Below, one piece after another: positions 1 to 64,000 of a stretch of 64,000 nt of DNA; the first letter of the stretch is position 1; each line of letters starts with the position of its first letter. The position numbers and the translations under genes were made by a program. Location of the stretch: contig JAKLPS010000012.1 of the NCBI GenBank assembly GCA_022013695.1, positions 1 to 64,000 of the forward strand, written 5' to 3'. The stretch comes from Weeksellaceae bacterium. Lineage in GTDB: Bacteria; Bacteroidota; Bacteroidia; Flavobacteriales; Weeksellaceae. Below the pieces are notes generated by a model, which was given only the letters and a program-made list of their open reading frames with translations, was not told the origin of the DNA and ran no database searches.

Positions 1-141
1 AGAAAAAAATAAAAGAATACATCAATTATTACAACCACGACAGAATAAGACTCAATTTAAAAGGAAAGAGTCCGGTACAGTACCGAACTCTTTCCTCTAA
101 TAATATTGTTTAATTTTGTCTAATCTTTTGGGTGCAGTCCA
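1..141 (+). mobile_element. right end of an IS3-family insertion sequence
   Basis: The first 113 bases encode the end of an IS3-type transposase. They are followed by a short A+T-rich tail that ends in GGTGCAGTCCA at 131-141, the usual look of an IS3/IS150-group terminal repeat, which ends in CA. The left end and most of the transposase lie outside the window. The element stops 18 bases before the hemE stop codon, so it inserted just downstream of the haem operon. The exact end and the target duplication cannot be fixed without the other end. Confidence 0.7.
3..113 (+). CDS. IS3-family transposase OrfB, C-terminal end (partial)
   Basis: This frame is open from the window edge to a TAA at 111-113 and reads KEYINYYNHDRIRLNLKGKS followed by PVQYR. 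The YNxxRxxxxLkgxSPxxYR signature is the conserved C-terminal end of the IS3-family DDE transposase (OrfB, integrase core). Only the last 36 codons are in the window, so it cannot be judged whether the transposase is intact. Confidence 0.8.
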   Translation, partial: KKIKEYINYYNHDRIRLNLKGKSPVQYRTLSSNNIV

Positions 142-158
142 AATTGCTCTGGTTTTTT

Positions 159-1184
159 TTATGCTTTCCAATCGACAACAGCCTTGATAAAAGCTTCCGC
201 ATTTTCAACCGGAATATTGGGCAGAATCCCGTGTCCGAGATTTACAATGTATTTGTCTTTTCCAAAGCGGTCAATCATCTCGTGAACCATTTTCCGAATG
301 GTCTCCGGCGTCGAGTGCAGTCTTGAAGGATCAAAATTCCCTTGAAGTGTCACAGAATTATTCGTGAATTTTCTAGCCAATTCTGGCGTAATCGTCCAGT
401 CAACACCCAAAGCAGACGCTTTAGATTTCGTCATATCTTCCAACGCAAACCAGCAGCCTTTCCCGAAAACCACAACGTGCGTCAACGGCGCCAAAGCTTC
501 CACAATCTGATTGATGTATGGCCAGGAAAACTCCTGATAATCAGCCGGCGATAGCATTCCGCCCCAACTGTCAAAAACCTGAACCGCAGAAACGCCTTTC
601 TCTACTTTTCTTTTCAGATAAGCAATCGTCGTGTCCGTAATTTTTTGCAATAATTTGTGCGCCGCTTCAGTTTGCAAGAAACAAAATGACTTTGCGATAT
701 TGAAATCCTTAGAACCTCTTCCTTCGATGCAATAGCAGAAAATCGTCCAAGGCGAACCAGCAAACCCGATCAGCGGAACCTCGTTGTCCAGCTTCTCCAA
801 AGTCATTTCTATCGCATCGAAAACGTAACCTAATGTTTCGTTGACATTCGGAACTATCACATCGTCAACCTGTTGGGCAGTTCTAATGGGCTTCTCTAGC
901 CAAGGTCCCACAGATTCCTTCATTTTGAAATCGATGCCCATCGCTTGCGGAATCACTAAAATATCGGAGAACAAAATCGCAGCGTCCAAAGGAAATCTGC
1001 GGATAGGCTGAACGGTAATTTCCGAAGCCAATTCCGGCGTGCGGCATCTGGTGAAAAAGTCGTATTTGTCGCGCAACGCCATGAATTCCGGCAGGTATCT
1101 TCCGGCTTGCCTCATCATCCAAACCGGTGGTCTTTCCACGGTTTCGCCTCGCAAGGCTTTTAAATATAGGTCGTTCTTTATCAT
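159..1184 (-). CDS. hemE: uroporphyrinogen decarboxylase
   Basis: HemE removes the four acetate carboxyl groups of uroporphyrinogen III to give coproporphyrinogen III in the cytoplasm. The protein has 341 residues, normal for the family. It carries the N-terminal signature [10 protein letters not shown], which lines the active site, and the GFAGSPWT motif. A longer in-frame reading exists to 1289, but those 35 residues are encoded by a repeat element and resemble no HemE, so the ATG at 1182-1184 ([11 protein letters not shown]) is taken as the start. It is the last gene of hemACDE and is separated from hemD by that repeat. Confidence 0.95.
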
Positions 1185-1204
1185 ATTCTTACATTTTTTG
1201 GGCG

Positions 1205-1285
1205 CCTTTATCCGCCTTCCACTCCCGCTTTTTTCTTTTTTTGCAAAAAAAGAAAAAGAGCTCCGTTCAAGTCGGGGCGCGCTTC
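1205..1285. repeat. dispersed palindromic repeat between hemD and hemE
   Basis: The core at 1228-1258 is a nearly perfect hairpin, CTTTTTTC-TTTTTTTGC followed by its complement AAAAAAAGAAAAAG. It is flanked by CTTCCACTCCCGC on the left and GAGCTCCGTTCAAGTCGGGG on the right. A related sequence lies at 18903-19005 with the same left flank (CTTCCGCTCCCGC) and right flank (AAAAAGAGCTTCGTTCA) but a different, longer loop. It does not encode a gene, and it lies inside the hem operon transcript. Confidence 0.65.
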
Positions 1286-1299
1286 GCACAATTTGGCGT

Positions 1300-2019
1300 C
1301 TAATCTTTCAAATCAGTTTCGCCAGCAGTTGAATTTGCCTTAGAAATCAAATCCAACAAATCTGTTAAGGTATTTTCTTGGCTTGTAATGATTTTATTTT
1401 CCGTCAGTTTCTCCAATTCCGAAGTCGTGGTAGATCCAATTGAAAAAATCTTAAGATCCTCAAAACTATTGAATTTCGCAAAACTACGAACTCCGCTCGG
1501 ACTGAAGAAGACCACCGCCTGATATTTCTCATCGATTTTCGGAAAGAGCAATGCGGTTCTGTAAACAGGGATTTTTTGGTACGAAATATTTTGCGACTGC
1601 AATTTTTCATCCAAAATATCCAAAGCCAGATCGCCGCAAAAATGTAAAAACTTCTCACAAACGGAATTTTCCATGATAAACTGTGAAAGTTCAATCGCAT
1701 TCTTACAAAGTTTGAAAGTCCCGAAATTATATTTCCTCAACTCCTTTTTCGTCTGCGAACCAACGGCGTAGATTTTATTAAATTTTTTCTCAGCAAAATT
1801 CTCATCTGCATCAAAAGCATTTTCAAAGAAGCCTTTCACGCCATTCACACTGCTGAAAATCAATGAATAATTCTTCAAATCGAAAGTTTTCGTTTTAATG
1901 AATTCTGTTTTAATGACCTCCACAAAATCAACCGCCACTTCGACTCCGCTCAGTGCGGCGATTCCCAATTTCTCGGCAACTTTTTCGTGATCCAATGATT
2001 TTGTAAAAAGGATTTTCAT
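1300..2019 (-). CDS. hemD: uroporphyrinogen-III synthase
   Basis: HemD closes and inverts ring D of hydroxymethylbilane to give uroporphyrinogen III. The 239-residue product has low sequence conservation, as usual for this family, but it begins [12 protein letters not shown] and has the late motif [12 protein letters not shown], where the TSxxGV-like segment sits. Its place between hemC and hemE supports the call. The ORF extends upstream to 2058, but the ATG at 2017-2019 gives the expected N-terminal beta strand. Confidence 0.9.
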
Positions 2020-2104
2020 ATTTATAAAGTCTACGAGAGCCTTCCACTGACAATGCATTCAATATTGACTCAAAGAGCGAACTAAAAAACTGATTAATTA
2101 ATAA

Positions 2105-3013
2105 CTAAATACTATTTCTAATCTCCTCCATCAATTCTCTTCCGCCGTTTTCCAGAATTTTCAAAGCGAGTTTCTCTCCAAAATTCTCAGACTCATTCCA
2201 ATCAAAAATCTCATCCGTTTCGATGCAATTTTTACCATCGAGCGAGCAAAGTCTTCCAAGAAATCTGATTTCACCATTCAACAATTCCGCTTTTGCACCA
2301 ATGGGCGCCGTGCAGCCGCCTTCCAAAGTCTTCAGAAATTCTCTTTCAATAGTAATGCAAATCTCGGTTTCCTTGTGAGAAATAGATTTTAAAATTTCCC
2401 TAAGTTGTAAATTGTCAATTTTGCTGGCGATTGCCACAACACCTTGGGAAGGTGCTTGCAATAAAAACGGAATCTGCTCATAGTCAACATCCAGATTCAT
2501 TCGTTTGATTCCCGCCAAAGAAAAAATTGTAGCGTCAGCCACTCCGCCATCTAATTTTGTCAGGCGCGTTTGGACATTTCCGCGGATATCCGTAAATTCA
2601 GTTTCCGGAAACTCCTTGAGCCAAAAAGCACGTCTTCTCAAGCTGCTGGTCGCGATTTTCAGAACATTCAGTTCCAAAGGTTGGGCATCTTTATTTCTTA
2701 CCAAAACATCCTCCGGAAAATCCCGTTCCAAGACTGCCGAAATGTGAATATTTTCGGGCAAAATCGTCGGAACATCTTTTAAGGAATGCGCGGCAATGTC
2801 GATGTCATCATGAAGTAACGCAATGTCCAGATCTTTCGTAAAAATACCCGTAATTCCTAAGGCGTACAGCGGTTTAGTAAGATTTTTGTCACCAGAGCTG
2901 ACGATCGGCACAATCTCAGTCTGCAGACCAATATTTTTGATTTTTGCTGCAACTTCCTGCGCTTGCCAAAGAGCCAGCGGACTATTTCTAGTTCCTATTC
3001 GTATGGTCTTCAT
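2105..3013 (-). CDS. hemC: porphobilinogen deaminase (hydroxymethylbilane synthase)
   Basis: HemC joins four porphobilinogen units into hydroxymethylbilane using a covalent dipyrromethane cofactor. The 302-residue protein starts MKTIRIGTRNSPLALWQA. It has the catalytic Asp in HSLKD (D80), the arginine-rich TSSLRRRA substrate-binding stretch near residue 125, and the cofactor cysteine in GGCTAPIGA (C234). The start at 3013 lies inside the end of hemA (26-bp overlap), which suggests translational coupling. Confidence 0.96.
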   Translation of the reverse strand: MKTIRIGTRNSPLALWQAQEVAAKIKNIGLQTEIVPIVSSGDKNLTKPLYALGITGIFTKDLDIALLHDDIDIAAHSLKDVPTILPENIHISAVLERDFPEDVLVRNKDAQPLELNVLKIATSSLRRRAFWLKEFPETEFTDIRGNVQTRLTKLDGGVADATIFSLAGIKRMNLDVDYEQIPFLLQAPSQGVVAIASKIDNLQLREILKSISHKETEICITIEREFLKTLEGGCTAPIGAKAELLNGEIRFLGRLCSLDGKNCIETDEIFDWNESENFGEKLALKILENGGRELMEEIRNSI

Positions 3014-4271
3014 CGGTTTCTTGTTTGTGAATATCGAGAATATCATCCATCAATTTTGCTATTTCATCTGCTCGGGAAGGGTTTTCTGTAATGTATTTGG
3101 CAAATCGGTTGGTGATTTTTTGGATCAGATTGTTAGACAGTTCCATATCTTCGATCTTGGCATAATGAAACTTTTTGTGGATGTTGTGCATTTCATTTTC
3201 TTCGATTCTTTTCAAATAATTTTTGAAATGATTGATCTGCGGTGCCAATTTCCTTTTCTTTTCCCAATCGGCAAATTCCTTTGCCATTTCTTTGATGATG
3301 GCTTCCGCTTTTGGGATTTCTTTTTTGCGCAGATGCATCGTTTCGTTTATTTTTTGCGAAAGCTGATCCACATCGATCAAAGTTACGTTTTCCAATTTTC
3401 CAATTTCCTTCTGAACATTGTTCGGGATCGACAGATCTATGACGAGCATATCTTTGTTTTTGGGAAAATTAGACTCATCAATAATAAATTTCTGAGCGCC
3501 AGTCGCCACGATTAAGACATCGGTATGTTGTAGTTCTTTCGGAAAATGATCAAAATCAATTTGGGGAATATGATATTTGTCGGCAATTTTTTCGGCTTTT
3601 TCGAAAGAGCGGTTGGCGATTTTAATTTTGGGCTGATCGATGTGTTTTACAAGATTTTCAATCGTGTTTTGACCAATCTCGCCCACGCCTAAAAGGAGGA
3701 TATTCTTCGAGGGAATATGGTTTGAATGAGTCAAAATATAATGAACAGCGGCATAAGAAACCGAGGCTGAACCCGTCCCAATTCCCGTTTCGTTCTTGAT
3801 CTTTTTCGAAATTTGAATCGAGGAATTGATGGCCCGTTCCAGATAAGGATTCGAAAAGTCCTTATAAGTTTTGAATCGGTGATAGGCGTTTTTGATCTGC
3901 GAAACAATCTCAAAGTCGCCGATAATCTGGCTTTCCAGGCCGGCTGCCACGCGGAAAAGATGGAGTAGAGCTTCCTCTCTTTGCAAAACATTCACATAAT
4001 TGAGAAATTCTGAAAGCGGGACGCCAACAGTGTTGCAATAGAGTTCGGCGATGTGTAGATAGTTTTTGGATGTGGCGTAGATTTCTGTCCGGTTGCAAGT
4101 AGAAACGACAAAGGCGTCACCATAATCCTGCTCGTGAATCTGATTGACAAAGGATTTAATATGTTCATCAAAAAAAGCGAATCTCCCACGCGTTTCGGCA
4201 TCGGCTTTTTCATAACTGATGCTGAGAACAGCAAGATCTGAGGTGTGATGAAATTTATTTCGGGTACTCAT
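2988..4271 (-). CDS. hemA: glutamyl-tRNA reductase
   Basis: HemA reduces glutamyl-tRNA(Glu) to glutamate-1-semialdehyde, the first step of tetrapyrrole synthesis by the C5 route. The 427-residue protein contains the catalytic cysteine in STCNRTE (C59), the NADPH-binding LLGVGEIGQNTI segment near residue 195 and a C-terminal helical dimerisation region rich in Lys and Glu. It is the first gene of hemACDE and is transcribed divergently from mreB. Confidence 0.96.
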   Translation of the reverse strand: MSTRNKFHHTSDLAVLSISYEKADAETRGRFAFFDEHIKSFVNQIHEQDYGDAFVVSTCNRTEIYATSKNYLHIAELYCNTVGVPLSEFLNYVNVLQREEALLHLFRVAAGLESQIIGDFEIVSQIKNAYHRFKTYKDFSNPYLERAINSSIQISKKIKNETGIGTGSASVSYAAVHYILTHSNHIPSKNILLLGVGEIGQNTIENLVKHIDQPKIKIANRSFEKAEKIADKYHIPQIDFDHFPKELQHTDVLIVATGAQKFIIDESNFPKNKDMLVIDLSIPNNVQKEIGKLENVTLIDVDQLSQKINETMHLRKKEIPKAEAIIKEMAKEFADWEKKRKLAPQINHFKNYLKRIEENEMHNIHKKFHYAKIEDMELSNNLIQKITNRFAKYITENPSRADEIAKLMDDILDIHKQETDEDHTNRN

Positions 4272-4281
4272 TTTCAGTTTG

Positions 4282-4289
4282 CAAATTTA
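4282..4289 (-). promoter_or_regulatory. putative hemA -7 promoter element
   Basis: On the minus strand this reads TAAATTTG, a perfect match to the Bacteroidota -7 consensus TAnnTTTG, 10 bases upstream of the hemA start. No good TTTG is seen at the -33 position. The resulting leader would be only a few bases long. Confidence 0.4.
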
Positions 4290-4526
4290 CAATAATTTAA
4301 TATAAAGATGCTTTCCGAAAAAGATTGTGCAAAATTGATAATATCTATATATCTGTACAATTGTCAATCGTAAATTGATAGTGGGTTTGATGTTTTGGTG
4401 ATGCATTACTGATCCCCGTCTTTACTATTGAGAGTCAGATTTATTTTATAAAAGATCGGATCGAAATTTTAAGGAAATTTTAACCAAATTAATTTTAATT
4501 CCAGAGAGAGAATGCATCTAAATTTA

Positions 4527-4534
4527 TATCTTTG
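4527..4534 (+). promoter_or_regulatory. putative mreB -7 promoter element
   Basis: TATCTTTG matches the Bacteroidota -7 consensus exactly and lies 24 bases upstream of the mreB ATG. No clear -33 TTTG is present. The rest of the 287-bp hemA-mreB gap (4272-4558) is A+T-rich with no other feature seen. Confidence 0.45.
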
Positions 4535-4558
4535 TAAACTTAATAATTACTGAAGAAA

Positions 4559-5584
4559 ATGGGTATATTTGATATGTTTACGCAAGAGATTGCGATTGAC
4601 TTGGGAACGGCCAACACACTGATTATACATAATAACAAAATAGTGGTGGATCAACCTTCTATAGTTGCAATAGAGCGCTCGACAGGAAGACCGATTGCAG
4701 TTGGAGAACAGGCGAAACATATGCAGGGCAAGACCCACGAGGATATCAAAACAATTCGTCCGCTGAAAGATGGTGTCATTGCAGACTTTCACGCTTCAGA
4801 ACATATGATCAAGGAGTTTATCAAGCAGATTCCAGGTATCAAAGGCAAGCTTTTTCAGCCCGCACTCAGAATCGTAATTTGTATCCCATCAGGAATTACC
4901 GAGGTCGAGAAAAGAGCAGTAAGGGATTCTGCTCAGAAAGTGAATGCCAAAGAAGTGCGGTTGATTTACGAACCAATGGCTGCGGCCATAGGGGTTGGCA
5001 TCGATGTTCAGAAGCCAGAAGGTAATATGATAATAGACATCGGCGGAGGTACGACGGAAATCGCAGTTGTTGCGCTAGGCGGCATCGTGTGCGACAAATC
5101 AGTGAAAATCGCCGGCGATGTTTTTACTAATGATATCGCTTATTACCTAAGAACCCATCATAATCTTTATATCGGAGAGAGAACGGCTGAGAGAATTAAG
5201 ATAGAAGTTGGCTCTGCGGTAGAAGAGTTGGACGTTCCTATCGATGATATTCCAGTTCAGGGTCGTGACTTAATAACAGGGAAGCCAAAAGAGATTATGG
5301 TCAATTATAAAGAAATTGCTAAAGCACTGGACAAATCGATTATTAGAATCGAAGATGCGGTGATGGAAACCTTATCACTCACGCCTCCAGAGTTGGCTGC
5401 AGATATTTATAAGACAGGAATCTATCTTGCCGGTGGAGGAGCTTTACTAAGAGGCCTGTCTGATAGACTCCACAGAAAAACAGGTCTTCCGGTTTTCGTT
5501 GCGGAAGATCCTTTGCGAGCCGTGGTAAGAGGCACTGGAATTGCCCTGAAAAATATGGACAAATTCAATTTCCTTATCAAATAA
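4559..5584 (+). CDS. mreB: rod shape-determining protein MreB
   Basis: MreB is the bacterial actin that forms filaments under the inner membrane and directs lateral wall synthesis. The 341-residue protein shows the actin-type ATPase motifs: phosphate-1 IAIDLGTANTLI near residue 10, phosphate-2 NMIIDIGGGTTEIAVV near residue 155, and the adenosine motif YLAGGGALLRGL near residue 288. It is the first gene of mreBCD-mrdA-rodA. The flanking order confirms the cell-shape role rather than an MreB paralogue. Confidence 0.97.
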   Translation: MGIFDMFTQEIAIDLGTANTLIIHNNKIVVDQPSIVAIERSTGRPIAVGEQAKHMQGKTHEDIKTIRPLKDGVIADFHASEHMIKEFIKQIPGIKGKLFQPALRIVICIPSGITEVEKRAVRDSAQKVNAKEVRLIYEPMAAAIGVGIDVQKPEGNMIIDIGGGTTEIAVVALGGIVCDKSVKIAGDVFTNDIAYYLRTHHNLYIGERTAERIKIEVGSAVEELDVPIDDIPVQGRDLITGKPKEIMVNYKEIAKALDKSIIRIEDAVMETLSLTPPELAADIYKTGIYLAGGGALLRGLSDRLHRKTGLPVFVAEDPLRAVVRGTGIALKNMDKFNFLIK

Positions 5585-5607
5585 TTAAGATTTTCTCAAG
5601 TTTTTAA

Positions 5608-6462
5608 ATGGGTGCTCTGCTGAGATTTTTTTCTAAGAATGCTTTGTTTGTGTTCTTTATATTCCTGCAATTGGTTGCAATTGTGCTTATTTTCAGCAAA
5701 AATTCTATGCAGCAAAGTTTCGTTGCTGCAAATACTGCTACTTTTAATTCCTGGGTGTCTGGCTATATTGATGAAGGAACCTCTTATCTGAAACTGAAAC
5801 AGATTAACGACGATCTTACCACGCAAAACAAAGCTTTGATGCTGGAACTCTATGGAAGAGAAAAAGTATCAAAACCAAATTTCAGAAAAGTTTATGACAC
5901 CATCGGCGGCGGACAGATTTACACTTTTGTAGATGGCGAGGTGGTTTTCAACAGTATTAACAGAAGCGACAATTATTTCACGATCAATCGGGGCAGCTTG
6001 CAAGGCGTTGGTTCCAATATGGGCGTTATAGCCCCGCGCGGGATTGCCGGAATCGTAATCAATACAACGGATAACTATGCCTTGGTCAAGTCCATCTTGA
6101 GTGTCAATAAAATTAAAATCAGTGCCTCGCTCAAAAAATCTGGTTATTTTGGGACATTGTCTTGGAAAGGCGACGACACGAGAAGCATGACGCTTTCCGA
6201 CATTCCAAAATATGTACCGCTGAAAGTGGGCGACACCGTTGTCACCGATGGCAAATCGTCGATTTTCCCTGCTGGCATTATGGTGGGAACGGTTGCAGGC
6301 TATGAAGTGGACAGCAAAACAGGATTTTGGGATATTTCAGTAGAACTCAGTGAGAAAATAGGGAAGCTGAACAAAATCTTCGTGGTGCGGAATCTGAAAA
6401 AATCCGAGGTTCAGAAAATAGAGGATTCATTAAAAGTTCAAATTAAAAAAGATGATCAGTAG
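5608..6462 (+). CDS. mreC: rod shape-determining protein MreC
   Basis: MreC is a bitopic inner-membrane protein that links MreB to the periplasmic elongation synthases. The 284-residue product has one N-terminal membrane helix (about residues 10-29), then a helical, coiled-coil-like stretch (about 50-85), then a beta-rich periplasmic part (GVIAPRGIAGIV). It lies 23 bases after mreB and overlaps mreD by 11 bases. Confidence 0.93.
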   Translation: MGALLRFFSKNALFVFFIFLQLVAIVLIFSKNSMQQSFVAANTATFNSWVSGYIDEGTSYLKLKQINDDLTTQNKALMLELYGREKVSKPNFRKVYDTIGGGQIYTFVDGEVVFNSINRSDNYFTINRGSLQGVGSNMGVIAPRGIAGIVINTTDNYALVKSILSVNKIKISASLKKSGYFGTLSWKGDDTRSMTLSDIPKYVPLKVGDTVVTDGKSSIFPAGIMVGTVAGYEVDSKTGFWDISVELSEKIGKLNKIFVVRNLKKSEVQKIEDSLKVQIKKDDQ

Positions 6463-6958
6463 AAACCTTGTCTCAGATCTGGCTTTGATCGCATTTTTAA
6501 CCGCTTTTCAGATCTTTATTTTGAATAGGGTGGCTTTGTTTGGGCAATATATTCCAGTTCTGTACCCCGTTTTTGTCATGTTTTATCCTTTTTTTAGGAA
6601 TAGATTTCAATTTTTGACCCTTAGTTTTATTTTGGGCTTATGCGTAGACGCCTTTCTTGGCACTTGGGGAATTAATGCATTTGCAACCACCGTTATCGCT
6701 TATTTCAGAACCATCATTTTCCGAACATCTACAGATACAACCACCGATTTTTTCTCTTTTCAGAGCATTCAGTGGTCGCAGTTCCTATTTTTTATTTTCA
6801 CCAGTGTCTTCATCCATCAGCTTTTGGTTCAGTACATCGAATTTTTCAAGTTCGACCGATTTTTTGAAATTTTATTTAACGTAATAGTTACCAGTATAAT
6901 CTCGTTTGTGTTTATATTAGCCTATGCGTTAGCATTTAGAATTAAGCAAAAAATTTGA
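6452..6958 (+). CDS. mreD: rod shape-determining protein MreD
   Basis: MreD is a small integral membrane protein of the elongasome. The 168-residue sequence is almost wholly hydrophobic with about five predicted membrane segments, and its FILGLCVDAFLGTWGINAFA stretch is typical of the family. Sequence identity among MreD proteins is low, so position between mreC and mrdA carries much of the evidence. It overlaps both neighbours. Confidence 0.88.
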   Translation: MISRNLVSDLALIAFLTAFQIFILNRVALFGQYIPVLYPVFVMFYPFFRNRFQFLTLSFILGLCVDAFLGTWGINAFATTVIAYFRTIIFRTSTDTTTDFFSFQSIQWSQFLFFIFTSVFIHQLLVQYIEFFKFDRFFEILFNVIVTSIISFVFILAYALAFRIKQKI

Positions 6959-8982
6959 AGTCACAATATCTCAGAATCATTCTCGCACTCTCCGTTATTG
7001 CAATGATTTTCATCGCAAGGCTTTCTTATTTACAGCTATTTACAGACCGATATGCATTGAATGCGGCGAACACCTCCATCAAAATTGAATACATCATTCC
7101 GCCAAGAGGCGTCATCTTCGACCGAAACGGAAAGATATTAGTAGGTAATCAACCTTCTTTCGAAATCTCATATACGGCCGCACTCCTAAGACCGGACTTC
7201 GACACCATCGGATTTTGCAGATTATTAGGCATTACGAAGCCAGACTTTGCAGCAACGATCGAGAATATTGAGAAAGAAAAATATTATTCCAAGCTGACGC
7301 CGATGACTTTTATGAAAAATCTGAGTCGCGAGCAAATGGCCAGGGTGCAGGAGCTCATATTCAAATATCCAGCTTTCAGCATCGTTCCCCGCCCGCAGAG
7401 GCAATATGAGATCAGTACCTCAGGAAATCTTTTGGGATATACCAATCAGGTCAGTGATAATGATATCCAGAAAGACTCTACTTACTATCTGCCAGGCGAC
7501 TTTATCGGCAAAAGCGGCGTCGAAAAATCCTATGAAAAGGAACTTCGAGGCGAAAAGGGTATGAAATATATCCAAAAAGATATCCGCCAAAGGAGCATCG
7601 GATCTTATAAAAATGGAGCGCTGGATAAGGAAGTGGTTACCGGCAAAGACCTGACTTTGACCATAGATTACGATCTGCAACGAATGGCAGAGGAAATGCT
7701 GGTGAACAAGCACGGGGCAATGGTAGCGCTGGATCCCAACAATGGCGAGATTCTGACATTGGCAACGGGTCCGGACATCGATCCCCATCTTTTTACCGGA
7801 CCCAATAAATCCCAAAATCTTTACAAACTTGCCAACGATACCATCTATGAAAACAAACCCACCTTCGACAGGTCTATCCAAGCGGCTTATCCGCCGGGCT
7901 CTACCTTCAAATTATTGACAGCGTTATCAGCGATGGAAATGGGCGTGATAACCGATAAAACGATTTTTCCTTGCGGAAGGGGATTTTTTTATCGCGGAAA
8001 AAGGATCAGAGGTCATGGCGGCGCAGATCCGCTCATCCCATCGATACAGGTTTCCAGTAATTGCTATTTTACGTATGCTTATCTGGCCATCCTCAAAAAA
8101 TACACTGGAAATCCATCGAGAGGCGTGGATGAATGGAAAAAAATCCTCAATAGTTTTGGCGTTGGCGAATATCTCAATAATGATTTGGCAGTGGGTGCCA
8201 AAGGTAGAATACCGTCCGGAGAGTTCTACGAAAAAAGAATGAAATCGATCTATAAAGCCAGCGGCTCCAAACGGACAGATTATAAAAACTGGGACGAGAT
8301 GCCCACAGGTGCTTTGTACAACGGGATGGGGCAGGGCGATGTGCTTCTAACACCCTTGCAGATGGCAAACTTCGTGGCAGCTATTGCCAATAAAGGCTGG
8401 TACTACACACCTCATATCGTGAAAAGCATCGATGGGAAACCCAATCCCGATCCCAGATTCAAGAAGAAACATTTGACGCTGGTTCAGAATCCTCATTATT
8501 ACAACGTTGTACTGCAGGGGATGGAAGCCGTCATGCTGCGAGGAACTGGTCATAGTTTGCTTTCCAAAGATTTCACACAGCTGGCAAAAACAGGAACGGC
8601 GCAGGTTCCCCAGGGGAAAGACAACTCTATTTTTGTTTTGATTGCTCCTAAGGACAAGCCAAAAATAGTAGTCGTAGCCGTAATGGAACACGCCGGTTTT
8701 GGCGCTACTTGGGCCGGGCCAGCTTGCACCGTCATCGCAGAGAAGTACATCACCGGAGAAGTGAAAAGAGAAAATCTCTACAAAAAAATGATCAACTCCA
8801 GTTTTATGCCAGAATATCGGCGCCAGTACATTTCGGAAATGAAACGAAAAGGCTGGTACAAAGAACCGCCGAAAGACACTGCAAAACTGAAGCGAATCAA
8901 AGACAGCCTGCAGGCAATTGACAACCGAAAATCAAAAAAAGACAGCACCAAAATACAACCTCTAAAAAATAAAGCAAGATGA
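6955..8982 (+). CDS. mrdA: penicillin-binding protein 2, elongation transpeptidase
   Basis: This is a class B penicillin-binding protein that crosslinks peptidoglycan during cell elongation, working with RodA. The 675-residue protein has an N-terminal membrane anchor, the dimerisation domain (RGVIFDRNGKILVGNQ) and the transpeptidase motifs SxxK (S316 in YPPGSTFKL), SxN (SSNCYF) and KTG (KTGTAQ). The start is a TTG at 6955 overlapping the mreD TGA, so translation is probably coupled; no ATG fits the N-terminus. The C-terminus is a basic, low-complexity tail. Confidence 0.95.
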   Translation: MKSQYLRIILALSVIAMIFIARLSYLQLFTDRYALNAANTSIKIEYIIPPRGVIFDRNGKILVGNQPSFEISYTAALLRPDFDTIGFCRLLGITKPDFAATIENIEKEKYYSKLTPMTFMKNLSREQMARVQELIFKYPAFSIVPRPQRQYEISTSGNLLGYTNQVSDNDIQKDSTYYLPGDFIGKSGVEKSYEKELRGEKGMKYIQKDIRQRSIGSYKNGALDKEVVTGKDLTLTIDYDLQRMAEEMLVNKHGAMVALDPNNGEILTLATGPDIDPHLFTGPNKSQNLYKLANDTIYENKPTFDRSIQAAYPPGSTFKLLTALSAMEMGVITDKTIFPCGRGFFYRGKRIRGHGGADPLIPSIQVSSNCYFTYAYLAILKKYTGNPSRGVDEWKKILNSFGVGEYLNNDLAVGAKGRIPSGEFYEKRMKSIYKASGSKRTDYKNWDEMPTGALYNGMGQGDVLLTPLQMANFVAAIANKGWYYTPHIVKSIDGKPNPDPRFKKKHLTLVQNPHYYNVVLQGMEAVMLRGTGHSLLSKDFTQLAKTGTAQVPQGKDNSIFVLIAPKDKPKIVVVAVMEHAGFGATWAGPACTVIAEKYITGEVKRENLYKKMINSSFMPEYRRQYISEMKRKGWYKEPPKDTAKLKRIKDSLQAIDNRKSKKDSTKIQPLKNKAR

Positions 8983-10208
8983 AATGGGCAGAAGGGATAG
9001 ATAAGCTGGGAATGGGGCTTTACATCGCGCTTTGCATTTTTGCAATTGCTAATATTAATAGTGTGGATGCCAAACTTGGGAGCAAGCAGTTGATGTTCTT
9101 CGGAATCTCTCTGTTTGTTGGGCTCATTATATTTTTAATGAGAACCAAATTCTTCGAAAATATGTCGGCGGTTATTTATGTTGGCGGTGTGCTTTTGCTG
9201 ATTGGTCTATTTCCATTCGGGACAGAAATTTTGGGTCAAAGGAACTGGTACAAATTCGGTGGATTCACGATGCAGCCTGTAGAATTTGCCAAAATCGGAA
9301 CGGCATTGATGCTTGCCAACTACGTTTCGAATCCTGATTTTAATATCAATAATAACAAGAAATTATACACGGCGTTGGGCATTGTGGCAATTCCCGGTGT
9401 AGTGGTTTTGCTGATTCCCGATATTGGTTCATTGTTGGTGTTTTTTGCTTTCCTGATCGCGCTTTACCGAGAAGGACTTTCAGGCTGGCTATTTGCAATT
9501 ATTTCTATTTTAGCCCTTGTTTTTCTGGTTTCTATTGCGATTAATCCTTTATATGTTACGATTGCCATTCTTATCCTTGCGGGGATCTATGTTTTTTTTA
9601 ATTTTTATAAGGTTCAAGGAAATCTGATGCTCATCATCGGGATTGTTTTTACAGTTGGGCTTCTGAGTGGATTATCCTATTCTTCCAATTACGTTCTTTC
9701 CAAAATGCCAAAGCATCAGCGCGAGCGGATTGAAGTTTTGTACAAAGGCGAAAAGGCCTTCCGAGACACTTCGGGCTATAATTTACTGTATTCGAAAACG
9801 GCAATTGGCTCCGGCGGACTGACGGGAAAGGGCTACAAGCAAGGTTCCGTGACGCAAGGCAAATTTGTGCCAGAGCAGGAGACGGATTATATATTCTGCA
9901 CGGTTGGCGAAGAATGGGGTTTTGTGGGAAGCACCATTTTGATTCTTTGTTACTCGGTTTTTATTGGGAGGATTTATTATCTGGCCGAGAAGCAGAAATC
10001 TACATTCAATCGTGTTTTTGGATATTGCTTTGCCTCGATTCTGCTGATCCATTTTGCCATTAATCTTGGAATGGTTTTGGGTCTTTTTCCGACGGTTGGG
10101 ATTCCGCTGCCGTTTTTCAGTTACGGTGGTAGTTCGCTTTTGGCATTTTCGATCATGACTTTTATTTTCTTCAAACTCAATTATGCAGACAGAAACAGCC
10201 TCGTCTGA
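8979..10208 (+). CDS. rodA: peptidoglycan glycosyltransferase RodA (SEDS family)
   Basis: RodA polymerises lipid II into glycan strands in the elongasome. The 409-residue protein has about ten hydrophobic segments. It also has the SEDS features FGGFTMQPVEFAKIG near residue 90, a large loop with KGYKQGSVTQGKFVPEQETDYIF split by Gly and Pro residues, and the late FFSYGGSSLLAF motif. It starts in ATGA overlap with mrdA, the usual SEDS-bPBP pairing, and is the last gene of the operon. Confidence 0.95.
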   Translation: MKWAEGIDKLGMGLYIALCIFAIANINSVDAKLGSKQLMFFGISLFVGLIIFLMRTKFFENMSAVIYVGGVLLLIGLFPFGTEILGQRNWYKFGGFTMQPVEFAKIGTALMLANYVSNPDFNINNNKKLYTALGIVAIPGVVVLLIPDIGSLLVFFAFLIALYREGLSGWLFAIISILALVFLVSIAINPLYVTIAILILAGIYVFFNFYKVQGNLMLIIGIVFTVGLLSGLSYSSNYVLSKMPKHQRERIEVLYKGEKAFRDTSGYNLLYSKTAIGSGGLTGKGYKQGSVTQGKFVPEQETDYIFCTVGEEWGFVGSTILILCYSVFIGRIYYLAEKQKSTFNRVFGYCFASILLIHFAINLGMVLGLFPTVGIPLPFFSYGGSSLLAFSIMTFIFFKLNYADRNSLV

Positions 10209-10223
10209 GCGAAGCTGTTTTTT
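10193..10223 (+). terminator. terminator at the end of rodA
   Basis: AAACAGC at 10193-10199 pairs with GCTGTTT at 10214-10220 and is followed by TTT, giving a hairpin with a T tract. The hairpin includes the rodA stop codon, so it would end the cell-shape operon. Confidence 0.6.
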
Positions 10224-10290
10224 GAATATCATATCATAAAAGAAATTTTTGAGAGTATTTTCAATCTGCGGTTTGCTGGGGAGAAAGGTG

Positions 10291-11664
10291 TCAATTCTTT
10301 ACCAAAACCAAATAGTCCCATGGTTTCAGGGTCAAACTGGTCTTTTGAGAATCAATTTGATAGATTTTCCCCGTGAATAGGTCTTTATAATCGCCCTTAT
10401 AATATTTGGTGTCCAGATTCGTAGGCAGAGTTTGATCGGAAAAATTGAAAATGGAAAGGACGGCATCGTTATTCTTTTCGCGGTAGAAAGTAATGACCTT
10501 ATTCATTTGATTATTGGTCACGCGGATCATCTCTCCGCCCCAGTGTCCGTTCCAAAGTGCTTGATTTTTATGTTTCAGATCAAATAATTTCTGATACATT
10601 CCGTAGTATTTGCTTTCTTTCCAGACGATGGGGTCTTTATCAAAAAACTTAAGACTATAATCCAAACCGGCTTCCTGACCATTATAAACAAGCGGCATCC
10701 CGTTGACAACCGAGGCAAAAACCATAGCGGTTTCCAGACCTTTTCCGAAATTCTTCTGCGGCGTTCCGTTCCAGGAATTCATATCGTGATTGTCCACAAA
10801 GGTCATTCGGTAGGCGTCTTTTGGAAAAGTATTCACGTCGTGCGCCAAATATTCTACAAGGCCGGCAATTCCTTTATTTCCCGTAGTAGCATCTTTCATT
10901 TTGTCAAATAAGCTCCATGAGTAGCTCATATCAAATGCGTGCTTCATCAGATCGCGGGATTCCCACTCTGCCAACATAAATACCGGTTTTATACGATCCA
11001 ATTCTTCTCGCGCATTTTCCCAAAAATCAAGGGGAATAAAACCGGCAGCATCGGCACGATAACCGTCGATGTTGGTTTCCTTGATCCAATATTTCAGAGA
11101 TTCTGTCATATATTGCCGCAGATCGGGATTGTCATAATCGAAATCTATGACATCGTCCCAATCGTACCACGGCGTTGGTTGGAAGTTGCCCTCCCGGGTT
11201 TTCGTGTACCAATCCGGATGCTGTTTGGCGAGCGGATTGTCCCAGGCGGAGTGATTTCCCACCCAGTCGATGATCACGTACATTCCCATCGAATGGATTT
11301 TATTTACCAGATTTTTAAAATCTGCCAAGGTTCCAAATTCCGGATTCACGGCTCTGAAATCCTTCACAGAATAATAGCTGCCCAGACTTCCTTTTCTGTT
11401 TTGCTCGCCAATAGGATGGATGGGCATTAGCCAGATAATATCGATGCCCAGCTTTTTGATCCGTGGTAGATCGTTTTCGAAAGCTTTGAAGGTGCCTTCT
11501 TTGCTGTATTGCCGGATGTTGACTTCGTAGATGGTGGCGTTCTTGCTCCATTCGGGGTGTTTCAGTTCTACGTAAGGCTTTGGCTGATAGCGCGGATCTT
11601 TGGTTTGAGAGAATGCCCATAGAGGCATCATCAGAAATAATAGAACATATTTGATAGAATTCAT
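10291..11664 (-). CDS. secreted alpha-amylase family protein (GH13)
   Basis: This is an exported alpha-glucan hydrolase of glycoside hydrolase family 13. The 457-residue protein starts with a signal peptide (about residues 1-19, ending AFSQ). All four GH13 regions are visible: IIDWVGNH (D133, H138), GYRADAAGF with nucleophile D205, MLAEWES with acid/base E233, and FVDNHD (H293, D294). A short C-terminal beta domain follows. It is not next to susC/susD genes, so it is not part of a classical polysaccharide utilisation locus here. The exact substrate (starch, maltodextrin, other) is not determined. Confidence 0.9.
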   Translation of the reverse strand: MNSIKYVLLFLMMPLWAFSQTKDPRYQPKPYVELKHPEWSKNATIYEVNIRQYSKEGTFKAFENDLPRIKKLGIDIIWLMPIHPIGEQNRKGSLGSYYSVKDFRAVNPEFGTLADFKNLVNKIHSMGMYVIIDWVGNHSAWDNPLAKQHPDWYTKTREGNFQPTPWYDWDDVIDFDYDNPDLRQYMTESLKYWIKETNIDGYRADAAGFIPLDFWENAREELDRIKPVFMLAEWESRDLMKHAFDMSYSWSLFDKMKDATTGNKGIAGLVEYLAHDVNTFPKDAYRMTFVDNHDMNSWNGTPQKNFGKGLETAMVFASVVNGMPLVYNGQEAGLDYSLKFFDKDPIVWKESKYYGMYQKLFDLKHKNQALWNGHWGGEMIRVTNNQMNKVITFYREKNNDAVLSIFNFSDQTLPTNLDTKYYKGDYKDLFTGKIYQIDSQKTSLTLKPWDYLVLVKN

Positions 11665-11813
11665 AAGGTGGATATATTTTTCTAAAATTAAAAATAGTTT
11701 TTGGTTTATTTTTAATTTTCGGTTAGAAAAATAAGCGGACCGACAATTGATGAGGGAACTGTATCAATTTAGCTCAAAAAAAGCGACCCAAAAATGTTCT
11801 GGATCGCTTGTGA

Positions 11814-12218
11814 TTATTTGTTGATGGTCATTATTGTTTCTTCTGAAACTTTATATTCTCCCTTTTGATAGACTTCTTTGTTAACAAGTTGAATTTCGTA
11901 TGTGTAAATACCTTTGGGGAGATTATAGGTGCATTCTTTGGAGTCTTTTTGGATTACCAATTCTTTTTTGATATCATCGTCCTCTATCTTCGCTATCAGT
12001 AAAACGGTAATTTTGTCATCCATTTTATTTTTGAACCAAAAACTATCGACCGTTTTCGCATTAGGATCCACCACTTTTCCATTTCCTCTGATGGCAGAAA
12101 AACCTTGGATTAAAATATTACCAATGGCGAGACCTTTGTCTATGCCGGTATTTTGCGATTTGAAAAAGAGCGGCGTGAGTAGCAAAAAAGCAATTGATAG
12201 ATAATTGCTTTTTTTCAT
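11814..12218 (-). CDS. small exported protein of unknown function
   Basis: The 134-residue product has an N-terminal signal peptide (MKKSNYLSIAFLLLTPLFFK, then SQ). The mature part is about 110 residues, predicted to be mainly beta, with alternating charged and hydrophobic residues (ITVLLIAKIEDDD, IYTYEIQLVNKEVYQKGEYK). I recognise no domain with confidence. The second half, which ends each strand with a charged turn, resembles a small immunoglobulin-like or transthyretin-like fold, but that is a guess. Confidence 0.7.
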   Translation of the reverse strand: MKKSNYLSIAFLLLTPLFFKSQNTGIDKGLAIGNILIQGFSAIRGNGKVVDPNAKTVDSFWFKNKMDDKITVLLIAKIEDDDIKKELVIQKDSKECTYNLPKGIYTYEIQLVNKEVYQKGEYKVSEETIMTINK

Positions 12219-12250
12219 TTGATTTTTTTTTAATTAGTTGAACAGTTATT

Positions 12251-12281
12251 AAAGACCTTTCTATTTTATGGAAAGGTCTTT
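12251..12281 (-). terminator. bidirectional hairpin terminator
   Basis: AAAGACCTTTC at 12251-12261 is perfectly complementary to GAAAGGTCTTT at 12271-12281 with a 9-base loop. It overlaps the stop codon of the small membrane ORF on the minus strand and precedes the 12218 gene. It lacks a long T tract on the minus strand. Confidence 0.55.
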
Positions 12282-12425
12282 ATTGGTTTTGCTATGGTTT
12301 TTTTCTATTGCAAAATACAAAATAGTTCCCAAAAATGGCAAGCATAGACATACTATTACCCATAAAACCTTAAGTTTAGTAGGCAACTCGCTACTTAAAA
12401 TCTTAACAAGCGTATAAATATACAC
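12261..12425 (-). CDS. small membrane protein with a PLDc_N-like segment
   Basis: On the minus strand an open frame ends with TAG at 12261-12263. It reads a first hydrophobic segment (FLLIIVYIYTLVKILSSE), then KLKVLWVIVCLCLPFLGTI and LYFAIEKN. The pattern of two membrane helices with LW...LPFLGtilYf and a charged tail is that of the PLDc_N (phospholipase D nuclease N-terminal) small membrane proteins common in Bacteroidota. No ATG lies in frame: GTG at 12423-12425 gives 54 residues, but the family's first helix begins upstream of it, and the frame stays open to about 12480. The gene may use an unusual start or be 5'-damaged. Confidence 0.5.
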   Translation of the reverse strand: MYIYTLVKILSSELPTKLKVLWVIVCLCLPFLGTILYFAIEKNHSKTNKDLSIK

Positions 12426-12494
12426 TATGATTAATAAGAAGGTAGTACGTAATAAAGTAGATCTCTCATATTTAATGTGTTTAATAATGCAAAA

Positions 12495-12881
12495 TTATAA
12501 TCCGAATGCCTCCAATGCACAATTATATAAGCAAAGTACAACACCAAAGTCGGTTGGCTTATTCTCGCAGTTTTTTGCGCAAGGCGGTACTTTGGCTTCT
12601 ACATCTGTAGCTCCGGCTTGTATATATTGGTCATAAATTGTTTTTGAAGCCTCAATGGAAACCATTTTTTTTGTTTTATCAAAGATAATTGTAAAACCCG
12701 GATGATCCGTTATAACATAAAAATCTGCTGGAGATTTAATATAGCCCTCCTTAGAATACTCTGATTTCATAGCAGTGGGAACAGGGATTGAATATAACTT
12801 TTCCTGTTTCGTTACTTGTCCAAATGCAAAAGTACCCCAGACAATTACCAATAAAGATACGAATTTAAATAAATTTTTCAT
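12495..12881 (-). CDS. small exported cysteine-containing protein, unknown function
   Basis: The 128-residue product has a signal peptide (about residues 1-21, ending FAFGQ). Its mature part ends in a cluster of four cysteines (PPCAKNCENK, then CLYNC), which suggests two disulphides or a metal site at the C-terminus. I do not recognise the family. It lies between the PLDc_N-like ORF and an XRE regulator that is transcribed the other way. Small exported proteins with a C-terminal Cys cluster can be toxins or bacteriocin-like, but nothing here proves that. Confidence 0.65.
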   Translation of the reverse strand: MKNLFKFVSLLVIVWGTFAFGQVTKQEKLYSIPVPTAMKSEYSKEGYIKSPADFYVITDHPGFTIIFDKTKKMVSIEASKTIYDQYIQAGATDVEAKVPPCAKNCENKPTDFGVVLCLYNCALEAFGL

Positions 12882-12996
12882 TTTTTAAAAATTTTTTGGT
12901 GTTAATAAGAATTTTTTTTACACATTTTTGTTTTCCGGATAACAATAGTAAAACTACGACGATTTCATTTTAGTGATTAACAAAATACTGCTAAAA

Positions 12997-13362
12997 ATGA
13001 GCATCGGAAGCAAAGTGAAAAAACATAGAGAATCTAAAGGCTGGTCTCAGGAAGATCTTGCGTACCGTTTGAATGTTGCACAAACAACAATATCCAGCAT
13101 AGAGTCTGACAAAAGCGTTCCCAATTCTATTCTACTTAATAATATAGCAAAGGAATTGGAGGTTGATATTAGGGATTTGTTAGAAGACTCCAAAACTCAA
13201 ATCAATAATATCGAAAAAAACGAAGGGGTCATCAGTTTTGACTTCAGCACCATCAATATGTTGTCTGAGAAAGTAATTGAGCAATATGAAAAAAGATGCG
13301 TCCAATACGAAGCTATCATCAAAAATCTGGAAGAACAATTACAATATTGGAAAAAGAAATAA
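12997..13362 (+). CDS. XRE-family transcriptional regulator
   Basis: This 121-residue protein has an N-terminal Cro/C1-type helix-turn-helix (about residues 4-60: IGSKVKKHRESKGWSQEDLA with AQTTISSIESDKSVPN). A short linker and a C-terminal amphipathic helix (about 85-120, KVIEQYEKRCVQYEAIIKNL) probably form a dimerising coiled coil. A GTG at 12973 would add eight residues, but the ATG at 12997 fits the HTH start. It is divergent from the small exported protein gene at 12881 and may regulate it; that is inference from position. Confidence 0.85.
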   Translation: MSIGSKVKKHRESKGWSQEDLAYRLNVAQTTISSIESDKSVPNSILLNNIAKELEVDIRDLLEDSKTQINNIEKNEGVISFDFSTINMLSEKVIEQYEKRCVQYEAIIKNLEEQLQYWKKK

Positions 13363-13414
13363 AAATCAATCCAAAATTTTGGTTCTATTTTTTATAAGCT
13401 TCGAGAATCGAAAA

Positions 13415-13447
13415 AGCCCTCTCAAATTTCAAAATTCTGAAAGGGCT
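13415..13447 (-). terminator. terminator for the ABC-F gene
   Basis: AGCCCTCTCA at 13415-13424 pairs with TGAAAGGGCT at 13438-13447 (one mismatch). On the minus strand the hairpin is followed by a short T tract (the AAAAA just before it on the plus strand). It lies 24 bases past the stop of the ABC-F gene. Confidence 0.6.
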
Positions 13448-13470
13448 GTTTGGGAAGTGCCGGTATTATT

Positions 13471-15093
13471 CTACGAATACATTTGCTCCTGCAGTTCTTT
13501 GATCTTTTTATCAGAAAGATATTCGTCGTAGGTCATATCTCTGTCGATGATGCCTTTTGGTGTCAACTCGATGATTCTGTTACAAACGGTTCCCAGCAAT
13601 TCGTGGTCGTGAGAAGACAGAAGGATATTTCCTTTGAAGTTGTTCAAGGAATTATTCAAAGTTGTGATGCTTTCCAAATCTAAGTGGTTGGTAGGCTCGT
13701 CCAGCAGCAGAACATTCGCTTTCTGAAGCATCATTCTGCTGAACATGCATCTCATCTTTTCTCCTCCAGAGAGGACTTTGCAAGATTTCAGTGCTTCGTC
13801 TCCGGAGAAAAGCATTCTTCCCAAGAAACCTCTCATAAATTCCTCGTGACGCTCCTCATCATTTTTTGTAAACTGTCTCAGCCAATCTACCAGATTGATA
13901 TCTTCTTGGAAGAAAGGCGTATTATCCAACGGCATATATGACTGATTGGTAGTGACTCCCCAAGCGACATTTCCTTTGTCGGCGGGAATATTTCCGGCTA
14001 ATATTTCGAAAAATTCTGTAATCGCCAGAGAGTTTCTCGAGATTACCGCAACTTTGTCGCCTTTTTTAAGGTTAAGGTTGATGTTGGAGAATAGCAGTTC
14101 ACCGTCTTTGGTTTTTTCAAGAGCTTTCACGTCCAATATTTGATCGCCCACTTCTCTTTCTGTTTCAAAAATAATTGCCGGATATCTTCTGGAAGATGGT
14201 TTGATATCATCGATGTTCAGCTTGTCGATCATTTTTTTGCGGGCAGTTGCTTGCTTGGCTTTGGCCACGTTGGAGCTAAATCTGGCGATGAAATCCTGCA
14301 ATTCTTTTTTCTTGTCTTCGGCTTTTTTATTGGCTTGATTTCGTTGTCTCGTAGCCAATTGCGAAGCCTGATACCAGAAGGAATAATTGCCCGTGTAAAG
14401 ATTAAGCTTGCTATAATCCAAGTCGCCAATGTGCGTACAAACGGTGTCTAGAAAGTGACGGTCGTGAGAAACAACGATGACTGTGTTTTCATAATCTGCC
14501 AAGAAGTCCTCTAGCCACGCAATAGTTGCGATGTCCAAATCATTGGTAGGCTCATCCAGAATCAATACATCAGGATTTCCGAATAATGCCTGGGCAAGAA
14601 GCACTCTTACTTTGTCTTTATTCTCCAGTTCGCCCATTAATTGATAATGCATATCTTCGGAGATGCCAACATTTGAAAGCAGTGTTTGAGCATCAGCTTC
14701 TGAGTTCCAACCGCCCATTTCATCATAGATCACGCCGAGTTCTCCGGCTTTGATGCCGTCTTCGTCGGAGAAATCTTCTTTGGCGTAGAGGGCGTCCATT
14801 TCTTCCTTTATATCGAACAGCATTTTGTTACCTCTAAGAATGGTTTCCAGAACGGTGAAGTTGTCATAAGCAAAGTGATCCTGCTCTAGGACAGACATTC
14901 TCTTTCCATTTTCCAGGGAAACTTGTCCCGAGGTTGGGTCTTGTTTCCCGCTTAATATTTTTAGGAAAGTGGACTTTCCGGCGCCGTTGGCCCCGATGAT
15001 GCCGTAGCAGTTTCCTTTGGTAAATTTTATATTGACTTCATCAAAAAGCACCCGTTTTCCGAACTGTAATGACAAGTTAGATACTGTTAACAT
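13471..15093 (-). CDS. ABC-F family ATPase (ribosome-associated type)
   Basis: ABC-F proteins have two fused ATP-binding cassettes and no membrane domain, and many act on the ribosome. The 540-residue protein has a good first cassette (Walker A GANGAGKS near residue 36, Walker B VLILDEPTND near 180), a charged interdomain linker (QRNQANKKAEDKKKELQDFI, about 240-290) and a second cassette with LSGGEKMR and VLLLDEPTNHLD. The second Walker A is degenerate: the position reads VAVISRNSLAITEF with no GKS/T. It resembles the YbiT/Uup side of the family; a resistance role is not supported. Confidence 0.9.
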   Translation of the reverse strand: MLTVSNLSLQFGKRVLFDEVNIKFTKGNCYGIIGANGAGKSTFLKILSGKQDPTSGQVSLENGKRMSVLEQDHFAYDNFTVLETILRGNKMLFDIKEEMDALYAKEDFSDEDGIKAGELGVIYDEMGGWNSEADAQTLLSNVGISEDMHYQLMGELENKDKVRVLLAQALFGNPDVLILDEPTNDLDIATIAWLEDFLADYENTVIVVSHDRHFLDTVCTHIGDLDYSKLNLYTGNYSFWYQASQLATRQRNQANKKAEDKKKELQDFIARFSSNVAKAKQATARKKMIDKLNIDDIKPSSRRYPAIIFETEREVGDQILDVKALEKTKDGELLFSNINLNLKKGDKVAVISRNSLAITEFFEILAGNIPADKGNVAWGVTTNQSYMPLDNTPFFQEDINLVDWLRQFTKNDEERHEEFMRGFLGRMLFSGDEALKSCKVLSGGEKMRCMFSRMMLQKANVLLLDEPTNHLDLESITTLNNSLNNFKGNILLSSHDHELLGTVCNRIIELTPKGIIDRDMTYDEYLSDKKIKELQEQMYS

Positions 15094-15171
15094 ATAGTTT
15101 TGTAAATTTGCGCAAAATTACGAAAATAAGTTGGGATGATAAATGGCACCTTCTTATAATAATTTAACACA

Positions 15172-15630
15172 ATGAAAATCGAAAAAACCGTAAATATCTT
15201 TAACAAAAGAGCCCGCTTCGAGTACGAATTATTAGATGAATATGAAGCCGGAATTGTTTTGACAGGTACAGAAATAAAATCCCTTAGATCATCGAAAGCC
15301 TCAATCACAGAAAGCTTTTGCCAGTTTATAGATAATGAACTTTATGTGGTTAATATGATGATAGATGAGTACAAATTAGGAACTTTTTACAATCATAAAA
15401 CAAAAAGGGAACGGAAGTTGCTAATGCATAAATACGAATTGCAAAAACTTAAAAAAAAGTTAAACGATATTGGCAATACGATAATCCCCCTAAAGCTTTA
15501 TATAAATGATCAAGGTAAAGCAAAGCTGTTAATATCATTGGCTAAGGGCAAAAAACTGTTTGACAAACGAGAAGCGATCAAAGACCGAGAGAATAAAGTC
15601 AATATCCAGAGGATATTAAAGAAAAGTTAA
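15172..15630 (+). CDS. smpB: SsrA-binding protein
   Basis: SmpB binds tmRNA and brings it to stalled ribosomes for trans-translation. The 152-residue protein has the conserved N-terminal NKRARFEYELLDEYEAGIVL segment followed by TGTEIKSLR, and the C-terminal KGKKLFDKREAIKDRE tail that enters the mRNA channel. It is a single gene divergent from the ABC-F gene. Its partner tmRNA gene was not seen in this window. Confidence 0.96.
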   Translation: MKIEKTVNIFNKRARFEYELLDEYEAGIVLTGTEIKSLRSSKASITESFCQFIDNELYVVNMMIDEYKLGTFYNHKTKRERKLLMHKYELQKLKKKLNDIGNTIIPLKLYINDQGKAKLLISLAKGKKLFDKREAIKDRENKVNIQRILKKS

Positions 15631-15636
15631 AAAAAC

Positions 15637-15668
15637 TTTGTTTATAAAGAAAAATTATATTTATTTTG
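15637..15668 (+). promoter_or_regulatory. putative ompA-type gene promoter
   Basis: TTTG at 15637-15640 and TATTTTG at 15662-15668 are spaced 21 bases apart, close to the Bacteroidota -33/-7 arrangement (the -7 box is one T short of TAnnTTTG). The porin ATG follows 30 bases later. Confidence 0.5.
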
Positions 15669-15697
15669 CAGTATCAATTATTTAATCATTTAATTCT

Positions 15698-17176
15698 ATG
15701 AAAAATCTAAAATTAGGAATTACAGCTTTGGCACTTACTGTTGCCTCATCTGTTTTTGCGCAGACTACTACCAATCCTTGGGTTATAGGCGTAGGTGCTC
15801 ATGGAGTGAATCACGTTGCTCAAAGAAACAATTTCAGCAATACGTTCTCATTCAACAATTTTAAAGAAAACTTATTCGGAACATCCAAGTATTCAATTAC
15901 ACCGCCACTTTCTAAATTGACAGTTGCTAGAAGCCTTGGAAAAGGTCTTGTTCTCGACTGGCAGACGACTGTTGGTAATGTAGACAACAAAAGATTTGGT
16001 ATGGACAAAGAATTTTTCCTGATGACAGGTCTTGGTGTCCAGTTCAAAGCGGCAGGTCTTCTTTGGGATGAAGAGTCTTGGTTTGACCCATACTTAAGAG
16101 TTGGTGCAAATTACCTTAGACACGACTATACTGATCTAACTTTTCCTCGTACTGATACAAAACCGAGAGGTGGAGGAGTTTATGCGGCCTATGATGAAGA
16201 TGGTAATCTTACCGGAAAAGCAGATCACTTCACAGTTAGTACAGGTGCTGGTATCAATTTCTGGGTTACTAAAAACTTTGGTTTAGGTATTCAAGGTGAT
16301 TACGTTACAACACCAGTTGATAAGTCAAATGTTGCTAACTTTTGGCAAGCTTCTGCGTCTTTATTATTTAGATTCGGAAATACAGACAGAGACAAAGACG
16401 GAATCCCAGACAAAGAAGACGCTTGTCCAGATACCCCAGGCTTACCAGAATTTCAGGGATGTCCTGATACTGATGGAGATGGAGTTCCAGATAAAGACGA
16501 TCAATGTCCAGATGTAGCAGGTCCTAAAGAAAACAATGGTTGTCCTTGGCCAGATACAGACGGCGACGGCGTATTAGACAAAGATGATGCTTGTGTTGAT
16601 GTTGCTGGTCCAGCTGAAAACAAAGGTTGTCCTTGGCCAGATACAGATGGTGACGGCGTATTAGACAAAGATGATGCTTGTCCTACAGTTCCTGGTCTTG
16701 CTCAATATCAAGGTTGTCCTAAACCCGCTGAAGTATATGCTCTTGAAGCAACAGGTGTTCTTACAAACTTATTGTTTGATTTTAACAAATCTACTTTGAG
16801 ACCAGAGTCTGCAGATAAAATTTCTCAAGCTGCTTCTATCTTGAAAGGTTCTACAGATGGAACATTCTTAGTAACTGGTTACACAGATGCTAAAGGTGCT
16901 GAAGCCTACAACTTGAAACTGTCTAGACAGAGAGCTGCATCCGTAGTCGCTGCCCTAGAAGCTCAAGGCGTGAATCCAATGCAGTTGAAATCAACAGGTG
17001 TTGGAGAAAGAGATGCTAAAGTTTCTGAAAAAGCTTCCGATGCTGAAAGACAAGCTGATAGAAAAGTTGTAGTAGAAGCTGTGAATGGCGCTGCTTGGGA
17101 TGCTCTTCAAAAATCAGACCTTCCAGTAGTAGAGAAAAAAGTAGTGAAGAAAAAAGCTACTAAAAGAAGAAAATAA
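15698..17176 (+). CDS. OmpA family outer-membrane protein with thrombospondin type 3 repeats
   Basis: This is an abundant-type outer-membrane protein that ties the outer membrane to peptidoglycan. The 492-residue product has a signal peptide (ends SVFAQ, about residue 22) and an N-terminal beta-barrel of about 200 residues. Four calcium-binding thrombospondin type 3-like repeats follow (DRDKDGIPDKEDACPDTPG and DTDGDGVPDKDDQCPD and two near-identical copies, about 228-345). The OmpA domain comes last (NLLFDFNKSTLRPES, about 360-465), and the protein ends in a Lys-rich tail (KKVVKKKATKRRK). Copies 3 and 4 of the repeat are nearly identical at the DNA level. Confidence 0.92.
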   Translation: MKNLKLGITALALTVASSVFAQTTTNPWVIGVGAHGVNHVAQRNNFSNTFSFNNFKENLFGTSKYSITPPLSKLTVARSLGKGLVLDWQTTVGNVDNKRFGMDKEFFLMTGLGVQFKAAGLLWDEESWFDPYLRVGANYLRHDYTDLTFPRTDTKPRGGGVYAAYDEDGNLTGKADHFTVSTGAGINFWVTKNFGLGIQGDYVTTPVDKSNVANFWQASASLLFRFGNTDRDKDGIPDKEDACPDTPGLPEFQGCPDTDGDGVPDKDDQCPDVAGPKENNGCPWPDTDGDGVLDKDDACVDVAGPAENKGCPWPDTDGDGVLDKDDACPTVPGLAQYQGCPKPAEVYALEATGVLTNLLFDFNKSTLRPESADKISQAASILKGSTDGTFLVTGYTDAKGAEAYNLKLSRQRAASVVAALEAQGVNPMQLKSTGVGERDAKVSEKASDAERQADRKVVVEAVNGAAWDALQKSDLPVVEKKVVKKKATKRRK

Positions 17177-17198
17177 TTAATCATTAATTTCTAAATAT

Positions 17199-17232
17199 AA
17201 ATACCTTCAATTTTATTGGGGGTATTTTTTTT
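17199..17232 (+). terminator. terminator after the OmpA-type gene
   Basis: AAATACC at 17199-17205 pairs with GGTATTT at 17221-17227 and is followed by a run of T. It lies 23 bases after the porin stop codon. Confidence 0.65.
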
Positions 17233-17247
17233 GTTTTCAGTTTTCAT

Positions 17248-17255
17248 TACTTTTG
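17248..17255 (+). promoter_or_regulatory. putative yebC -7 promoter element
   Basis: TACTTTTG is a perfect TAnnTTTG match 20 bases upstream of the yebC ATG at 17276. It lies inside the longer 17216 reading, which argues against that upstream start. No well-spaced -33 TTTG is seen. Confidence 0.45.
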
Positions 17256-17275
17256 TGATAAAATATTTATGTAAA

Positions 17276-18019
17276 ATGGGAAGAGCATTCGAATACAGAA
17301 AAGCTTCAAAAATGGCTAGATGGGACAAGATGGCCAAAACGTTTTCAAAGATTGGAAAAGATATTGCTTTGGCGGTCAAAGCTGGTGGTGCTGACCCTGA
17401 AGCCAATCCCGCCCTTAGAAGGTGTATTCAAAACGCAAAAGGTGCCAATATGCCTAAGGACAATGTAGAGAGAGCAATCAAAAAAGCAAGTGGAGCCGAT
17501 GCAGAGAATTATGAAGAAATAACTTACGAAGGTTACGGGCAAGGAGGCGTCGCGTTTTTTGTAGAGTGTACAACCAATAATCCCACCAGAACGGTTGCCA
17601 ACGTGAGAGCCATTTTCAATAAGTTTGACGGCAATCTTGGAAAGAATGGAGAATTAGCATTTATCTTTGATAGAAAAGGAATTTTCACTATCGAGAAAGC
17701 GCAGATCAAAACGGAATGGGATGATTTCGAAATGGAAATGATAGATGGAGGAGCAGAAGAGATCGATCAGGATGATACAGAGGTTCTCGTTACAACGGCA
17801 TTCGAGGATTTTGGAGCAATGTCACATAAACTAGATAACTTAAAAATCGAAGTGAAAAGTGCGGAACTTCAAAGGATCCCAAACAATACAAAAGAAATGA
17901 CAGAAGAACAGTTTAAAGCCAATATGAAGATGCTGGAACGTTTTGAAGAAGATGACGATGTTCAAAACGTTTTCCACAATATGGAATTCAAAGAGGAGCA
18001 GATAGAAACTCTCGAGTAA
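17276..18019 (+). CDS. yebC: YebC/PmpR family DNA-binding or translation-associated protein
   Basis: The 247-residue protein matches the YebC/PmpR family along its full length: MGRAFEYRKASKMARWDKMA at the N-terminus, then NPALRRCIQNAKGANMPKDN, then YEGYGQGGVAFFVECTTNNP in domain 2. Family members have been described as transcription regulators and more recently as factors that ease ribosome stalling at proline stretches. The ATG at 17276 is used, because the upstream extension is not part of the family and would cover the terminator and promoter. Confidence 0.94.
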   Translation: MGRAFEYRKASKMARWDKMAKTFSKIGKDIALAVKAGGADPEANPALRRCIQNAKGANMPKDNVERAIKKASGADAENYEEITYEGYGQGGVAFFVECTTNNPTRTVANVRAIFNKFDGNLGKNGELAFIFDRKGIFTIEKAQIKTEWDDFEMEMIDGGAEEIDQDDTEVLVTTAFEDFGAMSHKLDNLKIEVKSAELQRIPNNTKEMTEEQFKANMKMLERFEEDDDVQNVFHNMEFKEEQIETLE

Positions 18020-18038
18020 TAATTTCTGCCATAAAAAA

Positions 18039-18062
18039 ATCCTGAAACATAAGTCTCAGGAT
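18039..18062. terminator. bidirectional terminator between yebC and rpmA
   Basis: ATCCTGA at 18039-18045 pairs with TCAGGAT at 18056-18062, flanked by an A run on the left and ATTTTATT on the right. It can end transcripts from both yebC (plus) and rplU-rpmA (minus). Confidence 0.65.
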
Positions 18063-18100
18063 ATTTTATTCTTATAAAACGCTTTTAAAGTTAATTAAAA

Positions 18101-18358
18101 CTATGCATTTGGTTCAATAGATACAAATGATCTGTTGTTAGCTTTCTTTCTGAAAACAACCTTACCGTCAACAAGAGCGTGCAAAGTGTGATCTTTACCC
18201 ATCCCAACATTTTCGCCTGGGTGATGCTGAGTACCTCTCTGTCTGATGATGATGTTGCCCGCAATAGCGTCTTGTCCTCCGAAAATCTTCACACCCAATC
18301 TTTTGGAATGAGACTCTCTACCGTTTTTGGAACTACCAACTCCTTTCTTATGTGCCAT
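18101..18358 (-). CDS. rpmA: 50S ribosomal protein L27
   Basis: L27 reaches the peptidyl-transferase centre with its N-terminal tail. The 85-residue protein has the full family signature: [20 protein letters not shown], then LGVKIFGGQ and [20 protein letters not shown]. The tail begins directly with MAHKKG, so no N-terminal leader needing cleavage is present. It is the second gene of rplU-rpmA, 25 bases after rplU. Confidence 0.97.
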
Positions 18359-18383
18359 TTTATTTAAACTTTGGGGTTAAAAA

Positions 18384-18779
18384 TTATTCAGCCGTTTCGC
18401 TGGTTTCTGTTACTTCAGCTTTAGCAGCTTTCTTAGGAACGGCTTTCTTAGCTTCTTTTTTCTCAGCTCCAAAACCAGTAATACCAGTTACAAGGATTTG
18501 AGTAAGAGATTGTCTATGACCATTTTTCTTGGCATAACCTTTTCTTCTCTTCTTTTTGAAGATGATGACTTTGTCAGCCTGAACGTGATCCAGAATTTCT
18601 ACATCCACGGTAATACCGCTTACAGCCGGGGCACCTACGGTGATTGCGCCGTTTATAGTAAGAAGAACTTTGTCAAAAGAAACCTTCGCTCCTTTGTCTC
18701 CTTTCAAACGGTTCACAAACAACTTTTGGTTTTGCTCAACTTTGTATTGAAGCCCTGCTATTTCTACAATTGCAAACAT
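18384..18779 (-). CDS. rplU: 50S ribosomal protein L21
   Basis: L21 binds 23S rRNA in the large subunit. The first 100 residues match the family (MFAIVEIAGLQYKVEQNQKL, with FKKKRRKGYAKKNGHRQ near residue 75). The 131-residue protein is about 28 residues longer than the usual L21. The extra C-terminus (EKKEAKKAVPKKAAKAEVTE) is Lys/Ala/Glu-rich and probably disordered, a lineage feature rather than a fusion. Confidence 0.96.
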   Translation of the reverse strand: MFAIVEIAGLQYKVEQNQKLFVNRLKGDKGAKVSFDKVLLTINGAITVGAPAVSGITVDVEILDHVQADKVIIFKKKRRKGYAKKNGHRQSLTQILVTGITGFGAEKKEAKKAVPKKAAKAEVTETSETAE

Positions 18780-18808
18780 TGTTTATAATTTTTATATTAT
18801 TCGAGGTG

Positions 18809-18840
18809 CAAAAGTACAGTTTTTCTTTCTAAAACACAAA
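18809..18840 (-). promoter_or_regulatory. rplU-rpmA promoter, full Bacteroidota consensus
   Basis: Read on the minus strand, TTTG at 18837-18840 is followed after exactly 20 bases by TACTTTTG at 18809-18816, a perfect -33/-7 pair. The leader to the rplU ATG is about 25 bases. This is the best promoter in the window. Confidence 0.75.
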
Positions 18841-18902
18841 CACTTATCACAAATTTTTAGATAATAATTATTTGACTATTTCGAATCTGAAAATTGGACA
18901 GA

Positions 18903-19110
18903 TTTTTCCGTCTTCCGCTCCCGCTTTTTTGTCATTGCGAACAACGCCAATCAGTATTTTGAACTTTTCTACAATCGGAAAGACAAAAAGAGCTTCGTTC
19001 ATCTGCGTGGTCAGCCGAAACTACTGCTGATAGGCGAACAAAAAGTTGATGCTGCGTAATGTCCGCCAGCCTTGCGGCAAACCGATGTTAGAGGTTCGGC
19101 TTTCTTTTCG
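18903..19110. repeat. composite repeat region at the left edge of the restriction insert
   Basis: The left part (18903-19005) is a second copy of the repeat at 1205-1285, with shared flanks CTTCCGCTCCCGC and AAAAAGAGCTTCGTTCA but an unrelated loop of about 45 bases. The right part (19040-19100), read on the minus strand, contains CTAACATCGGTTTGCCGC, which resembles the CTAACGGTTTGCGGC stretch at 20095-20112. So two element types meet here, 10-20 bases beyond the stop of the Mrr-like gene. Confidence 0.55.
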
Positions 19111-19120
19111 GTCGTTTATT

Positions 19121-20038
19121 TTACTCTTCTCCAAAGTAATCACTGTCTATTTTTTTGAGTTCATAAATTTGTTGTGTCGTACAACCAAGATTATAATCAA
19201 TCATAAGTTGTGCTAATTGTTCTCCGTCAATAAGTACAATTTTTGTTTCATTTTTTGGTGTGTACTCTAACGCTTCTTTTGTAAAATTTGATGTTGTGAT
19301 AAATATACCTTTTTTCGCACCTTGTCCAGCTAATGCTCCAACAAATTTATGAAGTTCAGGCCGCCCAACTACATTTCCAGGTTTCCAGCGTTTTGCCTGA
19401 ATATAAATAATGTCAAGTCCGAGTTTGTCTTCTTTAATTGTTCCGTCAATTCCTTCGTCTCCGCTTTTACCAATTGCTTTTCCAGCATCTTTGATTGAAC
19501 CGCCATAACCCATTTTTACCAACAGTTCGACTACAAGTCTTTCAAAAAATGTTGGAGAAAGTTCGACAACTTTATTGAGTAATTCAGATGCCAATGATCT
19601 TCTTATTCTTTGATATGCTTTGTCAAGATTTTCTTCTGGCGTTTGCTCATTTGTTTCAACAATAACAACTTCTTCTTCGCTGTCATTTTCGGCACGACTT
19701 GCATTTTGAAATTCAAGAAAAGCAGGAAATTGTCTTAAATATTTTGCGTCAATTCTAGTTGGGTTTTTCTCTAAAGTGTCAAGTCCAATTTGCGTAATTA
19801 CGAAAGTTGCACGTTTTGGAGAGTCGAGTAGTCCCGCTTTTTTTAAGTATGTTTTTGCCCAACCAACTCTGTTGTCAAAAATAGCTTGATTTCCGCTTGC
19901 CAAAAGTTCTTTTCTTTCTTCGTCTGTTACTTCAAATTCAACGGCAAGATTTTCGATTAAGTCTCTGTATTTATGTTCTTGTTTGTCAGAAACGATTTTT
20001 AGTAAAGGAAGCATTAAAGATTGGTAGTCTGGAATCAT
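19121..20038 (-). CDS. mrr: Mrr-family restriction endonuclease
   Basis: Mrr enzymes cut modified foreign DNA (type IV restriction). The 305-residue protein has an N-terminal winged-helix Mrr_N-like domain (about residues 5-100). The C-terminal catalytic domain (about 155-280) begins FERLVVELLVKMGYGG and carries the PD-(D/E)xK-type core GDEGIDGTI...IIYIQAKRW, with the conserved Asp and the QAK triad. No methyltransferase lies beside it, as expected for type IV. It sits in an insert flanked by palindromic repeats and was probably acquired horizontally. Confidence 0.88.
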   Translation of the reverse strand: MIPDYQSLMLPLLKIVSDKQEHKYRDLIENLAVEFEVTDEERKELLASGNQAIFDNRVGWAKTYLKKAGLLDSPKRATFVITQIGLDTLEKNPTRIDAKYLRQFPAFLEFQNASRAENDSEEEVVIVETNEQTPEENLDKAYQRIRRSLASELLNKVVELSPTFFERLVVELLVKMGYGGSIKDAGKAIGKSGDEGIDGTIKEDKLGLDIIYIQAKRWKPGNVVGRPELHKFVGALAGQGAKKGIFITTSNFTKEALEYTPKNETKIVLIDGEQLAQLMIDYNLGCTTQQIYELKKIDSDYFGEE

Positions 20039-20084
20039 CGTTTTTTTTTCTTGTTATCTGTTTGTTTTTTTCGGTGTCGTTGGT

Positions 20085-20228
20085 TAAGCTGACCGCTAAC
20101 GGTTTGCGGCTTTGCGATGGTGGGCAAATCGAAGCCGAAACTTTCAACTAAAATACAGATTTCTACCGAAGCACAAAACGCGCATTTTTGACGTTCCGCC
20201 CGCTATTGCCAAACCCTGTTGGTAGCAG
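20085..20228. repeat. long imperfect palindrome between the Mrr gene and the GIY-YIG gene
   Basis: The left arm (GCTAACGGTTTGCGGC...GATGGTGGGC, about 20095-20127) is complementary with bulges to the right arm (CGCCCGCTATTGCCAAACCCTG then TTGG, about 20198-20222). About 70 bases of A+T-richer sequence lie between them. The outer ends are CTAAC and GTTGG. The broken GIY-YIG gene ends 4-6 bases from the right arm. An imperfect palindrome of this length with AAC and GTT ends directly after a single gene recalls an integron attC site, but the GTTRRRY core is not a clean match. Confidence 0.55.
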
Positions 20229-20231
20229 TTT

Positions 20232-21255
20232 TTATTTGCGTTTGCCATTTATGTTCCAAATCAACTTGTCTGCGTATTTTCTGATAAGCCATTCTTCAAT
20301 TGAAGTCCGCATCTAAGCAGGATTGATTTGTATAAATGTCGCTCCTAAACATAGATTGTCCTCAATTGCAATTTTTATCTTTTCTAATTTTGAACCTGTT
20401 GCTTTGTTTTTTCTTGAAAAATGTGCAATCATCCTCTGCTTTGAAATTGTTTCAAAAACGTGTCCAACATAAAATGGATTTAGGTTGTCAAAAGAAGTAC
20501 CAACCCAAATGCAATAGACTACCGATTTCTTGTTTATATCGTCAAGGAATTTCTTGTTGTTTTTGTCGAAGTCGGTTACACAATCTTTGTTGTTGTAAAC
20601 TATGTTCCTAATTCTTTGTTTATCAAAAAGTTGACTTTCAACTTCGCTAAACATTTTTTCAAGTGTAAGTTTGTCAAATGATATGGTTGAAATCTTGCTT
20701 TCAACTGTTTGGTTGATATAGTTACTTATTTCTTCGCTTGTTCTAAAAATAATGGGTTCGCAAAAAGGTGATTTTTCCATTGTTTGAGGACTCAAACCTA
20801 TTACGTCGCATTCTAACTATTTTTCCCTTTGCCCAACTTTCTGGACAATAGCCATTCCAAATAGTTGGAATTGAAATTTCAGTTTCGCTTTCAAGTATTG
20901 ATAAAAATTGAGGATAATTTTCTTTCAAGTATTTTTTCTTGTTCTTGTCAACAAAAGGCTTCAATTCTGCCAATTCAACGTCAAACATTTCAGATAAACG
21001 ATTTAGAGTTTCATCGTGGCTTTTTGTAATGTCAAGATATACGGCATAATTGTCCATTATTTTTCCATATGCCATATTTAAGTCGTTAGGAATGCCTGTG
21101 TCGAATCTTATATCATCGATATTGTCATCAGTTTTGGGTTTGAAAAAATCTTGATTTTCTGAAACAATTTTTTCCGTAAGTCCCGCCATTTTAAGAGCTT
21201 CATTTTTGTCAAAACCGATATTGCAATAATCTTTAAATGTTGCAAGTTGGCTCAA
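20232..21255 (-). pseudogene. broken GIY-YIG domain gene (frameshift and premature stop)
   Basis: Three reading pieces on the minus strand belong together. The first, 21255-20743, gives 170 residues of unrecognised, mostly helical sequence. Near 20812-20803 the sense shifts frame: the first frame turns to MRRNRFESSN, while the other reads ECDVIGLSPQTMEKSPF and continues into a GIY-YIG-like nuclease domain (VVYCIWVG...NPFYVGHV...QRMIAHF). A TAG at 20313-20315 interrupts this frame, and it resumes MRTSIEEWLIRKYADKLIW to a TAA at 20232. TGG to TAG would explain the stop. Intact, the protein would have about 340 residues. The role is unknown; a restriction or repair nuclease is possible. Confidence 0.7.
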
Positions 21256-21651
21256 TAAGTCCGCACTTTTGTTGTTTAAATGTCCTTGTGGTCAAAGTCT
21301 GATAAGTTTTCTTTCGTTTGTAAATGTGTTAGAAGAGTGTGTCAGTAAAATTGCTACCAACGCTCAAATATACGCAACTTTTATAAATTACAAAATTTTA
21401 TATAAGTACCAATTGGTTAATTACCAAATGCTTACATTTGTCTGTGCAAAATATGCAACCGGTTTGGGACATTTCCCGTGCTACCGTACGAATCCTTTCT
21501 TGTGGTCTAATTATTACAAATCAAACATTCTAAAAAACTCGCCCCTGCTACCAGATTCGTACGGCAGCGGGGGGCTACTATTAGGAGATTTGTTTTCATT
21601 ATGAGAAGCGTATTAAGTTACTACCCAATTGCATAAAATACTCTTCTAAAA
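21256..21651. other. non-coding edge of the insert with inverted repeats
   Basis: No gene is seen in these 396 bases. TTGCTACCAAC at 21349-21359 matches the outer end of the palindrome at 20218-20228 (CTGCTACCAAC on the minus strand). CCGTACGAATC at 21484-21494 is the perfect complement of GATTCGTACGG at 21554-21564, and both arms lie beside a TGCTACC word. The sequence looks like stacked remains of mobile or cassette-type elements. Confidence 0.5.
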
Positions 21652-21679
21652 AAAATCCTGAAACTAATTTCAGGATTTT
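21652..21679. terminator. terminator of the prolyl oligopeptidase gene
   Basis: AAAATCCTGAAA at 21652-21663 is the perfect complement of TTTCAGGATTTT at 21668-21679 with a 4-base loop. It is 15 bases past the peptidase stop codon on the minus strand. Confidence 0.7.
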
Positions 21680-21693
21680 ATCATTAATATGAT

Positions 21694-23805
21694 TTATTTT
21701 TTTAAAGATTTAATTCCCATTTCAAACAATGCAAAACTCAACAGATCTGCATTTTCACCAATCACTTGTTGCGTAGAACGGCCAGCTCCGTGACCGGCGT
21801 TTTTCTCGATTCTTAGTAAAATTGGATTGTTACAGCTTTGTTTCTCCTGCAACTCTGCCCCGAATTTCAATGAATGTGCCGGCACTACTCTATCATCGTG
21901 ATCGCTTGTGATAATCATCGTTGATGGATAGCAAATTCCTGCTTTTACATTGTGAACCGGCGAATATGATTTCAGATATTCAAACATTTCTTTGCTGTCC
22001 TCAGCTGTTCCATAATCGTAAGACCAGCCTGCTCCGGCCGTGAATTTGTTGTACCTCAGCATATCCAAAACGCCTACGCCAGGAAAAGCTACTCTTGCCA
22101 GATCCGGTCTCATCGTCATCGTTGCACCAACCAGAAGCCCACCGTTTGAACGCCCGGAAAGAGCCATGAATTCCTTAGAAGTATAGCCTTTCGCCTGTAG
22201 ATATTCTCCAGCCGCAATAAAGTCTTCAAACACATTTTTCTTCAGCTGTTTCGTTCCTGCATCGTGCCATTTTTTACCATATTCGCCTCCGCCTCGGATA
22301 TTTGGGACAGCATAGACTCCGCCATTTTCCATCCAGATCGCATTAATCACAGAAAATGCAGGCTTCAAACTAATATTAAAACCGCCGTAAGAATAAAGAA
22401 TTGTAGGATTTTTCCCGTCCAGCTTTGTTCCTTTTTTATAATTGATCATCATCGGAATCTTTGTTCCGTCTTTTGAAGTGTAAAAGACCTGGTCGGAAAC
22501 GTAATCTTCGGGATTGAATTTCACATCCGGTTTCTGGTAAACTTCCGATTTTCCTGAATCTACATTGTATTTATAGGTCGTTCCCGGCGTGACATAATTG
22601 GTGAAAGAATAGTAAATATCCTTCTCTTTTTCTTTTCCTCCAAATCCTGAGATATTTCCTTTTCCAGGCAATGTAATTTCTCTGACGAGTTTTCCGGTTT
22701 TATCAAATTGTTTGACGATATCAATAGCATCTTTCATATAAGTAGCAAAGAAATAGCCCCCACCTACGGTTATTCCCAATACATTTTCGGTTTCCGGGAT
22801 CACATCTTTCCAGTTTTCCGGGCTTGGGTTTTTGATGCTGACTTTTACCAATCGCATATTCGGTGCATCTTTGTCTGTGAAGATGAAAAGATCATCACCT
22901 TGCGTATCCACAATATCAGCATTAATATCAAAACCCTGGTTGATCTGGATAAAATCGCCACCGTTTTTTAGATCTTTGATGTACAATTCGTTTCCGTTGG
23001 TTGCGTTGGCTCCGGAAATGATCAGGAATCTCTGATCTTCTGAAACACCAGCAGAAAGATATCTTCTATGTGTTTTTTCGCCTCCGAAAATCAGTTTGTC
23101 TTCAGATTGTTTTGTCCCTAATTTGTGAAAGTAAACTTTGTGCTGATCCGTCATTCCGGAAAGTACCGTTCCTTCTTTTGGCTTGTCATAGCTGGAATAA
23201 TAAAAGCCTTCATCCCCTTGCCAGGAGATTCCACTGAATTTCACATCAATCAAAGTATAATCGATTTGTTTCTTCGAAATGGCATTAATAATAATGATCT
23301 TATTCCAGTCGCTTCCGCCCTCGGAGATCGAATAAGCCGCGAGATTTCCCTTTTTGTTGAATGAAAGATTGGAAAGTGAGGTTGTTCCTTTATCAGAAAA
23401 TTTATTTGGATCCAGGAAAACTTCGATATTCTTGGTTTTAAGTCCGGTTCTGTAGATCACAGATTGTGCCTGTAATCCGTTGTTTTTGTAGAAATAAGTA
23501 TAATCACCTTCTTTGAACGGCGCCGATATTTTTTCGTAATTCCAGATCGTTCTCAGCTGATCCTTGATCTGATCGCGGTAAGGAATTTTCGAAAGATAAT
23601 TCTGGCTGTAAGCAACCTCTTCATCCACCCATTTTTTAGTCGGTTCAGAATCCTTTTCCAGATCGCGGTAAGGATCGGCAACCTGAGTTCCAAAATAATT
23701 GTCTGTCTGAGTGCCTTTCTGTGCTTTGGGATAAGTCATTTTTTGAGAATAAATAGTCGCTGAAAAGAGGACTCCAGCTGTTATTAATATCGGTTTAATA
23801 TTCAT
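21694..23805 (-). CDS. prolyl oligopeptidase family serine peptidase (S9A)
   Basis: This enzyme cleaves short peptides after proline, probably in the periplasm. The 703-residue product has a signal peptide (MNIKPILITAGVLFSATIYS, then Q), a seven-bladed propeller region (about 75-430) and a C-terminal alpha/beta-hydrolase domain. The catalytic Ser is in GRSNGG (S553), the Asp in SDHDDRV and the His in GHGAGR. The ORF reaches 23847, but the -7 promoter box lies at 23821-23828, so the ATG at 23805 is the start. Confidence 0.94.
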   Translation of the reverse strand: MNIKPILITAGVLFSATIYSQKMTYPKAQKGTQTDNYFGTQVADPYRDLEKDSEPTKKWVDEEVAYSQNYLSKIPYRDQIKDQLRTIWNYEKISAPFKEGDYTYFYKNNGLQAQSVIYRTGLKTKNIEVFLDPNKFSDKGTTSLSNLSFNKKGNLAAYSISEGGSDWNKIIIINAISKKQIDYTLIDVKFSGISWQGDEGFYYSSYDKPKEGTVLSGMTDQHKVYFHKLGTKQSEDKLIFGGEKTHRRYLSAGVSEDQRFLIISGANATNGNELYIKDLKNGGDFIQINQGFDINADIVDTQGDDLFIFTDKDAPNMRLVKVSIKNPSPENWKDVIPETENVLGITVGGGYFFATYMKDAIDIVKQFDKTGKLVREITLPGKGNISGFGGKEKEKDIYYSFTNYVTPGTTYKYNVDSGKSEVYQKPDVKFNPEDYVSDQVFYTSKDGTKIPMMINYKKGTKLDGKNPTILYSYGGFNISLKPAFSVINAIWMENGGVYAVPNIRGGGEYGKKWHDAGTKQLKKNVFEDFIAAGEYLQAKGYTSKEFMALSGRSNGGLLVGATMTMRPDLARVAFPGVGVLDMLRYNKFTAGAGWSYDYGTAEDSKEMFEYLKSYSPVHNVKAGICYPSTMIITSDHDDRVVPAHSLKFGAELQEKQSCNNPILLRIEKNAGHGAGRSTQQVIGENADLLSFALFEMGIKSLKK

Positions 23806-23820
23806 TGATAAAGGTTTTCT

Positions 23821-23828
23821 CAAAAATA
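23821..23828 (-). promoter_or_regulatory. putative -7 element of the prolyl oligopeptidase gene
   Basis: On the minus strand this is TATTTTTG, an exact TAnnTTTG match 15 bases upstream of the ATG. The -33 spacing to the nearest TTTG is too short (16). Confidence 0.45.
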
Positions 23829-23928
23829 CAAAAAATAAAAATCCCAAAAGCTGAAAGCTTTTTTGGTTTCAAATAGAACTTCCCTACCCGTTGGCGAAGG
23901 AATTTTATGAAATATGAATGTTTGTGTT

Positions 23929-24570
23929 TTATTTCTGGCTGATAAAATATTCTGCTTCAGACTTCCCCCAATTCGGATCAAGCGCCGTTTTTGGTTTGTA
24001 AACTGCAAACTGTTCCAAAGATCTATTGAAAAGTTCTATTCCTTTACTTTTGCTGCCGCCGTATTGTTCCGGTGTAAAGTAAGCATCTTCTGCTAAAAGA
24101 ACCGTGATTCTGGGATTTTCTGGATCTAATTTTTTCGCTTTTGCCAAGGCACTTTGCGCAATTGGAGATTCCGACATATACCGCCCCATTGGATCTACCA
24201 TCATCCGGAAACTACTCGTCATTTTTTTTAGGATAAAGATCTCTGCATTATTGGGGCTCAGCGCCTCCGCTTTCGCAATGTACTTCTCCGCCTGCTCTGC
24301 AACAGGATCCAGCTCTGCCGTTTTACCAGACTGCATTAGTAGCCGTGCCTTCTGAATCGTCGCAAAAGCGGCATAATAATACGGCAGCCACTCGGCGGGC
24401 TCCTTAGTTCCGATCCGATCAAAATCATTGGCAAGCGCCGTGAATTCTTCTGGTGATTTGTGATCCTGAATCTTTGCAATTTTTTCTGTCATCACTTTCT
24501 CATAGGCGGTTTGCGCAAAGGCAGAAAAGCTCAATAATGTAAGGCTGCTGCTTAAGATTAATTTTTTCAT
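23929..24570 (-). CDS. exported TPR-like protein
   Basis: The 213-residue product has a signal peptide (MKKLILSSSLTLLSFSAFA, then Q). The mature part is made of helical hairpins with TPR-like spacing (AEKYIAKAEALSPNNAEIFI and QSALAKAKKLDPENPRITVL), so it probably acts as a periplasmic protein-binding scaffold. The ORF is open to 24702, but the -7 box at 24607-24614 and the signal peptide fix the start at 24570. It follows the TonB-dependent receptor gene by 135 bases on the same strand and may work with it. Confidence 0.85.
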   Translation of the reverse strand: MKKLILSSSLTLLSFSAFAQTAYEKVMTEKIAKIQDHKSPEEFTALANDFDRIGTKEPAEWLPYYYAAFATIQKARLLMQSGKTAELDPVAEQAEKYIAKAEALSPNNAEIFILKKMTSSFRMMVDPMGRYMSESPIAQSALAKAKKLDPENPRITVLLAEDAYFTPEQYGGSKSKGIELFNRSLEQFAVYKPKTALDPNWGKSEAEYFISQK

Positions 24571-24606
24571 AGGTGAATATTTTAGGGTTTGTTTTAATTT
24601 ATAATT

Positions 24607-24614
24607 CAAAGATA
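24607..24614 (-). promoter_or_regulatory. putative -7 element of the TPR-like gene
   Basis: On the minus strand this reads TATCTTTG, an exact -7 consensus match, 36 bases upstream of the ATG. A TTTT lies 19-20 bases further upstream in place of the -33 TTTG. Confidence 0.45.
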
Positions 24615-24705
24615 TAAGCTCTTTTGGTTGAATAAAACTTTTTTCTGCTGAAACGTCGATTTGGCCAACCGAACTGTTAAACTTTACAAGGATCTTCTGC
24701 AATCA

Positions 24706-26949
24706 TCACAGGTTATTATTGATCGCATCGTTGGTCTTATCTACACCAAAACTTACGAAAACACCAACAAAAACAAAGGTGTTGACCGGCGGCCGAATTG
24801 CGCTTCTCGCCTCTCCATTTGCAGAATAATTGTAGCCATAGATATTTTTATTCCCCAGAATATTATTGATGCTAAGCACAAAAACAGTAAACGATTTGGC
24901 GTCCTTTTTGCCAACACTCGGCACATAATTGACGCTGAAGTTGAGACCGCTGTAATCCTTCAACCTGCCAGAATCTCGAATTTCATTGACAAAGATTTCA
25001 CCTTCCTTTTTGGCCGCAATATCGTAATAGGGCCTTCCTTTCGAATAGGTATAAGACAAGTTGAAACCTGTTTTCCAATCCAGTATAAACTTTTTAGCAA
25101 CAGCATTCAGCGTATGTTTGGACGCGAAACTGGGCGCTAAACTTAAGGGATAGTTTAAAAAATCTCTTTTGGAATCCAAATACGAATAAGTCAGCCAATA
25201 ATCGATGTCTTTGAAGGTCTTTTTGTCTCGCCAAAAGAGTTCGATTCCTTTCGCAAATCCTCCGCCGCTGCTATTTTGAGCAAAATGCGAGTATTGATTG
25301 TTGGGAGCCCCAGAAATATCGTCTGTGTAAGAAGCTGTTTTGAAGAGTTGACTATATGTCTTATAAAACGCTTCGAATCTCAAACTTCTTCCATCGGAAT
25401 TCTTCTGAACTTGGAAAATATAATGATCGGCCCTTTGAAAATCGAAATTGCCACCAATGAGATACTTACTTTCTGGGTTTTGATAAAAGATGCCGTACGC
25501 CAGCGAGCTGGTCCATTCTTTGGAAATCCTGTAAGCTAAGGCCACTCGCGGTGAGAGATTCCATCTGCCCAGATAAGATGAATGTTCTGTTCGGGCGCCT
25601 ATTTTTGCAGACAGATCATTGGTGAAGATCAAATCGGCTTCCGCAAAAGCAGACGTGATGAGGTCTTTATAATTCTTTTGGACGGCCCCATAATTCATGT
25701 CCTCATCAGAATTATTTGCTTCAAATCCTGCTCTCACTGTATTGATTCCCACTTTTCTTTCAACCACTAATTTTGCATTGATATAGTTTGAACTGCTGCT
25801 AATTTTTGTACAGTAAATTTCGACGCCATCCTTGATATTAGCGAAGTCCAGATTGCTGGTGTTGTAGGAATATGAAGTGCCAAGATTCACCAAATATTCA
25901 CCAAATTTTTCTCTGTAAGACAGATTATGAAAAGTGTTCTTCCCCGTCAAGCCCACTTGATTGCGGTCGTAATTTTCCTCCAGACTTTTTGATCCAACGG
26001 ACATTTCATTTTCATCCACACTTCCGTAATATTTGATGAAACCGCCTTTTTTTGTTCTGATTCTAAAATTGCCATCGAAGCCATAACCGCGCGGAAACTT
26101 CCCAAAATCTGTATTAAAATTGAGCAGATTTCCCATCAATCCAAGATTAGAATAACTGCCAGCTACGCCCCAGGAAGCTGTTTTTGGACGATTTAGTTTT
26201 TGATAATTACCGCTGATGAAGATGGGAGAAACACCAAAATCAAAAGATGTAGTATCCGGAAGATCGACGCTTTCTAAAATCAAAACGGACGACAGGGCCT
26301 GGCCGTAAACCGCTGAATAGCCACCGCTTGAAAAAATATTTCCTTTAAAAAGCGAGGTATTAAATCGGTCTTGACCTGCGATTCCCGGCACCGAATTGGT
26401 GAAATATTTGTTAATAAGGTTCCCATCCATAAAGATTTTGGTTTCGGTTCCCGTTCCGCCTCTTACGAATAATCCCTCGCTCTCGCCCACTTTCTGAACG
26501 CCCGGCAAATATCCCAAAGCAGTAGAAATCTGCCCATTGGCTCCAGCTGTCGTGTAAATATCCAGCGGCGTAAGCAATGTCGCTGCTCTTTTCTTGTCAC
26601 TCGCTTCGATGCTTCCTGCAGTGATTACGACGGCGTTGATCTCGTTGATCTGAGCTTTCAAAAGGGCTGCAACGAAAATATTTTTGCCCTCCAGCTTCAC
26701 GGGAATTTCCACTTCCTCATAATCGGCACCCGAAAAAACCAAAATTTTACCTCCGGATTCTGCTGTTGAAAATGAATAATTGCCTTTATCGTCGGTGGTT
26801 GCGCCGTCGTAGGTGTCTTTCAATGTAACGTTGATGTCTTTCAGGGCTTTGTTCTTGAATCTTACTTGGCCAGAAACTGTGATCTGTGACCAAACACTTA
26901 TACTGATCAAAAAAGCTAATAATAGTAATATCCTTAGTTGCGTCATCAT
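24706..26949 (-). CDS. TonB-dependent outer-membrane receptor
   Basis: This is an energised outer-membrane importer of about 747 residues. After a signal peptide (LLLLAFLISISVWSQ) come a carboxypeptidase-regulatory-like domain (ITVSGQVRFKNKALKDINVT, about 25-105), a plug domain (GYLPGVQKVGESEGLFVRGG, about 110-230) and a beta-barrel with many aromatic strand ends. No SusD partner lies beside it, so a siderophore, metal or peptide is as likely a substrate as a glycan. The start is one of two adjacent ATGs at 26944-26949, since the -7 box is at 26965-26972. Confidence 0.92.
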   Translation of the reverse strand: MMTQLRILLLLAFLISISVWSQITVSGQVRFKNKALKDINVTLKDTYDGATTDDKGNYSFSTAESGGKILVFSGADYEEVEIPVKLEGKNIFVAALLKAQINEINAVVITAGSIEASDKKRAATLLTPLDIYTTAGANGQISTALGYLPGVQKVGESEGLFVRGGTGTETKIFMDGNLINKYFTNSVPGIAGQDRFNTSLFKGNIFSSGGYSAVYGQALSSVLILESVDLPDTTSFDFGVSPIFISGNYQKLNRPKTASWGVAGSYSNLGLMGNLLNFNTDFGKFPRGYGFDGNFRIRTKKGGFIKYYGSVDENEMSVGSKSLEENYDRNQVGLTGKNTFHNLSYREKFGEYLVNLGTSYSYNTSNLDFANIKDGVEIYCTKISSSSNYINAKLVVERKVGINTVRAGFEANNSDEDMNYGAVQKNYKDLITSAFAEADLIFTNDLSAKIGARTEHSSYLGRWNLSPRVALAYRISKEWTSSLAYGIFYQNPESKYLIGGNFDFQRADHYIFQVQKNSDGRSLRFEAFYKTYSQLFKTASYTDDISGAPNNQYSHFAQNSSGGGFAKGIELFWRDKKTFKDIDYWLTYSYLDSKRDFLNYPLSLAPSFASKHTLNAVAKKFILDWKTGFNLSYTYSKGRPYYDIAAKKEGEIFVNEIRDSGRLKDYSGLNFSVNYVPSVGKKDAKSFTVFVLSINNILGNKNIYGYNYSANGEARSAIRPPVNTFVFVGVFVSFGVDKTNDAINNNL

Positions 26950-26964
26950 CCTTTTAATTTTGTC

Positions 26965-26972
26965 CAAAGATA
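26965..26972 (-). promoter_or_regulatory. putative -7 element of the TonB receptor gene
   Basis: On the minus strand this reads TATCTTTG, exact TAnnTTTG, 15 bases upstream of the first ATG. No well-spaced -33 TTTG is seen. Confidence 0.45.
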
Positions 26973-27074
26973 TAGAGCCCCATTTTTAAACTAAATTTAA
27001 ACTGACTGAATTGTAATTTTTAACCGCCGAACCGTCATTAAGGTTTCACTACAGACTATTTATCATATTGGCTT

Positions 27075-27082
27075 TAAATTTG
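27075..27082 (+). promoter_or_regulatory. putative -7 element of the Cu/Zn SOD gene
   Basis: TAAATTTG matches TAnnTTTG and lies 92 bases before the sod ATG, giving a leader of about 85 bases. No -33 TTTG is visible, so this is a weak call. Confidence 0.35.
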
Positions 27083-27174
27083 TTACACCGAAACTATATT
27101 ATTAAACCGTAGATACCAAGCGTTTCCGAAACTTATAAAGTAAAGACTTAACTTCTCAAACAAATAAAATTATT

Positions 27175-27675
27175 ATGAAAAATTTATTACTCATCGCTAT
27201 TGCCGGGCTTACTTTGGCGTCTTGCAAAACCGTTTCAAAACAATACACCATCCGTCCAAAATCTCATACCGAAACCCAAGGAACGGCTGATTTCACTCAG
27301 AAAAAGGGCAAAGTAGAAATGGATCTCAGCGTCTTCAAACTGTCGCCAGGTCTGCACGCCGTTCACATCCACGAATTTGGAGATTGTAGCGCCACAGACG
27401 CTTCATCTGCTGGCGGACACTGGAATCCCTCCAAAGATGAGCACGGAAAATGGGACACCGAACATTTCCATATGGGGGATATTGGAAACATCGAAGCTAA
27501 AAAAGATGGAACAGCGCGTCTGATTTTCAGCACAGATAAATGGTGTTTGGGCTGTGACGATCCGTCAAAAAACATCATCGGAAAAGCAGTCGTCATCCAC
27601 GCCGGCGTTGATGATTTTCATACGCAACCTACTGGAAATGCCGGCGGACGCGTAGGATGTATCGAAATTAAATAG
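27175..27675 (+). CDS. sodC: Cu/Zn superoxide dismutase, lipoprotein
   Basis: SodC turns superoxide into oxygen and hydrogen peroxide in the envelope. The 166-residue protein starts with a lipoprotein signal whose lipobox is LASC (Cys17), so it is membrane-anchored. Metal ligands are visible in HAVHIHEFGDCS (two Cu His), GGHWNP (bridging His), the HFHMGD segment (Zn) and IHAGVDDFHTQPTG with GGRVGC (Cu His, active-site Arg and disulphide Cys). It stands alone, divergent from the TonB receptor. Confidence 0.95.
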   Translation: MKNLLLIAIAGLTLASCKTVSKQYTIRPKSHTETQGTADFTQKKGKVEMDLSVFKLSPGLHAVHIHEFGDCSATDASSAGGHWNPSKDEHGKWDTEHFHMGDIGNIEAKKDGTARLIFSTDKWCLGCDDPSKNIIGKAVVIHAGVDDFHTQPTGNAGGRVGCIEIK

Positions 27676-27696
27676 AATCCACAAGTACATCTATTC

Positions 27697-28065
27697 TTAT
27701 ATTTCAAAACTTTGGAAAGCATCTTTGATATGATGGATTTCCAAAGTTTTTTGTTTGTTCGGAAGAACTGAAATGATATCAAATCTAACTTCTTTATCAA
27801 TATTATTTTCTTCTATATAATAATTGGCCGCAGCCACTAATAATTTGATTTTCTTTTTGTTAACTGCTTCTTGAGGTTCCAAAAAAGCATCTGTGTGGCG
27901 GGCTTTGACCTCTACAATGATGATTTGATTTTGATATTCTGCGATGATATCAACTTCAGATTTTAGGTAGCGGAAATTCCTGACAAGAATTTTATAATTA
28001 GCCTTAACCAAAAAATCAACCGCAAGGTCTTCTGCTACTTTCCCAAACTCGTTGTGGTCTGCCAT
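27697..28065 (-). CDS. yraN: YraN family (UPF0102) putative endonuclease
   Basis: The 122-residue protein matches the UPF0102/YraN family, which has a small PD-(D/E)xK nuclease fold. FGKVAEDLAVDFLVKANYKI is followed by NFRYLKSEVDIIAEYQ with the catalytic Glu-x-Asp, and IIIVEVKAR with the ExK. Its cellular role is not established. It lies between sodC (convergent) and an LD-carboxypeptidase gene on the same strand. Confidence 0.92.
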   Translation of the reverse strand: MADHNEFGKVAEDLAVDFLVKANYKILVRNFRYLKSEVDIIAEYQNQIIIVEVKARHTDAFLEPQEAVNKKKIKLLVAAANYYIEENNIDKEVRFDIISVLPNKQKTLEIHHIKDAFQSFEI

Positions 28066-28084
28066 ATTTATAGTTGATAAATGA

Positions 28085-29014
28085 TCAAATTTTTATCACC
28101 ACTTTCCCGCCGACAGACATTTTAATTTCTGAACCGATAATCAAAGGTCGGTTGTCAAAAATATGGCCGTTGGGAAAGTTGAAGGCGGTTGGAAAATCGT
28201 ATTTTGAAACTCTTTCTGCAATCAATTGGTTTACAAAAGGATCGAAAGATTGGTCATAGTTTTCATTTTCATTTTCTTTGCCCATACTGGTCATGCCGCC
28301 CACGATGAGTCCTTTGATTTTTTTGAAAACACCGGCTAATTCGAGACTCATAATCATTCGGTCCATCGCATAAAAATTCTCACCAATGTCTTCTATGAAT
28401 AAAATTTTATCCTTAAAATCGAAAGAATATTGGGTTCCCAAAAGCGCATAAATCAAGGCGAGATTGCCACCCACCAAAATGCCTGCGGTCTCTCCTTCTC
28501 TATTAAAATCCGTGGACTCAATTGTGTAATTCGGATATTTTTCTTTTAGAATATCAAAAATTAATTCATAACTTTTTTCCGTTACACCGAAGATAGCCTT
28601 TTTAATTGTTTGGCCGTGGATCGATGCAAAGCCTTTTTGGAGCAAATAACTTTGGATCACCGTATTATCCGAATATCCGATATACCATTTTGGGGTGTTT
28701 ATAAACTCAGAAAGGTCAAGATGTTGAATCAAATGCTGGCAGCCATAGCCACCTCTCGAAGCCCAAATCGCCGAAATATCGGGGTCGTTTAGCGCCCAGT
28801 TAATATCCTTAATCCGTTGTTTTTCGGTTCCTGCAAACGAATATCCATTTTGATAATTTGCATAGACATTTTCACCCAAAACCGCATCATAGCCTTTGCT
28901 TTGGATTAAGGCTAAAGTATTCTCCAACTGAGCAACCTCCACAGAGCCGGCGGGCGAAATGATGGCGATGCTGTCTCCCTTTTTTAACGGTTTTGGGAAA
29001 GTGATTTCTTGCAT
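28085..29014 (-). CDS. LD-carboxypeptidase (peptidase S66)
   Basis: S66 peptidases remove the terminal D-Ala from tetrapeptide stems during murein recycling. The 309-residue protein has the N-terminal PKPLKKGDSIAIISPAG start, the catalytic Ser in IGYSDNT (near residue 118) and a late His in NFPNGHIFDN. No signal peptide is present, so it acts in the cytoplasm. It is 19 bases upstream of yraN and probably co-transcribed. Confidence 0.92.
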   Translation of the reverse strand: MQEITFPKPLKKGDSIAIISPAGSVEVAQLENTLALIQSKGYDAVLGENVYANYQNGYSFAGTEKQRIKDINWALNDPDISAIWASRGGYGCQHLIQHLDLSEFINTPKWYIGYSDNTVIQSYLLQKGFASIHGQTIKKAIFGVTEKSYELIFDILKEKYPNYTIESTDFNREGETAGILVGGNLALIYALLGTQYSFDFKDKILFIEDIGENFYAMDRMIMSLELAGVFKKIKGLIVGGMTSMGKENENENYDQSFDPFVNQLIAERVSKYDFPTAFNFPNGHIFDNRPLIIGSEIKMSVGGKVVIKI

Positions 29015-29106
29015 TTATTTATAATTAACTTGCGTTTTTTCCACCTTAGCCTGTACAAAAATCTTGACTGATGCGCTTTGAGATTGCAGATTGCCTTCCG
29101 AAAAAA

Positions 29107-29784
29107 CTACTTCACCTTGGGAGTTTGGTTTTCTGCCTTCTCCAGTTTCTCTTCAAATTTATTGAATTTTTTGAAACTTTGGAGGAAAATAAAAATGCTA
29201 AACATCACCAGAATGCATCCCACACCTTTTCTGATCTTATTTGCAATCCTTTGATTCAATCTATTATGAAAAGGTTTCGCTAATATAATTTTGGTCATAT
29301 CTATGAGCAAATAAGTGCCGATGACGATGGCAATATAAAGCGTAAAATCCTCTACTTTTGGATAGGCATTTCTCACGGAAATGACCGTTACCAACCAAAA
29401 AAGAACGACGCCAATATTAAGCAAATTGAGCAGAAATCCGTTGAGGAATGTCTTGGTATAATTCTGATCGATGAGTCTTTCCTCGCCTTCGATGTGCATT
29501 TTGGTGCGGCTTAGAAGCATATAAGTGGCATAAATGAGAATCAAAAAAGCGGAAATGCGGTAGAACCCGGGATGCTGATCGATAAGGCTAACCAAGTCTG
29601 CACTTGCGTAGTAACTGATGACGATGCAGAGAATATCTGCGGAAACCACTCCCAGATCCAGAGCAATCGCGTGTCTTGGTCCTCTCGAAAAGCTGGTTTC
29701 TATGAGCAGGAAAAATATCGGCCCGATGAAAACCAAACTAAGCATAATTCCCAAACCGACTGCGTATAAAATGAGTTCTAACAT
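29107..29784 (-). CDS. LysE family amino-acid exporter
   Basis: The 225-residue protein has about six membrane helices. The N-terminal pattern GLGIMLSLVFIGPIFFLLIE followed by SFSRGPRHAIALDLGVVSAD is typical of the LysE/RhtB superfamily. It probably exports an amino acid or related small molecule; the substrate is not shown. The C-terminus (KKFNKFEEKLEKAENQ) is charged and cytoplasmic. The start is the ATG at 29784. Confidence 0.85.
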   Translation of the reverse strand: MLELILYAVGLGIMLSLVFIGPIFFLLIETSFSRGPRHAIALDLGVVSADILCIVISYYASADLVSLIDQHPGFYRISAFLILIYATYMLLSRTKMHIEGEERLIDQNYTKTFLNGFLLNLLNIGVVLFWLVTVISVRNAYPKVEDFTLYIAIVIGTYLLIDMTKIILAKPFHNRLNQRIANKIRKGVGCILVMFSIFIFLQSFKKFNKFEEKLEKAENQTPKVK

Positions 29785-29871
29785 TCTTAGTTTTTTTGTA
29801 AAAAGCAAAATGTATCTCGATAAAAGATGGAAGCAAAATTACATTTTACTTTTTACATGCTTCTAATATTC

Positions 29872-32022
29872 TTAGTCAACAATTTTGAAGTCGAGTTGTT
29901 TTGCAACCAGATTTGCTTTCACCACTTTGATTTTCACCACGTCTCCAAGTTGGAAAGCGTTGCCCGTTCTAGAACCGATGATGGCGTAATTCTTCGCGTC
30001 TAGAGAGTAGGAATCATCCACCAAATCTCGCAGTTTAATCATTCCTTCGGCTCCATTTTCGGGTATTGCTACCCAGAAACCATATTCTGCAACACCCGAG
30101 ATGACGCCTGTAAAAACTTCGCCCACGTGATCCTCCATAAACTTCACTTGCATAAATTTGATGCTTTCGCGTTCTGCTTCGGCGGCGACACGCTCCATCG
30201 CAGAGCAATGCTTCGCTTGGGCTTCCACTTCTTCTTTGTTTGGCGACTTGCCGCCATCCAGATAATGCTGAAGCAAGCGGTGCGCAATCAAATCGGGATA
30301 ACGCCGAATGGGCGATGTAAAATGGGAATAATACTCAAATCCAAGTCCATAATGACCAATGGGGTCTGTGGAGTAGATGGCCTTGCTCATACTTCTCATA
30401 GCCAAGGTTTCAATCATATTTTCCTCGCCTTTTCCTTTGACATCTGTCAATAATTTGTTCAAAGACTGGGCGACTGTTTGGGTATTGGCCAAATCCATTT
30501 TGTAACCAAAAGTTCCCACAAAATCTCTTAACGAGATTAACTTTGCCGGATCGGGATCATCGTGAATTCTATATATGAAAGTATTATCTGTTGGTTCTTT
30601 TCTTTTATTTAAAGAGATAAATTCGGATACTTTTCTGTTGGCTAATAGCATAAATTCCTCAATCAGATGGTTGGAATCTTTGCTGACTTTGAAGTAAACG
30701 CCAATTGGCTTGCTGTTTTCATCAAGGTTGAATCTTACCTCACTTCTATCAAAAGTGATGGCGCCATTGTTGATTCTTTCGGCTCTCATTATTCTGGCCA
30801 ACTGATTAAGTTGGAGAATCTCTTCGGTCAAATCGCCTTCTTGGGTTTCGATTCTTTCCTGCGCTTCTTCGTAGGAGAATCTCCTGTCGGAATGGATGAC
30901 CGTTCGGCCAAACCATTGTTTATGGATTTTGGCCTCATCATCTAGTTCAAAAACGGCTGAGAAGGTGAATTTGTCTTCATTGGGGCGCAGGGAGCAAACA
31001 TCATTACTCAAAACCTCGGGAAGCATCGGCACGACTCTGTCCACGAGATAAACAGAGGTTGCTCTTTGGTAGGCTTCTCCGTCCAAGATGGTGCCTGGTT
31101 TTACGTAATGCGAAACGTCTGCGATATGAACGCCTATTTGCCAAAGCCCATTTTCTAATTTTTGGATTGACAGGGCATCATCAAAATCTTTTGCATCTTT
31201 CGGATCAATTGTGAAGGTGCAGATATTTCGCATATCCCATCGCTTGGCGACTTCATCCTCACGGATGCTTCGATCGATGTGGTCTGCTTCGTGTTCCACT
31301 TCTGGTGGAAAACTGTAAGGCAAACCGTATTCTGCTAAAATCGAATGAATCTCGGTCTCGTGGTCGCCTGGTTTACCCAACACGGTAACAATTTCTCCTT
31401 CCGGATTTTTGCTTCCTGGTCGCCACTCGAGCATTTTTACGATCACTTTGTCACCGTCTTCTGCATTATTGAAATGATTTTTGGAAATAAACATATCCGT
31501 GTTCATCGTTTTCTTATCAAAAACCACAAATCCGAAATCCTTCTCTGCAATCTTTTGAAAAACGCCCACAAAGGTATCTTTGGCACGTTCCAAAACTTCT
31601 ACAACCGAGCCTTCTATTTTTTTACCTTTGAAATTGTAAGTGACCAAAAGCACTTTGTCGCCCTGCAAAGCGTCTTTGACGTTTTTCTGATGCACGAAGA
31701 TGTCATCTGGCATTCCTTCTACTTTTACATAAGCATTTCCCGATTGGTTAAAGTCTATGACACCGGTCAAAGTCCCTTCTATATTGAGATTGACAATATA
31801 TTTACCTTTTTCGGTTTCTTTGATTTTTTGAAGCGCCTGCAGTCTGTGAAGCGCCTGGATCACTTGCTCTCTTTGTCTTGGATTCTTGTAATCGATGCCA
31901 TCCGCAATCTGCTTGTAATTGTAGATTTTGGATGTTTTCTGATTCATAAAACGAAGGATTGTTCTTCCTAAATCCAGAAGTTTCTGTTCGTTTTTATGAG
32001 ATGTATTTTTTTTGTTGTTCAT
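29872..32022 (-). CDS. rnr: ribonuclease R
   Basis: RNase R is a processive 3'-5' exoribonuclease that degrades structured RNA. The 716-residue protein has an N-terminal winged-helix region, cold-shock domains (about 75-230), the RNB catalytic domain (TIDPKDAKDFDDALSI near residue 270 with the Asp cluster that binds magnesium) and a C-terminal S1 domain (VGEVFTGVISGVAEYGFWVA, about 635-715). A long open frame on the plus strand (31345-31971) is only its shadow. Confidence 0.95.
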   Translation of the reverse strand: MNNKKNTSHKNEQKLLDLGRTILRFMNQKTSKIYNYKQIADGIDYKNPRQREQVIQALHRLQALQKIKETEKGKYIVNLNIEGTLTGVIDFNQSGNAYVKVEGMPDDIFVHQKNVKDALQGDKVLLVTYNFKGKKIEGSVVEVLERAKDTFVGVFQKIAEKDFGFVVFDKKTMNTDMFISKNHFNNAEDGDKVIVKMLEWRPGSKNPEGEIVTVLGKPGDHETEIHSILAEYGLPYSFPPEVEHEADHIDRSIREDEVAKRWDMRNICTFTIDPKDAKDFDDALSIQKLENGLWQIGVHIADVSHYVKPGTILDGEAYQRATSVYLVDRVVPMLPEVLSNDVCSLRPNEDKFTFSAVFELDDEAKIHKQWFGRTVIHSDRRFSYEEAQERIETQEGDLTEEILQLNQLARIMRAERINNGAITFDRSEVRFNLDENSKPIGVYFKVSKDSNHLIEEFMLLANRKVSEFISLNKRKEPTDNTFIYRIHDDPDPAKLISLRDFVGTFGYKMDLANTQTVAQSLNKLLTDVKGKGEENMIETLAMRSMSKAIYSTDPIGHYGLGFEYYSHFTSPIRRYPDLIAHRLLQHYLDGGKSPNKEEVEAQAKHCSAMERVAAEAERESIKFMQVKFMEDHVGEVFTGVISGVAEYGFWVAIPENGAEGMIKLRDLVDDSYSLDAKNYAIIGSRTGNAFQLGDVVKIKVVKANLVAKQLDFKIVD

Positions 32023-32108
32023 TGTTTAAAAATTGATTAATATGTTTAAACTCATTTAAAAAAACTTTCAAACTTGCTTAAACTTATTTAAAACTTGTTT
32101 AGACTAAT

Positions 32109-33033
32109 TTATTTTTTGCGAGTCCAAGTTGCATATTCATTGCTTTCTATTTTTCCTTCCAGTCTAAGAGCAGCAAGAAAATTTGTTACCTTATTTCTTT
32201 TCTTGGAATCATTAAGAGCAGAAGATAATTTGGGAACGATAAGGTTATCTATATCTTTTCTTTTAGCTTTACCTGATTTTGAGATAAACTCTAGTATAAT
32301 TCCCTTAAAATGTTTATCGTCTAAACTGCGATTATGAATATATTCCGCTAAAAGTTCTTTATTTTCTGTTGGTTCTATAACATTGTAAGAAATATAATTA
32401 CTACCCTTCCTTCCTTCAATGAATTTTTTCTTTTTAAGATAATTGAATTCATTATCAGTCAGACTTTTTTTCTTCTGAACCTTATCTAGTATTAATGTAT
32501 CTTCTAGTGTAATCTCCGAATTTTTAATAAGTATTTTAGCAAAATCTTCATTTAATACCTTACCAATAATTGTAACTTTTACTTTATTATTTGATAAACA
32601 TCTCCTTTGTCATAGCTACTAAAGAATCTCCAATTCTTTGCCAAGCTTTTTTATGTGCATTAATCGGTTGTCTAAATGAATGCTTAGGTACTTTAATAAT
32701 CCAAACAGTTTTTGCTGTATCAGAAGTTATATATTCACTAATCTCCAAATTTTCAGATGAAAGATTTGTACAATGGCTAACTAATGCTAATTTGATATTT
32801 TCAACATTATAATTGTGAAAATTTTGTATATCTATTATTTCAAATGTCTTATCTTCTATTCCTATTACAATATTACCTCCCATATTAGAAACAGCGGATA
32901 CATAAGATATTAAATCATCTTTTTCGCTTCCGTTTATTGAATTTTTTAAGTTTTTAAATTCTTTCCATTCGCAATTTTCATTTTCTTTAGGAAAATTATT
33001 CTTCAAAAAAAGATGTAATTCGTTTTCAGTCAT
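32109..33033 (-). pseudogene. decayed AlbA_2 / RecG-like ATP-binding protein gene
   Basis: The first piece (33033-32587) gives 148 residues of a Schlafen AlbA_2 domain (ENCEWKEFKN near residue 20, VSNMGGNIVIGIEDK, ending QRIGDSLVAMTKEMFIK). After a TAA, a different frame from about 32590 down to TAA at 32109-32111 gives KVKVTIIGKVLNEDFAKIL and a winged-helix-like end (LTDNEFNYLKKKKFIEGRKG). This end is typical of the C-terminus of the same family. The middle, with the GHKL-like ATPase, is missing: roughly 250 residues, judged from the family. So this is an internal deletion with a frame change at the join. Confidence 0.7.
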
Positions 33034-33113
33034 AGAAACAGATAAAATATTAAATAAAGATAAAATAAAACAGGGTAGTTTTGGAAACCTTTAGTGTTAA
33101 TTTATGGTTTCGT

Positions 33114-33129
33114 GAGAAAGAACTTTCTC
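33114..33129. repeat. short perfect inverted repeat
   Basis: GAGAAAG at 33114-33120 and CTTTCTC at 33123-33129 are separated by AA; further pairing (TTTC and GAAA) lies just outside. It sits between the decayed AlbA_2 gene and the rpiB terminator. It may be an operator of the lost gene or a second terminator. Confidence 0.4.
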
Positions 33130-33165
33130 CGTGAAATGCGTTGCAAAGATATAACATTAATAATA

Positions 33166-33196
33166 AAGCCTGTAATCTTAGCAATTACAGGCTTTT
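33166..33196. terminator. terminator of rpiB
   Basis: AAGCCTGTAAT at 33166-33176 is the complement of ATTACAGGCTT at 33184-33194, with T runs outside the stem. It begins 5 bases past the rpiB stop codon. Confidence 0.7.
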
Positions 33197-33200
33197 TCGG

Positions 33201-33632
33201 TTAGCAAAATGCGATTTTATCAACTCTGTTCTGATGTCTGCCACCTTCGAAATCTGTGGTCAGGAATTGATCTACAATCTCAATGGCCAGCTCTTTAGAA
33301 ATGAATCTCGCGGGAATCGACATCATGTTGGCGTCGTTGTGTTGCCTTGCTAGACTTGCAATTTCAGGCATCCAGCAAAGGGCACATCTTATCTTTTGAT
33401 GTTTGTTTGCCGTAATTTGAACACCGTTTCCGCTTCCGCAGATCAAAATACCCAATTCATTTTCTCCATTTTCAACCGACTCGGCGGCCGGATGCACAAA
33501 ATCAGGGTAATCCACAGAATCGGTAGAGTGGGTTCCAAAATCCTGTACTTCATACTGGCCTTCTATATATTTCTTAATGAGTTCTTTATACTCAAAACCT
33601 GCGTGGTCAGAGGCTATAGCTATCTTTTTCAT
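33201..33632 (-). CDS. rpiB: ribose 5-phosphate isomerase B
   Basis: RpiB interconverts ribose 5-phosphate and ribulose 5-phosphate in the pentose phosphate pathway. The 143-residue protein has SDHAGFEYKELI at the N-terminus and the ILICGSGNGVQITANKH loop. The catalytic Cys of that loop sits at CGSGNG (residue 65). The late motif ARQHNDANMMSIPAR completes the site. It lies leftward of the large gap before pgk. Confidence 0.95.
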   Translation of the reverse strand: MKKIAIASDHAGFEYKELIKKYIEGQYEVQDFGTHSTDSVDYPDFVHPAAESVENGENELGILICGSGNGVQITANKHQKIRCALCWMPEIASLARQHNDANMMSIPARFISKELAIEIVDQFLTTDFEGGRHQNRVDKIAFC

Positions 33633-33649
33633 TATTTAAATTTTAGCGA

Positions 33650-34205
33650 TTTATGATGTTATAAAATTAACACTTATTAATTTAAAATGGGCACCATATT
33701 TTAATTTGATATTCAAATAATTCAATGATATCCTATAAAAATAATTACGATTACTCTGCTATTTTGAATAATAAATAAGCAACAACAATTAACATTGGTA
33801 ATATGATAATACAATGTTTAAAATTGAAAGAAAACCTGTTGATAACTTCTTTCAAATATTTGTTTTGACCAACGCCTATTTTTTGTAATGAACCCTTTTG
33901 TTACCAATACAATTCTTTTTTTCAAATTAGTTTTCATTCTGTTGAACAAGAATTATCCGCAGAAAGGTTTTCAATACAATTATCGAAAACATTTACAAAC
34001 AGTTGTTGATAAAATTCGTAATCAATTGATTATCAATCAAAAAGTAATGTTAGCAACCTGCTAATTAATACACAATTCTTGTGATGAAATAATTACAATT
34101 TATTTCTCCGCATACTCTCACGCTACAACAACATACGACACTATTACTTTTATTATTTAAAAAAAAATTGTTCTATACTGTTAAAATGTTTGTGGATTCT
34201 TTTTT
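33650..34205. other. candidate replication origin (oriC) region
   Basis: This 669-bp gap between rpiB and pgk is the longest gene-free, non-repetitive stretch in the window and is very A+T-rich. It holds four words like the DnaA box TTATCCACA: TGTTGATAA at 33837-33845 and 34004-34012, TTATCCGCA at 33953-33961 (each 8 of 9, counting both strands), and TGTGGATTC at 34191-34199 (7 of 9). An A/T run lies at 34149-34170. Two perfect parS sites lie 2.4 and 4.3 kb away. No dnaA gene is here, which is common for the phylum. The call is inference. Confidence 0.45.
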
Positions 34206-34214
34206 GAAATTAAA

Positions 34215-34246
34215 TTTCTGAAAGGCCATAATAAGTTTTAAATTTG
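34215..34246 (+). promoter_or_regulatory. putative pgk promoter
   Basis: TTTC at 34215-34218 (one mismatch to the -33 TTTG) is followed after 20 bases by TAAATTTG at 34239-34246, an exact -7 match. The leader to the pgk ATG is about 50 bases. Confidence 0.55.
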
Positions 34247-34301
34247 TGAAGTAAATAGTCCTAAATATTTTTTTTCGCACGCTAAGCATAAAATAAACGT
34301 A

Positions 34302-35492
34302 ATGAAAACAATAAAAGATTTCGATTTCAAAAATAGAAAAGCGCTGGTAAGGGTCGATTTTAATGTGCCCCAGGATGAAAATTTGAAAGTGACGGACAAC
34401 ACTCGGATTGTTTCTGTAAAGCCAACGGTCGATAAAATTCTATCGGATGGTGGTTCTGTAATCCTAATGACGCACCTTGGAAGACCAAAAGGCGAAGTCA
34501 GCGATCAATATTCTCTTAAACATATTTTGGATGAAGTTGCGTCAGTTCTCGGGCGACCAGTAAAATTTGTGGAAGAATCAATAGGAGATAAGGCCGAACA
34601 AGCAGCGGCTAAACTTTTGCCAGGTGAAATTTTGTTGTTGGAAAATTTGCGCTTCCATAATGAAGAAGAAAAAGGCGATGAAGCTTTTGCAGAAAAGTTA
34701 TCAAAGTTGGGAGATTGTTATGTAAATGATGCTTTCGGAACTGCACACAGGGCACACGCGTCAACCGCCGTAATTGCTCAGTTTTTTCCTTCTACTAAAT
34801 TTTTCGGTTTGTTAATGGAAAAGGAATTAATTGCCATTGATAAAGTTCTGCATTCTGGCGAAAAACCTGTAACAGCGATATTAGGAGGCTCAAAAGTCTC
34901 TACAAAAATTACGATTATTGAGAATATTCTTCCGGCCATTGATAATTTGATTATCGGGGGTGGTATGTCTTTTACATTTATAAAAGCATTAGGTGGAAAA
35001 ATTGGTAAATCCATTGTGGAAGAAGATAAACTGGGTTTGGCAATCGAGATTTTAGAAAAGGCAAAGCAACACCATGTAGAGGTTTACCTGCCATCAGATG
35101 TTGTGATTGCTGATGATTTTAATAACGATGCAGAAAGAAAAATTACAGAAATAGGTGAAATTCCCGAAGATTGGCAAGGGTTGGACGCAGGTCCTAAATC
35201 CAGAGAAATATTTAATGATGTATTATTAAATTCCAGAACGATTCTTTGGAATGGTCCAATTGGTGTTTTCGAAATGCCCAATTTTGCGGCCGGAACTATA
35301 GCTTTAGGAGATAGCATCGCCGAGGCAACCAAGTTGGGTGCATTTTCACTGGTTGGTGGCGGAGATAGTGTTGCTTTTGTAAAACAGTTTGGATATGCAG
35401 ACAAAGTTAGTTATGTCTCAACTGGAGGTGGTGCGATGTTGGAAAGTTTGGAAGGTCTCGAGCTTCCAGGTGTTGCGGCGATTAATGGGTAG
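34302..35492 (+). CDS. pgk: phosphoglycerate kinase
   Basis: Pgk makes ATP and 3-phosphoglycerate from 1,3-bisphosphoglycerate in glycolysis. The 396-residue protein has the signature KALVRVDFNVPQDENLKVTD, then LMTHLGRPKGE for substrate binding, the hinge VNDAFGTAHRAHAS, and the nucleotide-site motif VGGGDSVAFVKQF near the C-terminus. It stands alone, divergent from rpiB. Confidence 0.97.
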   Translation: MKTIKDFDFKNRKALVRVDFNVPQDENLKVTDNTRIVSVKPTVDKILSDGGSVILMTHLGRPKGEVSDQYSLKHILDEVASVLGRPVKFVEESIGDKAEQAAAKLLPGEILLLENLRFHNEEEKGDEAFAEKLSKLGDCYVNDAFGTAHRAHASTAVIAQFFPSTKFFGLLMEKELIAIDKVLHSGEKPVTAILGGSKVSTKITIIENILPAIDNLIIGGGMSFTFIKALGGKIGKSIVEEDKLGLAIEILEKAKQHHVEVYLPSDVVIADDFNNDAERKITEIGEIPEDWQGLDAGPKSREIFNDVLLNSRTILWNGPIGVFEMPNFAAGTIALGDSIAEATKLGAFSLVGGGDSVAFVKQFGYADKVSYVSTGGGAMLESLEGLELPGVAAING

Positions 35493-35515
35493 GAATTTAA
35501 TTTTAGAAAAATATT

Positions 35516-35546
35516 AAACTGGCAAAGTATTGTCGGTTTTTTTTTT
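35516..35546 (+). terminator. terminator of pgk
   Basis: AAACTGGCAA pairs with TTGTCGGTTT (two G-U pairs) and is followed by a run of ten or more T. It lies 23 bases past the pgk stop. Confidence 0.6.
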
Positions 35547-35687
35547 AATTTCATTAAGCAGAAAAAAAAATTTTATACGAAATTTTTTAAAATTGATATT
35601 CATAGCGATCTTTCAATTTTAAATTTCTCCGATATTTAAGCACAGTAGCTAAAATTGACCTTCAGAAAGTGCTCAAAAATCGATTTT

Positions 35688-36509
35688 CTATCTTTTTTCG
35701 ATAATATATATCAGACTGGAAAATTCGTAATTAAATAAGGCTTTTATATTAGAAATTGTTCCGTGAACTACAGCTTTTAGCAAAATAAGAGTTGATTTTT
35801 TATATTTTTCGCTCAACATTGAGATATAAAATGAGTCGAGTAGAAGTGGCTTAATTTTTCTCAATTTCCAATTAGGATTATTTGAAATCAAATTTTCCAT
35901 TCCATTTTTCGAAAAATGATAGATGTGTCTGGGCACATCATAAGCGGCCCAAAATTCTTTATAATGTTTGGCGTCGTAGGAATTGTGATTGGGAACAGCT
36001 ATAATTAGAATTCCTTTTTGTTTTAATTTGGAATGAAAGATATCCAACATTTCCTTTTGATTTTCCACATGTTCGAAAACATGCCAAAGTGTGATGGCAT
36101 CTAGACTTTGATCTTCGACAGACTTTAAATCTTCGATTATTTTAGTGTTAGACGTTTTGCTAAGGGCGGCATTTCTTGCAGCAGAATTGGGTTCAAATCC
36201 AAACGTATCAAAATCATTTTCTATATATTTTACAAATTCTCCAGCACCGCAACCGTAATCTAAAACTGCTGAACCTTTTTTTAGTCTGTCCAAAAGAAGC
36301 GTTTTTTTGTATTGAAGATTGAAAGATTGTAAAAATTTGTAAATTTTCTCCTTGGAACTTCCGGTATCTTGATGATGAGAGATATAGTTTTCACTCTCAT
36401 AGTACTTAGAAATGTCAGAAGGAATGGGAAAGGTTTTGAAAACGCCTTTTGTGTCAGTTTCTGTAAGTTCGAATTCTTCGCAAGAGAGAAAATGATCTTT
36501 AATTTTCAT
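35688..36509 (-). CDS. class I SAM-dependent methyltransferase
   Basis: The 273-residue protein has a Methyltransf_23-type core: SAM motif I AVLDYGCGAGEFV near residue 84, the acidic loop FGFEPNSAA, motif IV DAITLWHVFEHV near 138 and motif VI GILIIAVPNH. The N-terminus (DHFLSCEEFELTETDTKGVF) recalls methyltransferases of cell-surface polysaccharide genes. It lacks the usual zinc Cys motif. No polysaccharide cluster lies nearby, so the substrate is unknown. Confidence 0.85.
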   Translation of the reverse strand: MKIKDHFLSCEEFELTETDTKGVFKTFPIPSDISKYYESENYISHHQDTGSSKEKIYKFLQSFNLQYKKTLLLDRLKKGSAVLDYGCGAGEFVKYIENDFDTFGFEPNSAARNAALSKTSNTKIIEDLKSVEDQSLDAITLWHVFEHVENQKEMLDIFHSKLKQKGILIIAVPNHNSYDAKHYKEFWAAYDVPRHIYHFSKNGMENLISNNPNWKLRKIKPLLLDSFYISMLSEKYKKSTLILLKAVVHGTISNIKALFNYEFSSLIYIIEKR

Positions 36510-36581
36510 ATACTTATTCTAATTTTGAAGTCGTTGATCCAAGCTGTCAATTCCAATGTTAAACTTTTATTCTTAAAGTAG

Positions 36582-36597
36582 TGTTTCACGTGAAACA
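36582..36597. promoter_or_regulatory. parS centromere-like site 1
   Basis: TGTTTCACGTGAAACA is a perfect 16-base palindrome and matches the bacterial parS consensus TGTTNCACGTGAAACA exactly. It lies between mnmG and the methyltransferase gene. ParB binds such sites near the replication origin to help separate chromosomes. No parA or parB gene is in the window. Confidence 0.85.
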
Positions 36598-36604
36598 TTG
36601 TTAA

Positions 36605-38467
36605 TTATCTTCCCAAATACACCAATAGAACATTAATGTCAGACGGTGACACTCCGCTTATTCGGCCGGCTTGCGCGATTGTTACAGGTCTTACTTTGCC
36701 CATTTTTTGTTTCGCTTCGGTTGATAGAGAAGCTATTCTGGAATAGTCGAAATCCTCAGGTATTTTAATTGTTTCCAAGCGGTTGAGTTTTGCTACGTTT
36801 TCCTTTTCTTTTTCGATGTATCCTTTGTATTTGATATTGATTTCGGCCTGTTCTCTTACTTCTTCTTTGTAAGCAGAGGTAATATCTTTGATCGTTTGAA
36901 TTTCTTCTAGTTTATTCAAAGTCATATTGGGACGAGAAAGAAAATGAGAAGCTCTATAAGCCTGGTCAACAGGAGAAGATTCTATAGATTCTAATATAGG
37001 ATTTATAGCTAAAGGTTTGATTGAAGTTTCTCTCAAGTATTCTTCAAGTTCATCACTTTTTGCGATTTTTTCGTGCACATTTTTAAGTCTTTCTCGCTTT
37101 GCTAAGCCCAAATTATAAGCTTTTTCAGTCAGTCTAATGTCCGCATTGTCTTGTCTAAGAAGCAATCGATATTCTGCCCTGGATGTGAACATTCTGTAAG
37201 GTTCCTCCGTCCCTTTGGTTATCAAATCATCGATTAGAACACCAATATAGGCTTCGTCTCTGTTTAGGATGAAATCTCCCTTGTCGTGCACTTTATTGTG
37301 CGCATTAATGCCTGCCATCAGTCCTTGTCCTGCGGCTTCTTCATACCCAGTAGTTCCATTGATTTGGCCAGCGAAATAAAGATTTTGAATCAACTTTGTC
37401 TCCAAAGTGTGAGAGAGCTGTGTGGGCGGAAAATAATCATATTCAATGGCATATCCAGGACGAAAAACTTTGACATTTTCGAAACCGGGAATGTGTTTCA
37501 TCGCTTTTATTTGTACATCTTCCGGAAGAGATGAGCTAAATCCGTTCAAGTATATTTCGATAGTTTTCCAGCCTTCTGGTTCCACAAATAGCTGGTGTCT
37601 GTTTCTCTCGGCAAAACGGTTGATTTTATCTTCAATACTTGGGCAGTACCTCGGTCCGGTGCTTTGAATTGTTCCATTGAACATTGGGCTCCTGTCAAAT
37701 CCTTCCCGTAAAATATTGTGAACCGTTTCGTTTGTGTAAATGATGTGGCAGCTTAGTTGTTTTGTAAGCTTAGCGGTATCAGAAAAGCTGAATTTTTGTG
37801 GAATTTCGTCGCCTTTCTGTTCTTCCATTTTTGAGTAATCCAGACTTCTTCCGTCCACTCTGGGAGGCGTTCCTGTCTTCATTCTTCCAGCATCGAAGCC
37901 AAGTGAAACCAATTGTTCGGTAAGGCCAAAAGCTCTCGGCTCGCCCATTCTACCGCCTCCTAACTGTTTGTCGCCCACGTGAATTAGACCGTTCAGAAAC
38001 GTTCCATTGGTTAGAACTACCGATTTTGATTTTATTTGGATTCCCAGAGAAGTTATGATGCCGGCAGCCTTACCATTTTCTATGATTAAGCTTTTGACCA
38101 TATCCTGAAAGAAGTCCAGGTTCGGTGTGTTTTCTAATGCTAGACGCCATTCTTCGGCAAAAAGCATTCTGTCATTTTGGGTTCGTGGAGACCACATCGC
38201 TGGTCCTTTAGAAAGATTCAGCATTTTGAATTGGATGGCAGATTTGTCCGCAACAATGCCCGAATAGCCGCCCATTGCATCAATTTCGCGCACGATTTGA
38301 CCCTTGGCAATGCCGCCCATTGCTGGATTGCAACTCATCTGTCCGATGGTCTGCATATTCATTGTGATCAATAATGTTTTTGAGCCCAAATTAGCAGAAG
38401 CAGCAGCGGCTTCGCAGCCAGCGTGACCTGCTCCAACCACGATAACGTCATATATTTCGCTTATCAT
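36605..38467 (-). CDS. mnmG: tRNA uridine-5-carboxymethylaminomethyl modification enzyme MnmG
   Basis: MnmG (GidA) works with MnmE to modify U34 of several tRNAs, using FAD and NADH. The 620-residue protein has the N-terminal FAD motif DVIVVGAGHAGCEAAAASAN, the GGGRMGEPRAFGLTEQL segment near residue 170 and the ATGYEEAAGQGLMAG-type motif (TTGYEEAAGQGLMAGINAHN) near 370. The C-terminal helical domain contacts MnmE and tRNA. It is flanked by two parS sites; gidA genes are often close to oriC in bacteria. Confidence 0.96.
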   Translation of the reverse strand: MISEIYDVIVVGAGHAGCEAAAASANLGSKTLLITMNMQTIGQMSCNPAMGGIAKGQIVREIDAMGGYSGIVADKSAIQFKMLNLSKGPAMWSPRTQNDRMLFAEEWRLALENTPNLDFFQDMVKSLIIENGKAAGIITSLGIQIKSKSVVLTNGTFLNGLIHVGDKQLGGGRMGEPRAFGLTEQLVSLGFDAGRMKTGTPPRVDGRSLDYSKMEEQKGDEIPQKFSFSDTAKLTKQLSCHIIYTNETVHNILREGFDRSPMFNGTIQSTGPRYCPSIEDKINRFAERNRHQLFVEPEGWKTIEIYLNGFSSSLPEDVQIKAMKHIPGFENVKVFRPGYAIEYDYFPPTQLSHTLETKLIQNLYFAGQINGTTGYEEAAGQGLMAGINAHNKVHDKGDFILNRDEAYIGVLIDDLITKGTEEPYRMFTSRAEYRLLLRQDNADIRLTEKAYNLGLAKRERLKNVHEKIAKSDELEEYLRETSIKPLAINPILESIESSPVDQAYRASHFLSRPNMTLNKLEEIQTIKDITSAYKEEVREQAEINIKYKGYIEKEKENVAKLNRLETIKIPEDFDYSRIASLSTEAKQKMGKVRPVTIAQAGRISGVSPSDINVLLVYLGR

Positions 38468-38488
38468 AATTCATAATTTTAAAACAAA

Positions 38489-38504
38489 TGTTTCACGTGA
38501 AACA
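38489..38504. promoter_or_regulatory. parS centromere-like site 2
   Basis: This is a second perfect TGTTTCACGTGAAACA, extended here to a 20-base palindrome (38487-38506). It lies 22 bases upstream of the mnmG start, 1.9 kb from site 1. Two exact copies of a 16-base parS word in 2 kb are not expected by chance. Confidence 0.85.
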
Positions 38505-38610
38505 TTAACAGAGCATTGGAACAATTGTCCCGATTGCAGCGTTTACCCCGCAACTAGCAGATGGGTTTGCTTTGGCGTGAGGAGTAGGAGCAGAAAGGGG
38601 GAAGTGGCTC

Positions 38611-39027
38611 CTAAAAATTTGAATATCGATCGATATAGAAATTTTCTTTTTCTCGCATAGCGGACTTTTCTTCTTTGGTTTTGTCTTTGTATCCGCAAAG
38701 ATGAAGAAGACCGTGCGCCAAAACTCTTCTGAATTCTGATTCTGTGTCGAGAGAAAGAGTGGAAGCATTGTCCAAAATGCGCGGCAAAGATACGAAAATA
38801 TCTCCGGAAATGGTTTTTCCTCGTACATAGTCAAAAGTTATAATATCGGTATAGTAATCGTGATGGAGATAGTCTTGATTGATTTTCAGGAGACGGTCAT
38901 CATCGCAAAAGATATAATTGATCTCGCCGAGCTTTTTGTTTTCTGAAATAATCAGATTTTCTAACCAATCCGTTGTATTTGGATTAATTTCTTGAGCTTC
39001 TATATTTTCAAAAAAATAATGTATCAT
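38611..39027 (-). CDS. ybeY: endoribonuclease YbeY
   Basis: YbeY is a zinc-dependent RNase needed for 16S rRNA 3' end maturation and ribosome quality control. The 138-residue protein has the metal motif HGLLHLCGYKD. The family pattern is HxxxHxxxxxH; here the third position is Asp, a substitution I believe is common in Bacteroidota and still able to bind metal. The stretch YYTDIITFDY near residue 60 also matches. A longer overlapping frame to 38505 is a shadow. Confidence 0.93.
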   Translation of the reverse strand: MIHYFFENIEAQEINPNTTDWLENLIISENKKLGEINYIFCDDDRLLKINQDYLHHDYYTDIITFDYVRGKTISGDIFVSLPRILDNASTLSLDTESEFRRVLAHGLLHLCGYKDKTKEEKSAMREKENFYIDRYSNF

Positions 39028-39031
39028 AATC

Positions 39032-41188
39032 CTAAAACCAATGCCCTAAAATGACACTGAATATGCCTTTGTGCCGATTGAGTGAGTGGCTGAAATTAAG
39101 TTTTACTTGGCCAAATGGCGATTTGTAACCGCCCGTCACGCCAACCGAATTATAATTAAGCTGGGCCGCCTCCCGAAATTTGATCGAGTCGAAAAGATTG
39201 GCAATACTGAAATTGCCAACCAGAAAATAATTTTTACCAAACCGAAACTGGAAATCATTGGAGGCCACAAATACATTATTATCATTCAGCAAGCCCAATT
39301 GATAGCCAGAAAAACGCTTAAAATTTATAATATTTTGTTCGAAAATGCCACCAAGTCTATACTGATAAAAAGAAGGCAAGAGGTCTCCAATAGTAATGCC
39401 GCCATACAAATTCAGGCGGTAGGTAAACAGCTTGGAGATGAAAAAATTCATTTTTATATCGGCTTTTATTAATATGGGTTTCTTTTCTAAAGAATCTCCA
39501 AACAGATCGATAATTTTACCTTCCGCGTTTAGAAAAAATCCTTTCGTTGGGAAATCTTTGTCATTCTGCGTATCACTTTTGAGGAATAGATAGGGATTTA
39601 GATATTTTGCCTTTTTTTTGTCATTACCGTTTTTATCGCTTTCAAAATAGTCGTGGCTGATGCCCCCGCCAATCGCAAATTTGTCGTTCCATACCGACTG
39701 GATATAGACTTCGTTCCGCAACCACTGCCAGCTTTCTAGAGTGTTGTTTTTGGAATCTTTTAGATCAAAATTCATCGCAGAAGAATAGACTCCCAGACCA
39801 GGAATGTATCCGTTGTCTATGAAATAATTAAAATAATACCTTGGGCTGTCGCCTATCACAATATCTAAAGAAAGATTGGAGTTTGTGAAAAGAAGCCGTT
39901 TGGCGGAATAGTTGAGCAGTAAGCCCGTTTTGAAGATCTCATCATAGTGCAAGCCGACTTTCAAAAAATGCCTTGTGTCATCTTCTGTGACGTATAATTT
40001 CAGATAATTGCCGTTGTTCTCCTGCACGATGTCGTAATTCAGAAATTTGTAATTATTGGTAGCGTACAGCTTATCCAACATCTTATTGATGCTCCCGTAG
40101 GTTTGCATCGACGGGATTTTAAGACCCATTTTTCCTCGGATATAATTCGTTCTGTATATTCTTTCATTTTCCACAACAAGGCTATCGATTTTGTAAACAT
40201 TGGAAAAAATCGGGTTGATCGGCGATCGTACGCGGTCGAATTTTCTTTTCGGTAATTCCTTTAAGATGTCAGTATATTTTAAAGCTTCTACGTAGCCACT
40301 ATCAAGAATCATCCGCTTGCTGTCATAGCTGGTCGCGGTCATTCCCGTAAGATTTGGTTTAATATTGATATCCGTGTATTTATATTGGTTTTTTGTCTCT
40401 TTTTGAATTCCAAAATCTATGATTTGGTTGAGAATAGAAACCACATTATTCAGCTCATCTCTTTTGGTCAGTGGTTGGTTCAGATCGACGCCTATTACAA
40501 TATCAATTCCCTTATCTTTCAGCGGTTTCGAGGGGTAATTCACGCTCATCGCCCCATCAATGTAGATACTATCTCCGATTTTCACCGGCTCTAAAAGCGA
40601 AGGAAAGGCAGAACTTGCCAAAATCGACGACACCAGATCGCCTTTTTCGAACACTTTCATCTTACCACTTTCCAAATTGGTAGCAACGCAGAGAAAAGGA
40701 ATGGGCAATTTTGAAAAATCATCGATAGTGGAGACATTTTTCATTAATTCCTTGAGCAAATAGATGTTTCTTTGTCCCGTACTTATTGAGGAGGGTAAAG
40801 ATACCTTCCCATTTTTCAGTGGAATTGTCAAAAGATATTTATCCACATTTTTATTAAAAAAGGGGCTTTCTTCTCGCGTTTTCGGGTCGGTAATTAACGA
40901 ATAGAAATCCGTATCCATCACGATTTTTTCTATATCCTTTCCCGTGTATCCCGAAGCATATAATCCGCCAACTATCGCGCCCATACTGGTTCCCGCAATA
41001 TAATCAATCCTGATACCCAAAGAATCTAAAACTTTCAAAACGCCCACGTGAGAGAATCCTTTCGCACCGCCGCCAGAAAGGGAAAGTCCAATCTTGGGAT
41101 TTTTTGGGATGCTAAGGTTGTCTTTCACTTGAGAATAACTTAAGAAATAAGTTAGAAAAGTGAAGAAAAATATACATTTTTTAATCAT
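39032..41188 (-). CDS. patatin-like phospholipase with outer-membrane barrel
   Basis: The 718-residue product has a signal peptide (about 1-19) and a patatin domain with the oxyanion loop GGGAKG, nucleophile Ser in GTSMG (near residue 69) and the DGA triad Asp (IDGAMS, near 212). The C-terminal half (about 350-718) contains POTRA-like and beta-barrel segments. This is the layout of surface-delivered PlpD-type (type Vd) and Bacteroidota patatin proteins. It probably cleaves phospholipids at the outer membrane or outside the cell. Confidence 0.9.
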   Translation of the reverse strand: MIKKCIFFFTFLTYFLSYSQVKDNLSIPKNPKIGLSLSGGGAKGFSHVGVLKVLDSLGIRIDYIAGTSMGAIVGGLYASGYTGKDIEKIVMDTDFYSLITDPKTREESPFFNKNVDKYLLTIPLKNGKVSLPSSISTGQRNIYLLKELMKNVSTIDDFSKLPIPFLCVATNLESGKMKVFEKGDLVSSILASSAFPSLLEPVKIGDSIYIDGAMSVNYPSKPLKDKGIDIVIGVDLNQPLTKRDELNNVVSILNQIIDFGIQKETKNQYKYTDINIKPNLTGMTATSYDSKRMILDSGYVEALKYTDILKELPKRKFDRVRSPINPIFSNVYKIDSLVVENERIYRTNYIRGKMGLKIPSMQTYGSINKMLDKLYATNNYKFLNYDIVQENNGNYLKLYVTEDDTRHFLKVGLHYDEIFKTGLLLNYSAKRLLFTNSNLSLDIVIGDSPRYYFNYFIDNGYIPGLGVYSSAMNFDLKDSKNNTLESWQWLRNEVYIQSVWNDKFAIGGGISHDYFESDKNGNDKKKAKYLNPYLFLKSDTQNDKDFPTKGFFLNAEGKIIDLFGDSLEKKPILIKADIKMNFFISKLFTYRLNLYGGITIGDLLPSFYQYRLGGIFEQNIINFKRFSGYQLGLLNDNNVFVASNDFQFRFGKNYFLVGNFSIANLFDSIKFREAAQLNYNSVGVTGGYKSPFGQVKLNFSHSLNRHKGIFSVILGHWF

Positions 41189-41190
41189 TA

Positions 41191-43635
41191 TTAGGTTTTG
41201 ATATAGATGCGTTTGACCCGCGGCGAGATCGAGGTTAAAACTTCGTAATTAATTGTATTACAGTATTTTGAAAATTCTAATAGGCTGGGATTAGAATTAA
41301 AAATTATTACCGGATCGCCTTCTTTTGCGTTTGCATTATCCACGTTGATCATCATCATATCCATACAAACATTACCTACGATGGGGCAGAGTTTTTTGTT
41401 GACGCCCACATTCCCCATCATATTCCCGACTATCCGCGGGATTCCATCGGCGTAGCCCACGGGAATGGTAGCAATTTTTGTACAATGATCCGCTTTATAT
41501 TTTCTTCCATAACCAACGGATTCGCCGTATTTTACCTCGGAAATTTGCGAAACAACGGTTTTGAAAGTGACCGAAGCCTGAAGTTGGTTTTTAATCAATT
41601 CATTTGAAGATTCTCCAATCATGCCAATTCCAATTCTAACCATATCATATTGATAATCTGTATAGTTGGTGATTCCCGAAGAGTTCAAAATATGTCGCAA
41701 AGGTTGGTAGCCAAGTTGCTTAATGAGATAAGCAGAATCTTTTTCAAATGTTTTTAATTGATTATAAGTAAACTCTTCTTCATCCGGCACATCGGAAGCC
41801 GACAGATGACTGAAAATACTTTGAACTCTGACATTCATCGCCTGTAGATGATCCATCAATTCGTCCAGTTCCGGCTCTTTAAAACCCAACCGATGCATTC
41901 CAGTTTCTAGTTTAATGTGAATCGGGTACTTCTGCTGATTGCCAGATTTGACCAACTGCTCGCCGAAAAGTTCCAAAACACGCAGGCTATAAATTTCCGG
42001 CTCCAAATTATACTCGATAATGCTGTCGTAGCTGTGCTGTTCGGGGTTCATCACAATTATGGGCGTAGTGATTCCCTTTTTTCTCAGTTCCACGCCTTCA
42101 TCGGCAAAGGCCACGCCCAAATAATCGATATGATGCAATTGCAGAAATTCGGAAATTTCGTAACTTCCTAAGCCATAAGCATTTGCCTTTACCATCGCCA
42201 TCATTTTGGTCTCCGGTTTCAGGAGAGATTTGTGAAAATTAATATTGTGAAGGATGGCATTCAAATTAATTTCCAAAACGGTATCGTGTTTGCGAAGTTC
42301 AAGCGCTTCTTTGATTTTCTCGATCCCAAATTTCCGCGCCCCTTTCAACAAAACGATTTGATTTTCTAGGTCATTAAGGATCTTACTTTCAATCAGTTGG
42401 CTCGTGCTGACAAAGGTGAAAGTATCGGAATTAAATAGGTCGTGATAAGCACTAATTTCGTCTCCGATCAAAAAAACTTTATCAAAATTCTGCTCATTGA
42501 CGAGGTCGGCCACTTCAGAATACAATTCTTCCGAATTTTCATAAGAATCCAAAATATCGGTCAGAATAAGAGATTTTTTCGGTTTGTTATATTCACTGAT
42601 AAATTGAAAAGCAATTTTCAAAGAATCCAGATCCAGGTTGTAAGAATCGTTTATAATCAGGTTGTTTCTTATGCCTTCAATGCTTTCCAGACGCATTTCC
42701 ACGGCTTTCAGATCGTCAATTTTTTCTTTAATATCCGAATTTGAAATTTGAAATTCTTTTAGAATGCCGATCAGCGCCAGGACGTTTGTCAACGTTGCTT
42801 CGTCTCTTTGGAAGATGGGAAGCGTAATGATTTCATCCAGATATTTCATTTCAATATCCTGCGAGCGGTCGTTGATGTCAGAAATGATTGTGATGTCATT
42901 GCCGCTTTCCAAGCCATACGATATTAATTTTTTGTGAGAATATAATTGATTTATAATACTATCCGTCAGCGGGTTATCTGCATTATAAAAAATAATTTCC
43001 GACCGATTGAACAATTTTAATTTTTCTCGGATCAATTCTTCCTCGCCCTGAAAGTTAGCCGAATGTGCGGAACCGAGATGCGTTAAAAGACCGATTTTTG
43101 GTTGAAAAATGTATTCCTGAATCTCCATTTCACCCGGTTTGGATATTCCCACTTCGAAGATTCCCAACTCGTGCTTTTGGTCAATTTGCAAAATAGACAA
43201 GGGCAAACCGATTTGAGAATTAAAACTTTTCGGACTTTTCACTGTCGCAAACTCATTCCACAGGCACTGGTACAGCCATTCTTTCAGTATCGTCTTGCCA
43301 TTGCTACCGGTAATTCCGATCGAATTAATCTCAGAATTTTCAAAATGATAGTGCGCCAAAGTCTGCAAGAACTCGATGGCATTTTTTGTAATAATTTGAT
43401 TGACAGAAGGATTTGAAATCTCATTTTCTGTAATAATGGTTGCAATGCCTTTCTCGATGACGCTGTCGATATATTTTTGCCCAGAATTTTTCTTCGTACT
43501 GATGGCGAGAAAAGCCGTTCGATTGGTAGAGTAGATTGTTCGACTGTCAAAAGCAATATTTTTGATCTTGATTTCTCCATTCCCAATGAACCTGGAATTG
43601 GTGATGTATGCTATCTCACGGATGGTGTAATTCAT
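41191..43635 (-). CDS. murF-alr: bifunctional UDP-N-acetylmuramoyl-tripeptide--D-Ala-D-Ala ligase / alanine racemase
   Basis: One 814-residue protein fuses two enzymes of cell-wall precursor supply. Residues 1 to about 440 are MurF (ATP loop IGITGSNGKT at 107-115, adding D-Ala-D-Ala to UDP-MurNAc-tripeptide). Residues from about 447 are alanine racemase (MAMVKANAYGLG with the PLP lysine, and the substrate-side RIGIGMIGESS near 700). The fusion is typical of Bacteroidota. It makes D-Ala and uses the D-Ala-D-Ala product in one chain. Confidence 0.95.
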   Translation of the reverse strand: MNYTIREIAYITNSRFIGNGEIKIKNIAFDSRTIYSTNRTAFLAISTKKNSGQKYIDSVIEKGIATIITENEISNPSVNQIITKNAIEFLQTLAHYHFENSEINSIGITGSNGKTILKEWLYQCLWNEFATVKSPKSFNSQIGLPLSILQIDQKHELGIFEVGISKPGEMEIQEYIFQPKIGLLTHLGSAHSANFQGEEELIREKLKLFNRSEIIFYNADNPLTDSIINQLYSHKKLISYGLESGNDITIISDINDRSQDIEMKYLDEIITLPIFQRDEATLTNVLALIGILKEFQISNSDIKEKIDDLKAVEMRLESIEGIRNNLIINDSYNLDLDSLKIAFQFISEYNKPKKSLILTDILDSYENSEELYSEVADLVNEQNFDKVFLIGDEISAYHDLFNSDTFTFVSTSQLIESKILNDLENQIVLLKGARKFGIEKIKEALELRKHDTVLEINLNAILHNINFHKSLLKPETKMMAMVKANAYGLGSYEISEFLQLHHIDYLGVAFADEGVELRKKGITTPIIVMNPEQHSYDSIIEYNLEPEIYSLRVLELFGEQLVKSGNQQKYPIHIKLETGMHRLGFKEPELDELMDHLQAMNVRVQSIFSHLSASDVPDEEEFTYNQLKTFEKDSAYLIKQLGYQPLRHILNSSGITNYTDYQYDMVRIGIGMIGESSNELIKNQLQASVTFKTVVSQISEVKYGESVGYGRKYKADHCTKIATIPVGYADGIPRIVGNMMGNVGVNKKLCPIVGNVCMDMMMINVDNANAKEGDPVIIFNSNPSLLEFSKYCNTINYEVLTSISPRVKRIYIKT

Positions 43636-43653
43636 TGATTTACAAAGAATAAA

Positions 43654-44241
43654 CTATTTATTTTTCTTTAGAACTTCTTCCACAAAAACGGTTCTGCTGA
43701 CCGCATCGTAAGCTTCCGTTTCTCCTAGTTCTACCAAATTTTGTCCCGCTGAAGTTCTCATAGAATAATTTGCTAAATTGCCCGTTCGCCTGCAAATTGC
43801 ATGAACCTTTGTCACATATTCTGCAGTGGCCATCAGTCCTGGCATAGAACCAAAAGGACGTCCCAAAAAATCCATATCCAATCCGGCGATCACAACCCGT
43901 ATCCCACTGTTTGCCAGTTGATTGGCTACATCCACAATGCTTTCGTCAAAAAACTGAGCTTCATCGATGGCCACCACGTGACAGTTGGAACCCAACAAAA
44001 GGATTTCCGACGGACTTTCCACAGCCGTACTTCTGATTTTGTTTTGGTTATGAGAAACAACATCTTCATCCGAATATCTTGTGTCAATTTTCGGTTTGAA
44101 AATCTCCACGATTTGTCCTGCCATCTCTGCGCGGCGCAACCGTCGGATCAGTTCTTCGGTCTTGCCAGAAAACATCGAGCCGCATATAACCTCCATCCAA
44201 CCACTTTGTTTGGAATGATTGATTGTATTTTCTAAAAACAT
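43654..44241 (-). CDS. tdk: thymidine kinase
   Basis: Tdk phosphorylates thymidine in the salvage pathway. The 195-residue protein has the P-loop ICGSMFSGKTEELIRR (near residue 20), the Walker B VVAIDEAQFFDE and the lid motif near residue 160 (VHAICRRTGNLANYSMRTS, with zinc site residues partly replaced: only one Cys in that stretch). Start at 44241. It is upstream of murF-alr by 18 bases and probably in the same transcript. Confidence 0.94.
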   Translation of the reverse strand: MFLENTINHSKQSGWMEVICGSMFSGKTEELIRRLRRAEMAGQIVEIFKPKIDTRYSDEDVVSHNQNKIRSTAVESPSEILLLGSNCHVVAIDEAQFFDESIVDVANQLANSGIRVVIAGLDMDFLGRPFGSMPGLMATAEYVTKVHAICRRTGNLANYSMRTSAGQNLVELGETEAYDAVSRTVFVEEVLKKNK

Positions 44242-44367
44242 TATTAATTTAGCAAAAAATTCTTTTAAAATTCTGTCCAGAAAAACCGGACAAAGTCCTT
44301 TTCTATAACAAAATTGTTCTTAAATTTATAAACATCAAATTTAAGTAAAAATTAATCAAAAATTATT

Positions 44368-45435
44368 ATGCAAAACTTGCAACAACGATACGAAGATATT
44401 TTTGGAGAAATTAAATTAATCTTAGAAAAATTGTCGGAATCCAGCTCTTACGAAGATCTTTTGAGCGAGGAAGCAGAGATCACGGCACTCTACCAACAAT
44501 TCTGTTTTTTGAAAGTGTCAACAACTCTGAACGTGGCTTCAACAGAAGGAACAGCCTTAGAACATATTGATAATCAATCAACAAAACTTAATTCTGAAAT
44601 GGTCTCCTTAGAAAAATTCGAAAATGAAAAAGAGGTGGCAGAGATCATTTTGGAGCAAGCTGAGCCTCGCGAGATTTTAGAGGAGTTTCCACCATTGGAA
44701 GAAGTGCACTCGTTCGCCGAAATTGACTTGGCTGAACATTCTGGAGAAGCGCCGATTTCTCAAGACAATCCAGTGACGGAAATCAAAATGGAATCTGACC
44801 TTGAGGGTACTCTCCTGCAAGATATTTCTCAGAAACTAGAGCCGATGCAAGACAGCCAGTTTTCTTTCGCAATGGAAAAAGAAGAATCGAAAACGGATGA
44901 TGATTATGAAGCCAGAATGGCCGAGAAAGAAGCAAAACTGAAAGAACTTGAAGAAAAACGAAGAAAAATTGTTGAATTTTCCAAGGAAAAAAGCAAAACA
45001 TCTGACACAAAGAAAGCAGAATATGAAAGAGCGGAGAAAGAGTTACAAGACAAGAAATTCAAATTAGCCCATATCAAAGGTTTGAAAATTGCGAAATCTC
45101 TTTTTGATGATGACCATTTGGAAGCACTAGAACAGGAGCCATCAAAGCAAGATTCAGGAAGCCTTCTGAAAAATAATGTTCCGACCGATTATATGGAAGC
45201 GCCGAAACAAAAACCGGAATTCAAGCTGGATTTGAACGACAGAATTGCATTCTCACAGCATCTCTTTAGTGGCAGCCAAAGTGAACTCAATCAAGTGGTT
45301 GCGGTTCTTAATTCTTTCACTTCTCTTGAAAAAGCTCAGGAATTTTTAAGTGATATCTATTATGAAAAAGACTGGAAAAAAGCGGATAATTACGCCCAGA
45401 GACTTTGGACTTTGGTGGAGAATAGATTTTTGTAG
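44368..45435 (+). CDS. conserved hypothetical coiled-coil protein
   Basis: The 355-residue protein is acidic in its first half. A Lys/Glu-rich helix (about residues 185-245, AKLKELEEKRRKIVEFSKEK) probably forms a coiled coil. The C-terminal 80 residues (LNDRIAFSQHLFSGSQSELN then FLSDIYYEKDWKKADNYAQR) form a compact conserved block found in hypothetical proteins of Flavobacteriia. There is no signal peptide. No function is known to me. It is divergent from tdk and is followed by the repeat array. Confidence 0.85.
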   Translation: MQNLQQRYEDIFGEIKLILEKLSESSSYEDLLSEEAEITALYQQFCFLKVSTTLNVASTEGTALEHIDNQSTKLNSEMVSLEKFENEKEVAEIILEQAEPREILEEFPPLEEVHSFAEIDLAEHSGEAPISQDNPVTEIKMESDLEGTLLQDISQKLEPMQDSQFSFAMEKEESKTDDDYEARMAEKEAKLKELEEKRRKIVEFSKEKSKTSDTKKAEYERAEKELQDKKFKLAHIKGLKIAKSLFDDDHLEALEQEPSKQDSGSLLKNNVPTDYMEAPKQKPEFKLDLNDRIAFSQHLFSGSQSELNQVVAVLNSFTSLEKAQEFLSDIYYEKDWKKADNYAQRLWTLVENRFL

Positions 45436-45459
45436 AGCGCTAATACTAATCTGATGTGG

Positions 45460-46136
45460 GCGAGTTCTGTAGTTTTGAAATCGCAGGTTTGTTAAATCGG
45501 TCGTCGCATTGCGAATTTGATTTTAGGTGGAGTTCTAGATGAACGAGTGACGTCGTAGTTGAAGTCCCTAAGATTAAAATCTTAGCTTTGAAAAATGGGT
45601 CGTCGCTTTGCGACTTTGGTGAGGTGCAGTTATGCAGGAACGGTTAATCTCTTAAGGTCGAATCCCTAAGATTGAAATCTTAGTTTGAAAAAATCGGTCG
45701 TCGCTTTGCGACTTTGGTGAGGTGCAGTTATGCAGAAACGGTTGATCTCTTAAGGTCGAATCCCTAAGATTCAAATCTTAGGTTTGGAAAAATCGGTCGT
45801 CGCTTTGCGACTTTGGTTAGTAGAGTTCTATAGGAACGACAGATATCGTAAGGTCGAATCCCTAAGATTAAAATCTTAGGTTTGAAAAATCGGTCGTCGC
45901 TTTGCGACTTCGTTTTGAGCCGAGCTTCCGTAGGAACGACGGATATCGTAAGGTTGGAATTTATTCCAACCTGAACAAGAAAGCACCGCTTTGCGACTTT
46001 GGTTAGTGGAGTTCCGTAGGAACGACGGATATCGTAAGGTTGGAATTTATTCCAACCTGAACAAAAAAAGTTTGCTTTTAGGCAGAGTTCCATAGGAACG
46101 GGCTATGTACAAAGGTTGGAATTCATTCCAACGCCA
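45460..46136. repeat. 98-bp-period tandem array of hairpins
   Basis: Seven palindromes lie in a row. Four are CTAAGATTnAAATCTTAG at 45568, 45666, 45764 and 45862, spaced exactly 98 bases. Three are GGTTGGAATTnATTCCAAC at 45952, 46038 and 46114, spaced 90, 86 and 76. Between them runs a shared unit with GGTCGTCGCTTTGCGAC and AGTTCCGTAGGAACGAC-GGATATCGTAAGG. No gene is encoded. The array fills the gap after the 44368 gene and ends 13 bases before the rsmI ATG. Confidence 0.8.
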
Positions 46137-46148
46137 CAAAAAAAAAAA

Positions 46149-46826
46149 ATGAGTGGAATTTTATATTTCGTGCCAACGCCGATTGGAAATTTGGAAGATA
46201 TGACTTTCCGTGCGGTGAAGGTACTGAAAGAGGTCGATTATATCTTGTGCGAGGACACCAGAACTTCGGGATTTCTTCTGAAGCATTATGAGATTTCAAA
46301 ACCTTTGAAGTCATATCATTTGCACAACGAGCACCAGATGACAGAGAAAGTCATTCAAGATTTGGAAAGTGGTCAGGCGATTGCGATTATAACTGATGCA
46401 GGAACACCGGGAATTTCTGATCCGGGCTATCTTTTGGCGAAAGCTTGTGCAGATAAAGACTTGGAAATGATTTGTTTACCTGGCGCAACCGCTTTTGTGC
46501 CTGCGCTTGTAGTTTCGGGATTGCCAAATCACGATTTCTATTTCGCCGGTTTTCTTCCACAAAAAAAAGGTCGACAAACCAAGCTGAAACAGCTGGCAGA
46601 AGAAAAGAAGACTATTATTCTCTACGAAAGTCCGCATAAAATAAACACGACTTTGGAACAGATTAAAGAATTCTTCGGCGAGGAGACGAAAGTGAGTTTG
46701 AGCAGAGAAATTTCCAAGAAATTTGAGGAAACAAAGCGCGGGACAATCTTGGAATTAATCGAATTTTCAAAAAGCAAAACATTGAAAGGGGAGATTGTTT
46801 TGGTCGTGAATAATCAAAATTATTAG
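46149..46826 (+). CDS. rsmI: 16S rRNA (cytidine-1402-2'-O)-methyltransferase
   Basis: RsmI methylates the ribose of C1402 in the ribosomal decoding centre, using SAM. The 225-residue protein has the start LYFVPTPIGNLEDMTFRAVK, the EDTRTSGFLLKHY segment, and the tetrapyrrole-methylase-like loop ITDAGTPGISDPGYLL. It is a class III methyltransferase fold. The ATG at 46149 is chosen; the frame is open further up, but that part is the repeat array. No promoter was seen between the array and the gene. Confidence 0.95.
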   Translation: MSGILYFVPTPIGNLEDMTFRAVKVLKEVDYILCEDTRTSGFLLKHYEISKPLKSYHLHNEHQMTEKVIQDLESGQAIAIITDAGTPGISDPGYLLAKACADKDLEMICLPGATAFVPALVVSGLPNHDFYFAGFLPQKKGRQTKLKQLAEEKKTIILYESPHKINTTLEQIKEFFGEETKVSLSREISKKFEETKRGTILELIEFSKSKTLKGEIVLVVNNQNY

Positions 46827-46865
46827 AGAAATTGAAAAAAACGATTAAATTTGGTAACAAAGCAC

Positions 46866-46873
46866 TATTTTTG
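46866..46873 (+). promoter_or_regulatory. putative -7 element of the TM2 gene
   Basis: TATTTTTG is an exact TAnnTTTG match, 20 bases before the ATG at 46894. The upstream TTTG (46850-46853) is only 12 bases away, too close for a -33 box. Confidence 0.4.
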
Positions 46874-46893
46874 GAAATCAAAATCAAAAAATT

Positions 46894-47133
46894 ATGGAAA
46901 ATCAAGAAAACAAAAAAGTTTTAGCGGGTGTATTAGCAATCCTATTGGGGGGATTCGGCGTGCACAAATTCATTTTGGGATACACTAAAGAAGGCCTAAT
47001 CCAACTCGCGCTTACGATCGTAACTTGTGGGTTCGCTGCAATACTTCCTTTAATTGAAGGCATTATTTACCTCACAAAATCAGACGAAGAATTTTACAAT
47101 ACATATCAAGTCGGTCGCAAGGGATGGTTCTAG
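46894..47133 (+). CDS. TM2 domain-containing small membrane protein
   Basis: The 79-residue protein has two membrane helices. The TM2 motif is clear: LAGVLAILLGGFGVHKFILG followed by YTKEGLIQLALTIVTCGFA and a short polar tail (DEEFYNTYQVGRKGWF). The family is widespread and its function is not known. Confidence 0.88.
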   Translation: MENQENKKVLAGVLAILLGGFGVHKFILGYTKEGLIQLALTIVTCGFAAILPLIEGIIYLTKSDEEFYNTYQVGRKGWF

Positions 47134-47258
47134 CAAAAGAATCGTGATAAAATCGTAGATGCCTGATCATTTCTTAGTGAAAAATAGAAGTTATTATTGA
47201 AGTAATGATAAAGCTGAAGAAATTGAAAGATTAATTAAAGGAATTTATATATAGGTTT

Positions 47259-48002
47259 ATGGGACTATTAGAAGGTAAAGTAGCCATCATCACAGGTGCA
47301 ACCCGAGGGATCGGAAAAGGAATTGCTGAGGTTTTTGCCAAAGAAGGCGCCAAAATCGCGTTCACATACGCCGGTTCGGTAGAAAAAGCCAAAGAATTGG
47401 AAACGGAATTAAGCAAAAAGACAAAGATAAAGGGCTATCAGTCCGATGCTTCCGATTATGATGCTGCTCAAAAATTGGTGGAAGATGTTTTGGCAGAATT
47501 CGGAGCGATTGATATTTTGGTGAATAACGCCGGGATTACACGGGATAACTTGTTGATGAGAATGTCAAAAGACGATTGGGACACGATTATCAAAGTGAAT
47601 CTGGACTCCGTTTTCAACCTGACAAAAGCGGTTATCAAACCAATGATGAAAGCAAAATCCGGCTCTATCATCAATATGACCTCCGTAGTAGGAGTGAAAG
47701 GAAATGCTGGCCAAGCGAATTATGCCGCTTCGAAAGCCGGCGTGATCGGTTTCACAAAATCCGTCGCTTTGGAATTAGGTTCCAGAAATATACGTTGCAA
47801 CGCCATCGCACCAGGTTTTATCGAAACTGAAATGACTGCTGCATTGGACGAAAAAACGGTGCAAGGTTGGAGAGACGGGATTCCGTTGAAACGAGGCGGA
47901 CAGCCGGAAGATGTTGCCAATGCGTGCGTCTTTTTCGGCAGCAATATGTCGTCCTACATTACCGGCCAAGTCCTGAATGTGGACGGCGGAATGTTGACCT
48001 AA
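47259..48002 (+). CDS. fabG: 3-oxoacyl-[acyl-carrier-protein] reductase
   Basis: FabG reduces the 3-oxoacyl-ACP intermediate in fatty acid synthesis with NADPH. The 247-residue SDR protein has TGATRGIGKG, NNAG, the Ser in NMTSVVG and the YAASK catalytic motif (near residue 152), with IRCNAIAPGFIETEM typical of FabG. Unlike the two SDRs at 53099-54653, its catalytic residues are intact. It is a single gene with a strong terminator. Confidence 0.93.
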   Translation: MGLLEGKVAIITGATRGIGKGIAEVFAKEGAKIAFTYAGSVEKAKELETELSKKTKIKGYQSDASDYDAAQKLVEDVLAEFGAIDILVNNAGITRDNLLMRMSKDDWDTIIKVNLDSVFNLTKAVIKPMMKAKSGSIINMTSVVGVKGNAGQANYAASKAGVIGFTKSVALELGSRNIRCNAIAPGFIETEMTAALDEKTVQGWRDGIPLKRGGQPEDVANACVFFGSNMSSYITGQVLNVDGGMLT

Positions 48003-48025
48003 TTAAAACTCGATCACACACTTAT

Positions 48026-48061
48026 AAAGCTTTTTGTAAACTATTCAAAAAGCTTTTTTTA
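48026..48061 (+). terminator. terminator of fabG
   Basis: AAAGCTTTTTG at 48026-48036 is the perfect complement of CAAAAAGCTTT at 48046-48056, followed by TTTT. It sits 23 bases past the fabG stop and 12 bases before the next gene start. Confidence 0.75.
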
Positions 48062-48068
48062 TAAAAAA

Positions 48069-48641
48069 ATGACAATCAACGGGAAAACATATAACAATAT
48101 TTTACTTGTTTTTGCTTTGGAATCAGAAGCAGGAAAAGAATTTGAAAATTTCAATAAAGTTTTCGTAGGAATAGGAAAAGTTAAGGCGACTTATAATGTT
48201 ACGAAAGCAATACTGAAAAACACTCCGGAATTAGTCATCAATCTTGGAACCGCTGGAAGCACGACATTTGACAGAGGAAGTGTTGTGAATTGTAGCCGTT
48301 TTATTCAGAGAGATATGGATGTAAGAGCTTTGGGTTTTCAGAAGTTTGAGACACCGTTTTCCGATGAACCAGTTCTTTTGGAATATGGATTAAATATAGA
48401 AAATCTTCCAAACGGAATCTGCGGTTCCGGCGACCAATTCGAAATAGAACATATCAATCGCGAATACAACGTCATCGATATGGAAGCGTTTGCACTTGCG
48501 AAAGTGGTGGGGCAGGAAGGAATCGATTTTCTGTGTTTGAAATATATTTCCGATGGTGCCGACGGCAATGCCGCTGATGACTGGGCGCAGGAAGTCAGAA
48601 AAGCTTCGATTGCTTTGAGAAGAGAATTGGACAGACTTTAA
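48069..48641 (+). CDS. nucleosidase of the PNP/MTAN superfamily
   Basis: The 190-residue protein is a short nucleoside phosphorylase-fold enzyme. VINLGTAGSTTFDRGSVVNC has the substrate-side glycines, NVIDMEAFALAKV has the conserved ME pair that binds ribose, and CLKYISDGADGNAADDW the catalytic Asp. It most resembles MTA/SAH nucleosidase-type proteins and could recycle methylthioadenosine or act in futalosine-type steps. The exact nucleoside is not fixed by sequence alone. Confidence 0.82.
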   Translation: MTINGKTYNNILLVFALESEAGKEFENFNKVFVGIGKVKATYNVTKAILKNTPELVINLGTAGSTTFDRGSVVNCSRFIQRDMDVRALGFQKFETPFSDEPVLLEYGLNIENLPNGICGSGDQFEIEHINREYNVIDMEAFALAKVVGQEGIDFLCLKYISDGADGNAADDWAQEVRKASIALRRELDRL

Positions 48642-48764
48642 AAAAACAGCCAGTTTTAGCCTGTCTTCTTTTATTTCTCGAGAATGATCTTATTTGCTCA
48701 GTTTTTAAAGAATTAGGAGCTGATTATTTTTTTTAATATGTAGAAAATACTGCAGACTAAAAAA

Positions 48765-48788
48765 GATTTGGTTTTTTAATACCAAATC
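48765..48788. other. 8-bp hairpin in the gap before the AraC gene
   Basis: GATTTGGT at 48765-48772 is the complement of ACCAAATC at 48781-48788, with TTTTTAAT in the loop. It has no clear T tract behind it, so it may be a weak terminator or an operator for the AraC gene that starts 80 bases later. Confidence 0.35.
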
Positions 48789-48868
48789 AATTACATTTAC
48801 AATTAATCAATAACAAAGGACAAGTTGCATTTATTAGTTGAATCCGCTCATTAAATATGCCTTACTGA

Positions 48869-49747
48869 ATGAAAACTATCCCTAATTATTTAGAATATGG
48901 TGAAAATTCGCTCAAACATCCAATAGATTATTTTTCAATAAATACCATTGAAAGCTTGGCTCAGAAAATAAGGGTGCTAGAACCCCACTGCCATAGCCAT
49001 CTTTTTCAGTTAGTTTGGATATCGGAAGGTAAATACATCGTCACAATCGATGAAGAAGAACATGAAATACAAAACGATCATTTTCTGCTCCTTTATCCAA
49101 ACACAATTCACGCAACAAATTTTACTAAAACAGTGCGTGGATATTCCATGCATTTCAGCTCAGATTTTTTTGAAATCCATTCGGAAAATAAAAGTCACTT
49201 AGCAAGAGTGATCAGGCACAATATTTCAAAAAGATTCTTAATCGTGAAGATGGATAGCTGCTTCTCACAAGAAGTGAATGATCTAATTCAACATATGAAT
49301 ACCACCTATCTTAGTGGGTCATTTTTGAAAGATGAGATTATTAGATCCTATTTACATCTCGTATTATTAAAACTCTATGAGTGCAATAATTTGCAGGAAA
49401 GTAGCACCCGTCACAGATCCTCTCAAGTGATTGTGAATAAATTTTTTCAAGCGGTTGAAGAACATTTCGTAAGCAAAAAGACGGTATCCGAATATGCACG
49501 CGATTTGAACCTTTCAGAAGGATATCTTAATCATGTAGTAAAAAACGAAACGGGACATCCGGCCGGGGAAGTGATAAGAGAGAGACTACTCCATGAGGCT
49601 GAGAGATTACTTATTTATTCGGACAGAACAATTTCTGAAATTGCCTATCAGCTAGACTTTAGTCATCCCACCTATTTTTTTAGGATGTTCAAGAAATACA
49701 TAGGCAAAACACCTAAGGACTTCCGGAACAGCTATCGTAAAAGATAA
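48869..49747 (+). CDS. AraC family transcriptional regulator
   Basis: The 292-residue protein has an N-terminal cupin-type sensor domain (PHCHSHLFQLVWISEGKYIV, about 38-100). The C-terminal pair of helix-turn-helix motifs covers about 195-290 (VSEYARDLNLSEGYLNHVVK and ISEIAYQLDFSHPTYFFRMF with the typical FKKYIGKTPKDFR end). It is transcribed in the same direction as the ring-cleavage genes that follow 157 bases later and is probably their activator, responding to the aromatic substrate or a product. That role is inference. Confidence 0.9.
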   Translation: MKTIPNYLEYGENSLKHPIDYFSINTIESLAQKIRVLEPHCHSHLFQLVWISEGKYIVTIDEEEHEIQNDHFLLLYPNTIHATNFTKTVRGYSMHFSSDFFEIHSENKSHLARVIRHNISKRFLIVKMDSCFSQEVNDLIQHMNTTYLSGSFLKDEIIRSYLHLVLLKLYECNNLQESSTRHRSSQVIVNKFFQAVEEHFVSKKTVSEYARDLNLSEGYLNHVVKNETGHPAGEVIRERLLHEAERLLIYSDRTISEIAYQLDFSHPTYFFRMFKKYIGKTPKDFRNSYRKR

Positions 49748-49803
49748 ACAAACTTCCATTTTTCCGAAATCCCCTATCCATCGAAGAAAAAAAGACAATA
49801 TTC

Positions 49804-49840
49804 GAATTGTGCACTTTTAAGACTATATAATGCACAACTC
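49804..49840. promoter_or_regulatory. inverted repeat in front of the ring-cleavage operon
   Basis: GAATTGTGCA at 49804-49813 and TGCACAACTC at 49831-49840 are complementary in 9 of 10 bases around a 17-base spacer. The repeat lies 64 bases before the hydrolase ATG and 57 after the AraC gene stop. It is a candidate operator. AraC proteins often prefer direct repeats, so the partner is uncertain. Confidence 0.45.
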
Positions 49841-49903
49841 GGATCCTTTAAAGTTTTAATATTGAAGAAATGTTTAGTTAATCTTTAAATAATATTAAAA
49901 CTT

Positions 49904-50755
49904 ATGGAAGAAGTAGTTAACCGTATAGTCAAAAGTGCCAATAATACGTATATCAATGAGTGTGGGGCAAGTCATAAAGAAGCGATCTTGTTTTTGCACG
50001 GTTCTGGTCCCGGAGCAGGTGCATGGTCCAATTGGCAGTATATCATGCCCGAATTTGGTGAAAAATTCCATTGTATAGCACCAGATCTAATTGGTTTTGG
50101 GAAAAGCAATCATCCGGAAAAACCACCTAAAGGAATGCGTAACTGGATGCGGCTATGGATGGACCAAATTATTTCCCTATTAGACGAGCTAAAGTTGGAA
50201 AAGGTGCACATGGTCGGAAACTCAATGGGAGGAGCTATTAGCCTTCAGCTTTTAATGGATTTTCCCGAACGGTTTGATCGGGTTGTACTCATGGGGCCCG
50301 CCGGTGCACCAACCACTATTACTACAGAATTAGACAGAACATGGGGATATTACGACGATCCTTCACCGGAACTTATGGCAAATATAATTTCCTGGTTTTC
50401 ATACGATAATACTGTTATAGGAGATCAATTGCGAGAAATTGCAAAAATGAGGCATAAGGCTTCCTCAGATCCCAATATCCGTAGATCATTTGAGGCTATG
50501 TTCCCAGCTCCCAGACAACAACATATCGATGAATTGGTAATCCCCGATGGTTCTTTGAGAAACATGAATCATCCTATCCTGCTCATTCATGGGCAGGAGG
50601 ATCTATTAGTCAATGTAGAAACCAGTCATTATCTCATCAAGCATCTTCCAAATGCGCAAATGCACATTTTTAGTCACTGCAGCCACTGGACTCAAATAGA
50701 ATATAAAGAATCTTTTCATTTTTTGTTGAAGGGTTTTTTTGAAAATAAATATTAA
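49904..50755 (+). CDS. meta-cleavage product C-C hydrolase (alpha/beta hydrolase)
   Basis: This enzyme would hydrolyse the carbon-carbon bond of the ring-fission product made by the neighbouring extradiol dioxygenase. The 283-residue protein has HGSGPGAGAWSNW (oxyanion region), the nucleophile elbow GNSMGG (S107), Asp in HGQEDLLV (D233) and His in HCSHWTQIE (H261). The HGSGPGA and HW.QIE words are typical of XylF/BphD/MhpC-type hydrolases. It is the first gene of the cluster. Confidence 0.88.
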   Translation: MEEVVNRIVKSANNTYINECGASHKEAILFLHGSGPGAGAWSNWQYIMPEFGEKFHCIAPDLIGFGKSNHPEKPPKGMRNWMRLWMDQIISLLDELKLEKVHMVGNSMGGAISLQLLMDFPERFDRVVLMGPAGAPTTITTELDRTWGYYDDPSPELMANIISWFSYDNTVIGDQLREIAKMRHKASSDPNIRRSFEAMFPAPRQQHIDELVIPDGSLRNMNHPILLIHGQEDLLVNVETSHYLIKHLPNAQMHIFSHCSHWTQIEYKESFHFLLKGFFENKY

Positions 50756-50771
50756 CCAAAATCAATTTACA

Positions 50772-51719
50772 ATGCAAAAAAAACTAGCAAAACTAGGGCA
50801 TGTAGCCCTTGTAACACCCAATCTTGAAAAATCACATTGGTTTTTTCATGATGTTGTGGGATTAAACGAACAAAAGCGCGAAGGAAATAAAATCTATTAT
50901 CGCGCATGGGGAGAATTTGAACATCATTCTTTGATTTTAATTGAAGGAGATGTAGCGATGCTGGACCATATTGCCTGGAAAACCCACGAGCCTGAGGATG
51001 TCGATTATTTTTATGACAAGGTAAAAAATGCCGGCTTAAATCCCGGTTGGGTTCCTGAAGGTGAAGAGGCTGGTCTGGGAAAGGCGTTTCGCTTTGATTT
51101 ACCAACGGGACAGACTTATGAAATCTACTTTGATATGGAAAGACCATTGGCTCCTGAAGGCCAAAGATCTAGGCTTAAAAATCAAACATATAGAGCTTGG
51201 GATCATGGAATCTCTCCTCGTTGCATAGATCATGTTAATTTCAATGTGGGTAATCCTGGGGAATGTATGCAATTACATGAAGAACTTTTTGGATTCAAAA
51301 ATCGTGAATACATCCAACTCGACAATGGATTTGGAATGGCTTATTGGACATCTGTAACTACCTTAGTACACGATTTGGCTATAATGTTTGACGAAGCAGG
51401 ACGTCAAAACAGATTACACCACACGGCCTTTTATCTTGATAATTTCCAGGACGTGGCAAGAGCCGCAGATATTTATAGGGAAAATGGCATTGAGCTTAGT
51501 TTAGCTCCTGGAAAACACGGCATCTCCCAAGCCGGGTTCGTTTATGCAATTGATCCGGGAAGCGGACACAGGCTGGAACTGTTTAGCGGCGGTTATCATA
51601 TTTACGATCCCGACTGGAAACCAGTGCTTTGGAGAGAAAATGAATTGGCTGAGGGTATCATTTGGTGGGGACCAGAGTTGTCTCCTGATTTTTTAGCGAA
51701 TTCTATCGGTCCCGAATAA
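50772..51719 (+). CDS. extradiol ring-cleavage dioxygenase (catechol 2,3-dioxygenase type)
   Basis: This is a two-domain type I extradiol dioxygenase of 315 residues that opens a catechol next to its two hydroxyls using Fe(II) and oxygen. By spacing with XylE, the iron ligands are H154 (IDHVNF), H217 (RLHHTAF) and E269 (HRLELF). The acid/base residues H200, H249 and Y258 are also in place, and YDPDW.PV.W ends the protein as in XylE. The start at 50772 is used, 17 bases after the hydrolase stop. The catechol substrate is unknown. Confidence 0.9.
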   Translation: MQKKLAKLGHVALVTPNLEKSHWFFHDVVGLNEQKREGNKIYYRAWGEFEHHSLILIEGDVAMLDHIAWKTHEPEDVDYFYDKVKNAGLNPGWVPEGEEAGLGKAFRFDLPTGQTYEIYFDMERPLAPEGQRSRLKNQTYRAWDHGISPRCIDHVNFNVGNPGECMQLHEELFGFKNREYIQLDNGFGMAYWTSVTTLVHDLAIMFDEAGRQNRLHHTAFYLDNFQDVARAADIYRENGIELSLAPGKHGISQAGFVYAIDPGSGHRLELFSGGYHIYDPDWKPVLWRENELAEGIIWWGPELSPDFLANSIGPE

Positions 51720-51736
51720 TAAAAAAAACGATACAA

Positions 51737-52690
51737 ATGAAAAGTTTAAACAAATTTATTTCAAGAGAAATACGAACGTCATTATTGTTAATTTCGTTTT
51801 CTTGCCTGCCTGTAGTTCTTCAAGCGCAAGTGAATTTACCTGCAAATGATTTAGGGTTAACAAGTATTAATGACGGAGTTGCTGGCCCAGCGATCCTTTA
51901 CGAGGCTTTCCTGGGCAGCCAAAATTCAACTAGACTAAACGATGCAAATGGTGACAAAATTCCTGGGGACAATAGCCTGCACAATTTTCTTTTCATCAAT
52001 CATTTGGCCATAGTCTCCAAGAAACCAATGCTCGATGGTTTTCCGGTGGCAGAAATCTTAATTCCCCTAGTTAATGTGGGAATTGAGGTGCCTCCTGTTT
52101 TAGATGAAAACAAATTTGGACTTGGCGATGCTATTATAGGAGCAGGTATTCAATGGCCAAATAAAAAACTATTCGGCAAAACATACTTTCACCGTTTTTT
52201 ATTGAATGTCATCGTGCCAACGGGAACTTACGATAAAGAAAAGGTAGTGAATGTTGGATCTAATGTGTGGAGCATTATGCCCTATTATGCCTTCACAATA
52301 TATTGGGACGCAAGTAATAAATGGGAAACTTCAATGCGGTTCCGCTATATGTGGAATTCCAAGAACAATGATCCATTTGTGGGTCTTGGCGTTGATGAAA
52401 CCCAACCAGGTCAAGCTTTCTATATGAATTATGGAGTCTCTTACAATGTCGGGAAAGAATTTAGAGTTGGGGCCGCAGGCTATTTTTTACAGCAATTGAC
52501 AGATCATCAAATAGCGGGGAACTCTATACCTAATTCAAAAGAAATGGCATTTGCGGTCGGTCCTGCATTTTTTAAACAGTATAAAACTTATATGTTTCGA
52601 TTAACAGCAGCCTTTGATGTAGCTGCTAAAAATAGATGGTCCCAGACTCCTTTTGTTAATTTCACATTCACAAAGGTTTGGCCTAAATAA
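51737..52690 (+). CDS. outer-membrane channel of the phenol-degradation MetA type
   Basis: The 317-residue product has a signal peptide (cleaved near VVLQAQ, residue 32) and a mature beta-barrel with aromatic strand ends. It matches the Phenol_MetA_deg (SphA-like) family, whose genes often sit in aromatic degradation clusters and may let hydrophobic aromatics cross the outer membrane. RFLLNVIVPTGTYDKEKVVN and NNDPFVGLG are typical segments. It lies 17 bases after the dioxygenase gene. Confidence 0.85.
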   Translation: MKSLNKFISREIRTSLLLISFSCLPVVLQAQVNLPANDLGLTSINDGVAGPAILYEAFLGSQNSTRLNDANGDKIPGDNSLHNFLFINHLAIVSKKPMLDGFPVAEILIPLVNVGIEVPPVLDENKFGLGDAIIGAGIQWPNKKLFGKTYFHRFLLNVIVPTGTYDKEKVVNVGSNVWSIMPYYAFTIYWDASNKWETSMRFRYMWNSKNNDPFVGLGVDETQPGQAFYMNYGVSYNVGKEFRVGAAGYFLQQLTDHQIAGNSIPNSKEMAFAVGPAFFKQYKTYMFRLTAAFDVAAKNRWSQTPFVNFTFTKVWPK

Positions 52691-52751
52691 TGTTGGCTTT
52701 AGAAATTAGTTATAGATAATATTCACCATCTTTTAAAAAATAATATGATAT

Positions 52752-53102
52752 ATGGATAAAAGTAAATATGTACAAATGAATGAACTTCCCCATCTTCAGG
52801 TGGGGAATTTAAAGCTTTTTCCTTTTGCAGGGGATAAGCTAATGACGGTGCAGGCAGACCTACCAAAAGGAAGTATAGCTGCCAAACATTCTCATCCTCA
52901 CGAACAAATGAGTTATGTGGTCAAAGGTCAGGTGAAAGTAAGAATGAAAGGTGAAGAATTTACTTTGTCGCAAGGCGGAGTTGTACACTTTCCTTCTAAT
53001 GAAGAGCACGAATTGGAAGCTGTAGAAGACACTCTTCTTCTCGACATCTTCACCCCAGTGAGAGAAGATTTTATCCAAAAATTAAAAGATGCTGCTAAAT
53101 GA
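52752..53102 (+). CDS. small cupin-domain protein
   Basis: The 116-residue protein is a single cupin barrel. The first metal motif is AAKHSHPHEQMSYVVKGQ and the second VHFPSNEEHELEAVED, giving the two-His, Glu, His set. Small cupins like this act as isomerases, decarboxylases or ring-opening dioxygenases. Here it could process the ring-cleavage product; the exact reaction is not known. It overlaps the following SDR gene by 4 bases (ATGATGG). Confidence 0.85.
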   Translation: MDKSKYVQMNELPHLQVGNLKLFPFAGDKLMTVQADLPKGSIAAKHSHPHEQMSYVVKGQVKVRMKGEEFTLSQGGVVHFPSNEEHELEAVEDTLLLDIFTPVREDFIQKLKDAAK

Positions 53103-53863
53103 TGGAAAGAAAAATTGCATTGCTTACAGGAGCTTCTAAGGGCATCGGATATGCCACTGCAGAAATGATGGCCAAAAAAGGATATGAATTGATCATCAAC
53201 AGCAGGAATACAGCTGATGCGGTGAAAAAACTCCAGGAATATGGCGCAATAGTAGAGGGAGTGGATGGAAGTTTGGGCGATGCTGCCACCATCTCAGCTT
53301 TAATAGCCAAAGTAGAAGAAAAAGGTCAAATAGATGCTTTGCTCCTCAACCATGGAGGACCTCCTGTAAAACCTTTTATGGAAGTATCCAATGCAGAATG
53401 GGAAACTTATACCAGTATCATGCTGCACGGCCCCCTTAGGCTTTTGCGAGAATTGACACCCCTCATGCAGAAACAGCAGGAGTGTAGAGTGGTAGCAATA
53501 GGTTCTTTTACTGTTAAAAGCCCACGCGCGGGGATTGTCTTATCTAACAGTTTGAGGGCAGCCTTAGTTAACGCGTTAAAGACCGCAGCTATGGAATTAG
53601 GCAGTGATGGGATATTAATCAATACAGTAGCTCCGGGTTACATTGCTACGCAACGAATTCTGGATTTTAATCAGCGGTACGCAGATCAAGAGAACATCAG
53701 CAAAGAAGAGGTCGACCAAAGAACAATCCAAGAAATTCCGTTGAAGAAATTTGGCGAGCCCGAAGATGTGGCAGCATTAATCACTTTTCTGCTGTCGGAA
53801 GAAAACCAGTATATCACGGGTCAGAATATACATGTAGACGGAGGATTAATTACAGCCAATTGA
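53099..53863 (+). CDS. atypical SDR oxidoreductase 1 (no YxxxK motif)
   Basis: The 254-residue protein has the Rossmann loop TGASKGIGYA and an SDR C-terminus (GQNIHVDGGL). The catalytic positions are changed: NNAG is replaced by NHGGP and the YxxxK motif reads SNSLR (S149...R153), so both Tyr and Lys are lost, while Ser136 remains. This fits the BKR-like SDR subgroup whose catalytic tetrad is not conserved. Its reaction is unknown. Confidence 0.85.
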   Translation: MMERKIALLTGASKGIGYATAEMMAKKGYELIINSRNTADAVKKLQEYGAIVEGVDGSLGDAATISALIAKVEEKGQIDALLLNHGGPPVKPFMEVSNAEWETYTSIMLHGPLRLLRELTPLMQKQQECRVVAIGSFTVKSPRAGIVLSNSLRAALVNALKTAAMELGSDGILINTVAPGYIATQRILDFNQRYADQENISKEEVDQRTIQEIPLKKFGEPEDVAALITFLLSEENQYITGQNIHVDGGLITAN

Positions 53864-53867
53864 TAAA

Positions 53868-54653
53868 ATGGATTTACAACTTAAGAACAAAATAGCCTTT
53901 GTAGCTGGAGCCAGCCAAGGTATGGGAGCAGCTGTAGCAGAAGAGCTATCCAGAGAAGGAGCAATAGTGTACGCATGTGCTCGCACAAAAGAAAGTATTC
54001 AAGAAAAAGCAAAAAATATTGAAGGAAAGACTGGAAACAAAGTCATTCCTTTAGTATGCGACGTTACCAACGAAAGCGACATCATAAAAGCTTTTGATAC
54101 GGTACAAGAACAACAAGGAAAACTGGATTTGCTTTTCACCAATTCAGGAGCCCCTTCTGCGGGAAATCTATCCTCCCTTTCTTCCGAAGATTGGGACAAA
54201 GGTTACACGACCATTATAGCATCTGTGAGGCATCTCTGTTACCATGCTTTGAAAATTCTTAGTGAGAAAGGGAGTATTGTGCTCAATACTTCAAGTTATA
54301 TACGGCAGCCGTCCGTAGATTACACCCTGGCTTCCAATCTGCGACTGGCTGTGGCTGGTATGGTCAAAACTTTTTCAGAAGAATTGGCTCCTAAGGGTAT
54401 TCGGGTAAACGGTATTGCCCCGGGATATACGAATACCGAAGTTGTGGCTAAATATGTAGAGATGGTGGCAAAGCAAAAAAGTCAAGACATAGAAGAGACA
54501 GAAAAACAAATGGCGGCAAACATTCCTTTAGGTCGTTTTGCAGCACCGGAAGAGATTGGTAGAGTTGCCACGTTTTTGCTTTCTCCCGCAGCTTCCTTTG
54601 TCACCGGATCAATATGGACTGTTGATGGTGGAGAATCAAAATTCCCAATTTAG
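53868..54653 (+). CDS. atypical SDR oxidoreductase 2 (no YxxxK motif)
   Basis: The 261-residue protein has GASQGMGAAVA at the cofactor loop and TVDGGES near the end. The motif positions again differ from classical SDRs: TNSGAP in place of NNAG, and ASNLR (A155...R159) in place of YxxxK. It is from the same subgroup as its neighbour, and the two genes are 4 bases apart. The pair probably arose by old duplication and may form a heteromer; that is inference. Confidence 0.85.
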   Translation: MDLQLKNKIAFVAGASQGMGAAVAEELSREGAIVYACARTKESIQEKAKNIEGKTGNKVIPLVCDVTNESDIIKAFDTVQEQQGKLDLLFTNSGAPSAGNLSSLSSEDWDKGYTTIIASVRHLCYHALKILSEKGSIVLNTSSYIRQPSVDYTLASNLRLAVAGMVKTFSEELAPKGIRVNGIAPGYTNTEVVAKYVEMVAKQKSQDIEETEKQMAANIPLGRFAAPEEIGRVATFLLSPAASFVTGSIWTVDGGESKFPI

Positions 54654-54656
54654 GAC

Positions 54657-55661
54657 ATGAAAAACCCAAGGTATATTATTTCAGTCAGCAATAAAGTCAG
54701 CGATGAGGAGATTGAATACTATAGAAGGGAACTTGAGGGAATGGCAGAAGTTCATTTTCTTAATGGCTTATCCCCAGAAATTCAGAATGAAAAACTCAAA
54801 GACTCGAACATCTTAATTGCTCGAAATCCCACCGTTGAACTTCCCGAAGTGGAGGATCGAGCCTTTAAAGGAATTCGGTTTATCCAACTCCTTTCGGCTG
54901 GTTATGACCATCTGGATTTTAGCAGGTTTCCCAAGGACACCATTGTAGCCGGTAATATGGGCGCCTATGCAAAGCCAATGGCAGAGCATGGCGTGGGTAT
55001 GATCTTATCATTGGCCAAAAATTTAAGACTAAGGCATGAAGAAATGAAACAGGGAATATTCAATCAATTTGACAGTAAATCTATGCTGATTGACCAAAAA
55101 GTTTGTGGAATAATCGGTTATGGAAGTATTGGAAAGCGTATTGGGCAGATAATGAAGTCGGCTTTTGATTGTAAAATATTCGCCATAAACACCAGCGGCA
55201 ACAGTACGGAAAAAACCGACTGGATTGGAACACTAGACGAATTGGATTTCCTGCTCTCTAATTCAGATTTTGTGGTCATCACAATCCCACTAACAGAAGA
55301 GACTAACAATCTTATCGGCCACGCAGAACTCAATAAAATGAAAGATAATGCTATCCTGGTCAACCTGGCCCGGGGACAAATCATTGAGGAAGAGCCTTTA
55401 TTCCAAAAGCTTAAAGCGACCCCAACCTTCAAGGCGGCTATAGATGCCTGGTGGATAGAACCTTTTTTTGTAAATAAATTTGAATTGAATTTTCCGTTTT
55501 TAGAATTACCAAACGTCTTGGGATCCCCGCACAATTCCGCAATGGTCGAAGGAGTGCTGCTTCATTCAAGCAAGATGGGAATAGAGAATGTGAAAAAGTA
55601 TATCACCACAGGAAAAGCGGAAAGAATCCTGGACCTGTCCAACCATAAAACTTTTCAATAG
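54657..55661 (+). CDS. D-2-hydroxyacid dehydrogenase family protein
   Basis: The 334-residue protein has the NAD-binding loop IIGYGSIGKRIG (near residue 155) and the catalytic Arg in LVNLARG, Glu in IEEEPLF and His in SPHNSAM. It would reduce a 2-oxoacid or oxidise a 2-hydroxyacid, which suits a late step after ring fission, where 2-oxoacids arise. It is 3 bases past the SDR 2 stop and is the last gene of the cluster. Confidence 0.88.
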   Translation: MKNPRYIISVSNKVSDEEIEYYRRELEGMAEVHFLNGLSPEIQNEKLKDSNILIARNPTVELPEVEDRAFKGIRFIQLLSAGYDHLDFSRFPKDTIVAGNMGAYAKPMAEHGVGMILSLAKNLRLRHEEMKQGIFNQFDSKSMLIDQKVCGIIGYGSIGKRIGQIMKSAFDCKIFAINTSGNSTEKTDWIGTLDELDFLLSNSDFVVITIPLTEETNNLIGHAELNKMKDNAILVNLARGQIIEEEPLFQKLKATPTFKAAIDAWWIEPFFVNKFELNFPFLELPNVLGSPHNSAMVEGVLLHSSKMGIENVKKYITTGKAERILDLSNHKTFQ

Positions 55662-55820
55662 AGAACTATAAATATGTCATCAACTTCTAAATTTTAAGGA
55701 CTTCATATACACCCGCATATTTGAAGATTTCAATAAGTGGCCATTCAATAAAATTCCACACTTAAATTGTTAAATTCAATAAGTTGAATACATTTTTAGA
55801 AGCGGCCAAATAAAAAACAG

Positions 55821-56543
55821 TCAGCTTATGGGTGTTTTTCTTATTTTTTTATTTTCTCTGAAAAATTCAATTTTTTTAGTTTTCAGATTTATTTTTACGA
55901 TTCCACTTCTTATTCCCAAGAAAATATTTTCTTCGTCAAAAACAGCAATTGAATTTGGATATAAACTTCCCCAAAATTCTTTCTCAAATAGTTTAGTTTT
56001 TTTGAAATTTTCTATTTCATAAAAATTTTGATGTGAGGCTACAAAAATTTTATTGTTATAAGTTGTAACTGCTTCGGGAGCGTCTTCAAAATCAATAAGC
56101 TTTTTATAACTAAAATCTTTTGGGTACAGTTCATAAAGTTTGCCTTCACTTGTAGATAAATGAGCTAAGCCTTCGATAAAAAAAAATCGATTCTGAAATT
56201 TGAAAATTTGTACAATGTTTCCAGATTTGATTTTCTTAATTGGCAAAATATCATCATTTGATTTAAAAGATAATTCTCCGCCCCATTCTCCACCATTTTC
56301 ACCAATGAGTTTTCCTCCAAGAATATTCAATGTTGAAGAGTTTCTGTATGTAGTTTTTTCAACAACAAGTTTTCCATTCTCGTTTTTTACTAAATAATCA
56401 TCATTCGAATAGTTAAGATTATACCATTCATCACTATAAAGCTTGGGTATTTTATTCTCATAAAAATTTTCTGGAATGCTTATAGATTTTTGATTTGTAC
56501 AAGAGATGATGAAAAGTAATAACAAAAATGAGAATTTGTTCAT
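55821..56543 (-). CDS. lipoprotein of unknown function
   Basis: The 240-residue product starts with a lipoprotein signal (LLLLFIISC, lipobox Cys15). The mature part is rich in aromatics and charged residues with repeated short beta strands (VVEKTTYRNSSTLN, FRFNRFFFIEGLAH-like, KIFVASHQNFYEI), suggesting a propeller or repeat beta fold. I know no family for it. It is A+T-rich, lies 9 bases downstream of guaC and may share its transcript by read-through. Confidence 0.75.
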   Translation of the reverse strand: MNKFSFLLLLFIISCTNQKSISIPENFYENKIPKLYSDEWYNLNYSNDDYLVKNENGKLVVEKTTYRNSSTLNILGGKLIGENGGEWGGELSFKSNDDILPIKKIKSGNIVQIFKFQNRFFFIEGLAHLSTSEGKLYELYPKDFSYKKLIDFEDAPEAVTTYNNKIFVASHQNFYEIENFKKTKLFEKEFWGSLYPNSIAVFDEENIFLGIRSGIVKINLKTKKIEFFRENKKIRKTPIS

Positions 56544-56552
56544 ATTAAGATT

Positions 56553-57593
56553 CTATCCGTTAAAAACCTGATTCTCCTGCTCCTGAACCCGGATAAAAGT
56601 CGTTCGCTTAGAAAGTTCCTTCAACTTCGAAGCACCAACATAAGTGCAAGTGGAACGAACGCCTCCAAGAATATCTTTCACCGTTTCCGAAACCGGACCT
56701 TTGTATGCCACTTTCACGGTTTTCCCCTCAGAAGCCCGATATTCTGCCACGCCGCCGGAATGTTTATCCATCGCGGTTTGAGAACTCATTCCGTAGAATA
56801 ATCTGAAAGTTTTTCCATTTTCCGTAATCAGCTCGCCGCCACTTTCGTCGTGTCCGGCAAACATTCCGCCCAACATCACAAAATCTGAACCGCCACCAAA
56901 GGCTTTCGCTACGTCACCAGGAACTTTGCACCCGCCGTCGCCAATGATTTGTCCGCCCAATCCGTGCGCTGCATCCGCACATTCGATGATTGCCGAAAGT
57001 TGCGGATAGCCAACGCCCGTTTTTACACGCGTTGTACAAACTGAACCCGGGCCAATTCCTACTTTAATCATATCAGCGCCAGCCAAAATCAATTCTTCCA
57101 CCATTTCGCCGGTGACGACGTTTCCTGCCATGATGATTTTATCGGCGAAATTTTTTCTTGCTTTCTTTACAAACTGAACAAAATGCTCGGAATAGCCGTT
57201 TGCAACATCAATGCAAAGAAACTGGATCTTGGGATTGGCATCCAAAATGGTTTTGATTTTTTCTTCGTCCGCTTTTCCGGTTCCGGTGCTCAGGGCGATG
57301 TATTGGTAGAATTCGTCGGTTTTTCCTTCCAAGAATTGATTCCATTCTTCGGCGGAATAATGTTTGTGAATGGCCGTGATGATTTTTTCTTTTGATAAGG
57401 CTTCTGCCATTTCGAACGTTCCGACTGTGTCCATATTGGCGGCAATCAGCGGAACGCCGCTCCATTTTTTCTTCGTGTGCAGAAAAGTGAATTCTCTTTC
57501 TATCGTCACTTCCGACCGGGATTTGAGGGTGGATCGCTTCGGGCGAAACATCACATCTTTGAACCCCAACTTGATTTCGTTTTCTATTCGCAT
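56553..57593 (-). CDS. guaC: GMP reductase
   Basis: GuaC reduces GMP to IMP and ammonia, balancing purine pools. The 346-residue protein has the IMPDH-type barrel with the catalytic Cys in [17 protein letters not shown] and the [20 protein letters not shown] segment. It lacks CBS domains, and the [12 protein letters not shown] flap differs from IMPDH and fits GMP reductase. Confidence 0.92.
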
Positions 57594-57727
57594 AAGCCAA
57601 AATTAGCATTATTTTTCTTGGAAATCAAGATTGTTTTAGTAAAACGTTTCGAAAATCCAAAGACAATTTAATCACTTGAAACCGTTATTAAATTCCATCA
57701 GAATTCAAATTCTAAAGTTAGAATCTC

Positions 57728-57735
57728 TATTTTTG
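57728..57735 (+). promoter_or_regulatory. putative -7 element of the glycosyltransferase gene
   Basis: TATTTTTG is an exact TAnnTTTG match that ends 5 bases before the GTG at 57741. Transcription would then begin at or near the start codon, so the mRNA may be leaderless. No good -33 TTTG is seen. Confidence 0.4.
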
Positions 57736-57740
57736 CTATT

Positions 57741-58943
57741 GTGAAAAATTTGGTCATCATAGGTCTCGTCATTCCCGAGCCAGCTTCTACGGCGGCAGGA
57801 CATAGGATGATGCAGTTGATCCAGCTTTTTTCTGAAGCTAATTACAAAATCACATTTCTGACCGCTTCAAATAACATTGAATTTTCCGAGAAAATCGAAG
57901 TTCATAAGATTGAAATCAATAATGAAAGTTTTGATGAGAAGGTTAGAAATCTCAATCCTGATGTCGTCCTTTTTGACCGCTATGTCACCGAGGAACAATT
58001 CGGTTGGCGCGTTTCTGAGAATTGCCCTGATGCTGCGAAAATCATTGATACAGAAGATCTGCATTTTCTGAGAGAAGCGCGGCGCAAAGCTTTTGTTGAA
58101 AGGAGAAATCTTGAAAAGAGCGATCTCGTTAATGATATTTTTCTAAGAGAAATTGCCTCGATTTTGCGTTGTGATCTGGCATTAATCATTTCACAATTTG
58201 AATATAAATTGTTGATTAATGACTTTAAAATCAATCCCGATATTCTGTTTTACATTCCATTTTTAACTGAGAATTTTGAGAAAAGTAAAATTCCATTTGA
58301 AGACCGAAAACACTTTGTAAGCATCGGAAATTTCCTCCACGAACCCAATTGGCAAACGGTTTTGAAATTGAAACAAATCTGGAAAGCGATGAAGAAAAAA
58401 CTTCCGGAAGCCGAACTTCATATTTATGGGGCTTATGCCGGCCAGAAGGTTGGCGAACTTCATAATGAGAAAGATGGATTTCTGGTAAAAGGAAGAGCGA
58501 ATTCTGCGGAAGATATTTTTGATAAAGCAAAAGTTCTGCTGGCGCCGATTCCTTTTGGCGCTGGAATCAAGGGTAAACTTTGGGAAAGTATGAAGCACGG
58601 ATTACCCAATGTTACAAGCTCAGTTGGAGCAGAAGCGATGCACGAAAATCTCCCTTGGAATGGTTTCATTGAAGATATTGACGCGGCTTTTGTTAATAAA
58701 GCAATTGAGCTTTATCAGGATGAAAAGATTTGGAACCAAGCACAGGAAAATGGATATAAGATTATGGATTCTCTTTTCAGAAAAGAATTGTTCGCAGGGT
58801 CTTTCATTAATAAAGTTTTGGAAATTGAGAACAATTTGGAAAATCACAGAACCGAAAATTATTTAAGTAAAATCCTTCAGCACCATCAATTGAACTCCAC
58901 AAAATATATGAGCCGCTGGATCGAGGAGAAGAATAGGAAATAA
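57741..58943 (+). CDS. glycosyltransferase (GT4 type)
   Basis: The 400-residue protein starts at a GTG (MKNLVIIGLVIPEPASTAAG), which places the first beta strand and the sugar-nucleotide loop. The C-terminal domain contains FVSIGNFLHEPNWQTV and the acceptor-side APIPFGAGIKGKLWESMKHG, then EAMHENLP, a GT4 pattern with the E/D-x7-E region. There is no signal peptide. Donor and acceptor are unknown, and no polysaccharide cluster lies next to it. Confidence 0.85.
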   Translation: MKNLVIIGLVIPEPASTAAGHRMMQLIQLFSEANYKITFLTASNNIEFSEKIEVHKIEINNESFDEKVRNLNPDVVLFDRYVTEEQFGWRVSENCPDAAKIIDTEDLHFLREARRKAFVERRNLEKSDLVNDIFLREIASILRCDLALIISQFEYKLLINDFKINPDILFYIPFLTENFEKSKIPFEDRKHFVSIGNFLHEPNWQTVLKLKQIWKAMKKKLPEAELHIYGAYAGQKVGELHNEKDGFLVKGRANSAEDIFDKAKVLLAPIPFGAGIKGKLWESMKHGLPNVTSSVGAEAMHENLPWNGFIEDIDAAFVNKAIELYQDEKIWNQAQENGYKIMDSLFRKELFAGSFINKVLEIENNLENHRTENYLSKILQHHQLNSTKYMSRWIEEKNRK

Positions 58944-58973
58944 CAGAGGGCTTTATGAAATTCGATTGTATCA

Positions 58974-58997
58974 TAAAAAAAGCCTCCAGAAGAGGCC
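58974..58997 (-). terminator. terminator of bglX
   Basis: Read on the minus strand, GCCTC TTCTG GAGGC is followed by TTTTTTT. The hairpin is 27 bases past the GH3 gene stop and could also stop the convergent glycosyltransferase transcript. Confidence 0.75.
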
Positions 58998-59023
58998 GTT
59001 TAATGTGCGAAACTGATGGTGCA

Positions 59024-61444
59024 TCAATAATTTGGTTTTAAATCTGAAAATTCTTTATCCGCCTTGAAAACGGGCTGCACTTTTTTCACCACGAGATCTT
59101 TTTTCAATTGAAATTCAGAAGTCTGTCTTACATCCAATGACGAGGCTCCGAGGTCAATTTTGTAGATCCCGGCCTCGGCAATCCACGCAGATTTTGCAGG
59201 GATAAAAGAAGCCAAATCTTCCGGCTTCAGTTGCATTGTAATCCATTCGCTTTCGCCAGGTTTTAATGCTTTGGTTTTGGCAAATGCTTTGAGTTCGGAA
59301 CTTGGTTTATCGATCATTTTGTGGGGCGCAGTTAGGTATAATTCTACGATTTCTTTTCCAGCCAGTTTTCCAGTATTGGTAATTTTCACGCCCACTTTCA
59401 GGTCTTTTTTGAAAGTAGAACTGCTTATTTTGACATCCGAATAAGAAAAATCGGTATAAGATTTTCCAAATCCAAATTCGTAGGAAGGTTTGACATTGAA
59501 GGTATTAAAATACCGATATCCAACATAGATTCCTTCTTCGTAGGTTACTTCTTTGGGGTCATTAGGAGGCGTACCGAGCCAATTTTTTGCAGACGGCGTG
59601 TCTTCATACTTCATTGGAAAGGTCATTGTCAATTTGCCGGAAGGATTTACTTTTCCAGCCAAAACATCTGCAACAGAGTTTCCGCCTTCTTGTCCTGGTT
59701 GCCAAGCGAGAAGGATGGCGTCCACCTTGTCTTTCCAAGATGCGGTTTCTATAACCCCACCAATATTGAGAATCACGACTACTTTTTTTCCCGTTGCGTG
59801 AAAGGCTTTTGAAACCTTATCGATCAGCGCAATTTCGTCATTTGCCAAATTAAAGTCGTTATCTACCGACCTGTCGCCTCCTTCACCGGAATTTCTCCCT
59901 AAGGTTAAGATGGCAATGGCAGTATTGGCCGCTTTTTTATGGATGAGTTCGTCGCTCATTTCCATTTCTGGCAAGCGTTCTGGCAATGCTAAAATCCCTT
60001 TTCCTTTGCGTCTCTTTTTTTCTGCTGTCGCTTCTTTTTCTGCAAACGGAACATACAAAGTAGAGAGTTCTTGGTCTATTTGGAAGCCGGCATTTTTTAA
60101 ACCTTCCAGTAGAGAAACGGTGTGTTTGTTATTCACGCTTCCGCTTCCCGTGCCGCCGGTGATAAAATCATACGAAGTTACCCCGAAAAGGGACACGACC
60201 TCGTTTTTGGAGGAGAAAGGCAAGGTGTTTTTTTCATTTTTTAGCAAAATCATTCCTTCGGAAGCCGCATTTCTGGCCACTTCCGAATGTTGTGTCAAGC
60301 TGGGCTGATTAGAGTATTGGTAATTGGAAAAAACAGGAGATCTGAAAGCCAGTTCCAAGATTCTTTTCACGTTTTTGTTGGCGATTTCTTGGGATAATTT
60401 TCCTGAATTCAAAGCGTCTAACAAATCTTTTTTTTGCACAGAAACGCCTGGCATTAGAAGATCATTGCCAGCGTTCATCTGTGCCACCACATCGCTTCCT
60501 TGTTTTTTGAAAATCGCCATAAAGCCATCAAACCCCCCGAACCAGTCCGTCATTACCATTCCTTTGTAACCCCATTCCTCGCGCAAAATGTTGGTTAATA
60601 AATCTTTGCTGGCAGAGGTGTAAACGCCATTTATCTTATTATAGGAAGACATCACCGTCCAAGGTTGAGATTCCTTCACCGCAATTTCAAAACCTTTGAG
60701 ATAGATTTCTCTCATCGCGCGTTCGGAAATGTGCTCGTTGATCGACATTCGATTGGTCTCTTGGTTATTGGCCGCAAAATGTTTGATCGATGTCCCCACG
60801 CCATTTTCTTGAACACCGTTGACATAAGCGGCAGCAATTTTCCCAGAAATCAGAGGATCTTCAGAATAATATTCGAAATTTCTACCACAAAGCGGATTTC
60901 TATGAATATTGAGCGCAGGCGCCAGCAGCACATCCACGCCGTATTCCTTCACTTCATTTCCTAAGGCTTTCCCCACTTGTTTTATCAAATCGGTGTTCCA
61001 GCTCGAAGCGAGCGAAGTGCCTACAGGAAAGGCAGTGGCGTAATAGGTTTTAGCATCATTTTCTCGGGTGGCGTTGATTCTAAGGCCAGCCGGTCCGTCT
61101 GCCACGGTAACCGAAGGAATTCCGAATCTTTCCAAAGCAAAAGTACCGCCAGCAGCACCTGGCACTTTTCCACTTTTCGCATCGCCAACCGGCTGAAAAT
61201 TTTCTGTAAGACCAGGCATTCCAATACCGATGAGCAGAGCCGCTTTTTCCTCGTTGGTCATTTCTTTGATGATAGCATCAATTCTTTTGTCAGCACTCAA
61301 ATTGGGGTCTTCCCAAAGATCCAATTTTCCGTTTTTGTTGCTATCAACTAAGGTTTTGCCTTTTATATTATTTGTGTTTTGTGCATTGATACCCGAACTT
61401 AGCAACGGCAGGAGAAATAATGCAAAAATTTTGAAAATTTTCAT
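59024..61444 (-). CDS. bglX: beta-glucosidase (glycoside hydrolase family 3)
   Basis: This exported enzyme removes terminal beta-linked glucose or a similar sugar. The 806-residue protein has a signal peptide (about 1-21, SSGINAQ). It also has the GH3 N-terminal barrel with KH at 221-222 and nucleophile D300 in GMVMTDW, the C-terminal sandwich with acid/base Glu in NSGEGGDR (E521), and a fibronectin-III-like end (about 700-806). The 20-bp gap links it to the upstream esterase gene. Confidence 0.92.
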   Translation of the reverse strand: MKIFKIFALFLLPLLSSGINAQNTNNIKGKTLVDSNKNGKLDLWEDPNLSADKRIDAIIKEMTNEEKAALLIGIGMPGLTENFQPVGDAKSGKVPGAAGGTFALERFGIPSVTVADGPAGLRINATRENDAKTYYATAFPVGTSLASSWNTDLIKQVGKALGNEVKEYGVDVLLAPALNIHRNPLCGRNFEYYSEDPLISGKIAAAYVNGVQENGVGTSIKHFAANNQETNRMSINEHISERAMREIYLKGFEIAVKESQPWTVMSSYNKINGVYTSASKDLLTNILREEWGYKGMVMTDWFGGFDGFMAIFKKQGSDVVAQMNAGNDLLMPGVSVQKKDLLDALNSGKLSQEIANKNVKRILELAFRSPVFSNYQYSNQPSLTQHSEVARNAASEGMILLKNEKNTLPFSSKNEVVSLFGVTSYDFITGGTGSGSVNNKHTVSLLEGLKNAGFQIDQELSTLYVPFAEKEATAEKKRRKGKGILALPERLPEMEMSDELIHKKAANTAIAILTLGRNSGEGGDRSVDNDFNLANDEIALIDKVSKAFHATGKKVVVILNIGGVIETASWKDKVDAILLAWQPGQEGGNSVADVLAGKVNPSGKLTMTFPMKYEDTPSAKNWLGTPPNDPKEVTYEEGIYVGYRYFNTFNVKPSYEFGFGKSYTDFSYSDVKISSSTFKKDLKVGVKITNTGKLAGKEIVELYLTAPHKMIDKPSSELKAFAKTKALKPGESEWITMQLKPEDLASFIPAKSAWIAEAGIYKIDLGASSLDVRQTSEFQLKKDLVVKKVQPVFKADKEFSDLKPNY

Positions 61445-61463
61445 AAAATTTATTTTGAAATTT

Positions 61464-62636
61464 TTAATTGAATAATAAGGGGAGGAACTCGGTAAGATAA
61501 GTGCGCCAATTGATCCACGTGTGCCCGCCGGTAGATTCTACGTATTGATATTTGAAATGGAGTGCGTCTAATTTTTGTCGGAAATCGGCTACATTTTTAT
61601 ATAGGAAGTCGTCCTTTCCAATTCCAATCCAATACAATTGGTACTGATTGTTCGACTGCGTTTTTAACTTGTCATCGATGTTTTTATAAATCTCCGAAAG
61701 TGCATTTCTTGGTGGCATTACGGCTGGAGAAAATAAGCCTACGTAAGCAAACGTTTTAGGGTAATTGGCAGAAATGTAGAGAGAATGAAAGCCACCCATT
61801 GATAGGCCGGCAATTGCCCGGCTGTTTACGTCTTTTTTTGCCCTATAATTATTTTCTGTAAAATCAATAATTTCTCTAAAATAAGTCTCCATTTCGGCAT
61901 TAAGAGCATCTGGAGCCATCATTGTGGGTTTGTAAAATCCCTTGGCACTTTCTCCAGGAGCCGCTGTGGTGGAAGTGTGGCCGTTTGTCATCACCACAAT
62001 CATGGGTTTTGCTTTTCCCTGCGCAATCAAATTATCCAAAATCTGAGAAGCGCGGCCAAGCGTCATCCAAGACTCTTCATCACCGCCAAGCCCGTGCAAT
62101 AAATATAAAACGGGAAATTTTTCTTTAGAGTTTTCGTAGCCTGCCGGCGTGTAAATGGTAATTCTGCGGTCTGCTTTTGTTCCTTTGGACGGATACCATC
62201 TTTTAGAAACGGTTCCGTGCGGCACATTCTGGACTTTATAGTTAGCAGATTTGGGACCGTCGATATAAACCATATTCATAATATTGGCAATATCCCGCAC
62301 CAAATAGACATTATTAGGATCATCTACTTTGACGCCATCTACAAGAAAGGAATAGGTGTATAAATCTGGTGGCAGATTTGCCTGAGTGATTTCCCAAATG
62401 CCGTCCTGCTTTTGTTGTAAATCCAAAGTGGTGGGATCCCAATTTTTGGCGGGAAGCCAACTGCCCATCAATTTTACGGATTTTGCTTCAGGTGCTTTTA
62501 ACCGAAAAGTGACTGTAGTACCATTCACATCTGGTGAAACCAGTCCTTTTTTGGACGATGTGCCTAAGCTTTCTTGTGCTTGCATGCTAGGAAAACATAG
62601 AATGAATGCGGCGGTGATTATTTTTAATATTTTCAT
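61464..62636 (-). CDS. secreted esterase with N-terminal CBM48-like domain (feruloyl esterase type)
   Basis: The 390-residue product has a signal peptide (about 1-20, FPSMQAQ). An N-terminal immunoglobulin-like glycan-binding domain follows (VTFRLKAPEAKSVKLMGSWL, about 40-125). The C-terminal alpha/beta hydrolase of the esterase D/feruloyl esterase type has Ser in GLSMGG (S279), Asp at D342/D343 in GKDDF and His in GGHTWINWR (H372). Such enzymes strip acyl groups from plant polysaccharides. It is the first gene of an operon with bglX, which fits glycan breakdown. Confidence 0.9.
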   Translation of the reverse strand: MKILKIITAAFILCFPSMQAQESLGTSSKKGLVSPDVNGTTVTFRLKAPEAKSVKLMGSWLPAKNWDPTTLDLQQKQDGIWEITQANLPPDLYTYSFLVDGVKVDDPNNVYLVRDIANIMNMVYIDGPKSANYKVQNVPHGTVSKRWYPSKGTKADRRITIYTPAGYENSKEKFPVLYLLHGLGGDEESWMTLGRASQILDNLIAQGKAKPMIVVMTNGHTSTTAAPGESAKGFYKPTMMAPDALNAEMETYFREIIDFTENNYRAKKDVNSRAIAGLSMGGFHSLYISANYPKTFAYVGLFSPAVMPPRNALSEIYKNIDDKLKTQSNNQYQLYWIGIGKDDFLYKNVADFRQKLDALHFKYQYVESTGGHTWINWRTYLTEFLPLLFN

Positions 62637-62660
62637 TGCAATAAGGGTTTAATTGTAGAT

Positions 62661-62769
62661 TGCTTCAAATGGAAGCATTACAATATTACATGGATTTTTT
62701 GATTCGGCAAATAAAAATTGCTAACAATTTCGTGCGGACTTAATTTACAATATAATCCTACATTTGTAA
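62661..62769. promoter_or_regulatory. candidate operators in the esterase-Nudix divergent gap
   Basis: The 147-bp gap has TGCTTC/GAAGCA (62661-62666 and 62672-62677), a direct repeat TTACAATAT (62678-62686 and 62745-62753) and TTACAA/TTGTAA (62745-62750 and 62764-62769), which overlaps the -7 box of the regulator. These are likely sites for a regulator acting on both directions. Confidence 0.45.
62759..62766 (+). promoter_or_regulatory. putative -7 element of the Nudix regulator gene
   Basis: TACATTTG is an exact TAnnTTTG match, 17 bases upstream of the ATG at 62784. The preceding -33 region has no TTTG. It lies within the inverted repeat TTACAA/TTGTAA, so binding there would block this promoter. 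Confidence 0.5.
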
Positions 62770-62783
62770 TTAGAAAACGAAGT

Positions 62784-63533
62784 ATGGATTTGAGGGAAAT
62801 CATTATCAGTAGCTCCAAAGAAGCCTACCAGATTTATGTGCCACATATTTCTGTGGACACGGTGATTTTTGGTTTCAATGGAGATCGGCTAACGGTTTTG
62901 CTTCTGAAAATGAAGTTTAACGAGCAGTGGTTTTTGCCAGGCGGCTATCTGAAAAAGGATGAAAATCTAAAATCGGCAGCCACACGCATTCTTAAAGAAA
63001 AAACGCAGCTCGATCACATTTTTTTGCAGGAATTTTCGGTCTTCAGTGATTTGAACAGAAGTGAAGAAACTTTTAAGGATTTTCCCGATGATTTGTGGCA
63101 CAAGAAAAGATTTATTTCTGTGGGATATTATGCCTTGGTCAATTATAAAAACATTTCGCTAATTGCAGATGAGTTAAGTGAATCTTGCGACTGGATTTTC
63201 CTACACGATTTAGAAACGCTGCCGATCATTATGGACCATCATAAAATCATCAAAAAAGCACTATCTGCACTCCGGAAGCAGATTTCTTACAAACCCATTG
63301 GATTAAATCTATTGCCCGAGAAGTTTACCCTTCCAGAACTTCAAAAACTGTATGAAGCGATCCTGGGAAGGAGCCTAAACCGGGGAAATTTTTACAAGAA
63401 AATCAAGAATATCGGCATTTTAAAAAAACTAAACGAACAGCGCAAAGGCGGCGCCCACAAAGCACCGGATCTCTACACTTTTGATCGGGAAAATTATTTC
63501 CGAATTTTGCAAAATGGGATTAGTAATTGGTAA
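62784..63533 (+). CDS. Nudix-type transcriptional regulator
   Basis: The 249-residue protein has an N-terminal Nudix-like domain (about 20-150) and a C-terminal winged helix (about 160-245, GNFYKKIKNIGILKKLNEQR). The Nudix box is degenerate: GGYLKKDENLKSAATRILKE has Ile where the second residue of REuxEE should be Glu, as in sugar-sensing Nudix regulators without hydrolase activity. Such proteins (AraR type) control sugar genes in Bacteroidota. It is divergent from the esterase-glucosidase operon and probably regulates it. Confidence 0.88.
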   Translation: MDLREIIISSSKEAYQIYVPHISVDTVIFGFNGDRLTVLLLKMKFNEQWFLPGGYLKKDENLKSAATRILKEKTQLDHIFLQEFSVFSDLNRSEETFKDFPDDLWHKKRFISVGYYALVNYKNISLIADELSESCDWIFLHDLETLPIIMDHHKIIKKALSALRKQISYKPIGLNLLPEKFTLPELQKLYEAILGRSLNRGNFYKKIKNIGILKKLNEQRKGGAHKAPDLYTFDRENYFRILQNGISNW

Positions 63534-63577
63534 TCTCCTCGTTCAAATAAGTCCAACAATTAAAAACCAAAAACAAA

Positions 63578-63604
63578 AAACCACCACATTTCTGTGATGG
63601 TTTT
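63578..63604 (+). terminator. terminator of the Nudix regulator gene
   Basis: AAACCACCACA at 63578-63588 pairs with TGTGATGGTTT at 63593-63603 with one mismatch and is followed by T. It lies 45 bases past the stop codon. Confidence 0.6.
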
Positions 63605-63605
63605 G

Positions 63606-63649
63606 CTCCTCTTGCTGGGCTCGAACCAGCGACCCTCTGATTAACAGTC
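63606..63649 (-). tRNA. 3' fragment of tRNA-Asn (GUU), attachment site remnant
   Basis: On the minus strand this reads GACTGTTAATCAGAGG, then GTCGCTGGTTCGAGCCCAGC and AAGAGGAG. It contains the GUU anticodon (63643-63645), the T arm and the 3' acceptor strand of tRNA-Asn. The D arm, the 5' acceptor strand and most of the 5' anticodon stem are missing, so this is not a working tRNA. It is typical of the duplicated end left when an element integrates into the 3' part of a tRNA gene. Confidence 0.75.
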
Positions 63650-63770
63650 GGTTTTATTGTGTTTTATTATAATTTGCTTAATCTTTATTATGCTTTATTT
63701 TCTTTGATTATCAATTGTTTACAAATATTTTTCTTGTACAGTATTTTATAATATTTTACTTTTGGAGGGC

Positions 63771-63856
63771 AAATGTTCGTGAAATGTTCGTGAAATGTTC
63801 GTGAAAAAATTTTTGTAAAACACGATAAACAGGAACATCTGAAAAAAATGTTCGTG
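63771..63856 (+). repeat. 11-bp iterons upstream of the integrase
   Basis: AAATGTTCGTG occurs three times in perfect tandem (63771, 63782, 63793), once more at 63846-63856, and once in inverted, weaker form (CAGGAACATCT at about 63830-63840). They lie between the tRNA fragment and the integrase ATG, where recombinase arm-type binding sites or a self-regulating operator would be expected. Confidence 0.65.
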
Positions 63857-63880
63857 AAAAACGATAAAAATTGACACAAA

Positions 63881-64000
63881 ATGGTAAGTTACACCTTTAC
63901 ACTTGCTCCAAAAGCGAATAAAACAGGGGAGAGAAGTATCATAATTTCATTTATAAAAGACCGCAAAAACACAAGTCTTTCAATCGGGAAAACTTGCAAG
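63881..64000 (+). CDS. int: tyrosine recombinase (integrase), N-terminal part, cut by window end
   Basis: The frame from ATG at 63881 to the window edge reads MVSYTFTLAPKANKTGERSI, then IISFIKDRKNTSLSIGK. It matches the N-terminal arm-binding domain of Bacteroidota tyrosine recombinases, with a beta-sheet motif that ends in a basic, sugar-like K-x-N-x-S-L-S-x-G. The catalytic part is outside the window. Its place beside a tRNA-Asn fragment supports the integrase call. Confidence 0.65.
   Translation, partial: MVSYTFTLAPKANKTGERSIIISFIKDRKNTSLSIGKTCK

Follow-up and report, generated by a model that had tools for sequence, protein, structure and literature searches.

Background

In chromosomal ParABS systems, clamps of ParB load at parS sites and slide along the DNA, and ParA pulls the origin regions apart. 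SMC-ScpAB is a common but not universal loading partner, and parAB genes are commonly, but not universally, found close to parS and the origin. We analysed a 64,000-nucleotide stretch (referred to throughout as the window) of contig JAKLPS010000012.1 from a draft genome of a Weeksellaceae bacterium (GCA_022013695.1), in which two palindromes flank mnmG. The locus resembles the chromosomal ParABS of Bacillus, Caulobacter and Pseudomonas in having the same 16-bp parS word, a ParA gene beside that of ParB, a ParB with parS-reading residues (by the ParB/Noc comparison in the available part of PMC7383237) and sites that are predicted, from relatives, to be at the origin. It differs from these systems in that parAB lies away from the sites, in that there are only two sites and these are tied to mnmG, and in that no SMC-length protein was found with the SMC_N profile.

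According to the available text of PMC10197239, parS clusters were used together with GC skew to locate origins in 12 gut bacteria, of which two are Bacteroidetes. As in our case, the parS cluster lies at the skew switch and the origin is not systematically at dnaA. In contrast to our case, the sites in that text are not tied to mnmG, the organisms are gut bacteria of other lineages, and Hi-C and coverage data were used where we have sequence alone. An oriC at mnmG, as here, was predicted with Ori-Finder 2022 and GC skew in Mariniflexile litorale, explicitly not at the dnaA start (PMC11278836), and in Algorimicrobium (PMC12843772); the accessible portions of these two papers do not discuss parS. 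A figure legend in PMC11278836 swaps oriC and ter relative to its text. Because oriC predictions at mnmG and parS clusters at origins other than dnaA have both been published, this kind of locus is already known. None of the papers found by a search of literature outside subscription journals describes, in the text covered, a group-wide bracketing of mnmG by parS. The result added by our analysis is that the parS/mnmG locus, rather than dnaA, would mark the origin in this group, which is solid but largely expected.

Two probable parS sites flank mnmG

An earlier note on this DNA had reported the 16-base word TGTTTCACGTGAAACA exactly on both sides of mnmG, with the second copy extending to a 20-base palindrome. 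Both copies were found where it had placed them, the longer palindrome was recovered, and the gene between them was confirmed as mnmG (865.8 bits with TIGR00136, whose cut-off is 524.85). Coordinates are shown in Table 1.

Table 1. Features of the parS/mnmG region and of the candidate oriC, numbered from the first base of the window
Feature	Position	Strand	Remarks
rpiB, ribose 5-phosphate isomerase B	33201..33632	-	flanks candidate oriC; TIGR01120 above cut-off
candidate oriC	33633..34301	.	gap of 669 bp with 24% GC; rpiB and pgk diverge from it
DnaA-box-like TTATCAACA	33837..33845	-	TTATCCACA at the equivalent place in L044
DnaA-box-like TTATCCGCA	33953..33961	+	one mismatch to TTATCCACA; L044 has TTATCCCCA there, another one-mismatch form
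DnaA-box-like TTATCAACA	34004..34012	-	identical in L044
pgk, phosphoglycerate kinase	34302..35492	+	flanks candidate oriC; near full-length match to first part of NF010569
methyltransferase-like gene	35688..36509	-	downstream neighbour of mnmG; methyltransferase matches all below cut-off
putative parS site 1, TGTTTCACGTGAAACA	36582..36597	.	7 bases beyond mnmG stop codon
mnmG (gidA)	36605..38467	-	tRNA uridine-5-carboxymethylaminomethyl(34) synthesis enzyme, 620 aa; between both parS sites
putative parS site 2	38487..38506	.	20-base perfect palindrome; core TGTTTCACGTGAAACA at 38489-38504, 21 bases ahead of mnmG start codon
ybeY	38611..39027	-	upstream neighbour of mnmG; TIGR00043 above cut-off

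The two exact copies are the sole matches to the word in the window, even when three mismatches are allowed. Shuffles of the window gave a mean of 0.45 matches with up to three mismatches, and two or more in 8 of 100 shuffles; as it counts such mismatched words, this statistic underrates the improbability of two exact copies. Across the whole 2.61-Mb draft genome (G000, 33 contigs) the exact word occurs at two places, both at mnmG, compared with none for the reversed control word; near-copies of the word itself, differing at one or two bases, are absent. Allowing up to three mismatches gave 11 places, nine of them with three mismatches, against 20 for the reversed control; the nine are therefore at chance level, and both parS sites stand alone in the genome.

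ParB, ParA and condensin genes

The draft genome encodes a single protein with a ParB_N domain, on contig C19, and an AAA_31 (ParA-type) gene scoring 228 bits lies immediately upstream of parB. The parAB genes and dnaA are on contigs other than that of parS and mnmG. The earlier note had regarded many copies spread over the genome, or a genome lacking ParB, as evidence against its reading; the genome holds two copies, both at mnmG, and one ParB gene with ParA adjoining. Its proposal of a probable chromosome partition locus is supported by this two-copy count and by the presence of ParB with ParA.

The ParB protein scored above cut-off for ParB_N, HTH_ParB and the dimerisation domain ParB_C (PF02195, PF17762 and PF23552, respectively), and its top matches among solved structures were ParB and Spo0J. 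With NCBIfam, the Noc model ranked first, its 238 bits falling short of the cut-off of 315; the 175 bits scored with the general ParB domain model exceed that model's cut-off. The translation contains GERRYRAS, which we take to be the CTP-binding GERRxRA-type motif of ParB. The contact residues of Caulobacter ParB are given in the available part of PMC7383237 as Q162, G170, K171, S172, R173, N178, G201 and R204, with R173 and G201 altered in Noc. When mapped by hand, the present protein keeps all of these except S172, where it has E, as does ParB chain 7bnk; the present protein has S at position 179 and R at 184. With R173 and G201 present, the predicted reading residues are of the parS type and not of the Noc type. 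Additional ParB_N matches beyond the main one were seen in 4 of the 19 other genomes searched (G039, G084, G120 and G123).

For condensin, G000 was searched with the SMC_N profile. No protein of SMC length was found, as none of the 12 matches has an open frame longer than 945 aa, and the two matches above cut-off are RecN-like and RecF-like. This agrees with PMC10197239, which in the text available reports no known condensin in its two Bacteroidetes.

Conservation of the sites around mnmG

Among the best 80 of 594 confirmed MnmG places, the nearest named MnmG proteins are those of Flavobacteriaceae bacterium PS02293 (93%) and of Chryseobacterium and Kaistella species (88-90%). These 80 named loci, from Flavobacteriia, comprise L044-L067 (24 loci) and L068-L123 (56 loci), and the methyltransferase-like gene lies downstream of mnmG in 78 of them. 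We searched the relatives with a degenerate parS word, TGTTYCACGTGRAACA. A site with at most one mismatch to this word was present within 250 bp upstream of mnmG in 80/80 loci, and a further site within 150 bp downstream in 76/80 (24/24 in L044-L067 and 52/56 in L068-L123); the background outside the mnmG region was 19 such sites per 865,484 positions. The second site is about 0.5 kb beyond the mnmG stop in two exceptions (L070 and L080) and carries two mismatches in the other two (L072 and L085). Both sides of mnmG that bear a site in the window thus have one conserved there in relatives. Several parS-like sites upstream of mnmG were observed in Flavobacterium loci (G122, L071, L074, L090, L094 and L097).

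All 23 genomes of the window's genus have exactly two TGTTYCACGTGRAACA sites. The exact 16-mer TGTTTCACGTGAAACA was found in 69 of 120 family genomes; of 12 further genomes from the genus, one has it. A loss of parS in the genus, which the last count would suggest, was dismissed, as the degenerate word gives 23/23.

An even draw of 31 genomes from the phylum contained a site in 27, and in 24 of these 27 it lay within 600 bp of mnmG. Its side varied among the 24, being upstream only in 9, downstream only in 10 and both in 5, counts that exclude sites mismatching the degenerate word. The remaining three genomes with a site have it on another contig (G147 and G135) or 7-13 kb away (G152), and the degenerate word was absent from 4 of the 31 (G151, G125, G124 and G141). 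By all appearances, the parS bracket around mnmG is old.

Location of the origin region

The distances separating the parS pair from dnaA and from parB were measured in 16 relatives with these landmarks on one contig (seven lengths are rounded); of four more genomes searched, three were omitted for being fragmented and the fourth for being the draft. The pair is separated from dnaA by 0.17-0.49 and from parB by 0.14-0.50 of the chromosome in these 16, which are not a random sample because some were picked from genomes with the exact site. The closeness of parAB to parS that is common elsewhere is not seen, either in these relatives or in G000, where they are on separate contigs.

GC skew was sampled in twenty 20-kb stretches per genome in five relatives (G062, G121, G070, G122 and G123). 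In all five, skew is negative to the left and positive to the right of the interval that holds the pair, these intervals being approximately 125-320 kb wide. After removal of the gene-direction effect at third codon positions, 44 of 50 right-hand samples were positive (10, 9, 10, 7 and 8 of 10, in the order given above), and 46 of 49 readable left-hand samples were negative (10/10 in G062, 9/10 in G121, 8/10 in G070, 9/9 in G122 and 10/10 in G123), one unreadable left-hand sample of G122 being left out. As these genomes are related, they are not five independent tests. dnaA is at 0.49 of the chromosome from the pair in G062 and at 0.48 in G123, a position where a terminus is expected.

Since the skew switches in the interval of the parS pair in 5/5 relatives, the origin is predicted at the pair and not at dnaA. 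Judged from these relatives, it is the parS/mnmG locus rather than dnaA that is predicted to mark the origin in the group, and the examined relatives evidently have dnaA and parAB a long way from it. The assumption of the earlier note that the sites are near the origin is supported in the sampled relatives, in which the switch falls within the interval holding the locus; for the organism itself, whose genome is a draft of 33 contigs, it is carried over from them.

Candidate oriC between pgk and rpiB

Of the gaps near the pair, the one between pgk and rpiB, 2.3 kb from parS site 1, is the best candidate for oriC, and we hold this assignment with moderate confidence. The divergent arrangement of the two genes is kept in 24/24 loci L044-L067, with a gap of at least 2 kb in three, and the window and L044 have non-coding blocks in common that cover two of the three boxes. 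The match of pgk to NF010569, a bifunctional phosphoglycerate kinase/triosephosphate isomerase model, is below cut-off. In 120-kb scans of six relatives, the corrected skew minimum was found downstream of mnmG each time, at a distance of 5.6-25 kb from the start of the gene. When the six relatives and the window were pooled, the two 5-kb bins flanking the mnmG start each had a mean corrected skew of -0.12; the mean was -0.02 at 5-10 kb beyond the start and 0.00 at 10-15 kb, and positive after that. The negative sign is gone about 5 kb past the mnmG start, which is where the pgk-rpiB gap is situated; single genomes scatter. The corrected skew of the window itself is weak, and its minimum, at approximately 3-9 kb according to the correction applied, lies away from the candidate gap.

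Among the 24 pgk-rpiB gaps, TTATCCACA was found in 8 and TTATCAACA in 9, and the rest of these loci contained 2 and 6 copies, respectively; 67,500 bp of low-GC sequence beyond the gaps yielded a single box. One of seven scrambled or reversed control words, TTTACCACA, was present in 7/24 gaps and 0 times outside. As this word is about as enriched, the box counts, which come from related gaps and so are not independent, partly reflect inherited sequence, and the box evidence therefore weighs less. The densest box cluster in the six 120-kb scans was on the pgk side in three (G062, G121 and G060), tied there in G090, in which rpiB was not found, and elsewhere in G070 and G026; two of the four boxes in each of G121 and G060 are inside rpiB. 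A looser box scan of the 80 loci gave clusters of at least two in most Weeksellaceae and in few other loci, and in those loci outside Weeksellaceae pgk and rpiB are not a divergent pair.

Alternative explanations

The palindromes are very probably chromosomal parS sites that mark the origin region of this Weeksellaceae (Chryseobacterium-group) chromosome. They might instead be an operator for mnmG or its neighbours, with partition not their main role, as one of them closely precedes the coding sequence of mnmG and their association with this gene extends over much of the phylum. We consider this very unlikely, given that the side of mnmG varies among the 24 phylum genomes as counted above, that a downstream site makes an odd operator, and that the motif is the parS word in a genome with one ParB. 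Perfect palindromes that adjoin both the start and the stop of a gene could also form RNA hairpins, for instance terminators, around mnmG. A scan of the window for terminator, RNA and tRNA readings of the palindromes found nothing, no Rfam family reached gathering score within it, site 1 lacks a trailing stretch of T on the strand of mnmG, and one copy precedes the gene; we give this explanation next to no credence.

Other explanations accept the sites as parS and move the origin. That parS is far from an origin at dnaA, as many genome records assume, has in its favour that dnaA is the usual landmark and that three of the records searched start there (G071, G091 and G120). An origin at dnaA was rejected on the GC skew of the five relatives, with the switch inside the parS-pair interval in each and dnaA almost half a chromosome away in G123 and G062; in PMC11278836, as far as its available text goes, a dnaA start is likewise inconsistent with that paper's own skew plot. 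For the present organism we regard it as extremely improbable. An origin in some other gap close to genuine parS sites, most likely the divergent gap at 44242-44367 between tdk and the gene at 44368, across mnmG from pgk and rpiB, is rather unlikely. Gene strand switches at 44.2-44.4 kb, the raw cumulative GC skew of the window is lowest at 44385 (-325, versus -304 at 34000), and five of the six relatives scanned finely retain the divergence. Against it, the pooled corrected skew is still -0.12 over the first 5 kb past the mnmG start and only afterwards rises, and a loose box scan of the gap gave only TTATAAACA, at 44326. We therefore keep the pgk-rpiB gap as the candidate oriC.

With the palindromes read as parS, the single ParB, encoded elsewhere beside ParA, would load at both sites as a CTP-dependent clamp and slide into mnmG and its flanks, and ParA would separate the ParB-coated origin regions just after they are copied. 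We propose this model from the known ParABS mechanism (compare PMC7053999 and PMC8367383).

Other features of the window

The 355-aa product of the gene at 44368-45435 matched nothing in NCBIfam or Pfam at E 0.001, and five of the six relatives scanned have the gene between tdk and rsmI. Between its end at 45435 and a gene starting at 46116 (rsmI-like by eye), positions 45478-46068 hold tandem repeats of about 98 bp (4.4 copies) followed by repeats of 86 bp (2 copies), with short palindromes. At 48869-55661, a series of plus-strand genes resembles, by eye, a cluster for the breakdown of aromatic compounds, with an AraC-type regulator, an alpha/beta hydrolase, an extradiol-dioxygenase-like protein and several short-chain dehydrogenases. 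Positions 41191-43635 encode an 814-aa fusion of a Mur ligase (MurF-like) and an alanine racemase, and a perfect 11-bp tandem repeat, AAATGTTCGTG, is present in 3.3 copies at 63771-63806.

Significance

A parS site beside mnmG would provide a landmark of the origin that can be read from sequence for a large phylum. Some complete genomes are numbered from dnaA, among them the three named above, and dnaA is well away from the pair in the relatives examined. A misplaced origin affects which centromere is chosen for imaging, as well as strand analyses and growth rates estimated from coverage. More tentatively, and with considerable doubt, the locus may represent an ancient centromere unit of the Bacteroidota as a whole, in which the origin and parS remained tied to mnmG as dnaA and parAB relocated; where no SMC condensin is recognisable, ParB loaded at one or both sides of mnmG might drive segregation without SMC or with an unknown partner. 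The locus may also serve as a simple two-site system for ParB function without a known condensin.
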